This document shows positions 1-58,401 of a DNA stretch of 58,401 bases, in pieces. This stretch comes from an uncultured Jannaschia sp. Its GTDB lineage: Bacteria > Pseudomonadota > Alphaproteobacteria > Rhodobacterales > Rhodobacteraceae. The stretch spans positions 1-58,401 of the forward strand of contig CANLTZ010000022.1 in NCBI GenBank assembly GCA_947494145.1, in the 5' to 3' direction. Made by a program: the position numbers and the translations under genes. The number at the start of each line of letters is the position of its first letter. Position 1 is the first letter of the stretch. The notes below the pieces were generated by a model. It saw only the letters and a program-made list of their open reading frames with translations, had not been told where the DNA came from and ran no database searches.

Positions 1-69
1 AACGGTGCAACATCAGTGCGATGGCGGGACGTTTTTCGGAAATGCTGATTCAGGTTTTCCGAAAACCGC
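1..69. repeat. Terminal redundancy of the circular plasmid
   Basis: Bases 1-69 are identical to 58333-58401. The sequence is the right-hand part of a 111-bp MITE-like element that is completed only by reading from the end of the window into its start. The IS6 element interrupted by this MITE also continues across the junction, so this is one copy seen twice and the molecule is circular. Confidence 0.85.
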
Positions 70-297
70 TTTAAACGGTGACGGGCGCGGCAGGTCCAAC
101 CTCAAAGATTCAATCCTGTCTGCACATACCGAATAATGCAATAGTCCCCCTCAAACAGACGCCTCAACTCACCAAATTTGACCCGAGGTGGATCGACGAG
201 AAGAACCTCTCAACCATGCGCATGGCTCTCCTCAGACCACATCAGTGGCGCTATGGCGAGCACGACCGCCCTCCCCCAGCCGTGCTCTCCCTGGACC
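70..297. mobile_element. MITE end, then 5' end and right terminal repeat of the IS6 element; no other gene
   Basis: The MITE ends at 71 and is followed by its TA target duplicate (72-73). Bases 74-93 on the minus strand then give the IS6 transposase N-terminus (residues PRPSPF), which reads on into K-H-H-R-F-P-R-D at 58291-58268 when the MITE and one TA are removed. The IS6 right terminal repeat lies at 132-148 and matches the left one at 57508-57524 in 15 of 17 bases. From 149 to 297 I see no gene; the forward open frames there are shadows of the nuclease gene. Confidence 0.8.
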
Positions 298-3200
298 TTA
301 GCTCAGCAACGCATCGGGCTCCGACGGCGTCAATATCAGGCCCACGATCAGCGGGTCGTGGTCCGAGGCGCCGAACGGCGTCGTGCCGTCGTAGAAGCCC
401 GCATCCGTGAACCGGCTGTTGTAGGACATCAAGTCCGGTTCGGGCGAATTGACGTGCCATTCCACGACGCCCTGGACCTGACCGTCCAGAGATTCCGTGG
501 CCATCGCATGATCCAGCGCACCGCGCTGCCCGTCGAACACGAAGCTGAACGCGTCTTCGGCGCCCACGAAGTCCTCCAACAGGTTATCGTAGCCTGCCGC
601 CTCGATGGCTTGGACCGGGTCTTCCTGGCTATAGGCGTTCAGGTCGCCGATGATCAGCACGTCCGGGTCGCCAACGCCCAACGGGTCGGTGGCCAACCAG
701 TCGGTCAACTGCGTCGCGGCCTCGGTGCGGGCGACATTCCAGTTGCCTTGGCCGTCGCCCTGGTCGGCATTCGGGTCCCCCTCTTCGACGCCGCTCGGGC
801 CCTTCGATTTGAAGTGGTTGTTGGCAATCGTCACCACGCCACCATTGTCGTCCTCGAAGGCCGCGACGACGGCGGGGCGGTTCAACTGCCGGTCGCCATC
901 ATCGAAGGTGAAGAAATCCGAGGCGACTTCGGTGACCGTGTCGGTCTTGTAGATCAAACCGTTGGTGATCGCGTCCGTCCCAATGGGCGCGCCATCACTG
1001 GTGGGGTCCACGAAGGCGTAGACATCCGCACCCAGCCGGTCGTTCAGCGCGTCCACCAGCGTCGCGATGGCGGAATCTGCGCCGAAGCCGTTATTCTCGA
1101 TTTCCTGCAGGCCGATGACGTCGCCGTCCAGCGCGACCAGCGCGTTGACCAGCTTCTCGGTTTGGCGCTCCAAATCTTCGGCCGTCGACGCCCCGCGCTC
1201 TCCCAAGGTGGTGAAGTAGTTGAGCGCGTTGAAGCTGACGACTTTCAGGTCGCCATCCACCGGCGGCGGCGTCGCCTCGCGGGCGCCTTCATTGGTGGCC
1301 GGGTCGATGGCCAGCGTGTCGGTGGGGACAACCTTGAATTCCCCGAACGAGAACGTCAGCACGCCCTCAATCGGTTCAATGATCTCCGCCCCCAGACGCG
1401 GCGCCGGGTTGCCCAAGGTGAAGTCGTCGCCCGCCGAAAGCACCCCGTCTCCGTCATCCCCGGCGGTGGTGTTGGCGATGTAGTCAAAGCTCGTCGGGTT
1501 CGACGCAGATAGCCCGTCATCCAACGTCAACCGGTTCATCGCATTGGCTGCCTGCAACGCGTCGATTTCGTCGGCTTCGGTCTGGGCGTCGAAGATTTGC
1601 GTGGGCTGGATCTGCACGCCCGAGCTGACGACCATCTCGCCGAAGCGGTCGAAGTTGAAGTTCTCGATGATCGTGAGCGGCGCGCCACTGCTGGTCACCG
1701 AGACCTGCATCCCCTCGACGGTCTCCAGATCGGTTGCCATGGTGAATGGCAGCGTCAGGCCCGCGGCTGTGGGCAGGTCGGCAAAGCCGCGCAACTCGAT
1801 CAGATCCGCCGTGATTTGGGTCAAGTCGAAGGTTTCCGACACCTCGCCTTCGGCGAAGACCACCTCGCCCACCGTCACGGTGGGTGCGGCGCCGGTGAAC
1901 ACGAAAATGCCCTCGGACGTGGCGGCGTCGGCATCCGCATCGGCATCTTCTTCTTGTAGGAAGAAGCCATTTTCCAACGTCGCCGTCACGACCGCCTCCA
2001 CGCCGACGATCTGGCCCACAAGGTCCGATTCCGCGCCGCTACCCTGCACCTCACTGATCAGCTTCATCTCGACAGGGCCGCCACCACCGCCGGTATCACC
2101 GTCGCCATTGGCCGCATCCCGCGTGGCGTCAACGGGCCCGACCCAGGTGCCGTCGGCCAGCTTTTGCAGCGACTGTCCGGCAGGCGTGCTGGATGTTTCC
2201 GACACGCCGATATCCACTGACGTGATGCCGTCCGCCGGGCCGCCCACAGCGGTGAACGCGCCTTCATAGGACAGAAATTCGGCCACCGTGCCGTCCGGCG
2301 CCACGACCGCAATGCCATCGGGAGCGCCGTTTTGCAGACCCGCCGCATCGACTGACGCCACACCGTCTTCGTTGAGCGCCCCGTCCAGCGCGATGGTCCC
2401 GTAAGGCGCGCCGTCATTGCCGTTATAGAGCACCAAGCTCCACCCATCGAGCGATGCGCCGGCCTCGCCCGCGACCTCGATGAATTCGCCCACGTCGCCG
2501 CCGGCATTGTCGTAATGCAACTCGCTGATCTCCAGCGCCTCGGCCACGCCGGTCGTCGCCTCATTGGCGGCGTCTCGCGTTGCGTCGACGGGCCCGATCC
2601 AGGTGCCGTCCTCCAGCCGCTGCAACGACTGCCCGGAAGGCGTGTCGCTGGCCTCAGAGACGCCGATATCCGTCGATGTCAGGCCAACTGCCGGCCCATC
2701 CGTCGCGGTCAGCGTCCCCTCATAGGAGATGAATTCCTGCACATCGCCCTGTGGATCAACCAGCGCGATGCCGTCTGGCGAACCGTTCTGCAGCCCCTGC
2801 GCATCCACCGATGCAAAGCCCTGCGCATTCGTCGCGCCCGCCAGGTCGATGGTGCGGTACACTTCGCCGTTCACACCATTGTACAACGCCAGCGACCAGC
2901 CAGTCAGATCGAAGCCCGCGTCCCCGGCCACTTCTATGAACTCGCCCTCATCCGCGCCGCTGTTGTCGTAGTGGACTTCGTTGATGACCAGCGGCGGGGT
3001 TTCGACCACATCCGTCACTGTGACCTGAAGGTCGGCGCTATCCGTCAGCGCACCATCGGACGCCACAACCGTCACATCATAGACATTGTCACCATCCGCA
3101 TCGCCCGGCGCCTCAAAATCCGGTGCGGCCAGGAAGGTCAGCGCACCCGCCGCGTCGATGTCGAACAAAGCAGCGTCCGCGCCCGCCAAGGTGAACGTCA

Positions 3201-3978
3201 CCGTGTCGCCGTCCACATCCGTGGCCCCGGCCAGTGTCACGGCCGTCTCGCCTTCGGCCACGGCCACCGCGCCCGCAACATTGATGACCGGCGCATCGTT
3301 GCGCCCTTCGACCGTCAGCGTCACCGTCGCCGTATCGATCGAGCCCCGGCCATCCGACACAGTGTAGGTCAACACGGTCTCGGCCACCTCGCCTTCGACC
3401 AAGGCGTCGAACGCCCCGCCCGCGTCGTAGCTGACCGTGCCGTCTGCGTTCAGCGTGGCACGTCCAACAAGGCCATCCGTATTCAGCCCGGTGATGACCA
3501 GCGCGTCGCCGTCAAAGTCGAAATCATTGTCCAGCAAGCCCGACAGCACCACACTGCTCGCCGCCGACACGGTCGCGTTGTCGTCGCGGGCCAGCACGGC
3601 GTTGTTTCCGCCGGTCAGATCGACTGTGTAGTCATCCGCCTCAAAGTAGAGCCGCTCGATCGAGCGCAAGGTGTCGACATCCCCGGCATCTTCAAGATTT
3701 TCGACCCGGAAACTCCGCCCCCGCAGCGCCGTCACCTCATAATCTTCGACCGACCCCTCATAGAATGCGGTATCCAGCCCCCGACCGCCGTCCAAGCGGT
3801 CTCGCCCGGCGCCGCCTTCCAACGTGTCGTTGCCCCAACCGGCAAAAACCACATCATTGCCTGCGCCAGCAGCTATCGTGTCGTCGCCAAAGAGACCGAA
3901 CAAGACGTCTCGGCGGTCGGTTCCCGTGAGGATATCGTCGCTGAATGTGCCGAAGTCGAAATTGGGGAAGCGTGCCAT
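298..3978 (-). CDS. ExeM/NucH-family extracellular endonuclease with RTX, cadherin-like and lamin-tail domains
   Basis: A large secreted nuclease of about 1226 residues, probably degrading extracellular DNA for phosphate or biofilm release. In order it has: RTX-like Ca-binding nonapeptides near residues 15-75 (GNDTLEGGAGRDRLDGG); cadherin/VCBS-like beta domains about 130-335; two lamin-tail domains about 335-610, each starting with (N/S)E(V/L)HYDN(S/A)G; an OB-like NucH region about 645-800; and a C-terminal endonuclease/exonuclease/phosphatase domain about 915-1220. The last carries the active-site motifs NNHFKSK, GDLNAY and SDHDPL. The ATG at 3978 is preferred over the one at 3993 because GAGGA lies at suitable distance. 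There is no Sec signal peptide, which fits type I secretion, but the RTX repeats are N-terminal rather than C-terminal. No transporter gene lies nearby. Confidence 0.88.
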   Translation of the reverse strand: MARFPNFDFGTFSDDILTGTDRRDVLFGLFGDDTIAAGAGNDVVFAGWGNDTLEGGAGRDRLDGGRGLDTAFYEGSVEDYEVTALRGRSFRVENLEDAGDVDTLRSIERLYFEADDYTVDLTGGNNAVLARDDNATVSAASSVVLSGLLDNDFDFDGDALVITGLNTDGLVGRATLNADGTVSYDAGGAFDALVEGEVAETVLTYTVSDGRGSIDTATVTLTVEGRNDAPVINVAGAVAVAEGETAVTLAGATDVDGDTVTFTLAGADAALFDIDAAGALTFLAAPDFEAPGDADGDNVYDVTVVASDGALTDSADLQVTVTDVVETPPLVINEVHYDNSGADEGEFIEVAGDAGFDLTGWSLALYNGVNGEVYRTIDLAGATNAQGFASVDAQGLQNGSPDGIALVDPQGDVQEFISYEGTLTATDGPAVGLTSTDIGVSEASDTPSGQSLQRLEDGTWIGPVDATRDAANEATTGVAEALEISELHYDNAGGDVGEFIEVAGEAGASLDGWSLVLYNGNDGAPYGTIALDGALNEDGVASVDAAGLQNGAPDGIAVVAPDGTVAEFLSYEGAFTAVGGPADGITSVDIGVSETSSTPAGQSLQKLADGTWVGPVDATRDAANGDGDTGGGGGPVEMKLISEVQGSGAESDLVGQIVGVEAVVTATLENGFFLQEEDADADADAATSEGIFVFTGAAPTVTVGEVVFAEGEVSETFDLTQITADLIELRGFADLPTAAGLTLPFTMATDLETVEGMQVSVTSSGAPLTIIENFNFDRFGEMVVSSGVQIQPTQIFDAQTEADEIDALQAANAMNRLTLDDGLSASNPTSFDYIANTTAGDDGDGVLSAGDDFTLGNPAPRLGAEIIEPIEGVLTFSFGEFKVVPTDTLAIDPATNEGAREATPPPVDGDLKVVSFNALNYFTTLGERGASTAEDLERQTEKLVNALVALDGDVIGLQEIENNGFGADSAIATLVDALNDRLGADVYAFVDPTSDGAPIGTDAITNGLIYKTDTVTEVASDFFTFDDGDRQLNRPAVVAAFEDDNGGVVTIANNHFKSKGPSGVEEGDPNADQGDGQGNWNVARTEAATQLTDWLATDPLGVGDPDVLIIGDLNAYSQEDPVQAIEAAGYDNLLEDFVGAEDAFSFVFDGQRGALDHAMATESLDGQVQGVVEWHVNSPEPDLMSYNSRFTDAGFYDGTTPFGASDHDPLIVGLILTPSEPDALLS

Positions 3979-4030
3979 GGGATCAGTCCTCAAGGTTCGA
4001 ATTTTTGGTGAATTGGGCGAAGCGCTTCAG

Positions 4031-4078
4031 CACTTATCCGTGTCAAGCGAAGCATTCGACACGCTTTCGTGATAAGTG
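4031..4078. promoter_or_regulatory. Long inverted repeat upstream of the nuclease gene
   Basis: CACTTATC (4031-4038) pairs with GATAAGTG (4071-4078), and inside it GTGTC (4040-4044) pairs with GACAC (4058-4062). It lies about 50 bp upstream of the nuclease start and could be an operator or an mRNA stem-loop. A second, odd palindrome, GATTCCGC-G-GCGGAATC, lies at 4125-4141. Function is not known. Confidence 0.4.
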
Positions 4079-4196
4079 CCGTCAGGTCATGTCACGCCGA
4101 GCAAAGACTAGGCAGCCTTCCGCCGATTCCGCGGCGGAATCTTCCGCTGGTGCGATATCACGGGCGTGCTTTTGTGGCCTGCTTCCCGATCGTGGA

Positions 4197-4506
4197 GGGA
4201 CTGCTGCATTGTTTGAATGAGACTGGGTGAATGTCAGGCTGCACATTCGGTCATACGGTGGGCTCGAACAGTCTGCCGATGAACGCGATCTCGCCTCTGA
4301 CGCCTGGTTTTCTCTGATGGATGTGGCCGCGTTTGATGGCGCGGATCGTCTCGATCCCGGTCAGGGTCGCCTTCGCCGTTCGCAAAGATCGGAAGCTTTG
4401 TCGGTCCCCGAGGCGCCGCCCCATGGCGGCATGGTCGCTTTCGATCAGATTGTTCCGCCACTTTCGGTCGATAAGCCGGATGCTATCGAAATGCGGATCG
4501 TAATGG
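4197..4506 (-). pseudogene. IS6-family transposase remnant (3' part and terminal repeat)
   Basis: The minus strand encodes the last ~85 residues of an IS6 transposase, closely matching the C-terminus of the second IS6 copy at 57561 (RKWRNNLIESDHAAM, then RSLRTAKATLTG). The end GGGACTGCTGCATTGTT at 4197 matches the terminal repeat of that copy. The upstream two thirds of the gene is missing: homology stops near 4506, where the IS630 remnant begins. It is a dead fragment and is older than the 57.5-kb copy, judging by the divergence. Confidence 0.8.
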
Positions 4507-4551
4507 CGCCTGCCTCGCTGAGCCGCGCCCCGCGCCGCTGGGGGGTCAGGG

Positions 4552-5340
4552 TCAAAAAAAGTCGCTCCCTTTTCGGGACATCGCCAAGGCGATGCCCTGC
4601 CGGGCGAGGGATCGCCACCGAGACCCGGCGCCCTGCGATCCGACGGGTGCAGCGGGACTGAGTCCGGCGTAGGCGCCGCGGATGCGGGCCGAGCCGCACC
4701 GGCTGGTCTTCGTGGACGAGACCTCCGTCAGAAACGCCCTCACACGCCTGCGGGGACGGGCGCCGCTGGGACAACGCCTGCGCGCGGACGCCCCGTTCTC
4801 GCGTTGGCGGAGGTTCGGTCGCTTACGTGGCCCCACCAGGGCCCCGGTCCCCCTCACCCTTCGCGGCGGGCCTGACCTCGAACGCGATCGTCGCGCCCTG
4901 GCTGATCGAGGGCGCTATGAACGGCGCGTTCTTCGCCGACTGGGTCGAGACGCAACTCGCCCCGAACTGGCACCGGGCACGGTCGTGATCCTAGACAATC
5001 TATCGACCCACAAGGCGACCCCCGCCGCCGAGGCACTGCGCCGCGCGGGCTTCTGGTTCGTTCGTCGGCTTGCGCGGCCTCGGCCACGACTCTTCGGGCC
5101 TACTCCCCGGACCTCAACCCCGCCTCTCGGGACATTGCTGCGAAATGCCCTGCGATCGGCGATCGAGATGGCCTTCGCCAAACTCAAGGCTCACCTCCGA
5201 CGGATCGGTGCCAGGACGGTCGACGACCTCTGAAAGGCCGTCGGCTCGATCTGCCGGACCTTCACCCCGACCAAATGCCGAAACTACCTGCAGCACTCAG
5301 GCTATGCGCCCAAATTATGATCCGGCGCTCTAAGGCAACA
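4552..5340 (+). pseudogene. IS630-family transposase remnant, multiply frameshifted
   Basis: Pieces of an IS630 DDE transposase follow one another in different frames: HRLVFVDETSV (first catalytic Asp, about 4697), RGRAPLGQRLRADAPF, then in another frame FAAGLTSNAIVAPWLIEG, then back to APGTVVILDNLSTHK (second Asp), YSPDLNP, and IEMAFAKLKAHLRRIGA with the catalytic Glu. At least three frameshifts and a ~40-bp insertion after YSPDLNP make it inactive. The N-terminal DNA-binding part is not recognisable. The 3' end reads CGCTCTA, like the TA-flanked ends of the MITE in this plasmid, so a relative of this IS could have mobilised that MITE; this last point is inference. Confidence 0.8.
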
Positions 5341-5393
5341 GTCCCGTCCATTCCAACAAAAGCGGGCACGCAATCAATCCGGGGACCAAACAG

Positions 5394-6089
5394 CTAGGGA
5401 TTTTCTGCGAGGCCGTTCAATACGTCGATTTCAGCGCGATGGTCGCGGAGATATCTCATCGCAGGGGCGTAGAACATGAGCGGCACGAGCAGCGCACCGG
5501 CAATGCCGTGGTCGAGCATTACGTTCGCCACGTCGCGCTGGTAGATCAAGAGATCATCATCGTCGGCGGTCAGCCGGATGATCCCCCGCTCCTGCGGCGG
5601 CAGGGCGCCGATGGCGTCGGCGTCCAGGCGGATTGAATCCCAGGTTCCGAAGGGTTCGCCATCGAGCATCGTCGGCTCGGATCGGTCCCGGTCGATGACG
5701 TCGTGCATTTTCCAAACGTTCAGGTAGAACCAGTCTTCGTCCCAATCGTAGGGGCCGCGCGCGGTCTTGACGTAGGACGGGATGAACTGGGCCGACGCCG
5801 GGGCGTAGGGCCGCAGGGCACGGACGAGGCTGGGGCGCAGGAGAGGAAAGCCGCCGACGGCTGCGGCTTGCATGGCACGGAAAGTCGTCTCGTCGTTGGG
5901 GTAATTCGGATCTGCTGAAAAATCGATGGGTTTGCCGGGAGTCGCTGGCTCCCCACTCCACCAGTCAATATCCTGTGTGTCGTCTTTCCGGATGTACGGC
6001 CACGAAATTTCGTTACCCGCCGCACCCGGAACGTCGCTCCGGTCATCAGGAGCTAGAAAGACATAATCATTTGTTGGGTCTTCCGCCAT
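5394..6089 (-). CDS. Hypothetical protein, presumed immunity protein for the adjacent toxin
   Basis: A soluble 231-residue acidic protein without signal peptide or membrane segment. I do not recognise the family. It starts 4 bp after the end of the nuclease-like toxin gene and is the last gene of the adaptor-toxin-third gene series, which is the usual place of an immunity protein. It is rich in Trp, Asp and Tyr (DWDEDWFYLNVWKMHDV in the middle), as many immunity proteins are. The role rests on position and has not been shown. Confidence 0.55.
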   Translation of the reverse strand: MAEDPTNDYVFLAPDDRSDVPGAAGNEISWPYIRKDDTQDIDWWSGEPATPGKPIDFSADPNYPNDETTFRAMQAAAVGGFPLLRPSLVRALRPYAPASAQFIPSYVKTARGPYDWDEDWFYLNVWKMHDVIDRDRSEPTMLDGEPFGTWDSIRLDADAIGALPPQERGIIRLTADDDDLLIYQRDVANVMLDHGIAGALLVPLMFYAPAMRYLRDHRAEIDVLNGLAENP

Positions 6090-6093
6090 CGAT

Positions 6094-8202
6094 CTACTTT
6101 CCCGTCGCGAGCGGCCATTGACCTGATTTTGGGTAAGAAATCAGGCTCGCCCGAGCTTGACTCTGCTGTGGGTGGTTGGTTCGCAGTGCCGTGGTCTGCA
6201 TTGGTCCGTGGTCCCGCACTCCAGCACAAAGGCCACAGCCAGTATTTCCCGGTTTGAATGCGTCATTGTCATTTTGGATCATGATATTGAAACTGGCAAT
6301 TTCTCCAAGGATCAGTGTGCTTCTCTGGTTTATTTCTCGTTGGATCTTGGCAACCGGCTCTTTGCAAAACACGGCCTGTCGGATTTTTCGACGAATAGCC
6401 TCTAATAACCTATCCATTTCTCGATGATAGCTTTTGGACGCGCCCGGAACCACACCCATAGTGTGCCGGGATCGGTGTGATTGAACTTCAAGATGGCACG
6501 CGCCAAACGGATGATTGGGCATTAACACGAGATTGCCCGGATCGTGAATGACATATCCCAAACGCTCAAGTTTGTTCGACCATGACAAGCCACTGACTTT
6601 TTCGATCGTCAGAAGATGGTGGTGGGTCATCGTTACGCCTTGGTGCACCGGGTGCGTGGGCGGTTGCGCCGCCTTCATTGCCTCGCCGATCCGCGCGTCG
6701 GAATAACGCCCACTTGGCGCATAGCCCGTCCGCCGCGCGCTGCCCGAACGTCCGGTGATGCCATCGCGGTCGGGCGTCCGGTTCGGGTGGCCTTTCTCCC
6801 CCAAGGCCTTGTTGCACACACGGCAAGATTCGCTGTCTTCTCCCGGATCCCGATCCTGACGGGTTTCCTGATTTGTACCGCCCCTTTCGCTGCCGTGCTG
6901 CCGGGTCATCCGCCGGCGAGCCTTCTTCGACAGATCGCCAAGCTCGATGACCATCTCCATGATCTCGTCTAGACCACCCAGCAATGTCGTAATGGCACCG
7001 GCCGCACGGCTGCCCATGTGGCCCCACTTCGCGGCTCTTCCGACAATAACCGCCATAGCCGCCGGACCCGCGCTTCCGCCACTGAAAACCGTCGCGGCCG
7101 TCACCAAGAACCCGATCACAGCACTGACGGCGATCTCGATTGCAACCACGGCGACCGAGGCGACACCAAAATTGGCCCAGTTCTGGGGTGGGATCGACCC
7201 AACGATCCCGGCCACAGCTGCCAGAAGCAACGCTGGCCCTTTCGTGTAGCCGACCACCTCGATCACCAATTGCCAAGCGTCGGCGTTGTTGCGAATGAAC
7301 GATGCCCACGCCGCTGCTTTGGCATCATTCTCGACCAAAAGCGGCAGGGTCGTGGTCACGAAATCCTCGACCCCACGGATATCTGCGGTCACGAAGGCTT
7401 CCAGAAACGAGACGATGGCGGCCATATTCTCAATGACCAAGATCGTGCCAGCATAGAACTCGCGCGCCGCTTCGGGCAAACCGGCGATCATCGCGGCAGT
7501 CCGCTGGGCGGTATCGCGCGCGCCGTCCCAGACGGCCTGGGCCGTGGCGCCGATATTGTCGGGGTGCAGGGCGGTGCCCAATTCGCCCAACGTGTTGACG
7601 ATGGCGTCCCAGGCGCGGGCCAAAATGTCGCCTATGCCGTCCAAGAAGGCCTGCTCTTCGTCGATCCACCGCCCCACGCCCGTGCGAAATCCGAACGTTG
7701 CATTGCGCGCGATCAGGTCGGCCCGTTCCAAGGCACCCGCCGCATCCCACACGGCCCAGTCGTCTGCATATTGCCCGCGCCACTTGCGCACCAGACGAGC
7801 GGTCTTGTCGATACATTGATCTTCCAAGGCCTGGACCTGAGCCTCTAAGGCCTCCTCCAGAAGAATGAACTCGACCATGCCAGGCGGCACGTCCCGTTTG
7901 GTGAATGTGCCCAGTTGCGCATATTCTTCGGCGGTTAACGGGTCGCCAGGTTCCTTGTTGAGGTCCCGGATGCTCTTGAGGCGGCCGAACGCGAATGGCT
8001 CACCGTCGACCCACAATTCGAACGGTGCCCCGGACATGGGGGTCTGCCAAGAATTGTTATAGTGGGCCCTGACACGGACCCAGCCTAGGCAATTCTCACA
8101 CTCTCGCTCGATTTGGTAGTCGTAGCGTTCGCCGGCCACGTGGATCAGCCGAGCTGATGTATCCTGCGGCAATAGCCCGGAGGGCGGCAGATCTTGCGGC
8201 AT
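6094..8202 (-). CDS. Polymorphic toxin with C-terminal AHH/HNH-like nuclease domain (T6SS-effector type)
   Basis: A 702-residue multi-domain protein. The N-terminal ~100 residues form a beta-rich domain with the Cys pair CENC, residues 100-330 are helical, and two long hydrophobic stretches (about 320-400) look like a translocation or pre-toxin region. A CRVC...HP motif follows near 465, and then a region with THHHLL (about 524), NLVLMPNH (about 556) and spaced His residues before SYHREMDRL. This is the pattern of AHH/HNH-type nuclease toxins. The ATG overlaps the stop of the DUF4123 gene (ATGA), so the two are translationally coupled. Delivery is presumably by a type VI system encoded elsewhere; no VgrG, Hcp or PAAR gene is present here. 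Confidence 0.65.
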   Translation of the reverse strand: MPQDLPPSGLLPQDTSARLIHVAGERYDYQIERECENCLGWVRVRAHYNNSWQTPMSGAPFELWVDGEPFAFGRLKSIRDLNKEPGDPLTAEEYAQLGTFTKRDVPPGMVEFILLEEALEAQVQALEDQCIDKTARLVRKWRGQYADDWAVWDAAGALERADLIARNATFGFRTGVGRWIDEEQAFLDGIGDILARAWDAIVNTLGELGTALHPDNIGATAQAVWDGARDTAQRTAAMIAGLPEAAREFYAGTILVIENMAAIVSFLEAFVTADIRGVEDFVTTTLPLLVENDAKAAAWASFIRNNADAWQLVIEVVGYTKGPALLLAAVAGIVGSIPPQNWANFGVASVAVVAIEIAVSAVIGFLVTAATVFSGGSAGPAAMAVIVGRAAKWGHMGSRAAGAITTLLGGLDEIMEMVIELGDLSKKARRRMTRQHGSERGGTNQETRQDRDPGEDSESCRVCNKALGEKGHPNRTPDRDGITGRSGSARRTGYAPSGRYSDARIGEAMKAAQPPTHPVHQGVTMTHHHLLTIEKVSGLSWSNKLERLGYVIHDPGNLVLMPNHPFGACHLEVQSHRSRHTMGVVPGASKSYHREMDRLLEAIRRKIRQAVFCKEPVAKIQREINQRSTLILGEIASFNIMIQNDNDAFKPGNTGCGLCAGVRDHGPMQTTALRTNHPQQSQARASLISYPKSGQWPLATGK

Positions 8203-9500
8203 CAGAGCGGACCTTTTTCGATCAGAGCGGCTTCGAAGCCAGCGAACTTGCTGCGGCCATCATTCTCACTGTGGAGAATGCTAACAAGCCGTCCAGTCGG
8301 ATCGCGATCTTCAAAGCCATGACCGTAGAGACCGTCCCAGGCCGCAAATTTCAAGAGGTCGCCCGCATGGGTGATGCCGAAAGGGGCGAGGCGAGCTGCC
8401 GTCAGGTGGACCGATTGTTCGACATGTTGAGAAGATTGGTCCCCAAACACCTCAGGCAGAAGACCCTGCAGGTCCCTCGCCATGGCTCTGATCGTCCGGC
8501 GCCGGACATAGGCCTTCAGAGGGGCCCGATCTCGATCAGTTAGCGCGAAGGCAGGCCGGGGCGGTGGCGGATCGCTAAGCTTCCTCGGATCCAACGCGAA
8601 CGCTGCTGCCTGACCATCGCGATCCACCGTGATGATCCGCTCAATGCGCGTGCCGTCCACCGTCTCAAACCAATGCCGCACGCGCACTTCCCAGTCGCCG
8701 ATCCCGGTCAGATAGGCATTCAGGACCTCTGGGTCGTAAAATCGAAACATCGACCACGCGCCGTCTCTGTTGCGGACGCGCAGAAACCGGCGGAGATGAT
8801 GGCGCATCTTCGCCAACCCCATCTCACTGCGAAAGAAGACCGCCGGTGCGACGTTCCAAAGCCCCAAACCGATATTGTCACTTGGCAGTTGTGTGAACAG
8901 ACGACGGGTCAGAAGGTTATCCCGTTCCAGTTCTACAATCCAAGGACCGGCGACTCCGTAGGTCTCGGTCGAGGCGCCTGCCAGAAGGCTTGCATGGGTC
9001 AAACCAGAAGTCTCCAGAACGGTCGGCAAGTCGTTAATCTTGGCACCGTCCAATACGGCATATGTCACCCAGCAACTCTTTCCAAAGAGCAAGTCCTCCA
9101 GCCGCTCGGGAACATGTCGCATGGGATAGACACCGAATTGACCATCGAGCGGCACAAGCCCTTCGAGCCGTTCCACCTCAAGAAGCTTTCGCATCACCGT
9201 AGCGCTGCCCCGGATGACCACGGCCGATTTCTGCAAAACTTCCAAGGCGATATCTTCCGATGAAAACTCATCGATCACCGCAAGATGAAACGGGCTCGCC
9301 TCCAAGATTGTCTGCAATTCGAAGAACCGTCGCGATAATTCGGTCGCGACAGTCTTCTCAAAAGCCTCTCGGTTCGGAGCCATTGCTCCAGCCAAAACAA
9401 CCTCTCCATCGGTCAGCCGCAATCGGCCAAGCCATATTTCAGAACCGGGCATCATATCCTTCAAGAACTTGCCTGAGCGTAGATAAATTCTGACTATCAT
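8202..9500 (-). CDS. DUF4123-domain adaptor/chaperone of a T6SS effector
   Basis: DUF4123 proteins load effectors onto the VgrG spike. The domain lies at about residues 130-250 (counted from the 9500 start), with the usual opening WVTYAVLDGAKI, the middle ASLLAG and the PWIVELE strand. The ~125 N-terminal and ~180 C-terminal residues are extra to the family core. The frame is open to 9581, but MIVRIYL at 9500 is the more natural start; no strong ribosome-binding site helps the choice. The gene is first in an operon with the toxin and the presumed immunity gene. Confidence 0.72.
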   Translation of the reverse strand: MIVRIYLRSGKFLKDMMPGSEIWLGRLRLTDGEVVLAGAMAPNREAFEKTVATELSRRFFELQTILEASPFHLAVIDEFSSEDIALEVLQKSAVVIRGSATVMRKLLEVERLEGLVPLDGQFGVYPMRHVPERLEDLLFGKSCWVTYAVLDGAKINDLPTVLETSGLTHASLLAGASTETYGVAGPWIVELERDNLLTRRLFTQLPSDNIGLGLWNVAPAVFFRSEMGLAKMRHHLRRFLRVRNRDGAWSMFRFYDPEVLNAYLTGIGDWEVRVRHWFETVDGTRIERIITVDRDGQAAAFALDPRKLSDPPPPRPAFALTDRDRAPLKAYVRRRTIRAMARDLQGLLPEVFGDQSSQHVEQSVHLTAARLAPFGITHAGDLLKFAAWDGLYGHGFEDRDPTGRLVSILHSENDGRSKFAGFEAALIEKGPL

Positions 9501-9662
9501 GCTTAGGTGAACGGCGCTAATTGGTCTGGGATTTGGCCTGCAAAATGTCATGTCCGGCGTTCTAGGCCGCGCTGAAGCCAAGGCTGCCGATAATTGCGGC
9601 GTGAGGTGTCGGTCATCTCACAGAATGCATTGTGCACGCCTCACCAATGGCCCTCCGGGACG

Positions 9663-10247
9663 TTAGTCATCCTCCCCCACGTTCGGCAGGTCCTGCAACG
9701 TCTCCAGCCCGAACGCTGCCAGAAATGCCTCGGTGGTGACATAGGTGTAAGGCGCGCCGCGGCGCGGGGACCGCGGTCCGGTGCCGATCACCCCCCGCGC
9801 CTGCAGCCGGCCGATCAAGTCCCGGCTGATCTCCTTCCCGAAAATGTCCTTGAGCCCGTCGCGCGTGATCGGTTGGTGATAAGCAATGGCGGCAAGCACC
9901 GCGATGTCGTATTCGCGCAAATCGAGGTTCTGACCGCCGACATCCGCAGCCGCCCGGATCGCCACCGCATAGGCGGGCCGGGTGCGCAGCATCCAGCCGC
10001 CCGCAACCTGCGCGACCTCGAAGGACCTCCCCTCCAGGTCGGCGGCCAGGTCCGCCACCAGAAGGTCGACCGACACGTCCGGCCCCACCACCCGGGCCAG
10101 GTCCTCGCGCGGCACCGGCGAGGCGGAGGCGAACAAAACCGCCTCGACCCGGCGCATCCATTCGCGCCAGCGCAGCGCGGGGGGCAGCGCCGCGAGCGCT
10201 CGGTCCAGCGGCGGGTCCAGCGGCGGGTCGGTCCGGGCCCCGGCCAT
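9663..10247 (-). CDS. scpB: ScpB family protein (SMC-ScpAB complex subunit)
   Basis: The 194-residue protein has two winged-helix domains of the ScpB family: WREWMRRVEAVLFASASPVPREDLARVV near the N-terminus and the strongly conserved NLDLREYDIAVLAAIAYHQPITR, then GRLQARGVIGTG and APYTYVTTEAFL. ScpB bridges SMC and ScpA in chromosome condensation. On plasmids of Rhodobacterales and rhizobia it is often found, as here, directly after a DUF1403 gene (gap 3 bp) without scpA or smc, so its role may be plasmid-specific. Confidence 0.88.
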   Translation of the reverse strand: MAGARTDPPLDPPLDRALAALPPALRWREWMRRVEAVLFASASPVPREDLARVVGPDVSVDLLVADLAADLEGRSFEVAQVAGGWMLRTRPAYAVAIRAAADVGGQNLDLREYDIAVLAAIAYHQPITRDGLKDIFGKEISRDLIGRLQARGVIGTGPRSPRRGAPYTYVTTEAFLAAFGLETLQDLPNVGEDD

Positions 10248-10250
10248 CGC

Positions 10251-11141
10251 TCAGACCCCGTAGAGCCGGAACGTGTCGCGCCCGGTCAGCTCGCGCACCG
10301 CACCAAGCGCCACCAGCCGGTCGCAGAACCGCCGCGCCGCCCGGTCCGAGCGAAGCGACGTGAGCGCCCCCGGCGCCACCGCGTCCCGCGCCAGAAACAG
10401 GGCCACGGCCTCCGCCGCCCCCCGCGCGCGCAGCTTCGGCGCCACCGCGCGCAGCCGCGCCGCGCGGCGGGTCAGGTCGGCGGCGACGCGCAGGGCCTCC
10501 GCCACGGCGGCGGCAATGGCCCGGTGGCAGGCGCGGCGCAGATCCACGCCGGTCTGGCGCAGATCGCCGCGCTTGAGGCCCAGGGCCAGCAGCGGCGTGA
10601 CATGGGACCAGCCGAGGGCCTGGGCCAGCGCGGCATCCGCCAGCAGCAGACCCGTGGCCGGGGCCCGCGGCGCATCCGCCAGACCGGCCTGCAGAACCGC
10701 CGCCGCCCGCGCCACCGGCGCCCCCTGCCCCGCCTCCAGAATTTCGGCAATCCGCGCCGCCGCCACCGCCGGCATCGCCCGGTGCAGCGCAGGGGCCGAG
10801 ACCGGCCGGGCCACCGCGCGGCACCACGACAGATAGACCTCCCCCGCCGGCCCGGCTGGGTCGCCCGGCTGCACAAACGCCACCGCGTCGCGCAGGTCCC
10901 CGGCCCGCTCCACGCGCCCTTGATGCGTCACGCAAGCCTCCGCCGCGCGCAAGGCCAGCCGGGCGCGCAACAAGGTCTGGGGCAGCTTCCCCTGGCCCAA
11001 CACAAGATGCAGATGGCTCAGCGCCGCCCCCGACCGAAACGCCACATCTTCAAGGGTTTCGGGTCGCCCCGACGTGATCCAGCGGGGCAATCGGGGCAGG
11101 ATGTCGACCTTGTCGAAGGCGGCGGCGGGCGGAGCGCTCAT
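10251..11141 (-). CDS. DUF1403 family protein
   Basis: A 296-residue, Ala- and Arg-rich helical protein beginning LPRLPRWITSGRPETLEDVAF and continuing SGAALSHLHLVL, the hallmark of DUF1403. No catalytic motif or membrane segment is visible. The function is unknown; the gene is almost always on replicons of Rhizobiales and Rhodobacterales and linked to scpB, as here. The two genes form one operon. Confidence 0.85.
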   Translation of the reverse strand: MSAPPAAAFDKVDILPRLPRWITSGRPETLEDVAFRSGAALSHLHLVLGQGKLPQTLLRARLALRAAEACVTHQGRVERAGDLRDAVAFVQPGDPAGPAGEVYLSWCRAVARPVSAPALHRAMPAVAAARIAEILEAGQGAPVARAAAVLQAGLADAPRAPATGLLLADAALAQALGWSHVTPLLALGLKRGDLRQTGVDLRRACHRAIAAAVAEALRVAADLTRRAARLRAVAPKLRARGAAEAVALFLARDAVAPGALTSLRSDRAARRFCDRLVALGAVRELTGRDTFRLYGV

Positions 11142-11278
11142 GTCGCGAGTCTAGCCCATGACGGCGCTTTCCACCATAGAAGATTGCCCAAACCGCCCCA
11201 GAGCGCCGCCCGCCGCCATGTCCAATAAGCTTGCCTTATCGGACACCAGAGGGCTACACCAAAAATATGGCAAAACGA

Positions 11279-11671
11279 CTACCAGATCCGCTGCAATCCA
11301 CCGCTGGGAAGCGTGTCGAACATGGCATCTGCCGACACAAGCACGGCACCGGATTGCAGCGCGGTCGCAGCAAGGATGCGATCGAACGGATCCCGGTGGC
11401 TCCACGACAGTCGCCCCGCCGTTATGGCGATCTCCGCCGTCAGCGGCGCCGTCAGGATGCCCTGCCCTGCAGCCAAATCCGGAAGCGTATCGAGATAGGG
11501 CGCCATTTCAGGCCACTTCCCAGCCCGGACTTTCTGACTGATTTCGAACAGGCTGATCGGGCTCAGTCGGACCGCCTGCGCAGCGTCCGCCGCACGGATT
11601 GCCGCCGCAGACAAGTTCGGGTCGTTGGTCAACATCCACGTCCAGGCATGGGTGTCCAAAAGGACGTCCAA
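11279..11671 (-). CDS. PIN-domain toxin (VapC type)
   Basis: A 130-residue PIN ribonuclease. The acidic residues expected at the active site are in LLDTHAW (N-terminus), FEIS near 43, DPFDRIL near 94 and VSADAMFD near 113. The start is TTG at 11671, 3 bp after the stop of the antitoxin, with GGAAGG upstream inside the antitoxin gene. VapC toxins cleave tRNA or rRNA; the pair probably stabilises the plasmid by post-segregational killing. Confidence 0.88.
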   Translation of the reverse strand: MDVLLDTHAWTWMLTNDPNLSAAAIRAADAAQAVRLSPISLFEISQKVRAGKWPEMAPYLDTLPDLAAGQGILTAPLTAEIAITAGRLSWSHRDPFDRILAATALQSGAVLVSADAMFDTLPSGGLQRIW

Positions 11672-11674
11672 AGC

Positions 11675-11902
11675 TCAGTCGCCTTCCCAAAGCCGGAGGT
11701 CGTCCTCCCCCATCGGTTCGAAAAGGTCGTCGGGGACCGTGACTTTCCCTTCCAGCGCGCCGATCAATTGCCGCTTCTGCGGGACGGGCACGAGGCGAAC
11801 CACAGGTTGCGACCCTTTGGCGATCACCACTTCTTCGCCGCGCAAGGCGGCATCGATCAGTTTAGAAAGTTGAGTCTTGGCCGTGTGGACGGAAAATTGC
11901 AG
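11675..11902 (-). CDS. Phd/YefM-type antitoxin of the PIN toxin
   Basis: The frame reads (L)QFSVHTAKTQLSKLID, then AALRGEEVVIAKGSQPVVRL, which is the classic Phd/YefM DNA-binding domain, and ends LRLWEGD just before the toxin start. It is about 75 residues long. There is no ATG: the residue aligned with the usual initiator Met is CTG at 11902-11900, and an ATT lies three codons upstream, with a stop six codons further. The protein binds and neutralises VapC and represses its own promoter. Confidence 0.8.
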   Translation of the reverse strand: MQFSVHTAKTQLSKLIDAALRGEEVVIAKGSQPVVRLVPVPQKRQLIGALEGKVTVPDDLFEPMGEDDLRLWEGD

Positions 11903-11909
11903 GGCCCGA

Positions 11910-11938
11910 ATGGTATGTAGCCACCTTAGCTAAGTCAA
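11910..11938 (-). promoter_or_regulatory. Promoter of the toxin-antitoxin operon
   Basis: On the minus strand TTGACT (11938-11933) and TACCAT (11915-11910) are separated by 17 bp, a good sigma70-type promoter. TTAGCTAA, a perfect palindrome inside the spacer, may be the antitoxin operator. Transcription would start almost at the putative CTG/ATT start, giving a leaderless or nearly leaderless mRNA. Confidence 0.55.
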
Positions 11939-11943
11939 CGCAC

Positions 11944-12025
11944 AGCGTTTTGAGAAACCCCGCAACATCAATGCTCTGCCTGGACGTTTTCAAAGATGCC
12001 AATTCAGATTTCACGAAACCCGCTT
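11944..12025 (+). repeat. MITE-like element, copy A (degenerate, short)
   Basis: About 82 bp related at roughly 70% identity to the right-hand part of the copy at the window ends. It has the same right end (CCGCTT followed by TA at 12026-12027). Its left part is shortened. It ends 13 bp before the recombinase ATG, and AAGGA directly after the element is that gene's ribosome-binding site. Confidence 0.7.
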
Positions 12026-12038
12026 TAAGGACCGAGAT

Positions 12039-13058
12039 ATGGCTGACACCACATCCCCCCTGCCCGGCCCCCTCCCCAGCTCCGCCGCGCTCGACCGGCT
12101 GGCGGACACCGCGCGCGACTATGCCCGCGCCGCCGTCGCCGACAACACACTCAAGGCCTACAAGGCCGACTGGACCCATTACACCCGCTGGTGCCGGATG
12201 CGCGGCGCCCCGGCCCTGCCCCCTTCCCCCGAACTCATCGGTCTCTACCTCGCCGACCTGGCCGCGCCCACCGGCCCCACCCCTGCCCTCTCGGTCAGCA
12301 GCATCGAGCGGCGCCTCGCCGGCCTCGCCTGGGCCTTCGCGCAGCGCGGCACGCCCCTGGACCGCGCCGACCGCCACATCGCCACCGTGCTCGCCGGCAT
12401 CCGCCGCAAGCACGGCCGTCCGCCCGTCCAGAAAGAGGCCATCGGCGCCCAGGACATCCTCGCCATGGCCGCCACCCTGCCCTTCGATCTGCGCGGCCTG
12501 CGCGACCGGGCCATCCTGCTGCTGGGTTATGCGGGCGGGCTGCGCCGCTCAGAAATCGTGGGCCTCGACCATGGCCGCGACGACACCCAAACGGGACGCG
12601 GCTGGGTCGAGATCTCGCCCGAAGGCGCGTTGCTCATCCTCAACGCCAAGACCGGCTGGCGCGAGGTCGCCGTGGGCCGCGGCTCGGGCCCGCAAAGCTG
12701 CCCGGTCCACGCGCTAGAAACCTGGCTGAGCTTCGCCAAGATCGAGTTCGGCCCGCTCTTCGTGCGCACGTCGCGCGATGGCAAACGCGCCCTCGACGCG
12801 CGGCTCAGCGATAAACACGTGGCCCGGCTCATCAAGCAAACCGTCCGCGATGCGGGCCTGCGCCCCGACCTGCCCGAGCCCGCGCGCCTCGCCCTCTTCT
12901 CCGGCCATTCGCTGCGCGCCGGCCTCGCCACCGCCGCCCAGGCCGACGAAGCCCTCATCCAAAAACACCTCGGACACGCCTCCCCGGACATGACACGAAA
13001 ATACCAACGAAACAGAGACCGATTCCGCGTCAACCTCACCAAAGCCGCAGGGCTCTAA
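12039..13058 (+). CDS. Tyrosine recombinase (XerC/D-like integrase)
   Basis: A 339-residue recombinase. The N-terminal core-binding domain (about 20-130: NTLKAYKADWTHYTRWC) is followed by the catalytic domain. Its active-site residues are Arg in GGLRRSEIVGL (about 169), a Lys in AKTGWREV, His-x-x-Arg in GHSLRAGLA (about 289-292), His in LGHASPDMT and the Tyr nucleophile in TRKYQRNRD (about 322). Proteins of this type on Rhodobacterales plasmids resolve multimers or mediate integration. The gene lies convergent to the replication initiator, 6 bp apart. The ATG at 12039 has AAGGA 8 bp upstream. Confidence 0.9.
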   Translation: MADTTSPLPGPLPSSAALDRLADTARDYARAAVADNTLKAYKADWTHYTRWCRMRGAPALPPSPELIGLYLADLAAPTGPTPALSVSSIERRLAGLAWAFAQRGTPLDRADRHIATVLAGIRRKHGRPPVQKEAIGAQDILAMAATLPFDLRGLRDRAILLLGYAGGLRRSEIVGLDHGRDDTQTGRGWVEISPEGALLILNAKTGWREVAVGRGSGPQSCPVHALETWLSFAKIEFGPLFVRTSRDGKRALDARLSDKHVARLIKQTVRDAGLRPDLPEPARLALFSGHSLRAGLATAAQADEALIQKHLGHASPDMTRKYQRNRDRFRVNLTKAAGL

Positions 13059-13064
13059 GGGGGC

Positions 13065-13742
13065 TCAGGTGTAGATATCGATGCCCGTCAGCCCGGCCAC
13101 CGCGCGGCGGGCGTGGTGGTCCAACAGGCCCAACACATGCGTTCGGACATAGGTCGCATGGAACGAAGACGGCGCCCGCAAGATCAGACGCCCATCCACC
13201 ACACCATCGCATCTGAGCGGCGCGATCCAGGCCATATGCGTCGCCGGATCCGTCTGGGCCGTGGCTGTGCAAATCTGCCCCCAGGGGCCCGGCTGCGTGT
13301 CGAGCGCGGGGAACGGGATGACCTTGTCGGGTGGCGCTTCGGGTGCGGGGCCGGACAGGCGCGCGACGAAGTCGGGGCCGACCCCGTCCCAAGCGGGCCG
13401 CGTATCGGCCAAGATCGCGTCGATCCCGAGGGCGTGACAGGCCACCCTGCCCCGGGCGGCCGGTCGTTTCAGGATCAGCCATCCCAGGGCGCGCAGCTTC
13501 GCCATCTCCCGCTTGACCGTGCGCTCATCCACCGACCAAAGCGCGGCCATCTCGCGCTGTCCGGTGGTCAGCATATCGGTGCGCCAATCGTAACGCGCGG
13601 TGATCAGCACGATCAGGCGTAGGGTGAGACGCTGCTGATGCTTGTCGCCAGCACAAGCATGGGCACCGAGCGCCGTGAGCACGTCATACTTGAACGCGGC
13701 CCCAGCCGACCCTCGGGCGCGGGCCAAGTGTTTCGACTTCAT
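13065..13742 (-). CDS. DnaA-like plasmid replication initiator
   Basis: The 225-residue protein has a winged-helix region (about 35-110: LTLRLIVLITARYDWRTDML, then MAALWSVDERTVKREMAKLRALG) and a C-terminal domain like DnaA domain I (about 155-225: PWGQICTATAQTDPATHMAW...LRAPSSFHATYVRTHV). This is the make-up of the DnaA-like replicases described for Roseobacter plasmids, one of their four main compatibility types. An in-frame GTG lies 6 bp upstream (13748); I chose the ATG. Iteron-like repeats and a hairpin lie about 200-270 bp upstream, followed by parAB on the other strand. Confidence 0.82.
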   Translation of the reverse strand: MKSKHLARARGSAGAAFKYDVLTALGAHACAGDKHQQRLTLRLIVLITARYDWRTDMLTTGQREMAALWSVDERTVKREMAKLRALGWLILKRPAARGRVACHALGIDAILADTRPAWDGVGPDFVARLSGPAPEAPPDKVIPFPALDTQPGPWGQICTATAQTDPATHMAWIAPLRCDGVVDGRLILRAPSSFHATYVRTHVLGLLDHHARRAVAGLTGIDIYT

Positions 13743-13941
13743 CGCCACGGGATGATCGCCTGATATCGGTTGTGTTTTGGCGCCATGTCCCGCCCTGCCC
13801 TTTTGCCCGACTTCTGCCAGGTCTCACCGTTCTTTGCCAGCTTGCGACGATTAGCGTTGAGAACGCGTCGTCTGTCAAGGTTCGGGTTCTGGTGGGCGCT
13901 CCAAACTCCATTCTCAAGATAAGAATTCGGTATGAAACGGT

Positions 13942-14008
13942 ATAGGGGGACGGCTTACGTGTCCCCCTATCGGCCCTTGATGTCCCCTCAAGGCTTAGCG
14001 GTGTCCCC
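13942..14008. other. Probable replication origin: hairpin and three iteron-like repeats
   Basis: ATAGGGGGAC (13942-13951) and GTCCCCCTAT (13961-13970) form a perfect 10-bp inverted repeat. TGTCCCC occurs at 13960, 13981 and 14002, exactly 21 bp (two helical turns) apart, with partly conserved flanks. Such phased repeats beside an initiator gene are typical binding sites of a plasmid replication initiator. The rest of the 13743-14205 gap holds one parS-like palindrome (14098-14117) and AT-richer sequence before parA (14140-14195), a possible unwinding or promoter region. Confidence 0.6.
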
Positions 14009-14097
14009 CCATCAGGGGGCAAGATGCGGCGTCACCCGGTGCATTTGGCGATCCTCAGGCCCGAATCGCCCGGGGCCGTATTTTCTGGCGCCGTGGC

Positions 14098-14117
14098 CCT
14101 TTCCCCGCGGGGAAAGG
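14098..14117. promoter_or_regulatory. parS-like centromere site 1
   Basis: A perfect 20-bp palindrome with core TTTCCCCGCGGGGAAA (14100-14115), 88 bp upstream of parA. The identical core recurs inside parA and just after parB, as expected of ParB-binding sites. Confidence 0.75.
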
Positions 14118-14199
14118 CGCATCGTCTTTTCTACTTTGCGCGGGATTGCACGAATGTCAAATTCAGCGTATTTCACCGTTCAAACAAATTTAACGTTGA

Positions 14200-16609
<2,410 letters not shown>

Positions 16610-16610
<1 letters not shown>

Positions 16611-16627
16611 TTTCCCCGCGGGGAAAT
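16610..16627. promoter_or_regulatory. parS-like site 3, at the parB stop codon
   Basis: An 18-bp perfect palindrome with the same 16-bp core (16611-16626). It starts at the last base of parB. Downstream (16628-16675) the sequence is unusually AT-rich for this plasmid. Confidence 0.75.
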
Positions 16628-16736
16628 GCGGGAAAGAAAAATAATCATTATATATCAATAGTATAGTGATTTCGCGTTGCGCGACAGACGTCTTCCGAGG
16701 GGTGCGCCGCGCGGTGATCATCCTGCCCCGCGCTGC

Positions 16737-16757
16737 TGTCAGGTTCGTGTAAGCGGC
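16737..16757 (+). promoter_or_regulatory. T3SS operator box A (two GTAAG-like half-sites, 11 bp apart)
   Basis: GTCAG (16738-16742) and GTAAG (16749-16753) are 11 bp apart, followed by CGGC. The same arrangement occurs at 18839, 21427 and, reversed, at 36564, each upstream of a T3SS transcription unit and pointing at the first gene. Direct repeats with 11-bp spacing are typical of OmpR/PhoB-type regulators, and one is encoded at 36905. Confidence 0.6.
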
Positions 16758-16793
16758 AGATGCGACCATCCTGGCAATGTTCAGGAGCGCGAG

Positions 16794-16994
16794 ATGACAG
16801 GAACCGTTCCCCCGACCGATCTGAAATGGCAGGATCCGGCGATGTTGCTTGAAGACGATGCCGACGGAGATGAATTTTCCGTCGGCGATGGGCCGCGCTA
16901 CAAGCCCAAGAGGATGCTTCCCAAGCGTCCGAAGGCCCCGCCCCAGGCGAAGCCCGATGCGCAGGACACCCGCAGGCCGGAGGACCGACGTTGA
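16794..16994 (+). CDS. Small hypothetical protein, first gene of the T3SS right arm
   Basis: A 66-residue protein with an acidic first half (LLEDDADGDEFSVGD) and a basic, Pro-rich second half (KRMLPKRPKAPPQAKP). It has no signal peptide or membrane segment and I do not recognise it. GAG(C)GCGAG precedes the ATG at 16794. Its stop overlaps the start of the secretin-domain gene (TGATG), so the two are coupled. It may be a small secreted substrate or pilot-like partner; that is only a guess from position. Confidence 0.6.
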   Translation: MTGTVPPTDLKWQDPAMLLEDDADGDEFSVGDGPRYKPKRMLPKRPKAPPQAKPDAQDTRRPEDRR

Positions 16995-17665
16995 TGGGCC
17001 CGTTCGCCCGCGCCGCGCTGCTGGCTGGGTTTGTGGCGCTTTCGGCCGGTGACGGGCGCGCGGCGCTTGGCGGGAGCGAGGTTCATCGCTACACGATCCT
17101 GTCGCAGGACTTGCGGGCGGTGTTCGAGGAGTTTGGGGCCAGCCTCGATCTGTCGGTGAATATCGATCCCGACATCGAAGGGCAGGTCAGCAACTTTCGA
17201 AGCGAATTGACGGTGAAGGAATTCCTGAACCGGCTGACAGCCGAGCACGGGCTGGTTTGGTATTTCGACGGCACGACCCTGCACATCACCCCCGCCAGCA
17301 ACAACCGCTCCATCTTCGTGGATTTCCGGCGGGTGACGCCCGCGATTCTGACCGAAACCCTGGATACCTTGGCGGTGGCCGATGACCGGTTCGCCGTTCG
17401 CAGCACCGGGTCGCAGGGAATAGGCGTCGTCACCGGACCGCCGCGCTACATCGAACTGGTCGAACACGCCTTCACGCTGCTGCAATCCCAGGGGCCCGGA
17501 CCGCAGGTGCAGAGCGCGCGCCCCGCCCGACCGGTGATGGTGGTGCGTGGCGGGTCGGTCCAGCTTTGGGAGGGGCGCAACACCGTGCCTGCCCCCGAGC
17601 CCGCCGAAGCGCAGCCGCCGGTCGAGGCGCCCGCCGACGGTGCAGATGAAAGCGATGCCGGCTAG
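16994..17665 (+). CDS. Secretin N0/N1-domain protein of the T3SS (RhcC1/NolW-like), without pore domain
   Basis: A 223-residue exported protein with a signal peptide (RAALLAGFVALSAGDGRA). An N0 domain follows at about 30-95 (YTILSQDLRAVFEEFGASLD, ELTVKEFLNRLTAEHGLVWY), then an N1-like domain to about 160 (IFVDFRRVTPAIL, GVVTGPPRYIELVEHAF), and a Pro/Ala-rich tail. In rhizobial T3SS the secretin is split into RhcC1 and RhcC2, and this protein resembles RhcC1. The C-terminal beta-barrel part is not encoded here or anywhere in the window; only a second short N-domain protein lies at 29388. It would form the periplasmic collar of the secretin. Confidence 0.75.
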   Translation: MGPFARAALLAGFVALSAGDGRAALGGSEVHRYTILSQDLRAVFEEFGASLDLSVNIDPDIEGQVSNFRSELTVKEFLNRLTAEHGLVWYFDGTTLHITPASNNRSIFVDFRRVTPAILTETLDTLAVADDRFAVRSTGSQGIGVVTGPPRYIELVEHAFTLLQSQGPGPQVQSARPARPVMVVRGGSVQLWEGRNTVPAPEPAEAQPPVEAPADGADESDAG

Positions 17666-17735
17666 GGCGGTCAGCTTGACGCAAGACTGGGCGCGCAGGC
17701 TGCCCGCAACCGTACCTTAAGGAAAGGCAGACCCG

Positions 17736-18740
17736 ATGTTTGGAATTGGCGATATCCTCAGCGCCCCGTTCGATGCCGTCGAGAAGCTCGCCAAGGGCGA
17801 CATCGGCGGATTTTTCATGCAGCCCTTCGAGACTGCGTTCGAGGCGGACATCTTCTTTGGCGCCGATCTGGGCGACGTGGCGAGTTTCGTGGACGATGTG
17901 CTTGATGAGCATCCCTGGCTGAAGACGGCGATCGTCATGGCCGCGGGGGCCGCCACGGGCGGCGTGGGCGCTGTCGTCGCCGCCGCGGCCATTGCGGCGA
18001 CGGACACGGCCAGCGAGATCAACGAAGGTACGTTTGAGTTGAATGACCTGGCTGGTGGCGCCATGGAATTCGGCACCCTTGCCGCCAGTGGGGCCACCGG
18101 CGGCGCCGTGGGTGCCATGAGCACCGCAGCCAAGGTGCAGATGGGCACGCGCATCTTGGCCAGCAGCGGCCTTTTGGGTGAAGAGGCCAGCCGCTACGTG
18201 CAAGCGGCGGGCGTCGCCGTGGGCGGCGACTGGTCTTCGGTGATGGGTGGTGTGCAAAACACGCTTGGCGCCGTGCAGCAGACCGGCGCGCTGAGCGAGG
18301 ATGCCGACACCATCATTGGCGCCGCGCTGGCGGCGACGAACGGTGACTATTCTTCGCTGCAATCCGGCGTGACGTCCGGGATCGAAGCGGCCTCTATCGT
18401 TGCAAGCGAAGAGGTGCAGCCTTATTTCGCGGGCCTTTCGAGTGCAATTGACGGCGACTATTCTTCGTTCGAGGCCAGCGCCGGCACGATCATCGAGGTC
18501 GCGGACGACACCAACCTGCTGGGCGACGACGAGCACTATCTGGACGGTGCCGATGTCGCACTGAATGGCCAATGGTCTTCCTGGGAGAGCGGGTTGGAGA
18601 CCGCGGTCGACGTGGTTGGCGAGACCGACCTGCTTAGCCCTGGGATCGAAACCGCGTTGGAGACCGGCAGCGATGTTGCGACGACAGCTGCCTCCGACGA
18701 GGAGTCTGTGGCCGATTATCGCGACGTGGTCGGTCTCTGA
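17736..18740 (+). CDS. Hypothetical acidic protein with hydrophobic core and GDYSS repeats, candidate T3SS substrate
   Basis: A 334-residue protein not recognised. After a Phe-rich amphipathic start (residues 1-55), a Gly/Ala-rich hydrophobic segment (about 65-90: TAIVMAAGAATGGVGAVVAA) could insert in a membrane; another lies near 115-130. Residues 165-310 contain four degenerate repeats of about 35-45 residues beginning GGDWSS, NGDYSS, DGDYSS and NGQWSS, each followed by an amphipathic helix. It has no signal peptide. A hydrophobic hairpin in an otherwise acidic, soluble protein is a feature of T3SS translocators. A terminator hairpin follows, so it may be expressed in larger amount than downstream genes. 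Confidence 0.65.
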   Translation: MFGIGDILSAPFDAVEKLAKGDIGGFFMQPFETAFEADIFFGADLGDVASFVDDVLDEHPWLKTAIVMAAGAATGGVGAVVAAAAIAATDTASEINEGTFELNDLAGGAMEFGTLAASGATGGAVGAMSTAAKVQMGTRILASSGLLGEEASRYVQAAGVAVGGDWSSVMGGVQNTLGAVQQTGALSEDADTIIGAALAATNGDYSSLQSGVTSGIEAASIVASEEVQPYFAGLSSAIDGDYSSFEASAGTIIEVADDTNLLGDDEHYLDGADVALNGQWSSWESGLETAVDVVGETDLLSPGIETALETGSDVATTAASDEESVADYRDVVGL

Positions 18741-18775
18741 CCCTGCGCAACGCGACGGATGGCGAAACGGCGGGG

Positions 18776-18796
18776 CCGGCGACGCAAGGTCGCCGG
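18776..18796 (+). terminator. Hairpin terminator after the GDYSS-repeat gene
   Basis: CCGGCGAC (18776-18783), loop GCAAG, GTCGCCGG (18789-18796), then TCTTGTT. It separates the first transcription unit of this arm from operator box D at 18839. Confidence 0.65.
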
Positions 18797-18838
18797 TCTT
18801 GTTCCGTCTAGGGCGGAAAGGGTGTCTGGGCTGCCTGC

Positions 18839-18860
18839 CGTAAGGGTGGGGAAAGGTGGC
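18839..18860 (+). promoter_or_regulatory. T3SS operator box D (weaker match)
   Basis: GTAAG (18840-18844) and GAAAG (18851-18855) with 11-bp spacing, then GTGGC. It lies 66 bp upstream of the HlyD-like gene and just after a terminator. The second half-site deviates by one base from boxes B and C. Confidence 0.45.
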
Positions 18861-18921
18861 GCGAGCATGGTTGGGGCGCGCCCATGACCGACGCGGGCAC
18901 CGATTTCGAAGGAGAAATGAG

Positions 18922-21330
18922 ATGGATAACACGATCCCGACCGACACGGCAGCACGCAGTGGCACCGAATGGGAAGGAAAGCCCGTCGATCACGGGGGCG
19001 AAACCTTCGTTGAGACCCCGCCTCCGCTGGCGAAGGCAAATGACACGGCCTATCGGAACGCCGACTCCGACGCTACGGGTTTGCAGGGCACCAATACCCT
19101 GGCGGGTGGCGAAACCACGGTGGCTAATACCGGCACCAGCCAGGCGAACATCTTCAGCGCGCCCGTGCAGACGATCCGTAACTTCTTTGGCGGCGGCAAG
19201 AAGGAACTGGAATCCGAGGCTGAGATCGTGCCCATCAACCAGTTGCGCACTGACGATGCGCAGACCTCACTGCTCTATGGCGCCGACGAAACCCCGCCGA
19301 ACCCGCTGGACCTGGATGGCGGCTTCTTCGCGCTGGCTGGCGTCGAGGATCAGGGCGGCACGGTCCGGCAGTTCTTCACCAATCCCACCCTGCGGCGGGG
19401 CGACATCGTGGATCGCTGGCCCATCGGCGAGCAGATCAAGGAAGGCGACATTCTCTACCGGATCGAGAACGCCGAAGTGGATGGCCGGGTCGTCGATGCC
19501 GAGAACGCGCTGGAATCGGCCCGCGACGAGTTGCCTTCGGCACTGGTCGAGACGCGCGCTTCTGCGTTGGAGCAGAAGGGCGAGATCGAGGGCGACCTGG
19601 CGCAGATCGAGAGCACGATTGCGGGGGGGACGATCGAGGCCGAGACGATTGGCGTCGAAATTGCCAACGCCCAGGCCGATATCGACACGATCAACCGGCA
19701 GATTGGCGAGAAGGAAGGCCAGATCAAAGCGGTTTCGAACCAATTAAAGAACGATGGCAAGCTGAGTGGCGACGTCGATGCCTATGAGTTGCTACAAGAG
19801 GGCGCCATATCGCGCGAGCGCTACAACGACATTTTGCGCGAAACGACCGATTCGGAGGTCGAACTGCGCGACCTGAAATCGGACCTGGCCGAGCTGAATG
19901 GCGATTTGAAGCAGGCGACCAACACGCTGGACGGCTTGGCGAAGCGGAAGACCCGGATCGAGGGGCAGGCGGAGATTTTCGCCGACCAGAAGGAGACGCT
20001 GACAGCGCGCCTGGATACGCTCCAGGGCTTGGAGACCATTTCGGCAGAGGAAATCCTGGATCGTGTCCGCGACGATCAGACCGAGGGGCTGCCGACTTCG
20101 GCCATCGCGGCGGCCAACCGCGTGATCGGGGCTGAACGGGTGCTGCAGAATGCCGAGGCCCAGCAGGAGGAATACATCGTCCGCTCGCCCATCAACGGCG
20201 TGGTCGCGCGCCAGATCCCCGAAGGGCTGGTCTTCAACACGCTCGACGGGTCGGTCAACCTCAACAACTCGACCACAACGTCTTTGGGGGAGGTCGCCGA
20301 GGACCCTCAGCGCGTGCGCCCCTCGGAAGGCAATGACGGCGCGACGCCCACTGTCGTGCCCCTGGACGAAGAGGAGGCGACCATCTCGTTTGGTGGCCTG
20401 ACCGAGTCCCAGGCCGAAGAATTCATCACCGGTGACAGTCTGGACGGCGACAATGGCGGCAAGCGCGTCACCTTCCGCACAGGCGACGGCCAAGTCGGGC
20501 AGGCTATCGTCAAGGACGTGCTGCCGGTGGCGCAGGGCGGAAACTACAGCGTTCGCCTGGAAGACGCGGAGTTCCTGGACGGGACCCCCCTGACGGCGGC
20601 CGAACGCGAACCGATCCAGGTCTTCGCCGATGCCTGGCCGGAGCTGAACCGCCCCACCGGGTCCAGCAAAACCGTCACCCTGGGCGAGCCGACCCGCGAG
20701 AGCGTGGAGCCAAATGAGCTTCCGCAATCGGAGCAGGATTTCAACATCAAGATCCCCGTCTATGCCGATGCCGAGGGCAACAGAGACCCCGAGGTGATCG
20801 CCTTCGTCGAGGTCAACGGTCGGACCCGGACCGATGGCCGCCAGGTCGAGGTGCTGGGGGACGTGACCGGCACGCTGCTGGCCGCCGATGGGAGCGAGCT
20901 GAGCGCGAATGTGCCGGTCAATATCTCGCCCGTGGCCGAAACGTCGCTGGGTTCCAATAGCGCGGGCGTGCCGCGCGGCGAAAGCGGTCAGCGCTTCCAG
21001 GTGTCGGTTCCGTTCATCAACAAGAACGGCTCGATCGGAACAAGCACGACCACCGAGACGAACTTCAACATCAACGGTGGCTCCTCGGTCCAGGGCGGCA
21101 TCCCGGGCGTCGGATCGGGGACAATCAACAGAGGCGGCGGGTTCGGCGGTAGTCGTTCCGACTCGCGCATGGTAACCCGCCAGCCCGACGCGCAGCAGCT
21201 GCAACTGGACGTCGATATCGTGCCCAGCGGCGTGCTGCCGCGCGACGGCGATTCCGAGGCTGGCACGGTCCGTGTCTACGCGCCCTCGGCGATCAAGGGG
21301 AATGTCGAGGGCGGCGATCTCGACGATTGA
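18922..21330 (+). CDS. HlyD/membrane-fusion-like coiled-coil protein inside the T3SS locus
   Basis: An 802-residue acidic protein with the plan of a periplasmic adaptor. A first half-lipoyl motif lies at about 157-185 (RRGDIVDRWPIGEQIKEGD, ILYRIENAEV). A long antiparallel coiled coil spans about 185-410 (repeated DLAQIES, IANAQADIDTINRQIGEKEG, RLDTLQGLE), and a second half-lipoyl motif lies at about 415-437 (EEYIVRSPINGVVARQIPEG). Beta-rich regions follow to about 740, with a Gly/Ser-rich stretch near 715-755. Unlike HlyD it has no N-terminal membrane anchor or signal peptide. AAGGAGA is 6 bp before the ATG at 18922. It is flanked by terminators on both sides and has its own operator box, so it is a separate T3SS-regulon unit. 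I know of no T3SS part of this type. Confidence 0.7.
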   Translation: MDNTIPTDTAARSGTEWEGKPVDHGGETFVETPPPLAKANDTAYRNADSDATGLQGTNTLAGGETTVANTGTSQANIFSAPVQTIRNFFGGGKKELESEAEIVPINQLRTDDAQTSLLYGADETPPNPLDLDGGFFALAGVEDQGGTVRQFFTNPTLRRGDIVDRWPIGEQIKEGDILYRIENAEVDGRVVDAENALESARDELPSALVETRASALEQKGEIEGDLAQIESTIAGGTIEAETIGVEIANAQADIDTINRQIGEKEGQIKAVSNQLKNDGKLSGDVDAYELLQEGAISRERYNDILRETTDSEVELRDLKSDLAELNGDLKQATNTLDGLAKRKTRIEGQAEIFADQKETLTARLDTLQGLETISAEEILDRVRDDQTEGLPTSAIAAANRVIGAERVLQNAEAQQEEYIVRSPINGVVARQIPEGLVFNTLDGSVNLNNSTTTSLGEVAEDPQRVRPSEGNDGATPTVVPLDEEEATISFGGLTESQAEEFITGDSLDGDNGGKRVTFRTGDGQVGQAIVKDVLPVAQGGNYSVRLEDAEFLDGTPLTAAEREPIQVFADAWPELNRPTGSSKTVTLGEPTRESVEPNELPQSEQDFNIKIPVYADAEGNRDPEVIAFVEVNGRTRTDGRQVEVLGDVTGTLLAADGSELSANVPVNISPVAETSLGSNSAGVPRGESGQRFQVSVPFINKNGSIGTSTTTETNFNINGGSSVQGGIPGVGSGTINRGGGFGGSRSDSRMVTRQPDAQQLQLDVDIVPSGVLPRDGDSEAGTVRVYAPSAIKGNVEGGDLDD

Positions 21331-21351
21331 TCGCCCCCGCGACCGGAAAGG

Positions 21352-21377
21352 AACGGGCCCGCTTCGGCGGGCCCGTT
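21352..21377 (+). terminator. Strong terminator after the HlyD-like gene
   Basis: An 11-bp perfect stem, AACGGGCCCGC (21352-21362) and its complement (21367-21377), with a TTCG tetraloop, then TTTCG. It ends the 18922 unit before operator box B. Confidence 0.85.
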
Positions 21378-21426
21378 TCGTCTGACGCGCCAAGCGGTCT
21401 GGCCAAAAATAGCCATCGTCCCGGGC

Positions 21427-21447
21427 CGTAAGGTCTGCGTAAGCGGC
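21427..21447 (+). promoter_or_regulatory. T3SS operator box B
   Basis: Two perfect GTAAG half-sites (21428-21432 and 21439-21443) 11 bp apart, followed by CGGC as in box A. It lies between a terminator and the SctK-SctQ-SctV operon, about 180 bp before the chosen SctK start. Confidence 0.65.
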
Positions 21448-21621
21448 GCTGCCTAGCGTTGCCTCACGACCCACCAGACCCGATCCGAAAACGAGAGCCA
21501 ACAGGACCTGCCAAGCGCAGCCCGTATGCCCCACGCCGCGATGGAGAGGCCGGGGCAGGGAGGTGGCCCGAGACGGACGGAAACCCCGGTTGGGATCGAT
21601 GAGACGAGGAGCCGGACCCCC

Positions 21622-22215
21622 ATGACCCAGGCCAGACAGACCGCCGAGATGACGCTGACCGACATTGTCCGACTGGCCCATCCGGACGCTCTGTCGCGGA
21701 TTTTGGGCCTGCCGGTGCGGCCCGACATGCTGAGCGGGGCGGCGGGCAGCCAACGGCTTCTGCGCCGCTGGGTGCGGCAGGTGCAGGACGCGACCGGCCT
21801 GCCTTCGGTTCTGACGCATGACGATGGCCCCGCCACGCGGGCCGTGCTGCGCAAGCCGCTGGAGGAATTGGACGCGCTGGCCCGGGTGGTCGATGCCTGT
21901 CTGGCCCGGGACGCGTTGCGCTGTGGCATCGACGCCGCCGACGTCTCGGCGCTTAAGCTTCGCTTCGGACCCACGGGCTACACCGTCGGGCTGAGTTGGG
22001 ACGGCGCGATGCCGATCCTCCCCGCGGGAGCAGATGGCTGGGACGCATTCGACGCCTGGATCTCGGCGCGCCCGGCGGACCTGAAGGGATATATTGCGTT
22101 GCGCTGCCCCCATCCGCCCGGCCCCAGGGTCGAGTGGGCGGGGCCCGCGCTGGATGGGCTGATGGATTATGCAGCCGCCGCGGTCTTCGCGCCGCCGCTG
22201 GAGGACGCCGCATGA
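21622..22215 (+). CDS. SctK-like T3SS sorting-platform protein
   Basis: A 197-residue protein. The region EELDALARVVDACLARDALRCGIDAADVSALKLRFG (about 83-118) fits the conserved core of the SctK/YscK family, in which a helix with LD-LA is followed by an I-x-x-x-DV-x-L-x-x-x-LG motif. SctK connects the SctL-SctN complex to SctD in the cytosolic sorting platform. The frame is open from 21526, but the early part is low-complexity and GAGGAG lies upstream of the ATG at 21622. The stop overlaps the SctQ start (ATGA). Divergent enough that the call rests partly on its place next to sctQ. Confidence 0.55.
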   Translation: MTQARQTAEMTLTDIVRLAHPDALSRILGLPVRPDMLSGAAGSQRLLRRWVRQVQDATGLPSVLTHDDGPATRAVLRKPLEELDALARVVDACLARDALRCGIDAADVSALKLRFGPTGYTVGLSWDGAMPILPAGADGWDAFDAWISARPADLKGYIALRCPHPPGPRVEWAGPALDGLMDYAAAAVFAPPLEDAA

Positions 22216-23276
22216 CCGTCCACCCGCGCAAGCCGGGTCGGGTTCGCCCGGCGCTCGACCTACGCGAGACCCTGCCGCGCTGTGACGTCGCGCTGCGCGA
22301 TCTGCCCGCCGTCGCCACGGCGCTTGCACGGCTGGGGCGGCTTTCGGCAACCTGCGGCGACCGCCCGCTGACGCTTCAGCCCGCCCCGGCGGGCGAAGAC
22401 CCCGTTGCACCCTGGTGGAAGCTGGCCGCCGGGCGTCACAGCGTGCTTTTCGCGGTATCGGGGGACGTGGTGGGCGATGCGGGGCATGTTCCCGCGTTCT
22501 TCGCGCTGGAGCTGGCCCTTGACCCGATCCTGTCGGCGTTGGAGGACCATTTGGGCTTCGATGTCGATGTGGAGGCAGTGGAGGAGCCGTGGCCCTTGCC
22601 CCATCGCCGGGCCTTCGATTTCACCTGGGGCGAGGCCAAGGGACGGTTGACCCTGGCCTTTGAGACCGCCGCCCTGCCGCTGGTTGGGAGCGTTCTGGGG
22701 GCTTTGCCGTTCGCGGCGCCCGAGCGCCGCGACGCGCAGGTCACGCCGATGGTGCGGCTTGGCCGGTTTGCAGAGAATGCCGATCGCCTGCTGCGCATGC
22801 AGCCCGGAGAGATCCTGCTGCCGACCGCCGACCAGTTGCGCTGCGAAGGTGGTATTCTGGTCGTTGCCGGTCGGGACGTCGCCGCGGTGACGTTGGACGG
22901 GCAGGGCGCGCGGATCGCCCCGCCGGACAATGGCGATGGTGAGGTCCCTGCCGCCGATCAAAGTGGCCCCGGCGGGGTGGATTTCTGCTTGCCCTGCGTC
23001 GCGGGCCCGCGCGGCGTGCTGCGTGCGCTGCCCGCCGGGACACTGCTGGAGACCGAAACGGCGGACCCGACGCGGGTGCTGATCGTGCAGGCGACACGGA
23101 TAATCGGCGACGGGACGTTGATCCGCCTTGGGGCGCGTCTTGCCGTCGAGCTACGCGGCTGGCGGCCCGGATTTGCCCACGCGGTCGGCCATCCGGCGCG
23201 GAGCGGGCAGAAAAAGTCCGAAGACGCGCATCTCGTCAGGATGCTGAAAGATCGCTCCGTCACCCTTTGCCCGTAA
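22212..23276 (+). CDS. sctQ: SctQ (C-ring protein with SpoA domains)
   Basis: A 354-residue protein. Two SpoA/FliN-type domains are in the C-terminal half: about 195-235 (ILLPTADQLRCEGGILVVAG) and about 260-320 (LRALPAGTLLETE...VLIVQATRIIGDGTLIRLGARLAVELRGW). SctQ pods form the cytoplasmic ring that receives substrates and binds SctL and SctK. It is coupled to SctK by a 4-base overlap. A second, short SpoA gene lies in the opposite arm (32633), matching the SctQ-C fragment that other systems make by internal translation. Confidence 0.8.
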   Translation: MTVHPRKPGRVRPALDLRETLPRCDVALRDLPAVATALARLGRLSATCGDRPLTLQPAPAGEDPVAPWWKLAAGRHSVLFAVSGDVVGDAGHVPAFFALELALDPILSALEDHLGFDVDVEAVEEPWPLPHRRAFDFTWGEAKGRLTLAFETAALPLVGSVLGALPFAAPERRDAQVTPMVRLGRFAENADRLLRMQPGEILLPTADQLRCEGGILVVAGRDVAAVTLDGQGARIAPPDNGDGEVPAADQSGPGGVDFCLPCVAGPRGVLRALPAGTLLETETADPTRVLIVQATRIIGDGTLIRLGARLAVELRGWRPGFAHAVGHPARSGQKKSEDAHLVRMLKDRSVTLCP

Positions 23277-23297
23277 CCGACGAAAGAGGAGCCCGAG

Positions 23298-23501
23298 ATG
23301 AGCGAAACAGCCGTCACCGAGACCACCGCGTCCAACCCGGTCGAGACGAGTGAAGGGACCAGCGACGAGGAGAAGGAGGCCGCGCTGGTCGAGGCCTTCG
23401 AGATGGGGCTGCTCAACACAATGCTGGGCAATTCGCAGGTCGACCGCGCCATCCAGAGCGAGGCGCGCTCACAATACCAGCAGCTTCAGTCGGGCAGCTG
23501 A
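23298..23501 (+). CDS. Small acidic helical protein, possible needle-like early substrate
   Basis: A 67-residue protein beginning MSETAVTETT, with a Ser/Thr/Glu-rich, likely flexible N-terminus and a helical C-terminal half (EAALVEAFEMGLLNTMLGNS, then YQQLQ). It resembles the 69-residue protein at 25235 in length, N-terminus (MS-acidic-T-x-V-T-E) and layout, and the two flank the 537-residue protein. A length near 70-80 and secretion without signal peptide would fit an SctF needle or similar subunit, but the SctF signature is not evident. AGAGGAG precedes the ATG. Confidence 0.6.
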   Translation: MSETAVTETTASNPVETSEGTSDEEKEAALVEAFEMGLLNTMLGNSQVDRAIQSEARSQYQQLQSGS

Positions 23502-23552
23502 CGCCCGCCGGGCCGACGCGGCACGCATATTCCAGATGAAAGGACAGGATCA

Positions 23553-25166
23553 ATGACACTCGACGTGAACTCAGCCTCCAGCGGGACGGGCATCGCCACG
23601 TCCGGCGAAGGCGAGAACAGGACGACCTACGAGATCAACAAGGACTTCGCCGAAGAGTTCGACAACACGGTCGAACGCAGCATCGATGTGCTGCGAGACG
23701 CAGGCGCAAGCTACGATGTGGGTAGCGAGGCCTACGACCGCATCGACGGCGTGATCGACGATCTGGGGGATGTCACGATCGACTTCCACGGCAGCAATTC
23801 CGCCGGGCTGGACGCGAACATGAACCGCTATTTCAACGCGGTGGAAAACCAGTTGGGCGCGATCCAGGGCGACGCGCTGAACGGTGGCGCGAACACCGAC
23901 GATGCGCTGGCGCTGGTGTCTTCGGTTGAGGCGCTTCTGAGCCAGATCACCGATGCCGCGCGCGCGGACCCCGAAAGTGATGAGACCGGCGACGGCGGCA
24001 GCGGCGTGTCGACGGACGAGACCTACGACCTGGCAGATGTCTCGGACACGCTGAGCGAAGCCAGGGACGCGGACGCCCCCGCCGACAAAGCCAGCCTGCT
24101 TGGCAGCGCAATCGACGCGCTGATCGAGAAGCTGACGGGCGGAGGCACAGGAGAAGCACCGGACAATGGTGGGTCGGGTGCTTCTCCGACCGATCCCGAT
24201 ACCGGCGGGGACATCGCCGCGCCGCCGCCCCCGCCGGCCCCCCCGCAGATCGAGACCGAGAGTTATTCGGGCGACGCGCTGATGGGGAAGGTCTATGCCG
24301 AGGGCGGCGGCGGGATCACATATGACGACAGCGACGGCGGCCTTGGCATCGATGGTGGCGAGGACGATGAGATCGACGGTGGCGAAAAGCTGATCTTCGA
24401 GGCTGGCGAGACGGTTCAGGGCGGCGAGGTCGTCTTCGAGGACCTTCACGGCGAGTCCGGGTCGCGGGGTACGATCAACGTCATGAAGGATGGCGAAGTC
24501 GTCGATACGATCAAGGTCAACGGCGACCTGGACGGCCAGCAGGCCGTGCGCATCGACCAGGAATTCGACAGCCTGGAATTCTTCGTCGAAGGCGGCAGCG
24601 ATATCCCGGACGGTGATGGCTTCGCCGGTGGGCTGCAGCAAGCGGCCTATCTGGCTGGCTCACCCGAGGCGGATAGCAGCTTTGCCATCAGTTCGATCTC
24701 GGTCGACCGGAAGGTCGAGGGGACGGCGCCAGCGCCCGACAGTGGCACGCCCGGCGAGGTGCCGAACGGGTCGGACCCGGTGGACATGGACGTCGATACG
24801 CTGGTCGCGTTGCTTCAGACGCTGTCCGGCGTGTCCGACAGAATCCTTGGCGAAGATGCTGGGATGACGGCGGAATATATCCCGCCCGGCCTTGAGCTTT
24901 CCGACGATCAGCGCTCCGCGCTTCTCGATCAGCTCAACGACGTGATGGAACCGATTGTCGCCGCGCTGGAGGGCGACACCGTGGGCGAGCCCGAGATCAC
25001 CAGGCAGGAGCTGTCCGACGCCCTGTCCGGGCTGCGCGAACTGGTCGGCGACGTCCAGGCGGAAGCCGGTGACGACGCGCTTGGCGGTAAGGCCGAGACC
25101 CTCGATCTGCTGATCGGCGTAGTCGAGACCGTGATCGCGGCGCTGGACGGCGAGCAGCAGACCTAA
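23553..25166 (+). CDS. Large acidic hypothetical protein, candidate T3SS tip/translocator or effector
   Basis: A 537-residue, very acidic protein without signal peptide. Residues 1-200 are helical (YEINKDFAEEFDNTVERSID, then NRYFNAVENQLGAIQGD). A Gly/Pro-rich linker follows (about 205-232, with PPPPPAPP), then a beta-rich domain about 235-390 (EKLIFEAGETVQGGEVVFED; GTINVMKDGEVVDTIKVNGD), which looks like a jelly-roll or carbohydrate-binding fold. The C-terminal helical region is about 410-530 (DTLVALLQTLSGVSDRILGE). I do not recognise the family. Its place between two small paralogous proteins within the T3SS operon suggests an exported structural or effector role. AAAGGA precedes the ATG. 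Confidence 0.65.
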   Translation: MTLDVNSASSGTGIATSGEGENRTTYEINKDFAEEFDNTVERSIDVLRDAGASYDVGSEAYDRIDGVIDDLGDVTIDFHGSNSAGLDANMNRYFNAVENQLGAIQGDALNGGANTDDALALVSSVEALLSQITDAARADPESDETGDGGSGVSTDETYDLADVSDTLSEARDADAPADKASLLGSAIDALIEKLTGGGTGEAPDNGGSGASPTDPDTGGDIAAPPPPPAPPQIETESYSGDALMGKVYAEGGGGITYDDSDGGLGIDGGEDDEIDGGEKLIFEAGETVQGGEVVFEDLHGESGSRGTINVMKDGEVVDTIKVNGDLDGQQAVRIDQEFDSLEFFVEGGSDIPDGDGFAGGLQQAAYLAGSPEADSSFAISSISVDRKVEGTAPAPDSGTPGEVPNGSDPVDMDVDTLVALLQTLSGVSDRILGEDAGMTAEYIPPGLELSDDQRSALLDQLNDVMEPIVAALEGDTVGEPEITRQELSDALSGLRELVGDVQAEAGDDALGGKAETLDLLIGVVETVIAALDGEQQT

Positions 25167-25234
25167 ACCTGGCCGTTGCGGCCCCAGCGTCGCAGCGATC
25201 CCACAATACAAAACCCAATGTAAGGACCAACACA

Positions 25235-25444
25235 ATGAGCGATACGATCGTTACGGAACCGCTTGCCCCCGAGACCGTCACCGACAACGATACCAGCGGC
25301 GACGACGGCAGCTTCGACGCCGCCCTGGCGGAGTTCAAGGCCCAGAACGAGGAGGCGCAGATGCGGAACCTCGAAATGATGGGCGTCCAGGTCGAAGAGG
25401 GCACGGCCCTGAAAGCGGCTGGCCAGCAGGTCAACCCGAAGTAA
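25235..25444 (+). CDS. Small acidic helical protein, paralogue of the 23298 protein
   Basis: A 69-residue protein beginning MSDTIVTEPL, acidic and disordered in the first 25 residues, then helical (FDAALAEFKAQNEEAQMRNL). It shares start, length and layout with the 67-residue protein at 23298. Possibly a needle or inner-rod-like substrate; not established. AAGGA lies 10 bp upstream of the ATG. A hairpin follows it. Confidence 0.6.
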   Translation: MSDTIVTEPLAPETVTDNDTSGDDGSFDAALAEFKAQNEEAQMRNLEMMGVQVEEGTALKAAGQQVNPK

Positions 25445-25454
25445 AGCCGACCCT

Positions 25455-25485
25455 CGCACGGTCCCGCCACGACCGGGGCCGTGCG
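25455..25485 (+). terminator. Hairpin between the small acidic gene and sctD
   Basis: CGCACGG(T)CCC (25455-25465) pairs with GGG(G)CCGTGCG (25475-25485). No T-run follows at once, so it could attenuate transcription or protect the upstream mRNA rather than end transcription fully. Confidence 0.5.
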
Positions 25486-25555
25486 CCTTCCCTGTTCCAC
25501 CATTCCGTGCCTCTGCCGTATTTCCGGCCCGAGGCCCGTCCTTCGAGGCCTTGCC

Positions 25556-26518
25556 ATGACCCGCCATCCCATCCTGCATATCCGGTCCGGTCTGCATCGT
25601 GGCGCGCGCGCCGCGCTGGAGCACGGCACCGAGGTCACTTTGGGCCATGCCGACGGGTGCGATCTTGTGCTTGCCGACACCACGTTGGCCGCGAAGCACC
25701 TGTCGCTGCGCGCCGAAGGGCGCCATCTGGTCGTCACCGCCCACGATGCGGCGGTCGAGGTGCCGGGCGCGGGCCGGGTCGAGCCTGGCTTCCGCGCGCG
25801 GTTGCGGCGCGACACCGATCTACAGGTCGGTGACGTCGTGCTGCACGCTCAGATGCCGCCGACCCCCGTCTCGGCTGCGGGCGCGGGCGTCGCTTTGGCA
25901 GCGGTCGCCGTCATGGGTGCCGCCGCGATCTTCGCCATCCCGGACATGCGCGCCGCGCCGGTCCCCGTGCAATCATCCGAGTTGTCGCTGCCCCCCGAGG
26001 CCCCCGCAGGTCTGGGACCGTCCGAACCCGGGCCCCCCGAGGCGACGTCCACGACCCCCCCCGTGGATCGAGACATGGTCGCCGCCGAGATCGAGACCCG
26101 GCTGGCCGATATCGGCTTCGATCATCTCGATTTCGATGCGGGGCATGAGACCTTCGCGCTGGCGGGGCGCGTGCCCGCCGACCAGCGCGACGTCTTCCAG
26201 CGGTTCCAGGCGTGGTTCGATGAGACCCATCCCGGCCTGGTCATGCGCACCGCGGGCGTGACCTTCCCGCTTCACGCCGACCCCGAGGTTCAGCCGCCCG
26301 CCATCGAATCCGTCTGGACCATGGGGCAACCCTACATCGTTATCGGTGGGCGCCGGTATTACAGCGGCGACAAGGTGCCCAACGGCTGGCGTCTCGATGG
26401 GATCGAGGATGACCGTGCCGTGTTCAGCGACGGAGGCGCGGTCTATCGTGTCGCGCTTGGCGAAACGCCGGGCGAGACGGTCACGCCCGACCCCGACACG
26501 CAGCTTGCCGCGCGATGA
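25556..26518 (+). CDS. sctD: SctD (T3SS inner-membrane ring protein)
   Basis: A 320-residue protein with the SctD layout: a cytosolic FHA domain (about 1-95: PILHIRSGLHRGARAALEHG; GHADGCDLVLAD), one membrane segment (about 103-123: GVALAAVAVMGAAAIFAIP) and a periplasmic part with BON-like subdomains (about 170-290: VAAEIETRLADIGFDHLDFD; GQPYIVIGGRRYYSGDKV). SctD forms the inner-membrane ring with SctJ and anchors the sorting platform. The start at 25556 leaves the FHA domain complete. The last 4 bases overlap the next gene. Confidence 0.82.
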   Translation: MTRHPILHIRSGLHRGARAALEHGTEVTLGHADGCDLVLADTTLAAKHLSLRAEGRHLVVTAHDAAVEVPGAGRVEPGFRARLRRDTDLQVGDVVLHAQMPPTPVSAAGAGVALAAVAVMGAAAIFAIPDMRAAPVPVQSSELSLPPEAPAGLGPSEPGPPEATSTTPPVDRDMVAAEIETRLADIGFDHLDFDAGHETFALAGRVPADQRDVFQRFQAWFDETHPGLVMRTAGVTFPLHADPEVQPPAIESVWTMGQPYIVIGGRRYYSGDKVPNGWRLDGIEDDRAVFSDGGAVYRVALGETPGETVTPDPDTQLAAR

Positions 26519-26886
26519 GCGCCGCCGCCCCCGAACGCGTGCCCGGCCCCTCGGTCGATCCGCTCGATCGTCCGAGGGACACGCGGCTGAGCCATGTCGC
26601 CGCGCGCGAAGCCGCGGCCTTCGAGGCGTTGCTGCGCGCGCGCCAGGCCGAGCGGGACGCGGGCCTTGCCACGCCCGAGATCGGCCGCGCCGCCGCAGCC
26701 AGCCCGGTGGCCGAAACCCGGCTGTCGCTGGGGATGATGCGCCTGACGCTGAGCGGCCTGATCGCGCGGCTGGAGGCGATGCCCGAGCCGTCGCGCGAGA
26801 CGCGGGCCGGTCTGTGGGCGCTGCGCGCCGAGGCGCGCAAGCTGGCCGTGCTGGACGGCTATATCAACGGCCTGATCCGGGGGTGA
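26515..26886 (+). CDS. YscX/SctX-like T3SS protein
   Basis: A 123-residue protein. Its C-terminal half (about 70-123: RLSLGMMRLTLSGLIARLEA; ARKLAVLDGYINGLIRG) is helical, and the length equals YscX of Yersinia (122). The gene is followed by a TPR protein of YscY size and by SctV, which is the Ysc-family order yscX-yscY-sctV. YscX and YscY bind each other and SctV and are needed for export of early substrates. Sequence similarity alone is too weak to name it; the order is the main evidence. Confidence 0.5.
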   Translation: MSAAAPERVPGPSVDPLDRPRDTRLSHVAAREAAAFEALLRARQAERDAGLATPEIGRAAAASPVAETRLSLGMMRLTLSGLIARLEAMPEPSRETRAGLWALRAEARKLAVLDGYINGLIRG

Positions 26887-26889
26887 TTC

Positions 26890-27249
26890 ATGACCGACGC
26901 CGAGCGCGACGTCATCCTGTTCCTGGCCGAGCTTTACCTGCGTCTGGGCCGGCCCAACCATGCCATGCGGCTGCTCGCCCCCCTGCGCGACCTGGATCCC
27001 GATGGCCTGCCGCTTATCCGCCTGACGCTGCGCGCCCATGTGGCCCTGGGCCAGCATGAGGCGGCGCTGGCCTGCGTGGACCGACTGGTGGAGCATGAAT
27101 TCTCACCCTCTGAACTGGCCTTCGCCCTGGCCATGCAGGCCCGCGCCCTTGCTGGGCTGGGCCGCGTCGCGGCATCGCGCGGGGCCTGGGCCGATTGCGT
27201 CGCGCAATGCCGCCGCGCGGGGCTCGATGTGATGGAATACGCGCAATGA
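26890..27249 (+). CDS. YscY/SctY-like TPR protein of the T3SS
   Basis: A 119-residue protein made of about three TPR helix pairs (ILFLAELYLRLGRPNHAMRL; IRLTLRAHVALGQHEAALAC; ALAMQARALAGLGRVAASRG). T3SS TPR proteins of this size are YscY (partner of YscX and SctV) or YscG (needle chaperone). It lies 3 bp after the YscX-like gene and overlaps SctV by 4 bases, so YscY is the better fit. Confidence 0.65.
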   Translation: MTDAERDVILFLAELYLRLGRPNHAMRLLAPLRDLDPDGLPLIRLTLRAHVALGQHEAALACVDRLVEHEFSPSELAFALAMQARALAGLGRVAASRGAWADCVAQCRRAGLDVMEYAQ

Positions 27250-29363
27250 AGGCGCTGGCCGCCCGTCTGACCGGCGCCCGCGACCTGGCCATCGGTCTGC
27301 TGCTGTTCGTCGTCGTGCTGCTGATGATCCTGCCGATGCCCACGCTGCTGGTGGACATGCTGATCGGTGTCAATTTCGGCATTGCTGTCCTGCTGTTGAT
27401 GACGGGGATCTACATCACCACGCCGCTGGCGCTGTCCTCCCTGCCCGCGATCATCCTGATTTCGACCATCTTCCGGCTGGCGTTGTCGATCACGACCACG
27501 CGCCTGATCCTGGCCGAAGCCGATGCGGGCGCCATCGTGGAGACCTTCGGGACCGTCGTCGTCTCGGGCAACATCGTGGTGGGGATGGTGGTGTTCTTCA
27601 TCATCACCATCGTGCAGTTCATCGTCATCGCCAAAGGCGCCGAACGGATCGCCGAGGTGGGCGCGCGTTTCACGCTGGATGCGCTGCCGGGCAAGCAGAT
27701 GGCCATCGACGCCGAGCTGCGCAACGGCGATATCGACAACGAAGAAGCGGGCCGCAGGCGGGCCACGCTGGAGCGCGAGAGCCAGTTCTACGGCGCGATG
27801 GACGGCGCGATGAAGTTCGTCAAAGGCGACACGATCGCGGGCCTGATTATCATCTTCGTCAACCTGCTGGGCGGGCTGGCCGTCGGGTTGCTGCAACGTG
27901 GGATGCCCCTGGGCGAAGCGGCGACGGTCTATTCGCTGCTGACGGTGGGGGATGCGCTGATTTCGCAGATCCCGGCCTTGCTGATGGGCATGACGGCCGC
28001 CGTGATCGTCACGCGGGTCAAGGGCGGCGAAAGCAAGAATCTCGGCTCCGACATCATCGGTCAGGTCATGGCCGACCGCCGGGCGGTGCAATTGGCCGGT
28101 GCGGCGCTGATCGTGATGGGCCTGTTGCCCGGCTTCCCCACGGCGGTTCTTGCGCCTTTGGGCCTGCTCTTCGTCGGCATCGGATCCTTCGTCACGATCA
28201 TGCGCTACCTTCGCCCCGAACAGTTGGACAAGACGGCCGAGGTGACGCCGGAGGTCGAACCCGAGGTCGCGGAGCTGCTGCCCGCGGACGACGCGCAGGT
28301 GGTCATCGAGATGGCCGCTGACCTGTTCGAACTGGCGACGCCCGCGGAATGGGCGGCAGAGGTGTCGGCGCTGGCATTGCGGGTGGCCGATGAGAGCGGG
28401 CTCGACCCCTGCCTGCTGACCGTGCAGCAGGTTGCGACCGACGAGACGGGGCAGTTTCGTGTCCTGGTCGATGGCTCGCCCGTGCTGTGGTCGCAAGTCG
28501 ACCATGGCCAGTTGGTGCTGCCCGACGTGTCGGAGGTTCTGGCCATGCACGACATCCCGTTCGAGGCTCGCGAGACGACGCTCTGGACGCGACGCCTGGT
28601 CGTGGACCGCGATCAGACCGAGGTGCTGGCCGAGTTGGGCCTGCGCTTCGACGGCCCCCGCGCCGCGATGCTGCACGAAGCCGAGGCGGCGCTGCGGCGC
28701 AACCTGTCGGGCCTTCTGGGCTTGCAGGAGACGCGCGAGATCCTGTCCGCGCTGGAGGCAAGCTATCCGGTCCTCGTGGGGGAGGTGATGCGCATCCTGT
28801 CCATCCAGAAGATTTCGGAGGTGCTGCGGCGGTTGGTGTCGGAAGGCGTGTCGATTGCCAACAAACGGCGCATCTTCGAGACGCTGATGGAATGGGGCCA
28901 GGTCGATCCGAACCCGCTGGCGCTGACGGAATATTGCCGCATCGGCTTGACCCGGCAGATTTGCGAGCAAGTGGCCCGCGACCGCACCATCACCGCCATC
29001 GTCGTCAAGCGCGAGACGGAGGACATGCTGCGCGCGGGCCTGAAGGAGACGAATATCGGGACCTATCTGGTCCTCAACGAGGGCCAGACCGCCGAGCTTC
29101 TGAGCGCTGTCCGCAAGCAGGTGGACCTGCTGTCGCCCAAGGGCGTGCGGCCCATCTTGATGACGTCGATGGACTTGCGGCGGCATCTGAAGGTGTTCCT
29201 GACGCGCAACGGCCTGGAGGTCGACGTCATGTCCTTCCAGGAACTCAACGACGACTACCAGGTCGTGCCCTGCAGTACGCTGACGCTGGGGTCCGCACAG
29301 GTCGCGGCGCGCCGCGCCGAGCGCCGCGCCAAGACAGACGTTTCCGCCGATGACGCCGTTTAA
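27246..29363 (+). CDS. sctV: SctV (T3SS export gate protein, FlhA/LcrD family)
   Basis: A 705-residue protein with about eight N-terminal membrane helices (residues 12-320) and a large cytosolic domain (about 350-690) that forms the nonameric export ring. FHIPEP-family motifs are clear: LLILPMPTLLVDMLIGVN-like start, TGIYITTPLALSSLPAIILI, STIFRLALSITTTRLIL, GARFTLDALPGKQMAIDAEL and GDIDNEEAGRRR. The cytosolic SVLTGDP-like region reads LPDVSEVLAMH and later RRLVSEGVSIANKRRIFETL. The ATG at 27246 overlaps the TPR gene. It is full length and appears intact. Confidence 0.95.
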   Translation: MKALAARLTGARDLAIGLLLFVVVLLMILPMPTLLVDMLIGVNFGIAVLLLMTGIYITTPLALSSLPAIILISTIFRLALSITTTRLILAEADAGAIVETFGTVVVSGNIVVGMVVFFIITIVQFIVIAKGAERIAEVGARFTLDALPGKQMAIDAELRNGDIDNEEAGRRRATLERESQFYGAMDGAMKFVKGDTIAGLIIIFVNLLGGLAVGLLQRGMPLGEAATVYSLLTVGDALISQIPALLMGMTAAVIVTRVKGGESKNLGSDIIGQVMADRRAVQLAGAALIVMGLLPGFPTAVLAPLGLLFVGIGSFVTIMRYLRPEQLDKTAEVTPEVEPEVAELLPADDAQVVIEMAADLFELATPAEWAAEVSALALRVADESGLDPCLLTVQQVATDETGQFRVLVDGSPVLWSQVDHGQLVLPDVSEVLAMHDIPFEARETTLWTRRLVVDRDQTEVLAELGLRFDGPRAAMLHEAEAALRRNLSGLLGLQETREILSALEASYPVLVGEVMRILSIQKISEVLRRLVSEGVSIANKRRIFETLMEWGQVDPNPLALTEYCRIGLTRQICEQVARDRTITAIVVKRETEDMLRAGLKETNIGTYLVLNEGQTAELLSAVRKQVDLLSPKGVRPILMTSMDLRRHLKVFLTRNGLEVDVMSFQELNDDYQVVPCSTLTLGSAQVAARRAERRAKTDVSADDAV

Positions 29364-29387
29364 TCCACCAACCGAAGGGTCCATCCC

Positions 29388-29741
29388 ATGAAACCTATCT
29401 GCCTTTTCGCCATTCTGGCCGCCGCCGCGATGCCCAGCCTTGCCGCGGCTGATGACAGCCTGATCTCGCTGCGCAGCAGCGATGGCACGCTCGTGCGGAT
29501 GGAGGATGATGCGTCCAGCGTCCTGATCGCCGATCCCGCGATTGCGGATGTCCAGCTTGTCTCGGACCGGTCGATTTTCGTCTTTGGGCGCGTTCCCGGC
29601 TCCACCCGGTTATTCGTTCTGGGGGAAAACGACGAGATCATGCTGGAACGCCGTGTGATCGTGTCGCGGACGCTCAACGAAGTTCAGCAAGCCCTGACCG
29701 ATGAGCAGGTCGCGGCGCAAGCCGCGGAAAACGAGGGCTGA
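29388..29741 (+). CDS. Short exported protein with a secretin/CpaC-type N-terminal domain
   Basis: A 117-residue protein with signal peptide (MKPICLFAILAAAAMPSLAA) and one domain (about 27-100: LVRMEDDASSVLIADPAIAD; SDRSIFVFGRVPGSTRLFVL; RRVIVSRTLNEVQQAL), which is the N-terminal domain found before secretins such as RhcC2 and CpaC. The pore domain that should follow is missing: the gene stops and a bidirectional terminator comes next. It may replace the periplasmic part of a split secretin or be a truncated rhcC2. Confidence 0.7.
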   Translation: MKPICLFAILAAAAMPSLAAADDSLISLRSSDGTLVRMEDDASSVLIADPAIADVQLVSDRSIFVFGRVPGSTRLFVLGENDEIMLERRVIVSRTLNEVQQALTDEQVAAQAAENEG

Positions 29742-29772
29742 ACGCAGCCGATATGTCGGGTCGTTCTTTGCG

Positions 29773-29801
29773 GGCGCCGATCCTAAAAGGGGGTCGGCGC
29801 C
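29773..29801. terminator. Bidirectional terminator between the two T3SS arms
   Basis: GGCGCCGA (29773-29780) pairs with TCGGCGCC (29794-29801). It lies between the convergent ends of the 29388 gene and sctU. Confidence 0.7.
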
Positions 29802-29830
29802 GTCTTCGCGATTGAGGATGTCGGAACCGC

Positions 29831-30868
29831 TCAGCCCGCTGCCTGGATCATCCGCGCCGTGTCGGAATACTCGCTGGGCAAGATCGGGCTGCCCGGGCGC
29901 GCGGCCTTCAGGATGCGCCGCGCGAGGCTGGCATCCTGCATCATCGGAATCCCAAGTTCGGCCGCCTGATCGACCAGCGCGGCGAATTTGGCTGGGTCGC
30001 GGACCTTGGCGACGACGACGGGGATCCCGTATTCCGCCTTGACGTAGCGCAGGGCCACGGCCTCATCTGCCCCCGCGATGATAAGCGTGGCGCGGGGCAG
30101 GCCCAAGCGCGACACCTTGGCGTTCGCCGCCTCCTTGCGCAAGCGGCGCAGGGCGGAGCGGATTTCGGGCGAGCCGTTCATGTCCTTCATCTCATTCTTC
30201 ATTTCGGTCTTGGTCATGTTCTGGTCGCGCTGAAACAGCCAGGCCTGCACCGGCAGGTCGATCACCGCGAAAAGGACGGACACGGCGACGACGACGCCCA
30301 CGACCATGGCGGCCAGGCGCGCGGACACCTCGATCAGGCAGCCAAGCCCGCAGCTTGGCGCATAGAGAAGCGCGCCGCCCCAGCCCCACAGCACCAGCGC
30401 GATGCCGGCACCGGCCAGCAGCATCCGCGTCAACGCCTTGGCGAACTCGATCAGGGCCCGCGTGCCGAACATCCGCTTGAAACCCTGCACCGGGCTCAAC
30501 TTGGACAGTTTGGGCGTCACCGGCGCGAGGCTGAACACCATCCCGCCGTTGAGCACGATTGACCCGATCACCAACACGCCGAAGATGATGGCGAAGAGCG
30601 TCCCGAAGATGCGCAGCCCCGTGGCGACCGATTGGGCGATGATCTCGTCATAGGATTGGGTGGGCTCTGTCAGCAGCGAGAAGGCGAGGCCCGCGCTGTC
30701 CTGGAAGTGCCGCGCGATGTCGCCCGCCGCCGACCAGAGGAACAGGATTGCGCCAAGCGTCACCAGAAGCAGCCGGGTGTCGCGCTGCTGCGCAATCTGG
30801 CCGTCCGCCCGGGCTTTGCGAAGTTTGCGGGCGGATGGCTTGAGGGACTTTTCTTCGGAGCCGCTCAT
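29831..30868 (-). CDS. sctU: SctU (T3SS specificity-switch protein) lacking the NPTH motif
   Basis: A 345-residue FlhB/YscU-family protein: cytosolic N-terminus (PSARKLRKARADGQIAQQRD), four membrane helices (about 30-215), then the cytosolic domain with MKNEMKDMNGSPEIRSALRR. In all typical members the sequence before A-V-A-L is N-P-T-H, where the protein cleaves itself to switch substrates. Here the strand reads LIIAGADEAVALRY, so AGADE (about 265-269) stands in for the NPTH region and Asn, Pro and His are absent. The rest (GIPVVVAKVRD, LGIPMMQDASLARRIL) is normal and the frame is unbroken. It overlaps sctT by 4 bases. Confidence 0.92.
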   Translation of the reverse strand: MSGSEEKSLKPSARKLRKARADGQIAQQRDTRLLLVTLGAILFLWSAAGDIARHFQDSAGLAFSLLTEPTQSYDEIIAQSVATGLRIFGTLFAIIFGVLVIGSIVLNGGMVFSLAPVTPKLSKLSPVQGFKRMFGTRALIEFAKALTRMLLAGAGIALVLWGWGGALLYAPSCGLGCLIEVSARLAAMVVGVVVAVSVLFAVIDLPVQAWLFQRDQNMTKTEMKNEMKDMNGSPEIRSALRRLRKEAANAKVSRLGLPRATLIIAGADEAVALRYVKAEYGIPVVVAKVRDPAKFAALVDQAAELGIPMMQDASLARRILKAARPGSPILPSEYSDTARMIQAAG

Positions 30869-31683
30869 CGGTCGCCAGCCAGGATCTCGAACAGGCGCCC
30901 TACGCTGGCGGCACCGGCGAGATCGTCGCGCATATAGCCGACGAGCAGCTGGATGTAGATCAGAGCGACGAAGGCGAAGAGAAGGTTTTTCACCAGTGGC
31001 AGCAGGCCGCTGATGTCGATTGAGCCTGTCATACGCCCGAGCGCCATGGTGCCGATGTCGCTGAGCAGGAAAAGGATCACGAAGGGCGCGGCCAGAAGCA
31101 GACCCGCCAGCATCACCTGCGCGATGAGCCCGCCGACATGGGCGATGGCGTCGAGGCCCGCGCCGACGGGCAGGAATTCGTCCACGCCCCAGGCGGCATA
31201 GCTGCCGTAAAGGGTCGAGATCGTCAGCGCCAACCCGCCTTCGGCCACGAAGATCGTGATTGCGGCCAGACCCAGGAGCGAGGACATCACCGAAGCCTGT
31301 TCGCCGGTTGCGTTGTCCGACAGGCCCGACGCCCCGGCGATGGACCGCTGCGTGTCGATCATCTCACCCCCGGCCTGGATGGCCCAGATCGGGATGCCGA
31401 AAAACAGCCCGATCAGAAAGCCAACGGCAAATTCCTTGACCATCAGCCCCGCCATTACCCACAGCCGGTCGATGGGCAGCGTGTCGATCCGGGGTTGCAG
31501 CCCGCCCATGATCGGCAGGGCCAAGGCCAGCGCGATCACCGCCAGGATCGCGCGCCCCAACTCGGTACGTTTGAAAACCGGCAGGATCGCGATCAAACCC
31601 ATCATCCGTGCGGAGGATAGGCCAAGATAGACCATCCACTGCTTCACGTCGCGCATGGCCGGGAAGACGTCCAGCAGCTCCAT
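30865..31683 (-). CDS. sctT: SctT (T3SS export apparatus)
   Basis: A 272-residue FliR/SctT-family membrane protein with about six to eight helices (for example MMGLIAILPVFKRTELGRAI; FAVGFLIGLFFGIPIWAIQA; GGEMIDTQRSIAGASG; LLAAPFVILFLLSDIGTMAL). With SctR and SctS it forms the helical export gate in the centre of the basal body. The GE-x-IDxQR motif is typical of the family. It lies in the conserved order R-S-T-U. Confidence 0.93.
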   Translation of the reverse strand: MELLDVFPAMRDVKQWMVYLGLSSARMMGLIAILPVFKRTELGRAILAVIALALALPIMGGLQPRIDTLPIDRLWVMAGLMVKEFAVGFLIGLFFGIPIWAIQAGGEMIDTQRSIAGASGLSDNATGEQASVMSSLLGLAAITIFVAEGGLALTISTLYGSYAAWGVDEFLPVGAGLDAIAHVGGLIAQVMLAGLLLAAPFVILFLLSDIGTMALGRMTGSIDISGLLPLVKNLLFAFVALIYIQLLVGYMRDDLAGAASVGRLFEILAGDR

Positions 31684-31949
31684 CAGCGCACGAGGCGCGG
31701 GAAATCGGTATACATCGCCTCGGCATAGTTGGTCAGCGGGCCGAACAGCGCACCCGACAGCGCGGCGAACGTTCCCACGACGACGAAGAGCTTCACCGCC
31801 TGTGGCAGCGTCTGGTCCTGGATCTGGGTCGCCGCCTGTAGGACCGCGATCAGGAACCCGGCAATGGTGGCGGCCGCCAGCGGGGGCAGGGCCATGGTCA
31901 GGAAGACGGAAAGCCCGGTTCCCAGGGAATAGGCGATGTCGGATGTCAT
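31683..31949 (-). CDS. sctS: SctS (T3SS export apparatus)
   Basis: An 88-residue FliQ/SctS protein with two membrane helices (LSVFLTMALPPLAAATIAGF; LFVVVGTFAALSGALFGPL). The family motif QDQTLP followed by P-K-x-like LPQAVKLF is present. It is joined to sctT without gap (the same base ends one and starts the other) and is 17 bp from sctR. Confidence 0.93.
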   Translation of the reverse strand: MTSDIAYSLGTGLSVFLTMALPPLAAATIAGFLIAVLQAATQIQDQTLPQAVKLFVVVGTFAALSGALFGPLTNYAEAMYTDFPRLVR

Positions 31950-31966
31950 GGCGGATCCTTTCGCGG

Positions 31967-32629
31967 TCAGGCCACAGAGTAGGTCATTACGAGACCCTCG
32001 ATCAGCCGCGTCCAGCCGCTGATCGCGACGAACAGGAACAGCTTCATCGGGGTCGAGATCACGGTGGGCGTCACCATGGACATGCCCATCGCCATCAACA
32101 CGCTGGTCACCACCAGGTCGACGACGATCAAAGGGAGGTAGAGCAGCAAGCCGATTTCGAAGGCGCGCTGCAACTCGCTGACCAGGAAGGATGGGATCAG
32201 CACGGAAAGGTCGGTTTCCTGGAACGGCTGCGCGGTGCCCTCGGGCCAGACCTGCTGGCTGGCCAACAGGAAGAATTGGCGCTGCTCTGCGGTTGTGAAG
32301 CGCATCAGAAAATCGCGGATCGGCTCGCGCCCCCGCTCGAAGGCGGCGACCCAGTCGTTGAAATCTGCCGGATCGATGGGCGCGACCATTACCGCTTCGG
32401 TCACCTGCGTCAGAACGGGCGCTGCGATGAAAGCCGTCAGCGCCAGCGCGATGCCGTAAAGCACCAGGCCCGGCGGCGTCTGCTGGATGCCCAGAGCGTT
32501 GCGCACAATGAAAAGGACGACCGCGATCTTCACGAACGACGTCGTGGTCACCACGAAGAACGTCGTCAGCCCCAGCCCCAGCACCAGGCCCAGGATGCCG
32601 ACCAGGGCAGGGGTGTCGTCGCCGACCAT
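31967..32629 (-). CDS. sctR: SctR (T3SS export apparatus)
   Basis: A 220-residue FliP/SctR membrane protein with four helices: LVLGLGLTTFFVVTTTSFVK, then IVRNALGIQQTPPGLVLYGIA, a periplasmic loop, and IPSFLVSELQRAFEIGLLLY followed by LPLIVVDLVVTSVLMAMGMS and P-x-x-ISxPxKLFLF. These are the diagnostic FliP-family signatures. It is the first component of the R-S-T-U export gate. Confidence 0.95.
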   Translation of the reverse strand: MVGDDTPALVGILGLVLGLGLTTFFVVTTTSFVKIAVVLFIVRNALGIQQTPPGLVLYGIALALTAFIAAPVLTQVTEAVMVAPIDPADFNDWVAAFERGREPIRDFLMRFTTAEQRQFFLLASQQVWPEGTAQPFQETDLSVLIPSFLVSELQRAFEIGLLLYLPLIVVDLVVTSVLMAMGMSMVTPTVISTPMKLFLFVAISGWTRLIEGLVMTYSVA

Positions 32630-32632
32630 GCC

Positions 32633-32932
32633 CTAGCCCCCGTCGCCGATGCTCGCGATTCGCAGGGCCAGGCCGTCGGTCAGCGCAACCAGTTCGGCGC
32701 GGGCGAAGGGATGTCCCTCGACTTGTAGGTCCGCGACAACCGCTTGGGCAGACAGCCCCAGCGGCAGAAGGCTGCCGCGATCCAGTGCTTGGAACGTGTC
32801 CCAGGGGATCTGTCCTGCGTCGATGACCAGGTCGATCTGGACGGGTGGCTCGGGCTGCAGAAACATGGCGTCGTCGAGGGCATCGCCCTCGGTCAGCGTG
32901 TTGGATTGGGTCTTGGTCGGGGCATCCTTCAT
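32633..32932 (-). CDS. Short SpoA-domain protein (separately encoded SctQ-C/FliN-like)
   Basis: A 99-residue protein with a single SpoA domain (about 30-95: VQIDLVIDAGQIPWDTFQAL; GLSAQAVVADLQVEGHPFAR; LVALTDGLALRIASIG). In several T3SS an internal start in sctQ yields such a C-terminal fragment, which dimerises and binds full-length SctQ. Here a separate gene lies between sctO and sctR, at the place sctQ itself takes in Yersinia, while the long SctQ is in the other arm. Confidence 0.78.
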   Translation of the reverse strand: MKDAPTKTQSNTLTEGDALDDAMFLQPEPPVQIDLVIDAGQIPWDTFQALDRGSLLPLGLSAQAVVADLQVEGHPFARAELVALTDGLALRIASIGDGG

Positions 32933-32933
32933 C

Positions 32934-33416
32934 TCATTCTCTCCGGCTGGCATGGACGGCTTGGCCGTCGGCGCGTTCGTCGTCCTGAGTGATTTCGCGG
33001 CGGCGGCGGTCGCGGGCGGCGATGCGGTCGCATTCCCCGGCCCAGCCGTCGCGCCGGGCCGACAGGCGTCGGAATTCCGCGGCGGCCGCGTCCCGGGCGG
33101 TTTGGGCGGTGTCCAGCGCAGCGGCGCAGGCGCGGCGGTCCGCCTCGGCGTCCTCTCGGGCGAGGGCCAACTGGTCAATCCGATGCGACAGCGCGGCGAT
33201 GGCCCCGGCGCTGGTGGTTCGGCCCACCATGTCTTCCAGGCCCTGGCTGGCCGCGAAGCCATGGGCCGCGCGGGCTTCGCGCGCCGTGCTTTCGGCCCGG
33301 CGCAGAGCGCGGGCCGCCTGCGCGACCTCGGTCTCGGTCCGGGAGAGTGCCGCGCGCGCGGCGTCACACCGCAGCCTGCGCAGGTCCATCAGACGGGCCA
33401 TCTGCGTGGGCGTCAT
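32934..33416 (-). CDS. SctO-like T3SS stalk protein (FliJ family)
   Basis: A 160-residue, Ala/Arg/Glu-rich protein that is almost entirely an antiparallel coiled coil (for example LSRTETEVAQAARALRRAES; AEADRRACAAALDTAQTARD). SctO/YscO/FliJ stalks sit in the centre of the ATPase hexamer and contact SctV. Sequence is poorly conserved in the family; position directly after sctN (4-base overlap), length and coiled coil support the call. Confidence 0.78.
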   Translation of the reverse strand: MTPTQMARLMDLRRLRCDAARAALSRTETEVAQAARALRRAESTAREARAAHGFAASQGLEDMVGRTTSAGAIAALSHRIDQLALAREDAEADRRACAAALDTAQTARDAAAAEFRRLSARRDGWAGECDRIAARDRRRREITQDDERADGQAVHASRRE

Positions 33417-34723
33417 GACACAGCCTCCGCCAGCTGAGCCCGCATCGCGTCGAACGAGGTCACGTCATCCATGTCCTGACGCAGAAAGCTGCGGATGCGG
33501 TCGGCGGCGGCAAGCGCCGCATCGGCCAGCGGGTCGCTTCCGCTTTTGTATTCGCCGATCTGCACCAGAAGCTCGATCTCCGCCAGTTTGGCGGTCAACT
33601 CGACCAGCCGGGCGGCCTGCGCGCGATGGTCGGGATCGGCGACCCGGGTCATCACCCGGCTGCGGCTGCGCGTGATGTCGATGGCGGGGTAATGCGATCG
33701 GGCGGCCAGGTCCGCCGATAGGACGACATGGCCGTCGAGGATGCCGCGCACGTCTTCAGCCACCGGATCGCCGGTGCCGTCGCCTTCGACCAGCACGGTA
33801 TAGAATGCGGTGATCGAGCCGGTATCGGCGCAGCCCGCGCGCTCCAGCAGGCAGGGCAGCCCGGCCAGGGCCGAGGGGGGATAGCCGCGCCGGGCGGGCA
33901 GGGCGCCCGCCGCCAGCGCGAGGTCCCGACAGGCGCGGGCGAAACGGGTGATGCTGTCAACGACCAACAGGACGTCCTCGCCCCGGTCGCGGAAGCTTTC
34001 GGCAATGGCGGTGGCGGCCAGGGCGGCCGACGCCCGTTCAATCGCCGGACGGTCGGAGGTGGCGACCACGACGACGCTGCGGACCAGGCCATCTGCGCCC
34101 AGCGTGTCTTCGACGAATTCGCGCACTTCGCGCCCGCGTTCGCCCACCAGCGCGATCACGCAGACCCCCGCCGCCGCGCCGCGCACCAGGGCCGCCAGCA
34201 GGGTCGACTTGCCGCCGCCCGGTTCACCGAAGATGCCGATGCGTTGACCTTTGCCGCAGGTCAGCACGCCGTCGATGGCGCGCAGGCCCACAGGGAACGG
34301 CGCGGAGATCGGTGCGCGGCGCATTGCAGGCGGCGGCGCGGCGCTGAGCGCGCGATGTTCGACGTCGCCCGCGATGCGGCCGCGCCCGTCGATGGGCGCG
34401 CCGGTCGGGTCGACGATCCGGCCCAGCAGGCCCGGACCGACGGGAATCGTGCGGGGGCGCCCGGTGGGCCGCACCTCGGTCAGCGGTGACAGGCCGTCCA
34501 GCCCGTCCGACGGCGCCAGCAGGGCGGAGCCGTTGCGGAAGCCGATCACGTCGGCCTGCATCCGCCGCCCCGAGACGGGATCGTGGATGTCGCAAAGCTC
34601 ACCGATCACCGCGCGGGACAGCTGTGCTTCGATCAGCGCGTCCTGCGCGCGGTGCAAGCGGCCCGCGGGCGCGTAGGCGTCCAGTTGGGCCAGCCGCCGG
34701 GTCAGCGTTGCGGGATCAGCCAT
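33413..34723 (-). CDS. sctN: SctN (T3SS ATPase)
   Basis: A 436-residue ATPase of the FliI/YscN family. The Walker A motif is GEPGGGKSTLLAAL (about 165-175), Walker B is EDVLLVVDSITRFARA with the usual D-S-I-T, and GERGREVREF and the PARRGYPPSALAGLPCLLERAG stretch (split here at GYPPS) are family-specific. It unfolds and hands substrates to the export gate. ATG at 34723 is preferred to GTG at 34732 because a purine-rich GGGGG lies in front. It overlaps the end of sctL. Confidence 0.94.
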   Translation of the reverse strand: MADPATLTRRLAQLDAYAPAGRLHRAQDALIEAQLSRAVIGELCDIHDPVSGRRMQADVIGFRNGSALLAPSDGLDGLSPLTEVRPTGRPRTIPVGPGLLGRIVDPTGAPIDGRGRIAGDVEHRALSAAPPPAMRRAPISAPFPVGLRAIDGVLTCGKGQRIGIFGEPGGGKSTLLAALVRGAAAGVCVIALVGERGREVREFVEDTLGADGLVRSVVVVATSDRPAIERASAALAATAIAESFRDRGEDVLLVVDSITRFARACRDLALAAGALPARRGYPPSALAGLPCLLERAGCADTGSITAFYTVLVEGDGTGDPVAEDVRGILDGHVVLSADLAARSHYPAIDITRSRSRVMTRVADPDHRAQAARLVELTAKLAEIELLVQIGEYKSGSDPLADAALAAADRIRSFLRQDMDDVTSFDAMRAQLAEAVS

Positions 34724-35342
34724 CGTCGGCACCCCCCGGCGCGGTCAGCGCGCGCAGAAGCTGGTCGCGATGCCGGTCGAGCGAGATGCAGATCACGCCG
34801 CCTTCGCCGCGTAATTCGACCTCGCCCGCGCCCAGGGTCGCGTCCTCGATCCGTTCCAGCGGCCAGTCGGCGCCGTGCCCGGCCAGTGCTGCCAAATCGT
34901 TCGGTGTGGCCGCCAGAACCGTCGCGGGCGCGCCGGACGCCTGGGCGAGTGCTTCGGACACGGCGGCCACGATCAGCGCGTCCCACGAAGCTGCGCCGTA
35001 GAAACGCCGAAGCGCGTCCGCCAGCAGGGTTTCGAGTTGCTGGGCCTGTTCGGCCCGCAGCGCCTCGATCCGGGCGGCGAGGTCGATGCGCTCACGCATC
35101 AGTATCTCGGTGGCCGCATCGCGGCCCTCTTGGTGGCCTTCCTCATGGGCGCGGCGGAAGCGGGCGCGCGCGCCCTCTGTCCAGCGCTCTGCCTGATTGC
35201 GGGCCTGGTCGAGTAGGGTGGCCGCGTCTGCAATTTGGCCCAGGTCAGCCCGCGTCAGGATCGTCGGGGCCAGCCCGTCGAGCTTGGCTTGCAATTCGGG
35301 CGGCACGTCGCGCTTTGGCAACATGTCGGCGAGCACGGTCAT
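34716..35342 (-). CDS. sctL: SctL (T3SS ATPase regulator/stator)
   Basis: A 208-residue FliH/SctL protein. Helical first half with alternating charged residues (about 45-110: ARARFRRAHEEGHQEGRDAA; IDLAARIEALRAEQAQQLET) and a C-terminal V-ATPase-E-like domain (GEVELRGEGGVICISLDRH). It binds SctN and the SctQ/SctK platform. The start at 35342 (MTVLADMLPKRD) overlaps the end of sctJ; the longer open frame upstream is sctJ read in another frame. Confidence 0.85.
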   Translation of the reverse strand: MTVLADMLPKRDVPPELQAKLDGLAPTILTRADLGQIADAATLLDQARNQAERWTEGARARFRRAHEEGHQEGRDAATEILMRERIDLAARIEALRAEQAQQLETLLADALRRFYGAASWDALIVAAVSEALAQASGAPATVLAATPNDLAALAGHGADWPLERIEDATLGAGEVELRGEGGVICISLDRHRDQLLRALTAPGGADDG

Positions 35343-36064
35343 TTCGCCCGCTCCACGATGATATCCGAGCGACCGCGCCGGAGCCAGGCGATGCCACCCG
35401 CGGAGCCGCCCATCAAGAGCAGGACCAGCAGCCAAGGCGCCATGGCCGGCAGGGACGTGCGCGGCGCCGGCGGTGTGGATGGGGCCAGCGGCCGATTCTG
35501 CACGGGAATGAAAACGACCGAGACATTGCCGTAATCCAACCCCTCGATGCTGTTGGCGACCATCATCTTGATCTGCGCCAAGAGGGCGGGTGCCTGTGCG
35601 TCCTCGGTATGCCGAATCACGACGGACGCCGAAGAGGGCGGCGTGTCGCGCGCCAGCGGATCGGAGGTGGGCAGGACGACATGGGTGCGCGCTGACAACA
35701 CGCCATCGATTTCGGAGATGGTGCGCGAAAGCTCCTCGCTCATGGCGAAGATGAAGCGCGCGCGTTCTTCCGTCTGGGACGACACGAAGCCCTTCGACTC
35801 GAACACCTCGCCGAGATTTGAGTAATTCTTCCGCGGGTAGCCTTCGGCGCGCAGGATTTCGACGGCCATGGCGAAGTCGGCGTCGCCCACGCGCACCGTC
35901 ACCAGACCGTCCTTCTGCATCTCTCGGTCGGCGGACAGCCCGGACAGGCGAAGGACGGAAACGATCTCGTTGGCTTCATGTTCTTGGAGACCTGTATGCA
36001 GGTCGGTCTTGCACGCTGTCAGAATCGCCAGGGCGAGGATCGCGACCAGGAAACGATGGGCCAT
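35339..36064 (-). CDS. sctJ: SctJ (T3SS inner-ring lipoprotein)
   Basis: A 241-residue lipoprotein with lipobox LTAC (Cys at 18), two ring-building domains (VSVLRLSGLSADREMQKDGL with VRV; FAMAVEILRAEGYPRKNY; RTISEIDGVLSARTHVVLP) and a C-terminal membrane helix (about 208-228: APWLLVLLLMGGSAGGIAWL). It forms the inner-membrane ring with SctD. The YP(R/K) and SEIDGV(L/V)xAR(T/V)HVVLP motifs are diagnostic. Confidence 0.94.
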   Translation of the reverse strand: MAHRFLVAILALAILTACKTDLHTGLQEHEANEIVSVLRLSGLSADREMQKDGLVTVRVGDADFAMAVEILRAEGYPRKNYSNLGEVFESKGFVSSQTEERARFIFAMSEELSRTISEIDGVLSARTHVVLPTSDPLARDTPPSSASVVIRHTEDAQAPALLAQIKMMVANSIEGLDYGNVSVVFIPVQNRPLAPSTPPAPRTSLPAMAPWLLVLLLMGGSAGGIAWLRRGRSDIIVERAK

Positions 36065-36065
36065 G

Positions 36066-36476
36066 TCAGTTCCCCGACATCAGCTTGGTCATCGACCCCG
36101 CCATGCTGGACCCGGCCGACGAGATGATCGTCACCTCGATCGCGTGATTCGTCGCGGACTTGAAGTTGTGCATCGCCTGATCGAATGTCGGGGCCGACAC
36201 AGTTTCAGACCCAATCCCGAAGACGGCTTGCGGCCTGTCCTCTACCGGCGAAACGGTGCGGACAGATTGCGGGTTTTGGCCGTCGAATTGCAGTCCGATA
36301 TTGGATGATGCATCTTCCAATCTATTAAGGACGTTCTGCACGACTTCGGATTGATTCGGTGCCTCGACCGGAATTGCCGGATCGATATCGACAGGAATTT
36401 CTTCCGGCTGAATATCGCCTGACGGAATATCGGACGGGGACGCGACCGGAGTGATCGCGGCGGGATCAAGAGACAT
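36066..36476 (-). CDS. sctI: SctI-like T3SS inner-rod protein
   Basis: A 136-residue protein with an acidic, disordered first half (Pro/Ile/Asp-rich) and a C-terminal helical part (about 95-136: APTFDQAMHNFKSATNHAIE; SAGSSMAGSMTKLMSGN). SctI proteins end in this way, with a helix that polymerises into the inner rod below the needle. The gene is first in the left arm, one base before sctJ, as in many T3SS operons. It is longer than usual because of the N-terminal extension. Confidence 0.72.
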   Translation of the reverse strand: MSLDPAAITPVASPSDIPSGDIQPEEIPVDIDPAIPVEAPNQSEVVQNVLNRLEDASSNIGLQFDGQNPQSVRTVSPVEDRPQAVFGIGSETVSAPTFDQAMHNFKSATNHAIEVTIISSAGSSMAGSMTKLMSGN

Positions 36477-36543
36477 AGTAACCCTCTACGGTTTGGTGGA
36501 GCTCGGATGATCGAGCGAGAGGTTCTATCGACCGATAGTTTCG

Positions 36544-36564
36544 GCGACTTACCCGGACCTTACA
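36544..36564 (-). promoter_or_regulatory. T3SS operator box C (upstream of sctI)
   Basis: On the minus strand GTAAG (36563-36559) and GTAAG (36552-36548) are 11 bp apart, both perfect. It points to sctI, 71 bp downstream. This puts the left arm under the same control as the three units of the right arm. Confidence 0.65.
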
Positions 36565-36904
36565 AAGCTGGCCTTCCGTTTGCGTCAACTAGGGGCAACA
36601 CGAGAAGACTATCTTACTATCTGATGAATCTATATTTTTCGTCCTGATTGGTGGCGCAAATACCGATCACGCCGCGATATGGACCAGCATATCGGCGATG
36701 TTCCGCTCTGCTTTCGGCAAGATTCCTACATTCGGTTACTGTTTCTTGAACCGCGACAATCTTCCTCTTGATCGTTCAAAGCGGTTTGGTGATGTCTTTC
36801 AACATCGCTCGCGTCGATTGCGTCCAGCCGTCTGCCTTTTGGCTGGAACGCAATACAGGTATTATATGCGGACTCCTGTCCGCAATTGGGGGGAGATCTG
36901 AGCT
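36565..36904. promoter_or_regulatory. Divergent intergenic region between sctI and the response regulator
   Basis: No gene is seen in this stretch, which is AT-richer than the rest (36600-36660). A weak promoter for the regulator may be TTGGCT (36839-36844) with TATTAT (36860-36865). A hairpin GCGGAC-TCCT-GTCCGC (36868-36883) lies just behind it, and GGGGGGAG provides the ribosome-binding site before the ATG at 36905. Confidence 0.45.
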
Positions 36905-37594
36905 ATGCGACTTTTGATTGTTGAGGATGAACAGGTATTCGCGGAGCCTGTTAGCCGTGTCTTGAGAAAGGCGGGCTATACGGTCGATATCGTCGATTGC
37001 CTGGATGATGCGAATTCCGCGATTGCGGTCTGCGATTATAATCTGATCCTTCTCGACCGGCATCTCCCGGACGGAGACGGGCTGGACGTGCTGCGCGCGC
37101 TTCGGCGAGCCAAGAGCGGGATTTCCGTCATTCTGATGTCTGCCGAGATGCGCAGCGTGCACGAGAGGATCGTCGGCCTGGAAGAGGGGGCCGATGACTA
37201 CATGACCAAACCGCTCGACATCTCCGAGCTGTTGGCGCGGGTTCGCGCGCTTCTGCGGCGACCGCAGGAACTGGCGCGCAGCGAGGTCTTGGTCGGAAAC
37301 CTGTGCTTGAACACAGAGACGAGGTCGGTTTCGATCGACGGCGCGCCGGTCTCCATCAGCCGGCGGGAGTTGGGCCTGCTTGAGCATCTTGTGCGGGCCG
37401 AGGGCCGCGTGGTTCTGCGCGACCAGATCGAACAGCGTACCTACGGCTTCGACGACGAGATTTCGATCAATGCAATCGAGGTGGCTATCCATCGTCTTCG
37501 TCGGCGGCTTGAACAACACGGTGCCGCTGTTTCCATCCAGACAGTGCGTGGATTGGGCTACATGCTTCACGCACGGGAGATGGCAGATGTTTGA
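36905..37594 (+). CDS. OmpR/PhoB-family response regulator
   Basis: A 229-residue regulator. The receiver domain (1-115) has the acidic pocket E7-D8, phosphoacceptor D51 (LILLDRHLPDGDG), and the K in YMTKPLD. The winged-helix DNA-binding domain (about 125-225) has ISRRELGLLEHLVRAEGRVV, the SINAIEVAIHRLRRRLE recognition region and QTVRGLGYML. It is the best candidate to bind the GTAAG tandem boxes of the T3SS. It overlaps the kinase gene by 8 bases. Confidence 0.93.
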   Translation: MRLLIVEDEQVFAEPVSRVLRKAGYTVDIVDCLDDANSAIAVCDYNLILLDRHLPDGDGLDVLRALRRAKSGISVILMSAEMRSVHERIVGLEEGADDYMTKPLDISELLARVRALLRRPQELARSEVLVGNLCLNTETRSVSIDGAPVSISRRELGLLEHLVRAEGRVVLRDQIEQRTYGFDDEISINAIEVAIHRLRRRLEQHGAAVSIQTVRGLGYMLHAREMADV

Positions 37595-38270
37595 GTGCGG
37601 ATCGCGCGACGACTCTTTCCGGGACTGGGACGCCATCGTGGCCCATCAACTCAAGACGCCGCTTTGCGCCCTGGATGCCCGGCTGTCCGAAACCCAGCCC
37701 ATCGACCGCGATCTGCTGCGGCAGGATATCCGTCGCCTCACCCATCTGATCGATCAACTCCAGCGCTTCGCCCGCCATCGCGACTCAACACCATCGTGTC
37801 GCCGCACCGTCCCGCCGCGCCGGATCGTGAAAGACGCCGCGCGTGACCTGGCGCCGCTCGCCCATCAGGCGGGCATGGAAATCGTGTTCCGGGACTGGTC
37901 CCGCGGCGGGCGGGTCAACGTCGATCCGGTTCTTGCGGGCGAGGCCGTTCGCAACCTTGTCGAGAACGCGATCAAATACGGCGGCGCGGGCGACACGGTG
38001 AATTTGGTCGTCGGCCCCGGCTGCCAGATCTGTGTCATGGATCGCGGACCCGGCATCGGGATGGCGCGGCAGAGGGATCTGTTTCGTCCTGGATACCGCG
38101 GAACGGATCGCGCCCCGGGCAATGGGTTGGGCTTGTTCCTGGTGCGGGAAATCATGCGCCGCGAGAACGGGTCCGTCTCGATCGTCCGACGACGGCACGG
38201 GGGCACGGCGGCGACGCTGCGCTTCGAACCGGCCGACCGCGCGCGGATGCCGATAGATTGCGTGGCTTGA
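37587..38270 (+). CDS. Small soluble histidine kinase without sensor domain
   Basis: A 227-residue kinase with phosphoacceptor His20 (IVAHQLKTPLCALDARL), N box (NLVENAIKYGG), G1 (DRGPGIG) and G2 (GNGLGLFLV), so the HisKA and HATPase domains are complete. It has no membrane helix and no sensor domain: the H box starts 16 residues from the N-terminus. It must receive its signal through a partner protein or act as a constitutive module. ATG at 37587 lies inside the regulator gene, giving translational coupling. Confidence 0.9.
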   Translation: MFECGSRDDSFRDWDAIVAHQLKTPLCALDARLSETQPIDRDLLRQDIRRLTHLIDQLQRFARHRDSTPSCRRTVPPRRIVKDAARDLAPLAHQAGMEIVFRDWSRGGRVNVDPVLAGEAVRNLVENAIKYGGAGDTVNLVVGPGCQICVMDRGPGIGMARQRDLFRPGYRGTDRAPGNGLGLFLVREIMRRENGSVSIVRRRHGGTAATLRFEPADRARMPIDCVA

Positions 38271-38279
38271 CGCGCAGCG

Positions 38280-38738
38280 CTACCGCACGGGCCGGGCGTC
38301 GAGGGCGTTGACTGCCGCCACGTTGTCCGCCGACCGACCATTGGGGTCGAAGGTCTCTGCCAAGAAGGCCAGCGCGATGGATTTGGCCAGTTCCGGCCCC
38401 ACGACGCGGCTGCCCATGGTCACGATCTGCGCGTCGTTCGATAGCGCCGCGCGTTCCGCTGAATAGGTGTCATGCGCCTGCGCCGCGCGGATCCCCGGGA
38501 CCTTGTTGGCCGACATGGCCACGCCGATGCCCGTGCCGCAGATCAAGATCGCCCGATCCCAGCGGCCCGCCAAGATGCCTTGCCCAACCCGTTGGGCCAA
38601 GTTGGCGTAGAACGGATCGCGCGTGCCGTCTTGGCGGCTGGTTTCTTCGACTTCGAAGCCCGTCTGTCCGGCCAGGAACTCGGCCAGCATATGCGCCAGG
38701 TCTTCACCTGCGCTGTCGCCTGCCACTGCTATCCGCAT
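38280..38738 (-). CDS. RpiB/LacAB-family sugar-phosphate isomerase
   Basis: A 152-residue RpiB-type isomerase: [11 protein letters not shown] start, active-site region [20 protein letters not shown] with the catalytic Cys, and [20 protein letters not shown]. RpiB proteins interconvert ribose-5-P and ribulose-5-P, and subgroups act on erythrulose-4-P. The DhaK/DhaL and dehydrogenase genes in the same operon point to a tetrose or similar substrate. The start at 38738 is the conserved one. It is the last gene of the operon and converges on the kinase gene. Confidence 0.88.
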
Positions 38739-38760
38739 GCTGTTCTCCCTTGCACCCAAT

Positions 38761-39393
38761 TCAGGCGTCCAGCCGGGCCGCCGCGCCGTCACAGAGCCCG
38801 CGCAGGATCATCGCGCAGGACGTGGCACCGGCGTCCAGCACCCCCCGAGAGCGTTCGCCCAGGCGGCTGGACCGGCCGATCTTGGCCACCATGTCTTCGG
38901 TCGAATCCCGGCCTGCCTCGGCGGCCTCGGCCACGTGGCGCAGCAAGACGGCCATGTCAGGGTGGCCCGCTTCCGCCGCCGCGACCGCAGGGACGAGCGC
39001 ATCCATCATCGTCTTGTCGCCGACCTTGGCCGACCCCACCGATGCCACGCCGTCCAACCCTGCCCGCAGCATGGCCGCGAAGGTATCTGCGTCGATGGCC
39101 CCCAGGTCCTCGATGGTCTCCGACATTTCCAGGAAGAACATCCCGTAGAGCGGCCCCATGGAGCCGCCGATCTCGGACATCAGGACGTCCGAAAGGGTTG
39201 CCATCGCCTCGCCGAGCGAGGCGTCGTCGCCGATACGCTCTGCGGCGCGGCCGAAGCCCTTGGCCATGTTCACGCCGTGATCGCCGTCGCCGATCTTGCC
39301 GTCGATTTCCGACAGATAGGCGCGGTTTTCCACGATCACCGCTGCAATATCGCGGATGATCGCACCCGCCCCGGCATTGGCGAAACTGGACAT
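38761..39393 (-). CDS. DhaL-type kinase subunit (ATP-binding)
   Basis: A 210-residue DhaL protein, an eight-helix ATP-binding subunit. Motifs: [17 protein letters not shown] (Mg-ATP-binding aspartates), [33 protein letters not shown] and [20 protein letters not shown]. It works with DhaK to phosphorylate dihydroxyacetone or related ketoses such as erythrulose. No PTS subunit DhaM is nearby, so ATP is the probable donor. The ATG at 39393 overlaps the dhaK stop. Confidence 0.9.
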
Positions 39394-40394
39394 CAGGCCG
39401 CCCCGAAGGCTGGGCAATCGGTCGGCGCCGCAAGCAACGCCTTTCGCTCGTCGTCCAAGGCCATGACCGTCAGGGTGGCGCCGATCATCTCCAGCGAGGT
39501 GAAGTAGTCGCCGACATAGCTTTTGTGGATCACCAAGCCGCGCCCTTCGATGGCGCGGGCCATGCGGTCATACAAAACGTACAACTCGTTGCGGGGGGTC
39601 GCGCCCAACCCCGACACCAACACCGCCACTTCGGTCCCGGCGGGCAGGTCGTGATCATCCAAGACCAGACGCGCCATTTCGGCCGCCACTTCGTCTGCCG
39701 TGCCCAGATCGGTGACCGACGTTCCCGGCTCGCCGTGATGGCCGATCCCCATCTCCATCTTGCCGGGTTCGATCTGGAAATTCGGGTGACCAACAGCGGG
39801 GAGCGTGCAGGGCCCCAACCCTACGCCCACAGAGCGGCAGGCGTCGATGGCCCCCTGTGCGGCGGCGCGGACTTCTTCGGCGCTGGCGCCCTGGGCCGCC
39901 TTCGCCCCGCCGATCTTCCACATGAAGATCTCACCCGCCACGCCGCGCCGCTTCTCCCGCTCCTCGGGCGGGGCGGAGGACACGTCGTCATTGGCTACGA
40001 CGGTCAGCACCTCGACATCATCCTTGGCGGCCATCTTGCTGGCCATCTTCACGTTCATGTTGTCGCCAGCATAATTCCCATAGAGCACCACCACGCCCTT
40101 GCCACCATCGGCGGCGGCGATGGCGTCGCGAAAGCTTTTGGCGGTGGGCGATGAGAACAATTCCCCCACGGCGGTCGCATCCACCATGCCCGCGCCGGTA
40201 TAGCCGATGAAGGCCGGTTCATGCCCCGACCCGCCCCCGGTCACGATGCCGACCTTGCTCGCCACGGGCGCGTCCAACGCGGCCACGACACGCGCGTTGT
40301 CGGGATGCAGCCGAACCCGGTCGGCATGGGCGCGCACGAAGCCGCGCACGGTCTCATCGACGATGTCATCCGGGTCGTTGAGGAAACGTTGCAT
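39393..40394 (-). CDS. DhaK-type ketose kinase subunit (substrate-binding)
   Basis: A 333-residue DhaK protein. Substrate-binding motifs are VTGGGSGHEPAFIGYTGAGM (with the conserved SGHEP), VLYGNYAGDNMNVKMA, NDDVSSAPPEEREKRRGVAG, and the covalent-binding His in EMGIGHHGEPG. It is a DhaK with a separate DhaL, and could act on dihydroxyacetone or a tetrulose. The gene lies 9 bp after the SDR gene and is coupled to dhaL. Confidence 0.9.
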   Translation of the reverse strand: MQRFLNDPDDIVDETVRGFVRAHADRVRLHPDNARVVAALDAPVASKVGIVTGGGSGHEPAFIGYTGAGMVDATAVGELFSSPTAKSFRDAIAAADGGKGVVVLYGNYAGDNMNVKMASKMAAKDDVEVLTVVANDDVSSAPPEEREKRRGVAGEIFMWKIGGAKAAQGASAEEVRAAAQGAIDACRSVGVGLGPCTLPAVGHPNFQIEPGKMEMGIGHHGEPGTSVTDLGTADEVAAEMARLVLDDHDLPAGTEVAVLVSGLGATPRNELYVLYDRMARAIEGRGLVIHKSYVGDYFTSLEMIGATLTVMALDDERKALLAAPTDCPAFGAA

Positions 40395-40403
40395 GGGGAA
40401 GTC

Positions 40404-41162
40404 CTATTTGATGGTGAAGCCGCCATCGACGATCAGGTCCGCGCCGTTGATCATGCGCGCCATGTCGGAGGCGAGGAAGAGGGCGGCGGCCGCGATCTCA
40501 TCGGGCTCAGCGAAGCGACCGGTGGGGATCTGGGCGATCATCGCGTCGCCCTTCGCGCCGGCCCAGGCTTTCTTTCCCAACTCGGTCAACACGACCGTGG
40601 GCGAGATGGTGTTCACGGTGATGCCGTGCTGGCCCCATTCCAGGGCCATGACCTTGGACATGCCGATGACGGCGAACTTGGAGGCGCAATAAGCCACATG
40701 TCCGTCGATGGCGACGGTGCCGGCCTGACTGGCCATGTTGACGATGCGGCCACCGCCGCCCGCGATCATCACCCGGCCCACGGCCTGGGCAACGTTGAAG
40801 CTGCCGGTCAGATTGATGTCGATGGTGCGGGTCCACGCGCTCTGGCTGAGGTCTTCGACAGGGGCGAGATCGACGATACCGGCGCAGTTTACCAAGATGT
40901 CGATGCCCCCCATATCGGTGGCCACGGACCTGACCGTGCGGGCCACGTCATCTGCATCGGCCACGTCGCAGCCATAGGCGTGGGCATCTGGCAGGGCGTC
41001 CGCCTTGGCGCGCGCGGCCTCTGCGTTCAGGTCAACCACGGCGACGCGCGCGCCATGGGCCGCGAAGGCATCGCAAACGGCGGCGCCGATGCCAGAGGCG
41101 CCGCCGGTGACGAGGACGGACTTGCCACCGAGCGCGGCGTTCAGGTCGGAAAGATCGGTCAT
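40404..41162 (-). CDS. Short-chain dehydrogenase (predicted polyol dehydrogenase)
   Basis: A 252-residue classical SDR: NAD-binding TGGASGIG (about 19-26), VDLNAE after strand 2 (NAD preference), NCAG, the catalytic Ser near 144 and YCASK (about 156-160). In an operon with DhaK, DhaL and RpiB it likely oxidises the imported polyol to the ketose that is then phosphorylated, as D-threitol dehydrogenase does in mycobacteria. Substrate is inferred. Confidence 0.88.
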   Translation of the reverse strand: MTDLSDLNAALGGKSVLVTGGASGIGAAVCDAFAAHGARVAVVDLNAEAARAKADALPDAHAYGCDVADADDVARTVRSVATDMGGIDILVNCAGIVDLAPVEDLSQSAWTRTIDINLTGSFNVAQAVGRVMIAGGGGRIVNMASQAGTVAIDGHVAYCASKFAVIGMSKVMALEWGQHGITVNTISPTVVLTELGKKAWAGAKGDAMIAQIPTGRFAEPDEIAAAALFLASDMARMINGADLIVDGGFTIK

Positions 41163-41189
41163 GGGATCGGCCTTCGGAAAGGGTCGGAC

Positions 41190-41245
41190 CCGGGCGCTGG
41201 ACGCCCGGACACGTAGTCGGAAGACCCGGGCGACACACGCCCGGG
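41190..41245. repeat. Two hairpins CCGGGCG/CGCCCGG between SBP and SDR genes
   Basis: CCGGGCG-CTGGA-CGCCCGG (41190-41208) and CCCGGGCG-ACACA-CGCCCGGG (41225-41245). They follow the binding-protein gene on the minus strand and may raise its expression over later genes by stabilising the upstream mRNA. The same stem recurs at 42288-42309. Confidence 0.6.
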
Positions 41246-41259
41246 GCTAGGGACGTGGC

Positions 41260-42243
41260 TTACTGGCGTTGGGCTAGCAGGTCGTCCACGTTGTCGGCGG
41301 TGACCGGTGTCCACGGCACGTTGTAGGACGCGGCGGCGCCGCCTTCCCACCCCATGTCGGAATAGGTCTGCCAGATGTCGGACATCGGCTCATACCCGTC
41401 CATGGCTGCGGCGATCGCCACGTCCAGCGCGCCCTGGGCCTGGGCCCGCGCATCCTGGAGGATCGACGACATCTCACCCGCCTTCACGGCGTTGAGCGCG
41501 TCGGTCACGCCGTCGATCCCGGCGATGGCGAAGTCGTTCACGTCGAGACCGGCAGCCTTGATCGCCTCGATGGCGCCCAGGGCCATCTCATCGTTCTGGC
41601 CGATCACGCCGTCGATGCTATCGGGATGGGCGGTGAGCCAGTTTTCCATCAAGGTCTGCGCCTCGGCGCGGGACCAATTGGCGGTCTGCTGTTCCAACAC
41701 GGTCACGTCCGGGCATTCGGCCAGGGCCTTCTGATTGCCTTCCAGCCGCTGGATCTGCGCCGACTGGCCGATGGGCCCTTCGATGATGACCACGTTGCCC
41801 GCGCAGCTGATGGCGTCGAGCACGATCTTGGCTTCCATATAGCCGGACTGCACATCGTCGGAGCCCACATAGGAGGTCAGCAAATCGCTGTTGACCTGCG
41901 TGTTCGACCCGACGACGGGGATGCCCGCCTCATTGGCGATGCGCACGGCCTCGGCGCCTGCTTCGATGTCGATGGGCACGAAGATGGCCGCGTCGAAGCC
42001 CTGGGTGGCCATCGTCTCGAACTGTTCCTGCTGGACCAGGGCGTCGTAGCGGCCATCGAAGATCGTCAGATCCACCATGCCGTCGACCACGGCGGGGTGC
42101 TCCTCCAACGCCTCAGACCAGATCTGCATGAATTCCGCCTGGAGCCCATAGACGGCGGCGCCGATTTTCAGCGGCTCATCCTGGGCCATTGCCGAAGTCG
42201 TCGCCATGCCGATCAGTGCGGCGCTTGCCAGAAGTTTCTTCAT
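41260..42243 (-). CDS. Sugar ABC transporter, periplasmic binding protein
   Basis: A 327-residue ribose-type binding protein (periplasmic-binding family 4) with signal peptide (LLASAALIGMATTSAMAQ). Motifs FVPIDIEAGAEAVRIANEAG and VVGSNTQVNSDLLTSYVGSD are typical of the first and hinge regions. It delivers a sugar or polyol to the permease and ATPase encoded next to it. Confidence 0.9.
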   Translation of the reverse strand: MKKLLASAALIGMATTSAMAQDEPLKIGAAVYGLQAEFMQIWSEALEEHPAVVDGMVDLTIFDGRYDALVQQEQFETMATQGFDAAIFVPIDIEAGAEAVRIANEAGIPVVGSNTQVNSDLLTSYVGSDDVQSGYMEAKIVLDAISCAGNVVIIEGPIGQSAQIQRLEGNQKALAECPDVTVLEQQTANWSRAEAQTLMENWLTAHPDSIDGVIGQNDEMALGAIEAIKAAGLDVNDFAIAGIDGVTDALNAVKAGEMSSILQDARAQAQGALDVAIAAAMDGYEPMSDIWQTYSDMGWEGGAAASYNVPWTPVTADNVDDLLAQRQ

Positions 42244-42287
42244 CTTCTCTCTCTCCCTGTTGTCCCCGATATCCGGGGGTCTTCCAT

Positions 42288-42309
42288 GTCCGGGCGCTGT
42301 CGCCCGGAC
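42288..42309. repeat. Hairpin GTCCGGGCG/CGCCCGGAC between permease and SBP genes
   Basis: A perfect 9-bp stem with loop CTGT. It shares the CCGGGCG stem with the two hairpins at 41190-41245. Confidence 0.6.
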
Positions 42310-42310
42310 C

Positions 42311-43342
42311 CTATTCCCGTCGGTTCCGGGTTTGATCCAGCATCACCGCGGCGACGATCAGGACGCCCTTGATGACGAGCTGGTAGTAAGATTCGACCCC
42401 CATCAGATCGAGGCCGTTATTGACGACACCGATGAGCAGCGCGCCAATCAGCGTGCCGGTGACCCGGCCGACGCCGCCCGCCAGGCTGGTCCCGCCGATG
42501 ACGACGGCGGCGATGGCGTCCAATTCATAAGCCACGCCCGCCTGCGGCAGGGCCGAGCCGGTGCGGGCGGCCAGGATCATGCCCGCCAGCCCCGCCAGCG
42601 CACCCGAGATGGCGAAGACGGCAAAGCGGATGCGCGCCACGTTGATGCCGGAGACGGTGGCCGCGTGGGGGTTGCCGCCCGCGGCGTAGACGTGGCGGCC
42701 GAAACGGGTTTGTGTCAGCGTCCACCAGGCGCCAGCAAAGACCAACGCAAACAGGACGACGGGCATCGGGATCCCGAAGATGTCTCCGGTGCCGATCCAG
42801 CGGAATTCGTCGGTCAGCGCGGGGACGGGACGGCCATCGGAATAAAGAAGCGTGAGGCCGCGGGCCGCCGACAACATGCCCAGCGTGGCCACGAAGGCCG
42901 GGACGTTAAAGCGGGCCACGGCAGCGCCCGACACGGCGCCGCAGATCGCACCGACGGCGACACCGGCGATCAGGGCCAGCCCCACGGGATACGGCCCGCC
43001 CGCGACCGCCGCCGTGCTGGATGTCGACGCCAAGGACGCCGCCACCACGCCCGCCAGGGCCACGACCGATCCGACCGACAGGTCGATGCCGCGGGCCAGG
43101 ATCACGAAGGTCAGGCCGATGGCCAAGATGCCGTTGATCGAGGTCTGGCGCAGGACGTTGAGGATGTTGCGGGGCGTCAGGAAGAATTCGTTGAGGAAGG
43201 TTAGGCCCAGACAGACCACAACGAGGGCGATAAGGATGCCATAGGCCTGGAGAAAGCCCGCAACGGAGCGGTTGCCGGACGCGGCCTGGGCGGCAGCGCC
43301 GGGCGAGGGCTGTGGATCGGTCCGGGCGGGGTCGTCGGTCAT
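42311..43342 (-). CDS. Sugar ABC transporter, permease (RbsC type)
   Basis: A 343-residue membrane protein of the RbsC/branched-chain permease family with about nine to ten helices; EFFLTPRNILNVLRQTSING, ILARGIDLSVGSVVALAGVV and GTSLAGGVGRVTGTLIGALL are family marks. Unlike RbsC it has a ~25-residue Ala/Pro-rich cytosolic N-terminus. It forms the channel of the importer. Confidence 0.92.
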   Translation of the reverse strand: MTDDPARTDPQPSPGAAAQAASGNRSVAGFLQAYGILIALVVVCLGLTFLNEFFLTPRNILNVLRQTSINGILAIGLTFVILARGIDLSVGSVVALAGVVAASLASTSSTAAVAGGPYPVGLALIAGVAVGAICGAVSGAAVARFNVPAFVATLGMLSAARGLTLLYSDGRPVPALTDEFRWIGTGDIFGIPMPVVLFALVFAGAWWTLTQTRFGRHVYAAGGNPHAATVSGINVARIRFAVFAISGALAGLAGMILAARTGSALPQAGVAYELDAIAAVVIGGTSLAGGVGRVTGTLIGALLIGVVNNGLDLMGVESYYQLVIKGVLIVAAVMLDQTRNRRE

Positions 43343-43460
43343 TGGCGGTTCTCCGACCGGGTGAGGGGGCGCTGCCCGATGCGCGCCAGGTCTTCATCTG
43401 CGGTCTGACCCGTCGGTTTTGGCCGTCCCGGCATGTGGGCAATGGTCATGTCAGGCCCCC

Positions 43461-44951
43461 TCATGCCGCAAGGTGCAGAAGCGCGGGGGCGGTCATGTCG
43501 TCGCCCGAAAGCTCGCCCGCCAGGCGGCCATCCCGCATGATCAGGGTGCGGTCCGTCATGCCCAGCACCTCGTCGGTTTCCGAGGAAACCAGAATGACAG
43601 CGCCGCCCTGGGCCGCAAAGTCGGACATGATGGAATAGATCTCCCGCTTGGCGCCCACGTCGACACCGCGGGTCGGTTCATCCAAAAGCAAGATGCGCGG
43701 CTCGGTCAGAAACCATTTGCCCAGCACCACCTTCTGCTGGTTGCCGCCCGAAAGATCGGCCACACCCAGCCGGTCGCTGGCGGTCTTGATGCCAAAGAGG
43801 TCGATCATCCGGCGGGCGGCATCGGTTTCGCGCGCGGGGCTCATCATCAGGGGGGTGGACGACAGCTTTTCCAGCCGGGCGAGGCAGATATTGGCGCGCA
43901 CGTCCTGGGTCATGACCAAGCCGGAGCCTTTCCGATCCTCGGTCACGAGCGCCAGGCCCGCGGCGATAGCCTCGCTGGCATCACGGACGACCAGTTCCTG
44001 TCCGCCCAAGGTGATGCGACCATGGCGGTGGTTCTTAGGGCCAAGGCCGAAGAGCCGGTCCAGCACCTCTGTCCGGCCGGAGCCCATGAGGCCGTAGATA
44101 CCCAGGATTTCCCCGCGCTTCAGGTCGAAGGACACATCCCGAACACCATGGGCCGCGTCGATGCCCTCGACCGACAGGACGACTTCGTCGGTGGGCGCGT
44201 TGGTCTTGACGAATTCCTCGGTCAGCGGGCGCCCCACGATCAATTCGACCAGGTGGGTTTTGTCGATATCGGCAAGCGCCCCGTCGGCCACGAAGGCGCC
44301 ATCGCGGAAGACGGTGTAGCGGTCGGCAATGTCGAAGATTTCCGTCAGGCGGTGGCTCACATAGATGACGCCCTTGCCCTGGTCGCGCATGGTGCGGATC
44401 GCGTCGAAGAGGTGGTCGGCCTCAGCCTCACCCAGGGCGGATGTGGGCTCATCCATGATGATGACCTTGGCATCGTAGGAGATGGCCTTGGCGATCTCAA
44501 CAAGTTGCATCCGCGCGACGGTCAGGTCCATCATCACCTCGGTGGGCGCGATGTCGAAGCCGAGCCGGTCCAGCAATTCACCGGCGGCCTTGTTCATCCG
44601 GGCGAAATCGACCCGGCCGAACAGGCCGACGGGCTCGCGGCCCAGATAGATGTTTTCGGCCACGGTCATGGCGGGAACGGGGCTCAATTCCTGCTCGATG
44701 ATCGAGATACCGGCATCCAATGCCTCGGCCGGAGATGCGAAAGACACGTCACGCCCCTCCAACTGGATTGTACCGCTGTCGCGCGGTTGGATGCCCATGA
44801 CGATTGAAAGAAAGGTCGACTTGCCAGCCCCGTTGCCGCCGCAGAGTGCGTGGACGGAGCCGGATTCCAGTCGAAATCGCCCCTCCTGCAACGCCACGAC
44901 GCCGCCGAACGACTTTCGCAAGCCATCCACTTCCAGCAAGACATTCGTCAA
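43461..44951 (-). CDS. Sugar ABC transporter, ATPase (RbsA type, two ABC domains)
   Basis: A 496-residue fused ATPase. Domain 1 has Walker A GGNGAGKST, Q-loop and VARMQLVEIAKAISYDAKVI with IMDEPTSAL. Domain 2 has the degenerate Walker A GLMGSGRTEVL and LSGGNQQKVVLGKW with LLLDEPTRGVDVG, as is usual for RbsA/MglA. The start is taken as TTG at 44951, because GGGAGGA lies 6 bp in front of it and would lie inside the gene if the longer frame were used. First gene of the operon, divergent from the SorC regulator. Confidence 0.92.
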   Translation of the reverse strand: MTNVLLEVDGLRKSFGGVVALQEGRFRLESGSVHALCGGNGAGKSTFLSIVMGIQPRDSGTIQLEGRDVSFASPAEALDAGISIIEQELSPVPAMTVAENIYLGREPVGLFGRVDFARMNKAAGELLDRLGFDIAPTEVMMDLTVARMQLVEIAKAISYDAKVIIMDEPTSALGEAEADHLFDAIRTMRDQGKGVIYVSHRLTEIFDIADRYTVFRDGAFVADGALADIDKTHLVELIVGRPLTEEFVKTNAPTDEVVLSVEGIDAAHGVRDVSFDLKRGEILGIYGLMGSGRTEVLDRLFGLGPKNHRHGRITLGGQELVVRDASEAIAAGLALVTEDRKGSGLVMTQDVRANICLARLEKLSSTPLMMSPARETDAARRMIDLFGIKTASDRLGVADLSGGNQQKVVLGKWFLTEPRILLLDEPTRGVDVGAKREIYSIMSDFAAQGGAVILVSSETDEVLGMTDRTLIMRDGRLAGELSGDDMTAPALLHLAA

Positions 44952-45090
44952 GCCAAATCCTCCCAATTGATCGATAACCTGTTCTTAATCCCAGAAGTCG
45001 TCAAGCGACTCTGTCTGGCGACTGCCCTTGTGATCAGTAATTGTTGAATAAAAAAGGACCTGGGCCGCCTAGCTGGATTATCCGGAGGCG

Positions 45091-45134
45091 TTCATACTAT
45101 CATATGAACACTGATCGGATCATATGATATGATC
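45091..45134. promoter_or_regulatory. Operator of the sugar operon: two ATCATATGA(T) palindromes
   Basis: ATCATATGAA (45099-45108) and the perfect palindrome ATCATATGAT (45119-45128) lie 20 bp apart in the divergent promoter region. They are the likely binding sites of the SorC-type regulator encoded next to them. Confidence 0.55.
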
Positions 45135-45172
45135 TACGCGAAGCCAATCGCCGCCGCCAAAGGACCATAGCC

Positions 45173-46132
45173 ATGCCAACGGATGCCGCCTCAACGGACG
45201 GCCTGCTGTCTGAAGTCGCCCGGCGATATCACGTCGAGGGCGACACCCAGAACGACATAGCTGCCGACCTCGGCATGTCCCGCATGAAGGTAAACCGCCT
45301 GCTGCGCGAGGCGCAGGACCGCGGCATCATAGAGGTCCGCGTTCACCACCACTCCGCCCGCACCCGCGAGGTTCAGCGCGCGCTCTGCGACCGCTTCGAC
45401 CTGTCGGATGTGCTGGTTTCCCCGGCCGCGTCCGATCCCGCGCGGCAACGACGGAATGTCGCCACCACGGTCAGCGCCTATCTGGAAGCCAACCTGCGCG
45501 ACGGTCGCGTCGTGGCGGTGGGCATGGGCCGCAACGTGGCCGAAATCGCCGCCGTTCCCAGCCAGGCGGGCTTCGATGGCCTGACATTCGTCGCTGGCAG
45601 CGGCGGCGCCACCGAAGCGGGCGAGACCGGCAATGCCGACCATATCTGCCGCGCGCTGGCGCGTCAGTTCGGCGGCAAGGCGGCCACCCTCTATGCCCCG
45701 GCTTTTGTGCCCGACCCGCACCTGCGCCAGGGTCTTATGCGCAACGACACCGTTCGTCGCGCCCTCAGCCTGGCGCGAAGCGCCGACATCGCATTGGTGG
45801 GCGTCGGCGATCTGGGCAACGACAGCCACATGGCTCGGATGGGTTGGTTCACCGAGGATGAGCTGCGCATCGCCCGCGCCGAAGGCGTCGCGGGCGACTT
45901 GATGGGCTATGATTTCTTTGATCGCCAAGGCAACCCCGCAGGCGCGGCGCTGTCGGGTCGCGTCGTCGGCCTGACACGCGAAGATCTGAGCCGCATCGGC
46001 ACCACGATCGCCATCGCGTCCGAAGACAGCAAGGCACCTGCCATATTGGGCGCGCTCCAGACCGGGGCGGTCGATGTCCTGGCCACCAGCATCACCAACT
46101 GCGATTCGATCCTGCGGTTGCTGCAGGAGTAA
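45173..46132 (+). CDS. SorC-family transcriptional regulator
   Basis: A 319-residue regulator. The N-terminal helix-turn-helix (about 10-55: RYHVEGDTQNDIAADLGMSR; KVNRLLREAQDRGIIEVRV) is followed by the sugar-phosphate-binding domain (VVAVGMGRNVAEIAAV, FVAGSGGATEAGETGNADHI, ADIALVGVGDLGN, DFFDRQGNPAG). SorC regulators respond to phosphorylated sugars, here probably the DhaK product. Divergent from the transporter operon it should control. Confidence 0.9.
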   Translation: MPTDAASTDGLLSEVARRYHVEGDTQNDIAADLGMSRMKVNRLLREAQDRGIIEVRVHHHSARTREVQRALCDRFDLSDVLVSPAASDPARQRRNVATTVSAYLEANLRDGRVVAVGMGRNVAEIAAVPSQAGFDGLTFVAGSGGATEAGETGNADHICRALARQFGGKAATLYAPAFVPDPHLRQGLMRNDTVRRALSLARSADIALVGVGDLGNDSHMARMGWFTEDELRIARAEGVAGDLMGYDFFDRQGNPAGAALSGRVVGLTREDLSRIGTTIAIASEDSKAPAILGALQTGAVDVLATSITNCDSILRLLQE

Positions 46133-46308
46133 TCCTGAGCGGGTCAGTCTGGATTGATGTGTGAATTTGTCGTTCGATGGCCGGTCTATCGTGCGGTCGT
46201 TTCGGGAACTTTGGCTGCAACCACGTAGCCGCTTCTGTACGGCGTGATCGGACTCGACATTTGGAGCAGCGAGAGTAGAGTATTCCGAGGTATTACCACG
46301 AGGCCGCC

Positions 46309-46593
46309 ATGTCCGCCACCCAGCCTGTCGCCGTCAAGCTCGCCCCCGAGGTCCGCGCCCGGATCAAGGCGTTGGCCGAGGCACGGGATCGTTCCCCCCA
46401 TTGGCTGATGCGCGAGGCCATCGCACAATATGTCGAACGCGAGGAGAAGCGCGAGAGCTTTCGGCAGGACGCGCTGCGGGCCTGGTCCGCCTACCAGGAG
46501 ACCGGGATACATGTCTCCGCCGAGGATGCGGATGCCTGGCTTGCGCGCCTAGAAGAGGGCGAGGACGCCGAACCCCCCGAGGCGCGAAGCTGA
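46309..46593 (+). CDS. RHH (CopG/ParD-type) antitoxin
   Basis: A 94-residue antitoxin. The ribbon-helix-helix domain is at the N-terminus (VAVKLAPEVRARIKALAEAR; SPHWLMREAIAQYVEREEK), and the acidic C-terminus (about 60-94) would bind the toxin. It precedes the ParE-like gene by 16 bp and should repress the pair. Confidence 0.87.
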   Translation: MSATQPVAVKLAPEVRARIKALAEARDRSPHWLMREAIAQYVEREEKRESFRQDALRAWSAYQETGIHVSAEDADAWLARLEEGEDAEPPEARS

Positions 46594-46609
46594 CGGCAGG
46601 CACGAGGTC

Positions 46610-46903
46610 ATGGCCGGACTGGTCTGGACGCCCGAGGCGCTGCGCGACGTGCAGCGCCTTTACCGGTTTCTCGCGCCGAAGAACCTGACCGCTGCGTCCC
46701 GCGCCGTTCGTGCGATCCGGGGCGGCATGGCCACGGTCGCCGCGCATCCTGCCAGCGGACGGCCCGTGCCCGACATGGATCCGGCCTTCCGCGAATGGCT
46801 GATCCCGTTTGGCGATAGCGGCTATGTCGTGCTCTATCGCATCCACGACGGCCAACCCGTCATCTTAGCGGTTCGGCATCAGAAGGAAGCGGGGTACTCG
46901 TGA
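46610..46903 (+). CDS. ParE/RelE-family toxin
   Basis: A 97-residue toxin of the RelE/ParE fold: VWTPEALRDVQRLYRFL, HPASGRPVPDMDPAFREWLI, GDSGYVVLYRIHDGQPVILA and VRHQKEAGY at the C-terminus, the ParE signature. It likely poisons gyrase or mRNA translation and helps keep the plasmid. A MITE copy begins 13 bp behind the stop. Confidence 0.87.
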   Translation: MAGLVWTPEALRDVQRLYRFLAPKNLTAASRAVRAIRGGMATVAAHPASGRPVPDMDPAFREWLIPFGDSGYVVLYRIHDGQPVILAVRHQKEAGYS

Positions 46904-46916
46904 CCCGCGCGTGCTA

Positions 46917-47027
46917 AAGCGATTTTCGAAAAACCTGAATCAGTACTTTCGAATACCGTCCAGACATCGCATTGACGTTGCACCGTTTCACGAAAAGCTG
47001 ATGGCTCAGGTTTTTCGAGAACCGCTC
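46917..47027 (-). repeat. MITE-like element, copy B (111 bp, complete)
   Basis: Terminal inverted repeats AGCGATTTTCGAAAAACCTG and its near complement at the right end; TA dinucleotides flank both sides (46915-46916, 47028-47029). About 85% identical to the copy at the window ends, in the opposite orientation. No coding capacity. Confidence 0.85.
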
Positions 47028-47029
47028 TA

Positions 47030-47372
47030 GGTCTCAGACAGGTTTACCGTTCAACGGACGTCGCCGACGTGAACCTCTCCAAGGTGTTCGAGCGCAGACT
47101 GCGCTCTGACAGATCAGCGATTGGGTCTGTCCGGTCAGGTGCGATCTGCCCCAGCAATGGTGAGGCCGGCGGGTGGCTCTTTCCAGCTACGACATCTGCC
47201 CGGCCTGGGCGAAAGCGCCGTGATCAGGGCAGCCGTCAATGGGGGCGTATTCCCACAACCGGTTGTCGGCCCGGAACACGCGCCAAAGCCAAGTGCCAAC
47301 GGGCTTCCCGCTATCGGTTCACTAATGGGCTGCCAAGGGGCTAGCACTGACGGAGTTGCTGTGGTGTTCCTG
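47030..47372. other. Region without recognised gene
   Basis: Open frames on both strands give low-complexity peptides that I do not recognise. It may hold decayed sequence. It separates the toxin-antitoxin/MITE block from the CocE-like gene. Confidence 0.4.
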
Positions 47373-49352
47373 TCAGGACAGGTCACGTGGGATGCGGGGG
47401 CTCCATCGACGTTCGAACACAATCTCATTGTTCCACTGCGCCACGAGATGGCCACGTGGCAACCAGTGGGTTCTTGTGGCGGTCGTCTCAACACGGCTGA
47501 CGATGTTGGCGGTGCCGTCCGGTCGCCCATAGCGCAGCCGGTGGGTGAACTGACTGGTGGCAGAGAGAGGATCGTCCGGGCGGAGTGTATGAACGGCCGT
47601 CGTCTCGAAGGCGAAGACGGTGTTGATGGCCCGATGTCGCAGTGCGACCTCTGGCTGGTGCCAGTGGGCAACAAGGGTGCCGTCAGCCTGGGTCTCGGTC
47701 CAACGCCGCAAGGTGGGGGCGGCCAGGATGTCATGGTTGGGCGTCTCCGGCGGGCTGGGGGCCATTTCGGCAGCCTGTGCTGCGGTCTGGGTTTTCGCGG
47801 ATTTGGGAAGGTGTAGCATGACGCCCGCCACGGTGATCGGGGCGCAGACGGGCGCGGGCCAGATCAAAGGCCAGTGACTGGTTCCGATGGACAGGCGCAG
47901 ACGGTGCCCGGCCGCGACACGGTAGGCAGTCGTCGGAAAGACGATTTCGATGTCACGCGGAGGCGGTGACGCTGGCCCATCCATGGCGTCGTCCAGCCCG
48001 AGGTTGCGCACGGTGAGCGCGATGCGGCACGAGGTCCCGTCAGGGGCCACATCGCATAGGCGCAGAATGAGCTGCGCGCGGGCGGCCGGCGAGATGACGG
48101 TCAAGCGAAGCCGCGCGGCGCCCAGCAGGTCCCGCGGTGTGTCGAGGGGGGGTGTGTCGAAGCACGTGGTGCGTGCATCCTCGGTCGCCTGATCCAACGG
48201 CAGGCCGCCGAAACGACCGAAGTAGCCGGTATCGCCTGCCGCCTCACCCTGGTGCAGGTCGGGTGTGAGCGTCCAAGGCCCGGCACTGTCCGGCCCGTCG
48301 GCGAGGCCCGTTTCGGTCAGGTGCAGCACGTCTTCGAGACGAGCAGCATCGGGGGGAACATCGACCCAACCGCCAGAGCGCCGGTCGAGGGTGTCGGCGG
48401 GTGGGTCGAAGCTGCGTCGCCAAACCCGCAGCGCCGGAGGGTCCGACCCCTCAACGCCCCGAAGCCAGCGGTCCCACCAATCCAGCGCGAGGCGACGGAA
48501 CCCCATGGCCGGGCCCGGGTGCCCAACGTCAGGATAGTGGTGGCCCCATGGCCCGACGATCCCGCGGACCAGATCGGGCCGGGCTTCGGCCAGGGCCATC
48601 ACCGAATTCGAATAGCGATCGGACCAGCCGCCCACGGCCAGGATCGGCACATCGAGCTTTGCCGTGTCGAAGCGGACCGAGCCGTGGCGCCAATAGGCCC
48701 CGCGTGCCTCTTGCCGCAGCCAGGCCTCGACCGGGAAGGGCAAGGCCGCCAGCCGGGCCCGCCAGCGATCCATCCAATACGGACCCGTCGCCTCGGAGGG
48801 GGGCGAGGCCAGGATGGCGGGCAAGGTCGCGCCCCATTCGAGGCTGTCGGTCAGCAGGCAGCCGCCCATATGGTGGATGTCGTCATCGTAGCGGTCATGG
48901 GTGGCGCAGACGGCGATCACGGCCTTTAGCGGCCCGGGCGACGCCACTGCCGCTTGCAGCGAAGCGGTTCCGCCCCAGGACGTGCCGAACATGCCGACCT
49001 GCCCGTCGCACCACGGTTGCGCGGCGATCCAGTCGATGGCGTGGCGGGCATCCGACAATTCTGCCGGGGCGTACATATCGGGCATCACCCCCTCGCTATC
49101 GCCCGAGCCGCGCATATCGACCCGCAGGCAGGCATAACCGTGCCGGGCAAAGAACGGGTGGTTCTGTTCGTCGCGGGCGCGAACCATGTCGCGTTTGCGG
49201 TAGGGAATATATTCCAGAAGGGCAGGGACGCGACCGGCGCCTTTCGGACGCCAGAGCCGCGCGGCAAGGCGCATGCCGTCGGGCATGGGGATCCAGAGAT
49301 GTTCCGTTTCCTGGACGTCGTAAGCCCGACCGTTCTGTGCGGCATCGTTCAA
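47373..49352 (-). CDS. CocE/NonD-family hydrolase 1 (X-Pro dipeptidyl-peptidase S15-like)
   Basis: A 659-residue alpha/beta-hydrolase with the S15/CocE plan: N-terminal catalytic domain with IPMPDGMRLAARLWRP, DMRGSGDSEG and the nucleophile in GMFGTSWGGTAS (Ser about 146), a cap region, the His in GPWGHHYPD and a C-terminal jelly-roll (about 380-560). Substrates may be N-acyl or proline-containing peptides or esters. It has no signal peptide. The first codon is TTG with GGGAG upstream; the next in-frame ATG is 22 codons in. A second homologue lies at 55453. Confidence 0.85.
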   Translation of the reverse strand: MNDAAQNGRAYDVQETEHLWIPMPDGMRLAARLWRPKGAGRVPALLEYIPYRKRDMVRARDEQNHPFFARHGYACLRVDMRGSGDSEGVMPDMYAPAELSDARHAIDWIAAQPWCDGQVGMFGTSWGGTASLQAAVASPGPLKAVIAVCATHDRYDDDIHHMGGCLLTDSLEWGATLPAILASPPSEATGPYWMDRWRARLAALPFPVEAWLRQEARGAYWRHGSVRFDTAKLDVPILAVGGWSDRYSNSVMALAEARPDLVRGIVGPWGHHYPDVGHPGPAMGFRRLALDWWDRWLRGVEGSDPPALRVWRRSFDPPADTLDRRSGGWVDVPPDAARLEDVLHLTETGLADGPDSAGPWTLTPDLHQGEAAGDTGYFGRFGGLPLDQATEDARTTCFDTPPLDTPRDLLGAARLRLTVISPAARAQLILRLCDVAPDGTSCRIALTVRNLGLDDAMDGPASPPPRDIEIVFPTTAYRVAAGHRLRLSIGTSHWPLIWPAPVCAPITVAGVMLHLPKSAKTQTAAQAAEMAPSPPETPNHDILAAPTLRRWTETQADGTLVAHWHQPEVALRHRAINTVFAFETTAVHTLRPDDPLSATSQFTHRLRYGRPDGTANIVSRVETTATRTHWLPRGHLVAQWNNEIVFERRWSPRIPRDLS

Positions 49353-50093
49353 AGCAGGCTCCCGGAAAGACCGCTACTGGCAGGAGCCCTTACCGCTGGC
49401 ATTGATGCAAGCTGTAATCTTGGGGAAAGAATCTCAGCCAAAAGAAACTTCTTGCCAGATTTTGTCGTGCATGCGTTCATCACCGTTAACGACGGGGGCG
49501 ACAGACGTGGCTGAAAGCGACAAAGCCGTTGCGCTTGCGAAGACGCTCGTGTCGCCTGGGGCCGAAGCGAGGCAAGTCCACAAGGTGCGGGGACTGATCT
49601 TAAAGGATCTGGCGGCGCGCAGTGTGATTTCCCTCACCCATCCCAATGCAGTCGAGCGGGTCGCGCCAACCCCTCGATGGCGACGCCGCAAAGCCTGGCG
49701 GAGACGCTTGGCGTGACGCCGGATTGGGTCTTTGCGCGGCGACCCGGCAACGGTCCGATGGAACAGGCCCTCGTCGGGCGTGCCGAGAACCGGCTCAACC
49801 GTCACACGCTTTACGGGGAAAGACGGGGTGGCGTTGGGGTTTTCCGACGCGTTGCTATCCAGTTCCATTGCCGGGGCGTTCCACATGATCTGGGCCGTGT
49901 CGCCCATTATCATTCCGAAGGCGTTGGCCGTGACGGAAAACCACGCGAACATTCCCGCGGCGGATGCGTCGTGAGTGTCGGCCGCGGGTGCTGGCCCGAA
50001 CAATGGGCCCACTATGTGACATGACGAAAACAGATAAGAAGGCGGGAGAGCTAGGCCGCCGTGAAACACAATAAAGACAGGGAGATAGACGAT
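49353..50093. other. Intergenic region with decayed coding sequence
   Basis: About 740 bp between divergent CocE and transporter genes. Short frames such as ALAKTLVSPGAEARQVHKVR (49540 on), MATPQSLAETLGVTPDWVFA (49677 on) and VALGFSDALLSSSIAGAFHM (about 49828 on) lie in different frames of the plus strand and look like parts of one or more old genes, perhaps a regulator, but I cannot identify them. The transporter promoter must lie in the last ~150 bp. Confidence 0.35.
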
Positions 50094-51650
50094 ATGAGAC
50101 AACCTTTCGGACAACCTTCGCGCCGGTCCGTTCTCGCGGGCCTTGGGGCCTTTGGCGTGGCTGCAAGCGCGATGCCGCGCATGGCCATCAGCCAAGATGG
50201 CCGCGTGCTTCGGGTCCGTTCCTACAGCGATCTGCAAGTGCTGGACCCGGCCTTCTGGGTGTCGCTGCCCGAGGCGGACATCATCACGGCGATCTACCCA
50301 CCGCTCGTCGCCCCGATGCCCGGTGACGTCTGGAGCTGGAAGACGGTCGCAGCCAAGTCCATCGAACAGATCGATGACTTGACCGTGGCGTTCGAGTTGC
50401 TGGACGGGATCACCTTCTCGGGTGGCCATGGCAAGATGACCGCCGAGGACGTCAAGTTCTCGATCGAGCGGATCGCGGACCCGGACAATGAAAGCCCCTA
50501 TGCTGGCGACTGGTCAGCCCTGGACCAAGTCGAGGTCACAGGCGAGCTGACCGGCCTGATCCGCCTCAAGACCCCGTTCGTTCCGCTTTGGACGACGACG
50601 CTGCCGACGCCTGCCTCCTGCATCGTCTCGAAGGCCGCTTTCGAAGCGGCAGGCGGCCAGGTCACCACCGACCCGGTTGCCATGTCCGGGCATTACCTGC
50701 TGACCGAATGGGTGCCCAAGCAGCGCACCGTCCTGACGCGCAACCCTGACTGGCCGGGCGAGCCGGGCGGCTTCGAGGAGATCCACATCATCCCCATCGA
50801 AGACCCCGCCACAGCCGAGTTGGGCTTCGAGGCAGGGGATTTGGATTATACCTGGACGGCGGTGTCGTCCCTGCCGCGGCTGAAGGAAGACCCGCCCGCT
50901 GGCTCAGTTGTGCTGGAGAAGCCGTCCCTGGCCTATGTCTGGCTGGGCATGAACGAGGCCGTTGCGCCGTTCGACAACCCCAATATCCGCCGCGCCGTGC
51001 AGCATGCGATCGACCGGCAGTTGGTCGTCGATGCTGCCTATTACGGCGCCGCCGAGCTGGGCAACGGGCTCGTAGCACCTGGCCTGCCAGGCAGCCGCGA
51101 CGGCGTGACCTACGACTACGACCCCGATCGCGCGCGCGAATTGCTGGAGCAGGAAGGCGCAACGGGGATCACGGTGACGCTGGACATCCTCAACCAGTCC
51201 GAGCGTCTGCTGGCGGCGCAGGTTATCCAGGCCAACCTGGCGGATGTGGGCATCAACGCCGAAATCAAGCAAAACGACAGCGGCACCTTCTGGTCGCTGG
51301 GCGCGTCCGACAGCCCCGACTACGACACGATGCAGATGTATCTGCAGCGCTTCTCGATGCAGCCTGATCCGTCTTGGGCCACGGTCTGGTTCACGCCCGA
51401 ACAGATCGGCGTCTGGAACTGGTCGCGCTTCGACAATGCCCGCTTCAAAGAACTGCACGACATGGGCCTCGTCGAAGCCGACGAGACTAAGCGCGACGCG
51501 ATCTACCGCGAGATGCAGGATCTTATGGACGAAAGCGGGTCCTTCGTCTTCTTTACCCACGAAGTTGTCGGCGTTGTGCATTCCGAAGACATCGCGCCCG
51601 GTCTTAAACCCAACGGCGAGCCATTGCTGACGGAGTTCAAGTCGGCCTGA
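50094..51650 (+). CDS. Peptide ABC transporter, binding protein (SBP family 5)
   Basis: A 518-residue periplasmic binding protein of the DppA/OppA type (family 5). The signal peptide has a twin-arginine motif (SRRSVLAGLGAFGVAASAM), so export may be by Tat. Family motifs include GITFSGGHGKMTAEDVKFSI, FDNPNIRRAVQHAIDRQ and ARELLEQEGA. ATG at 50094 with GGGAGA in front is preferred to the GTG at 50061. First gene of the operon. Confidence 0.92.
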   Translation: MRQPFGQPSRRSVLAGLGAFGVAASAMPRMAISQDGRVLRVRSYSDLQVLDPAFWVSLPEADIITAIYPPLVAPMPGDVWSWKTVAAKSIEQIDDLTVAFELLDGITFSGGHGKMTAEDVKFSIERIADPDNESPYAGDWSALDQVEVTGELTGLIRLKTPFVPLWTTTLPTPASCIVSKAAFEAAGGQVTTDPVAMSGHYLLTEWVPKQRTVLTRNPDWPGEPGGFEEIHIIPIEDPATAELGFEAGDLDYTWTAVSSLPRLKEDPPAGSVVLEKPSLAYVWLGMNEAVAPFDNPNIRRAVQHAIDRQLVVDAAYYGAAELGNGLVAPGLPGSRDGVTYDYDPDRARELLEQEGATGITVTLDILNQSERLLAAQVIQANLADVGINAEIKQNDSGTFWSLGASDSPDYDTMQMYLQRFSMQPDPSWATVWFTPEQIGVWNWSRFDNARFKELHDMGLVEADETKRDAIYREMQDLMDESGSFVFFTHEVVGVVHSEDIAPGLKPNGEPLLTEFKSA

Positions 51651-51657
51651 CGATCTT

Positions 51658-51679
51658 CCTGGGGCGGCCCCGCCCCAGG
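51658..51679 (+). terminator. Hairpin after the binding-protein gene
   Basis: CCTGGGGC (51658-51665) pairs with GCCCCAGG (51672-51679). No T-run follows, so it more likely stabilises the binding-protein mRNA than stops the operon. Confidence 0.6.
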
Positions 51680-51701
51680 ACAACCCATTCGGAGGCCGCC
51701 C

Positions 51702-52646
51702 ATGCTGGCCTATTTCGTCAAGCGCCTCGGTCTGGCCGTGATCATCGTTTCGGTCGCCATGCTCATGCTGTTCTGCATGATCTATGCCATTCCGGGCGAT
51801 CCGGCTGCCGTGGCCCTGGGCCCCCGCGCCACCGATGCGATGCGGGAGGCGTTGCGCATCAAGATGGGTCTGGATCAACCGATCTGGGTGCAGTTCTGGA
51901 ACTTCTTCACCGGCGCCTGGACCGGCGATCTTGGCCGTGAGGTTCTGTCGGATCGGCCCGTTCTGGGTGTGGTGCTGGAACAACTGCCTTTCACCCTGGC
52001 GCTGATCGCGGGGGGCATCATCTGGTCGGTCGCGCTTGGCATTCCGCTTGGTTGTTTCGCGGCCATTCGGCGGGGGTCATTGGCCGACCGCATCGTCGGC
52101 ATCCTGTCGGTCGCGGTGATCGCCGTGCCGTCCTTCGTCATCGCGATCTACGCGCTTCTGATCTTTGCCGTGCAACTGCGCTGGCTGCCCGCCATCGGCG
52201 CGGGAGAGCCGGGGGATCTGGGCGACCAGCTTTTCCATCTGATCCTGCCATCACTGGCCGTGGGTCTCGGCTGGGTCGGCTATATCGCGCGGATGGTCCG
52301 CGCCTCCATGTTGGAGGTGTTGGAGGCGAGCCACATTCGGACGGCGCGCGCCTTTGGCCTGCCCGACCGGCAGATCACCTATCGCTACGCCCTGACCATC
52401 GCGGTGCTGCCCACGGTCACATTGTTGGGCGTCGGCATTGGCCAGATGCTGTCCTCGGCGGTTTTCGCAGAGATCGTCTTCGCCCGCCCCGGCGTGGGCA
52501 AACTGGTCTACGACGCGATCCTGACGCGTAACTTCCCGCTGGTGACGGGCACAGTCCTGGTCACGACCGTTCTATTCGTGATGCTGAACCTCGTTGCCGA
52601 CCTTATCGTAGGAGCGCTCGACCCCCGTGTCCGAAGCAGTTTCTGA
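51702..52646 (+). CDS. Peptide ABC transporter, permease (DppB type)
   Basis: A 314-residue permease with six helices (VKRLGLAVIIVSVAMLMLFC; LALIAGGIIWSVALGIPLGC; others) and the binding-protein-dependent transport motif ARMVRASMLEVLEASHIRTA followed by RAFGLPDRQI. Its 3' end overlaps the next permease by 20 bases. Confidence 0.93.
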   Translation: MLAYFVKRLGLAVIIVSVAMLMLFCMIYAIPGDPAAVALGPRATDAMREALRIKMGLDQPIWVQFWNFFTGAWTGDLGREVLSDRPVLGVVLEQLPFTLALIAGGIIWSVALGIPLGCFAAIRRGSLADRIVGILSVAVIAVPSFVIAIYALLIFAVQLRWLPAIGAGEPGDLGDQLFHLILPSLAVGLGWVGYIARMVRASMLEVLEASHIRTARAFGLPDRQITYRYALTIAVLPTVTLLGVGIGQMLSSAVFAEIVFARPGVGKLVYDAILTRNFPLVTGTVLVTTVLFVMLNLVADLIVGALDPRVRSSF

Positions 52647-53508
52647 CCCCCAAGCGGCCAAGCCGCCCTCAGACGCCTGGCGCGCCGTCCGCCGTCTTCT
52701 GCGGGAACCGCTGGGCGTCTTGGGCCTGACGCTCGTGCTGTTGATGGTCGGCGGGGCGATCTTTGCCGACCTGCTCACATCCTGGGACCCGACCCGCATC
52801 AACCCGCGGGACCGCTTTCTGGGGCCGGGGGCCGAGCATCTGCTGGGCACCGATCAGTTGGGCCGCGACCTGTTCGCCCGCGTCCTGCATGGCGGGCGCG
52901 TGGCGCTGTCGGTGGCGCTGATCGCGACTGGCATTTCGCTGGTGATCGGGATCATGCTGGGCCTGATCGCGGGCTACGGGCCGCGCTGGTTGGATAACCT
53001 GATGATCCTGCTCTTCGACTCGGTGAAGTCGTTCCCGACGGTGATGCTGGCCTTGGCGCTGGTGACGCTGTTCGGCCCCTCGCTGACATCGGTCGTCATT
53101 GTGGTCGTGCTCGTCACGGTGCCCGGCTACGCCCGGATCATCCGTACCCAGACCATCGCGCTGAAGAACAGCGAATATGTGACTGCCGCACGCTCCATGG
53201 GTGCCTCGCCCGCGCGCATTTTGAGGGTCCACATCCTGCCCAACGTGATCGGCCCGTTGGTCATCCTGGCCTCCATGGATATCCCCGTCGTGATCGGGAT
53301 CGAGGCGGGCATGTCCTTCCTGGGTCTGGGCGTGCGCCCGCCGACGCCGTCCTGGGGCTCGATCCTCAACGACGGCTTCACCTCGATCCGGGACACGCCC
53401 TGGATCGCGGTCGCGGGCGGCATTCCGATCATTCTGGTGACGCTCGGCTTCACCTTCCTGGGCGAGACGCTGCGCGATGTCTTTGACCCCCGCCTGAAGG
53501 CCCGCTGA
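52627..53508 (+). CDS. Peptide ABC transporter, permease (DppC type)
   Basis: A 293-residue partner permease: LREPLGVLGLTLVLLMVGGA, LLGTDQLGRDLFARVLHGGR (the usual DppC motif), and YVTAARSMGASPARILRVHI as the ATPase contact loop. The start is GTG at 52627. It overlaps both neighbours. Confidence 0.93.
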   Translation: MSEAVSDPQAAKPPSDAWRAVRRLLREPLGVLGLTLVLLMVGGAIFADLLTSWDPTRINPRDRFLGPGAEHLLGTDQLGRDLFARVLHGGRVALSVALIATGISLVIGIMLGLIAGYGPRWLDNLMILLFDSVKSFPTVMLALALVTLFGPSLTSVVIVVVLVTVPGYARIIRTQTIALKNSEYVTAARSMGASPARILRVHILPNVIGPLVILASMDIPVVIGIEAGMSFLGLGVRPPTPSWGSILNDGFTSIRDTPWIAVAGGIPIILVTLGFTFLGETLRDVFDPRLKAR

Positions 53509-54491
53509 TGACCGTCCTCTCCATCTCCAACCTGAATGTCGTCTTCTCGACCGAGGATGGGCCGCTCCATGCCCTCAAGGACGTGTCCTTCGACGTGCCC
53601 GCGAACCGCATCGTCGGCATCGTGGGCGAGTCGGGCTGCGGCAAGTCCACGTTGATCAACGCGATCCTCGGCCTGCTCGCCGATAACGGGCACATCGATG
53701 GCGGTGCGATCCGGTTCGAGGGTGACACCGACCTGACAACCTTGGGCCCCGACGCCATGCGCGACCTGCGCGGCCCCCGCATCGCCACCGTCTTTCAGGA
53801 CCCGATGGGGGCGCTGAACCCAGTGTTGTCGGTCGGCGCGCAAATGGTGAATATCCAGTACCGCTCGGGCCGGTCCAAGGCCGAAAAGCGCGCCCGCGCC
53901 GTCGAGATGTTGGAACAGGTCCGCATTCCCGACGCCGCCGCGGCGATCAAGCGGTATCCGCATGAATTTTCAGGCGGGATGAAACAGCGCATCGCCATCG
54001 CCATGGCCTTGATGATGGAGCCCGCGTTGCTGATCGCGGACGAGCCGACCACCGCCTTGGACGCGACGCTGGAAGTCGCGACCATTGAGATGCTGAAGGA
54101 CCTGCAGCAGAAGATCGGCTGCTCGATCCTGTTCATCTCTCACCATCTGGGGGTGATCGCGGAACTCTGCGACGACGTGGTGGTGATGTATGCGGGCGAG
54201 GTGGTCGAGCGGGGCACCACGCGCGCCATTTTCAACGACCCTCGCCATCCTTACACGGCACGCCTGCTCGAATGCGACCCGGCCCGTCAGACCGAGCGGA
54301 CGCGCAACCTGCCCACCATCCCCGGCGAGATCCCTGACCTGCGGGCCCGGCCGCCGGGCTGCATCTTCGCGAACCGCTGCCATCGGCGCGAAGACGTCTG
54401 CGCCCGGCCACCGCCGGATATCCAGATAGGGGGTGGCCACGCCGCGCGCTGCCATCTGGCAGACATGCCAGAAATGGAGGTGGCACCATGA
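53508..54491 (+). CDS. Peptide ABC transporter, ATPase (DppD type)
   Basis: A 327-residue ATPase: Walker A GESGCGKSTL, signature FSGGMKQRIAIAMAL, Walker B LLIADEPTTALDAT, H-loop SHHLGVI and the C-terminal oligopeptide-transport domain with a Cys cluster (CIFANRCHRREDVC). It overlaps DppC by one base (TGATG) and the next ATPase by four. Confidence 0.94.
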   Translation: MTVLSISNLNVVFSTEDGPLHALKDVSFDVPANRIVGIVGESGCGKSTLINAILGLLADNGHIDGGAIRFEGDTDLTTLGPDAMRDLRGPRIATVFQDPMGALNPVLSVGAQMVNIQYRSGRSKAEKRARAVEMLEQVRIPDAAAAIKRYPHEFSGGMKQRIAIAMALMMEPALLIADEPTTALDATLEVATIEMLKDLQQKIGCSILFISHHLGVIAELCDDVVVMYAGEVVERGTTRAIFNDPRHPYTARLLECDPARQTERTRNLPTIPGEIPDLRARPPGCIFANRCHRREDVCARPPPDIQIGGGHAARCHLADMPEMEVAP

Positions 54492-55456
54492 CGGACCCGA
54501 TCCTGACGGTTCGCGACGTGCAGGTGACCTTCGATTTGGGGTCTGTCTTCCGGCCATCCGAGATCCTGGGCGTGGCAGGTGTGTCTTTGGAAGTGCGCCC
54601 CGGCGAGACCTTTGCCCTAGTGGGCGAAAGCGGGTCGGGGAAGACCACGCTGGCCCGCGCCATCAACGGGCTGCAGGCGATCAGCGAAGGCGAGATCGCC
54701 TTTGAGGGCCGTCGCATCGACACCTTGTCCCGCAAGGAAATGCAGCCGATCCGCCAGCGCATGTCCATGATGTTCCAAGACCCCGTCGGGTCGCTCAGCC
54801 CGCGGATGACCGTTGGTGACCTGGTGACCGAGCCCTTCGCCATCCACGGACAACAGATCGATAGACGGGCCGAGGTTGAGCGCCTTCTTTCGCTGGTGGG
54901 TTTGCCTGCTGACTTTGCCACGCGGTTCCCACACCAGCTTTCGGGCGGGCAGGCCCGGCGTGTGGGCGTCGCGCGGGCGATTGCCTTGGACCCCGCTCTG
55001 GTTATCGCGGATGAGCCGACGGCGGGGCTGGACGTGTCGGTGCAGGGCGAGGTGCTGAACCTTCTCAACGACCTGCGCGAACGCCTGGGCCTGGCCATGG
55101 TGATCATCACCCACAACCTGCACGTCGTGCATCACGTGGCAGACCGCATGGCGGTGATGTATCTGGGCCGCTTCGTCGAGACCGGCCCGACCGAGGCCGT
55201 CTTCCGCGCGCCCATCCACCCCTACACCAAGGCCCTGATCTCGGCGAACCCGGAACCCGACCCGGACCGCGCCCATGATCGTATTTCGCTGCCGGCCGAG
55301 GTGCCGTCGCTTCTGGCCCGCCCATCGGGATGCGAGTTCCACACCCGTTGTCCCTGGGCGCGGGATGTCTGCGCGACCACGCTGCCGCCACGTGTCACCA
55401 TTGATGGCCAGACGGCCACTTGCCACTTTCCCTTGCGCCAGGAGACCGCTGCATGA
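54488..55456 (+). CDS. Peptide ABC transporter, ATPase (DppF type)
   Basis: A 322-residue ATPase: Walker A GESGSGKTTLARAI, signature LSGGQARRVGVARAI, Walker B LVIADEPTAGLDVS, H-loop THNLHVV, and the C-terminal Cys motif CEFHTRCPWARDVC. Pairs with the DppD-type subunit. It overlaps the downstream hydrolase gene by four bases, tying transport to hydrolysis. Confidence 0.94.
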   Translation: MTDPILTVRDVQVTFDLGSVFRPSEILGVAGVSLEVRPGETFALVGESGSGKTTLARAINGLQAISEGEIAFEGRRIDTLSRKEMQPIRQRMSMMFQDPVGSLSPRMTVGDLVTEPFAIHGQQIDRRAEVERLLSLVGLPADFATRFPHQLSGGQARRVGVARAIALDPALVIADEPTAGLDVSVQGEVLNLLNDLRERLGLAMVIITHNLHVVHHVADRMAVMYLGRFVETGPTEAVFRAPIHPYTKALISANPEPDPDRAHDRISLPAEVPSLLARPSGCEFHTRCPWARDVCATTLPPRVTIDGQTATCHFPLRQETAA

Positions 55457-57462
55457 CCGACCGCGCCGTGGAGGTCACCGAAACCGTTTGGATCGAGATG
55501 CCCGACGGCGTGCGCCTTGCCGCGCGCCTCTGGCTGCCCGAGGACGCGGGGGATGCGCCGGTGCCCGCGATCCTCGAATACATCCCCTACCGCCGCCGCG
55601 ACCGCACGCGGCTGCGCGACGAATCCATGCATCCGCATCTGGCGGCGGCGGGCTATGCCAGCCTGCGCGTGGATATCCGCGGCAGCGGCGACAGTGGCGG
55701 CGTTATGCGGGACGAGTATTCCCCGCAGGAGTTGCAGGACGGTTGCGATATCATCGCCTGGATCGCGGCGCAGCCTTGGTGCGACGGGCAGGTGGCGATG
55801 TTTGGCAAGTCCTGGGGGGCATACAATTCCTTCCAGGTCGGCGCGCTGCGTCCGCCCGCTTTGCGCGCCATCGTCCCGGTGATGGGCACCGATGATCGTT
55901 GGCGCGAGGACATCCACTTCTATGGCGGTTGCCTGGCGGGTGATAATTTCTGGTGGGGCTCTGTCATGCAGCTTCTGAATGCGATGCCGCCCGATCCTGA
56001 AATCGTAGGTGAGACGTGGCGCGAGACGTGGAAAGACCGGCTCGACGCGATGGAATTCTGGCCGCCGATGTGGGCCGCGCATCAGAGCCATGACGCGATG
56101 TGGCGCCACGGCTCCATCTGTGAAGATTACGGCGCGATCGAGGTGCCGATCTACTTCATCGGGGGCTGGGCGGATTCCTTCCGCGATACACCGTTCCGCA
56201 TCGCCGAGAACATGCCCGACCGTGTGAAACTGTGCATGGGCCCTTGGGCGCATCTCTATCCGCACGAAGCGATCCCAGGCCCCCGCGCCGATTTCCTGGG
56301 CGAGATGCTGCGCTTCCTCGACCATCACCTGCGCGGCGGCCCCGCGTTGGACGAACCGCCGCTGCGTTTCTTTATCATCGACGGCCACCCGCCCCATGGC
56401 CGCTATGGGGACCGTGCTGGCCGCTGGGTCGAAGAACCGTGCTGGCCGTCGCCGAACGTGTCCGACCGGGTGCTGTGGCTGGCTGATGGGGGCTTGCAGG
56501 ACGTCGCGACCGAGGGGACGCCCGAGACGATCTGCTCGCCGCAGACCTATGGGTTGGGGGCGGGCGATATGTGCGCCTTCGGCACGCCGGGCGACCTGCC
56601 GCGCGACGGGCGCATGGATGCGGGCGGTGCACTGCTATACCGCTCTGCCCCTCTGTCGGACCCCACGGATATTTTGGGCCAGCCCAGGGTCGTGGTGGAG
56701 GGCTCGGTGGATCAGCCCCGGGGCTTGGTCGCCGCGCTGCTTTACGATGAGGCGCCCGACGGGGCACAGACGCTGATCTCGCGCGGGTTCGCCAACCTGT
56801 CGCAGCTTGCCTCCGACACCGACCCGCAACCAGTGGAACCTGGCGCTGCCCTGACAATTCCCGTGCCGCTGCATGGCTGCGGCTACCGTGTGCCGAGGGG
56901 TCATCGCCTGACACTGCACGTGGCTACGGCCTATTGGCCGGTTCTTTGGCCCGCGCCTGCCCCCGTCGCGCTGACGGTCTCGGGCGGTCAACTGTCGGTT
57001 CCAGTGCGCGCCCCGACCCCCGATGCGGCCATGCCGCGTGACCTGACCCTGCCCGACCGGGCGGAGCCGCCCGCCGCCGCGACCACGATCCGCGCAGGCG
57101 ACATGGCCCGGACGCTGACGACCGACCTGGAAACCGGGCTTGTCGAAAACCGCGTCTTCTTCGATGGGGGCGTATTCGGTCCCATCGGCATGATCCGCCT
57201 GGACGACATCGGCACGGAGATGGGCGACATCTCGGATCGCCGCTACGTGATCCACCCGGACGATCCGTTGTCGGCGCGCGCAACGATGACGCAGACGGCC
57301 ACGTTTGCGCGCGGCAGCTGGCAGGTGCGGATCGAGACCGCGTCCGAGATGACCGCGACCGCCGATGCCTTCCACTTCCGGGCTTCGGTCACCTGCCATG
57401 ACGGCGACGCGGTGTTCCATCAGGTCGACTGGGATCAGACCGTGCCGCGCAACGGCATGTGA
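55453..57462 (+). CDS. CocE/NonD-family hydrolase 2 (X-Pro dipeptidyl-peptidase S15-like)
   Basis: A 669-residue paralogue of the 47373 gene: IEMPDGVRLAARLWLPEDAG, DIRGSGDSGGV, nucleophile in AMFGKSWGAYNS (Ser about 120), His in GPWAHLYPHEA, and the C-terminal jelly-roll domain (about 390-570). It is translationally coupled to the ABC transporter, so its substrate is probably what the transporter imports. No signal peptide, so it acts in the cytosol. Confidence 0.87.
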   Translation: MTDRAVEVTETVWIEMPDGVRLAARLWLPEDAGDAPVPAILEYIPYRRRDRTRLRDESMHPHLAAAGYASLRVDIRGSGDSGGVMRDEYSPQELQDGCDIIAWIAAQPWCDGQVAMFGKSWGAYNSFQVGALRPPALRAIVPVMGTDDRWREDIHFYGGCLAGDNFWWGSVMQLLNAMPPDPEIVGETWRETWKDRLDAMEFWPPMWAAHQSHDAMWRHGSICEDYGAIEVPIYFIGGWADSFRDTPFRIAENMPDRVKLCMGPWAHLYPHEAIPGPRADFLGEMLRFLDHHLRGGPALDEPPLRFFIIDGHPPHGRYGDRAGRWVEEPCWPSPNVSDRVLWLADGGLQDVATEGTPETICSPQTYGLGAGDMCAFGTPGDLPRDGRMDAGGALLYRSAPLSDPTDILGQPRVVVEGSVDQPRGLVAALLYDEAPDGAQTLISRGFANLSQLASDTDPQPVEPGAALTIPVPLHGCGYRVPRGHRLTLHVATAYWPVLWPAPAPVALTVSGGQLSVPVRAPTPDAAMPRDLTLPDRAEPPAAATTIRAGDMARTLTTDLETGLVENRVFFDGGVFGPIGMIRLDDIGTEMGDISDRRYVIHPDDPLSARATMTQTATFARGSWQVRIETASEMTATADAFHFRASVTCHDGDAVFHQVDWDQTVPRNGM

Positions 57463-57465
57463 GCC

Positions 57466-57510
57466 ATGATCCACATCGCCGCCGCGGGTTTCCAGCACGA
57501 GACCAACGGG
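57466..57510 (+). pseudogene. 5' fragment of an M81-family (MlrC-like) peptidase gene, cut by IS6
   Basis: Three bases after the hydrolase stop, MIHIAAAGFQHETNG starts; the G-F-x-HETN stretch is the N-terminal motif of the M81 metallopeptidase family (MlrC). At codon 15 the sequence changes into the IS6 terminal repeat (GGGATTGTTGCATTATT from 57508). The rest of the gene is not found on the far side of the IS6 (149-297) or elsewhere in the window. Confidence 0.75.
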
Positions 57511-58292
57511 ATTGTTGCATTATTTTGGTCGTTGTACAGAAGCCCGGTAGGACGCTGGGGTCACGCTGCGGCTTCGAACAGCCTGCTTATGAATTCGAGC
57601 TCGCCTCTGACGCCGGGTTCTTTGTGATGGATGTGACCGCGTTTGATGGTGCGGATCGTCTCGGTCCCGCTCAGGGTCGCCTTGGCTGATCGCAGGGATC
57701 GGAAGCTTTGCCGGTATCCAAGTAACCGCTTCATGGCCGCGTGATCGCTCTCGATCAGGTTGTTTCGCCACTTGCGATCGATATGCCGGATGCCGTCGAA
57801 GTGCGGGTCATACCGGTGATTGATTTCGCGAATGACGCACCGGTAGGTGTGCGCCTTGTCAGTGCAGATGGTGACTGGCCTGTGCAGCCGGACGCGTTCG
57901 ATTGCCTTGTTCAGAAAGGCTCTCGCCGCCTTCGCATCCCGACGCGCTGTCAGACGGAAATCCACCATTTGGCCATTGGCATCGATCGCGCGCCAGAGAT
58001 AACGCCATTTGCCCCCGACGCGGATATATGTCTCGTCCATTGCCCGGCAGGCGATCACGCAGTGATCTGCCGAGAGGGGACATGCCAATCGACACTCGCC
58101 CGGCGCAGATGCTTCTCGGTGCGCTTCGTCAGTTCAGGTCCGAACTTCTGAACCCAGCGATAGACGGTCGACCTGTCGACCGTGATGCTGCGCTCCGCAA
58201 GAAGATCGACGACATCCTGATAAGACAAGGGAAACCTCAAGTACCAGCGCACAGCGCAAAGGATGATATCGCGCGGAAAACGGTGATGCTTA
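57508..58292 (-). mobile_element. IS6-family element, split by a MITE and by the window ends
   Basis: Left terminal repeat at 57508-57524; the element runs on the minus strand to 58292, is interrupted by the MITE, and ends at 132-148. Its length without the MITE is about 860 bp. The bases flanking both ends do not form an 8-bp target duplication, and the interrupted peptidase gene does not resume, so a deletion followed or accompanied insertion. Confidence 0.85.
57561..58290 (-). pseudogene. IS6-family transposase, inactivated by a 41-bp insertion and a MITE
   Basis: The N-terminal part (KHHRFPRDIILCAVRWYLRF; VDRSTVYRWVQKFGPEL; KHLRRASVDWHV) and the DDE part (DETYIRVGGKWRYLWRAIDA; CTDKAHTYRCVIREI; DRKWRNNLIESDHAAMKRL) are both well preserved and recognisable. 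Between V and the first catalytic D a 41-bp insertion (58038-58078) shifts the frame. The start codon region is cut off by the MITE at 58293. Both lesions would abolish the transposase; otherwise decay is slight, so inactivation looks recent. Confidence 0.87.
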
Positions 58293-58401
58293 TAGCGGTT
58301 CTCGAAAAACCTGAGACATCAGCCTTTCGAGAAACGGTGCAACATCAGTGCGATGGCGGGACGTTTTTCGGAAATGCTGATTCAGGTTTTCCGAAAACCG
58401 C
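58293..58401 (+). repeat. MITE-like element, copy C (inserted in the IS6 transposase; continues at 70-71)
   Basis: AGCGGTTCTCGAAAAACCTG at the left (from 58294) and its near complement at the right end form terminal inverted repeats. The element has 111 bp when completed by bases 70-71 and is flanked by TA on both sides (58291-58292; 72-73). The TA duplication and the restored transposase frame show that it entered the IS6 by insertion. Confidence 0.88.

What the first reader, a model, noticed from the sequence alone, without database searches (positions are those of the whole stretch)
30062..30085. T3SS SctU without the NPTH autocleavage motif
The cytosolic domain of SctU reads LIIAGADEAVALRY where FlhB/YscU proteins have a T-N-P-T-H-x-A-V-A-L arrangement. 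Asn, Pro and His of the self-cleaving motif are all gone, yet flanking motifs and the frame are intact. In known systems the cleavage switches export from needle to later substrates. This system may have lost the switch, use another way, or be restricted to one substrate class.
Basis: partly seen in the sequence, partly recalled or inferred. Interest (0 to 1): 0.85.

Follow-up and report, generated by a model that had tools for sequence, protein, structure and literature searches.

The report
Type III secretion switch without autocleavage
The protein that normally cuts itself to switch a bacterial injection machine from building its needle to exporting later proteins lacks its cutting motif here and in its rhizobial-type relatives, so these machines probably work without the textbook switch.

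Summary
SctU (29831-30868, minus strand) is intact in a T3SS cluster, and 30062-30085 encodes exactly LIIAGADE where FlhB/YscU proteins have ..NPTH... It is neither an error nor a local oddity. Of 401 aligned homologues 107 lack Asn-Pro at the site (the window is in twice); their 35 representatives fall on one side of the SctU tree and include Rhodobacterales, Pseudomonas and rhizobial RhcU proteins. No substitute motif is conserved: loop identity is 0.12, against 0.72 in NPTH proteins, while the flanking strands and the predicted fold stay. Two partners of the switch are not found either: no gene in the SctP slot in 18 of 18 readable clusters (one with an unresolved 357-bp gap), and no SctW match in 10 of 10 genomes, against matches in 9 of 11 NPTH genomes. 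Best reading: a Rhc-type T3SS that works without autocleavage, ruler or gatekeeper. Restriction to one substrate class is unlikely for the family: Sinorhizobium fredii CCBAU25509, whose pSym SctU lacks NPTH, secretes pilus proteins and effectors (PMC6865838). Missing SctP in rhizobia was known; I found no paper on NPTH loss in RhcU. Cleavage was not measured.

The parts
29831..30868 (-). SctU (RhcU-type export gate / switch protein), 345 aa, no NPTH
   Evidence: Pfam PF01312 E 2.4e-69; below the TIGR01404 cut-off, 220.7 against 358 bits
30062..30085 (-). residues 262-269 LIIAGADE, where FlhB has ..ITNPEH..; predicted hairpin strands 262-265 and 270-274 with a four-residue loop
29909..29926 (-). 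residues 315-320 LARRIL, the helix with consensus LARxLY in cleaving homologues; the Tyr site is Leu here
   Evidence: consensus from PMC2615192
30865..31683 (-). SctT
   Evidence: TIGR01401 E 3.9e-45, just below cut-off
31683..31949 (-). SctS
   Evidence: TIGR01403 E 7.4e-17, below cut-off
31967..32629 (-). SctR
   Evidence: FliP family E 1.2e-59
32633..32932 (-). short SctQ C-terminal (SPOA) protein, 99 aa
   Evidence: TIGR02551 E 1.3e-9, below cut-off; FliMN_C E 2e-7
32934..33416 (-). probable SctO, 160 aa
   Evidence: position; weak YscO-like match, E 0.011, below cut-off
33413..34723 (-). SctN ATPase
   Evidence: ATP-synt_ab E 2.8e-77 and T3SS_ATPase_C E 1.8e-21
32633..33416 (-). SctN-SctR interval (784 bp) filled by only two genes without gaps; the third (SctP) gene found here in NPTH systems is missing
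34716..35342 (-). SctL
   Evidence: TIGR02499 E 1.9e-14, below cut-off
35339..36064 (-). SctJ
   Evidence: TIGR02544 E 9.9e-63, above cut-off
36066..36476 (-). possible SctI (inner rod), 136 aa
   Evidence: position beside SctJ only; no family match
27246..29363 (+). SctV
   Evidence: TIGR01399 E 2.1e-219, above cut-off
26890..27249 (+). SctY-like chaperone
   Evidence: NF052415 E 5.6e-16, below cut-off
26515..26886 (+). possible SctX
   Evidence: position before SctY-SctV only; gene order recalled; no family match
25556..26518 (+). SctD with the rhizobial Y4YQ_C domain
   Evidence: TIGR02500 E 5.1e-18, below cut-off; PF23893 E 5.8e-12
29388..29741 (+). 117-aa protein with only the secretin/pilus N domain (RhcC2-like stub, no secretin barrel)
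   Evidence: PF13629 E 6.7e-17
16994..17665 (+). RhcC1-like SctC fragment (N domains only), 223 aa
   Evidence: TIGR02516 positions 7-137 of 463, E 2.6e-23
22212..23276 (+). second SctQ-like protein, 354 aa
   Evidence: weak TIGR02551 match, E 0.0026

Best explanation
The cluster is a Rhodobacterales branch of the rhizobial-type (Rhc) T3SS family. In that family SctU has given up Asn-Pro autocleavage, and the partners that work with it, the ruler SctP and the gatekeeper SctW, are not found. SctU stays as a one-piece protein: its membrane part still closes the SctRST gate and its cytosolic domain keeps the closed, uncleaved fold. Early (pilus/rod) and late (effector) substrates then pass without a cleavage-gated change of specificity. 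Order would be set by gene expression and chaperones, and pilus length would not be measured by an SctP ruler. Shown here by sequence: loss of motif, loop decay, kept fold in a predicted model, clade-wide distribution, empty SctP slot, missing SctW match, changed switch-linked residues. Taken from a paper: one NPTH-less member secretes pilus proteins and effectors. Inferred: absence of cleavage in the cell, absence of any ruler, order by expression and chaperones.
For: 401 aligned homologues: 294 have N-P, 107 lack it and none of the 107 has Asn at the scissile column. On a tree made without the loop columns the 35 NPTH-less representatives lie on one side of a branch (1 change against 28.5 in shuffles; support of that branch only 78, of its 34-row core 99). 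The SctV tree agrees (11 against 9, one change, support 94). Mean pairwise identity of the loop is 0.12 in NPTH-less and 0.72 in NPTH representatives; strand 1 is 0.41 and 0.51, strand 2 0.57 and 0.78. SctN-SctR interval: two genes in 18 of 18 readable NPTH-less clusters (723-1734 bp); three in 7 of 8 collinear NPTH clusters and a PF02120 hit in the gap of the eighth (1862-2338 bp). PF02120 about 3 kb from SctU: 0 of 6 NPTH-less, 5 of 11 NPTH genomes, all below the Pfam cut-off. SctW (PF07201) anywhere: 0 of 10 against 9 of 11. LARxLY Arg 285 of 294 falls to 23 of 107; the Tyr site is Y/F/H in 276 of 294, while among the 107 the commonest are A 22, F 20, L 14, E 12; Gly289 291 of 294 falls to 36 of 107; Pro283 is kept in all 401. 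AlphaFold2 model: hairpin kept, residues 261-270 pLDDT 92; the best ten PDB matches are autocleavage-site mutants of YscU, EscU and the Chlamydia homologue. In Xanthomonas Y318D in HrcU lowers cleavage yet restores late secretion without the SctP homologue HpaC (PMC3040844, abstract and passages). Secretome of S. fredii CCBAU25509 (PMC6865838, passages; its SctU is L080).
Against: No cleavage assay exists here; loss of NPTH was read, not measured. Trait, SctP loss and SctW loss sit in one clade, so they are perhaps one event and the correlation is not statistically independent. The SctN tree does not give one side (4 changes, at least 2 forced). SctP is so variable (PMC3459982) that an unlike ruler elsewhere in the cluster would be missed. 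One NPTH-less interval (L076) has an unresolved gap of 357 bp. Two of 11 NPTH genomes also lack an SctW match and 6 of 11 lack a near PF02120 hit, so these searches miss real genes. The PDB ranking is biased, because cleaved wild-type domains are deposited as two chains. The secretome does not show the order of export, and NopA was still found in the rhcN::Tn5 secretome.
Confidence: 0.62

Rival explanations
1. The switch is kept but changed: an unrelated, lineage-specific ruler or signal flips an uncleaved SctU between two conformations.
For: Tampakaki 2014 suggests that rhizobia may have unlike proteins of analogous role (PMC3973906, passage). The clade gains its own conserved residues (Gly256, Glu279, Gly326). 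Several cluster genes have no family match. HrcU Y318D shows that late export can be opened by a conformational change with little cleavage.
Against: No candidate ruler sits in the SctP slot; the loop itself shows no new constraint; switch-linked residues are relaxed.
Confidence: 0.25
2. SctU is still cut, at another bond or by another protease, so the outcome is the same as in NPTH proteins.
For: SsaU N262A and YscU N263A are cut at other places (PMC6168863, passage). 15 of 107 NPTH-less proteins hold Asn-Pro elsewhere in the C domain, 10 of them at one shared place, the G-x-P turn at residues 232-234 about 30 residues before the hairpin.
Against: The window SctU has no Asn-Pro at all and 98 of 107 loops have no Asn. 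G-N-P at the G-x-P turn also occurs in an NPTH-bearing FlhB (P0098), so it is no sign of a new cleavage site. In SPI-2 the aberrant cuts did not restore switching.
Confidence: 0.12
3. The system is decaying or exports only one class of substrate.
For: The secretin barrel is missing beside the RhcC1-like gene in this subclade; SctP and SctW are not found.
Against: SctR, S, T, U, V, N, L, J and D are all present in open frames, and SctU is kept in Rhodobacterales relatives 33-61% identical. A related NPTH-less system secretes both classes.
Confidence: 0.07
4. Sequencing or assembly error.
For: None.
Against: Independent relatives share the loss; the genome's FlhB-type protein has NPTH.
Confidence: 0.01

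Closest known systems
Rhc (Rhizo) T3SS family, RhcU (rhizobia; P. syringae T3SS-2 by PMC3574062)
   Same: SctU clade without NPTH, RhcC1-type SctC fragment, SctD with Y4YQ_C domain, no SctP and no SctW (dash or blank in Table 1 of PMC3574062)
   Different: Rhodobacterales branch; RhcC2 reduced to a 117-aa N domain; SctQ in two genes; Nop genes not looked for. P. syringae SctU itself was not examined, only a Pseudomonas protein, P0249
Autocleaving SctU (YscU, EscU, SpaS, SsaU, HrcU)
   Same: Pfam family, cytosolic fold, place in the RSTU gene order
   Different: no NPTH, relaxed LARxLY helix, no SctP slot gene, no SctW match
FlhB
   Same: Pfam family; 112 of the 120 proteins listed have NPxH and many are named FlhB
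   Different: no NPTH; in a T3SS cluster
Non-cleaving laboratory mutants (YscU N263A, EscU N262A, SsaU N262A)
   Same: no Asn-Pro route; such mutant structures of YscU and EscU are among the best matches of the model
   Different: mutants of systems built around cleavage; SsaU N262A loses translocon and effector export, whereas this is a natural family

Membership tests
FlhB/YscU (Bac_export_2) | Pfam profile over the full length | tested here: met
   234.6 bits against 24.4, profile 1-332 of 335
FlhB/YscU (Bac_export_2) | NPTH autocleavage motif | tested here: not met
FlhB/YscU (Bac_export_2) | actual self-cleavage | not testable with these tools
   needs expression and a gel or mass spectrum
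NCBIfam TIGR01404 SctU equivalog | curated cut-off of 358 bits | tested here: not met
   220.7 bits
Rhc (Rhizo) T3SS | SctU groups with RhcU | tested here: met
   34-row set at 99, the whole group of 35 at 78
Rhc (Rhizo) T3SS | SctV and SctN group with the same set | tested here: inconclusive
   SctV yes (94), SctN no (4 changes)
Rhc (Rhizo) T3SS | split secretin: RhcC1 N-domain gene | tested here: met
   16994-17665, TIGR02516 positions 7-137 only
Rhc (Rhizo) T3SS | Tad-type RhcC2 secretin in the locus | tested here: not met
   117-aa N domain only; the two secretins found in the genome lie on other contigs, in Tad-like and T2SS-like operons
Rhc (Rhizo) T3SS | SctP not identified | tested here: met
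   two genes between SctN and SctR; no PF02120 match on the contig
Rhc (Rhizo) T3SS | SctW not identified | tested here: met
   no PF07201 match in G000
Rhc (Rhizo) T3SS | Nop pilus and effector genes, TtsI control | not tested
   not searched for; PMC3973906 says that the Rhc-II/III systems of three Sinorhizobium species lack known nop and ttsI genes

The most novel reading that the evidence does not exclude
A whole functional T3SS family (Rhc, from rhizobia and a Pseudomonas to Rhodobacterales) lost the entire export-hierarchy control in one ancestral step: SctU autocleavage, the SctP ruler and the SctW gatekeeper. It still exports pilus parts and effectors, so none of the three is essential to type III export of several substrate classes, and the SctU cytosolic domain has another, older job.
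Probability: 0.45. Interest if true: 0.82.

Novelty: new variant of a known kind. Interest (0 to 1): 0.66.

Why it matters
NPTH is called strictly or highly conserved in a structure paper and a recent review (PMC2615192, passages; PMC10333785, passages), and the review leaves open whether cleavage triggers the switch or only permits a conformation. A natural family that exports more than one substrate class without it makes that question testable by comparison instead of by mutation. It also predicts that Rhc pili have no ruler-set length and that export order in legume symbionts is set elsewhere. In practice, this SctU falls 137 bits short of the NCBIfam SctU equivalog cut-off.

Tried and rejected
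Sequencing error or a private mutation: rejected by relatives and by the genome's own FlhB-type protein. A substitute motif (GADE or the like): rejected, the letters at the Asn column are G 26, S 17, D 16, A 15, E 12, H 10, T 6, Q 2, W 2 and one more of 107. An Asn-Pro hit in P0217 that a plain pattern search reported (NPEH) is not at the site. A frame or start problem: rejected, the ORF is full length. PF02120 alone as a test of SctP was weak (all near hits under cut-off), so gene order and interval lengths were used as well. The SctN tree did not support one clade and is reported as it stands. A search for papers on Roseobacter injectisomes gave six; in the one whose passages I read, type III systems appear less common in alphaproteobacteria, and those passages do not discuss SctU. 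Not tested: beta-rhizobial (Cupriavidus type) SctU, P. syringae SctU itself, and which cluster proteins are secreted.

Loci left out of the gene-order count: NPTH-less L011/L012 (L011 gave no recognised SctN or SctR; L012, the same genome, was not run), L092 (no SctN or SctR recognised on the stretch), L077-L080 and L082 (about 5 kb fetched each, not run), L081 (two pieces, not run); NPTH L094, L098, L099, L103 (not collinear or not readable); L139-L141 (no SctN recognised). L006 and L087 show the same gene order and sizes and contigs of the same length (95047) and are counted once.

Full report
WHAT IS THERE. The minus-strand ORF 29831-30868 encodes a 345-aa SctU in a T3SS cluster that runs from about 16994 to 36476 (gene calls by a codon-usage script; families). 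On the minus strand lie SctJ, L, N, O, a short SctQ, R, S, T, U; on the plus strand an RhcC1-like SctC fragment, a second SctQ-like protein, SctD, a possible SctX, SctY, SctV and a 117-aa secretin-N-domain protein. Several of these match their families below the curated cut-off, as marked in the parts list. The stretch 30062-30085 encodes residues 262-269, LIIAGADE. In FlhB and YscU proteins the same place reads ..VITNPEHFAVAL or ..VVVNPTHYAVAL. Asn, Pro and His are gone and the loop is one residue shorter. The protein holds no Asn-Pro at all.

IS IT REAL. The nearest relatives, P0002-P0006 (48-61% identity), all lack the motif, and so do the 15 nearest loci of genomes (L003-L012, L040-L044; L006 and L041 are probably one genome). 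In the first protein search 8 of the 120 listed proteins, the window included, lacked NPxH and 112 had it. The FlhB-type protein of the same genome has VNPTHYAVAL. The 30 loci fetched with the SctU family TIGR01404, the top of a longer list and including SctU proteins of other Alphaproteobacteria above the cut-off (L048, L051, L054), all have NP[TV]H.

HOW FAR IT REACHES. Of 328 plasmid records that match the window's SctU I fetched 8, chosen by hand. Seven are intact and lack NPTH: Bosea, Bradyrhizobium barranii, Mesorhizobium amorphae, S. fredii pNGR234b, the S. fredii CCBAU25509 pSym SctU next to nopP, R. johnstonii and Paracoccus sanguinis; the eighth, Halomonas, is in two pieces. A Pseudomonas protein lacks it too (P0249). 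I aligned 401 sequences: the proteins and locus ORFs then in hand that matched the profile, matched part at least 280 aa, identical rows removed. 294 have Asn-Pro (290 of them NPxH); 107 lack it, and none of the 107 has Asn at that column. The 107 hold near copies, and the window twice (P0001, L106). With a limit of 55% identity they shrink to 35 representatives, against 73 NPTH representatives at 48%, of which the first 60 went into the tree. In that tree, made without the loop columns, the 35 are one side of a branch; 34 of them are held together at 99, and with L109 the support is only 78. A SctV tree of 20 rows also separates the two sets (94). A SctN tree of 26 rows does not: 4 changes, at least 2 forced. 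One origin is likely but not proved.

WHAT HAPPENED TO THE LOOP. In NPTH representatives the loop is well conserved (mean pairwise identity 0.72; strand 1 0.51, strand 2 0.78, whole C domain 0.43). In NPTH-less ones it is by far the least conserved (0.12), while strand 1, strand 2 and the whole domain stay at 0.41, 0.57 and 0.33. The seven-column loop stretch is filled by 7 residues in all 294 NPTH proteins, and by 6 (60) or 7 (47) in the others; 98 of 107 have no Asn in it. This looks like loss of a catalytic site, not replacement by another. Other residues relax with it: the Arg of the LARxLY helix (285 of 294, then 23 of 107), the Tyr site (Y, F or H in 276 of 294; among the 107 the commonest are A 22, F 20, L 14, E 12), and Gly289 (291 of 294, then 36 of 107); Pro283 is kept in all 401. 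The Tyr site corresponds to Y318 of HrcU, Y317 of YscU and Y323 of FlhB, whose change to Asp suppresses the loss of the ruler (PMC3040844, passages). The AlphaFold2 model (22-row alignment, mean pLDDT 82.9, pTM 0.54) keeps the hairpin, strands 262-265 and 270-274, pLDDT 92 over residues 261-270. Its best ten PDB matches are YscU, EscU and Chlamydia domains with autocleavage-site mutations. That ranking is partly because cleaved wild-type domains are deposited as two chains and match in pieces.

THE PARTNERS ARE MISSING TOO. In NPTH systems SctO, SctP and SctQ lie between SctN and SctR. In 18 of 18 readable NPTH-less clusters (window, L003, L004, L005, L006/L087 as one, L007-L010, L075, L076, L085, L089, L090, L135-L138) there are only two genes, with the sizes of SctO and SctQ, so SctP is not hidden in a fusion. 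The intervals are 723-1734 bp, against 1862-2338 bp in the eight collinear NPTH loci, without overlap. Uncalled gaps above 100 bp occur only in L076 (357 bp, perhaps the start of a SctQ called too short) and L136 (156 bp). Of 12 NPTH loci 7 show three genes; L096 shows SctO, SctQ and a gap that holds a weak PF02120 hit; four are not collinear or not readable. PF02120 (the ruler's C-terminal domain) lies about 3 kb from SctU in 5 of 11 NPTH genomes and not near SctU in any of 6 NPTH-less ones; the five are all below the curated cut-off. The gatekeeper SctW (PF07201) is found in 9 of 11 NPTH genomes and 0 of 10 NPTH-less ones. Because the NPTH-less systems are kin, these associations may be a single event.

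WHAT IS KNOWN. [quoted passage not shown] NPTH does not occur in that text). Table 1 of PMC3574062 (section 14 read) has a dash or blank for SctP and SctW in the Rhc family. PMC3459982 (passages) says that RhcC1 is a T3SS secretin cut down to its N-terminal part and that RhcC2 came from Tad, and warns that SctP is too variable for similarity analysis. No paper in the held library contains both RhcU and NPTH; four contain rhizobi-, NPTH and type III secretion, and none of the four names RhcU in its title. Subscription papers are mostly not held, so prior mention cannot be excluded.

HOW IT PROBABLY WORKS. In SPI-2, SsaU N262A blocks export of a translocon protein and an effector while rod export rises; in Yersinia the same change mainly cuts translocon export (PMC6168863, passages). 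A non-cleaving SctU in a system built around cleavage is therefore harmful. In the Rhc family the whole system lacks the switch parts, and a member with NPTH-less SctU, S. fredii CCBAU25509 (L080), secretes NopA and NopB as well as NopC, D, I, L and P; NopX was not detected in that strain. In an rhcN::Tn5 mutant, with lowered rhcQ-U expression under genistein, none of these but NopA was found (PMC6865838, passages). I infer a one-state SctU that lets early and late substrates through, with order set by expression and chaperones and no SctP-set pilus length. A lineage-specific conformational switch is the main rival.

VERDICT. Observation confirmed; interpretation partly supported and widened. 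It is a family trait of Rhc-type T3SS, not a feature of this organism, and apparently not described as such in the papers searched. Membership of the window in the Rhc family rests on the SctU and SctV trees, the RhcC1-type gene, the Y4YQ_C domain and the missing SctP and SctW; the SctN tree does not add support, and the RhcC2 secretin feature is not met.

Noticed in passing
29388-29741 and 16994-17665: The T3SS has the RhcC1-like N domains and a 117-aa secretin-N-domain stub but no secretin barrel. The stub (113-116 aa) is kept in G034, G060 and G334 (L086, L088, L089), whose secretins lie on other contigs, while L075 and L076 have 408- and 472-aa proteins and G192 has a secretin ORF beside SctU. 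The window genome's two secretins lie in a Tad-like operon and a T2SS-like operon (type judged by eye from gene order and N-termini), so the system may borrow the Tad secretin.
   Followed up: partly
22212-23276 and 32633-32932: SctQ appears as two genes: a weakly SctQ-like 354-aa protein and a separate 99-aa C-terminal SPOA protein in the usual SctQ place; a short gene also stands there in L003 (84 aa) and L085 (79 aa).
   Followed up: partly
18922-21330: 802-aa coiled-coil protein with weak HlyD/periplasmic-adaptor similarity and, by eye, no signal peptide, within the T3SS cluster; a relative lies in L089. Possible secreted tip or translocator protein.
   Followed up: no
23298-23501, 23553-25166, 25235-25444: Two small acidic proteins (67 and 69 aa) and a 537-aa acidic protein before SctD; relatives of the 69- and 537-aa proteins lie in L004 and L005; candidates for needle and secreted proteins, with no convincing family match.
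   Followed up: no
36905-38270: Response-regulator-like and histidine-kinase-like pair directly beside the T3SS cluster, possible regulators (judged by eye from the translations; no family search).
   Followed up: no
298-3978: 1226-aa minus-strand protein with RTX repeats, cadherin-like, lamin-tail and endonuclease/phosphatase domains.
   Followed up: no
L081 2001-3022: The Halomonas sp. PA16-9 plasmid match to SctU lies in two overlapping ORFs, perhaps a broken gene.
   Followed up: no
L117, L130 and P0291: A few SctU/FlhB-like proteins outside the clade keep Asn-Pro but have NPTE or NPTQ instead of NPTH.
   Followed up: no
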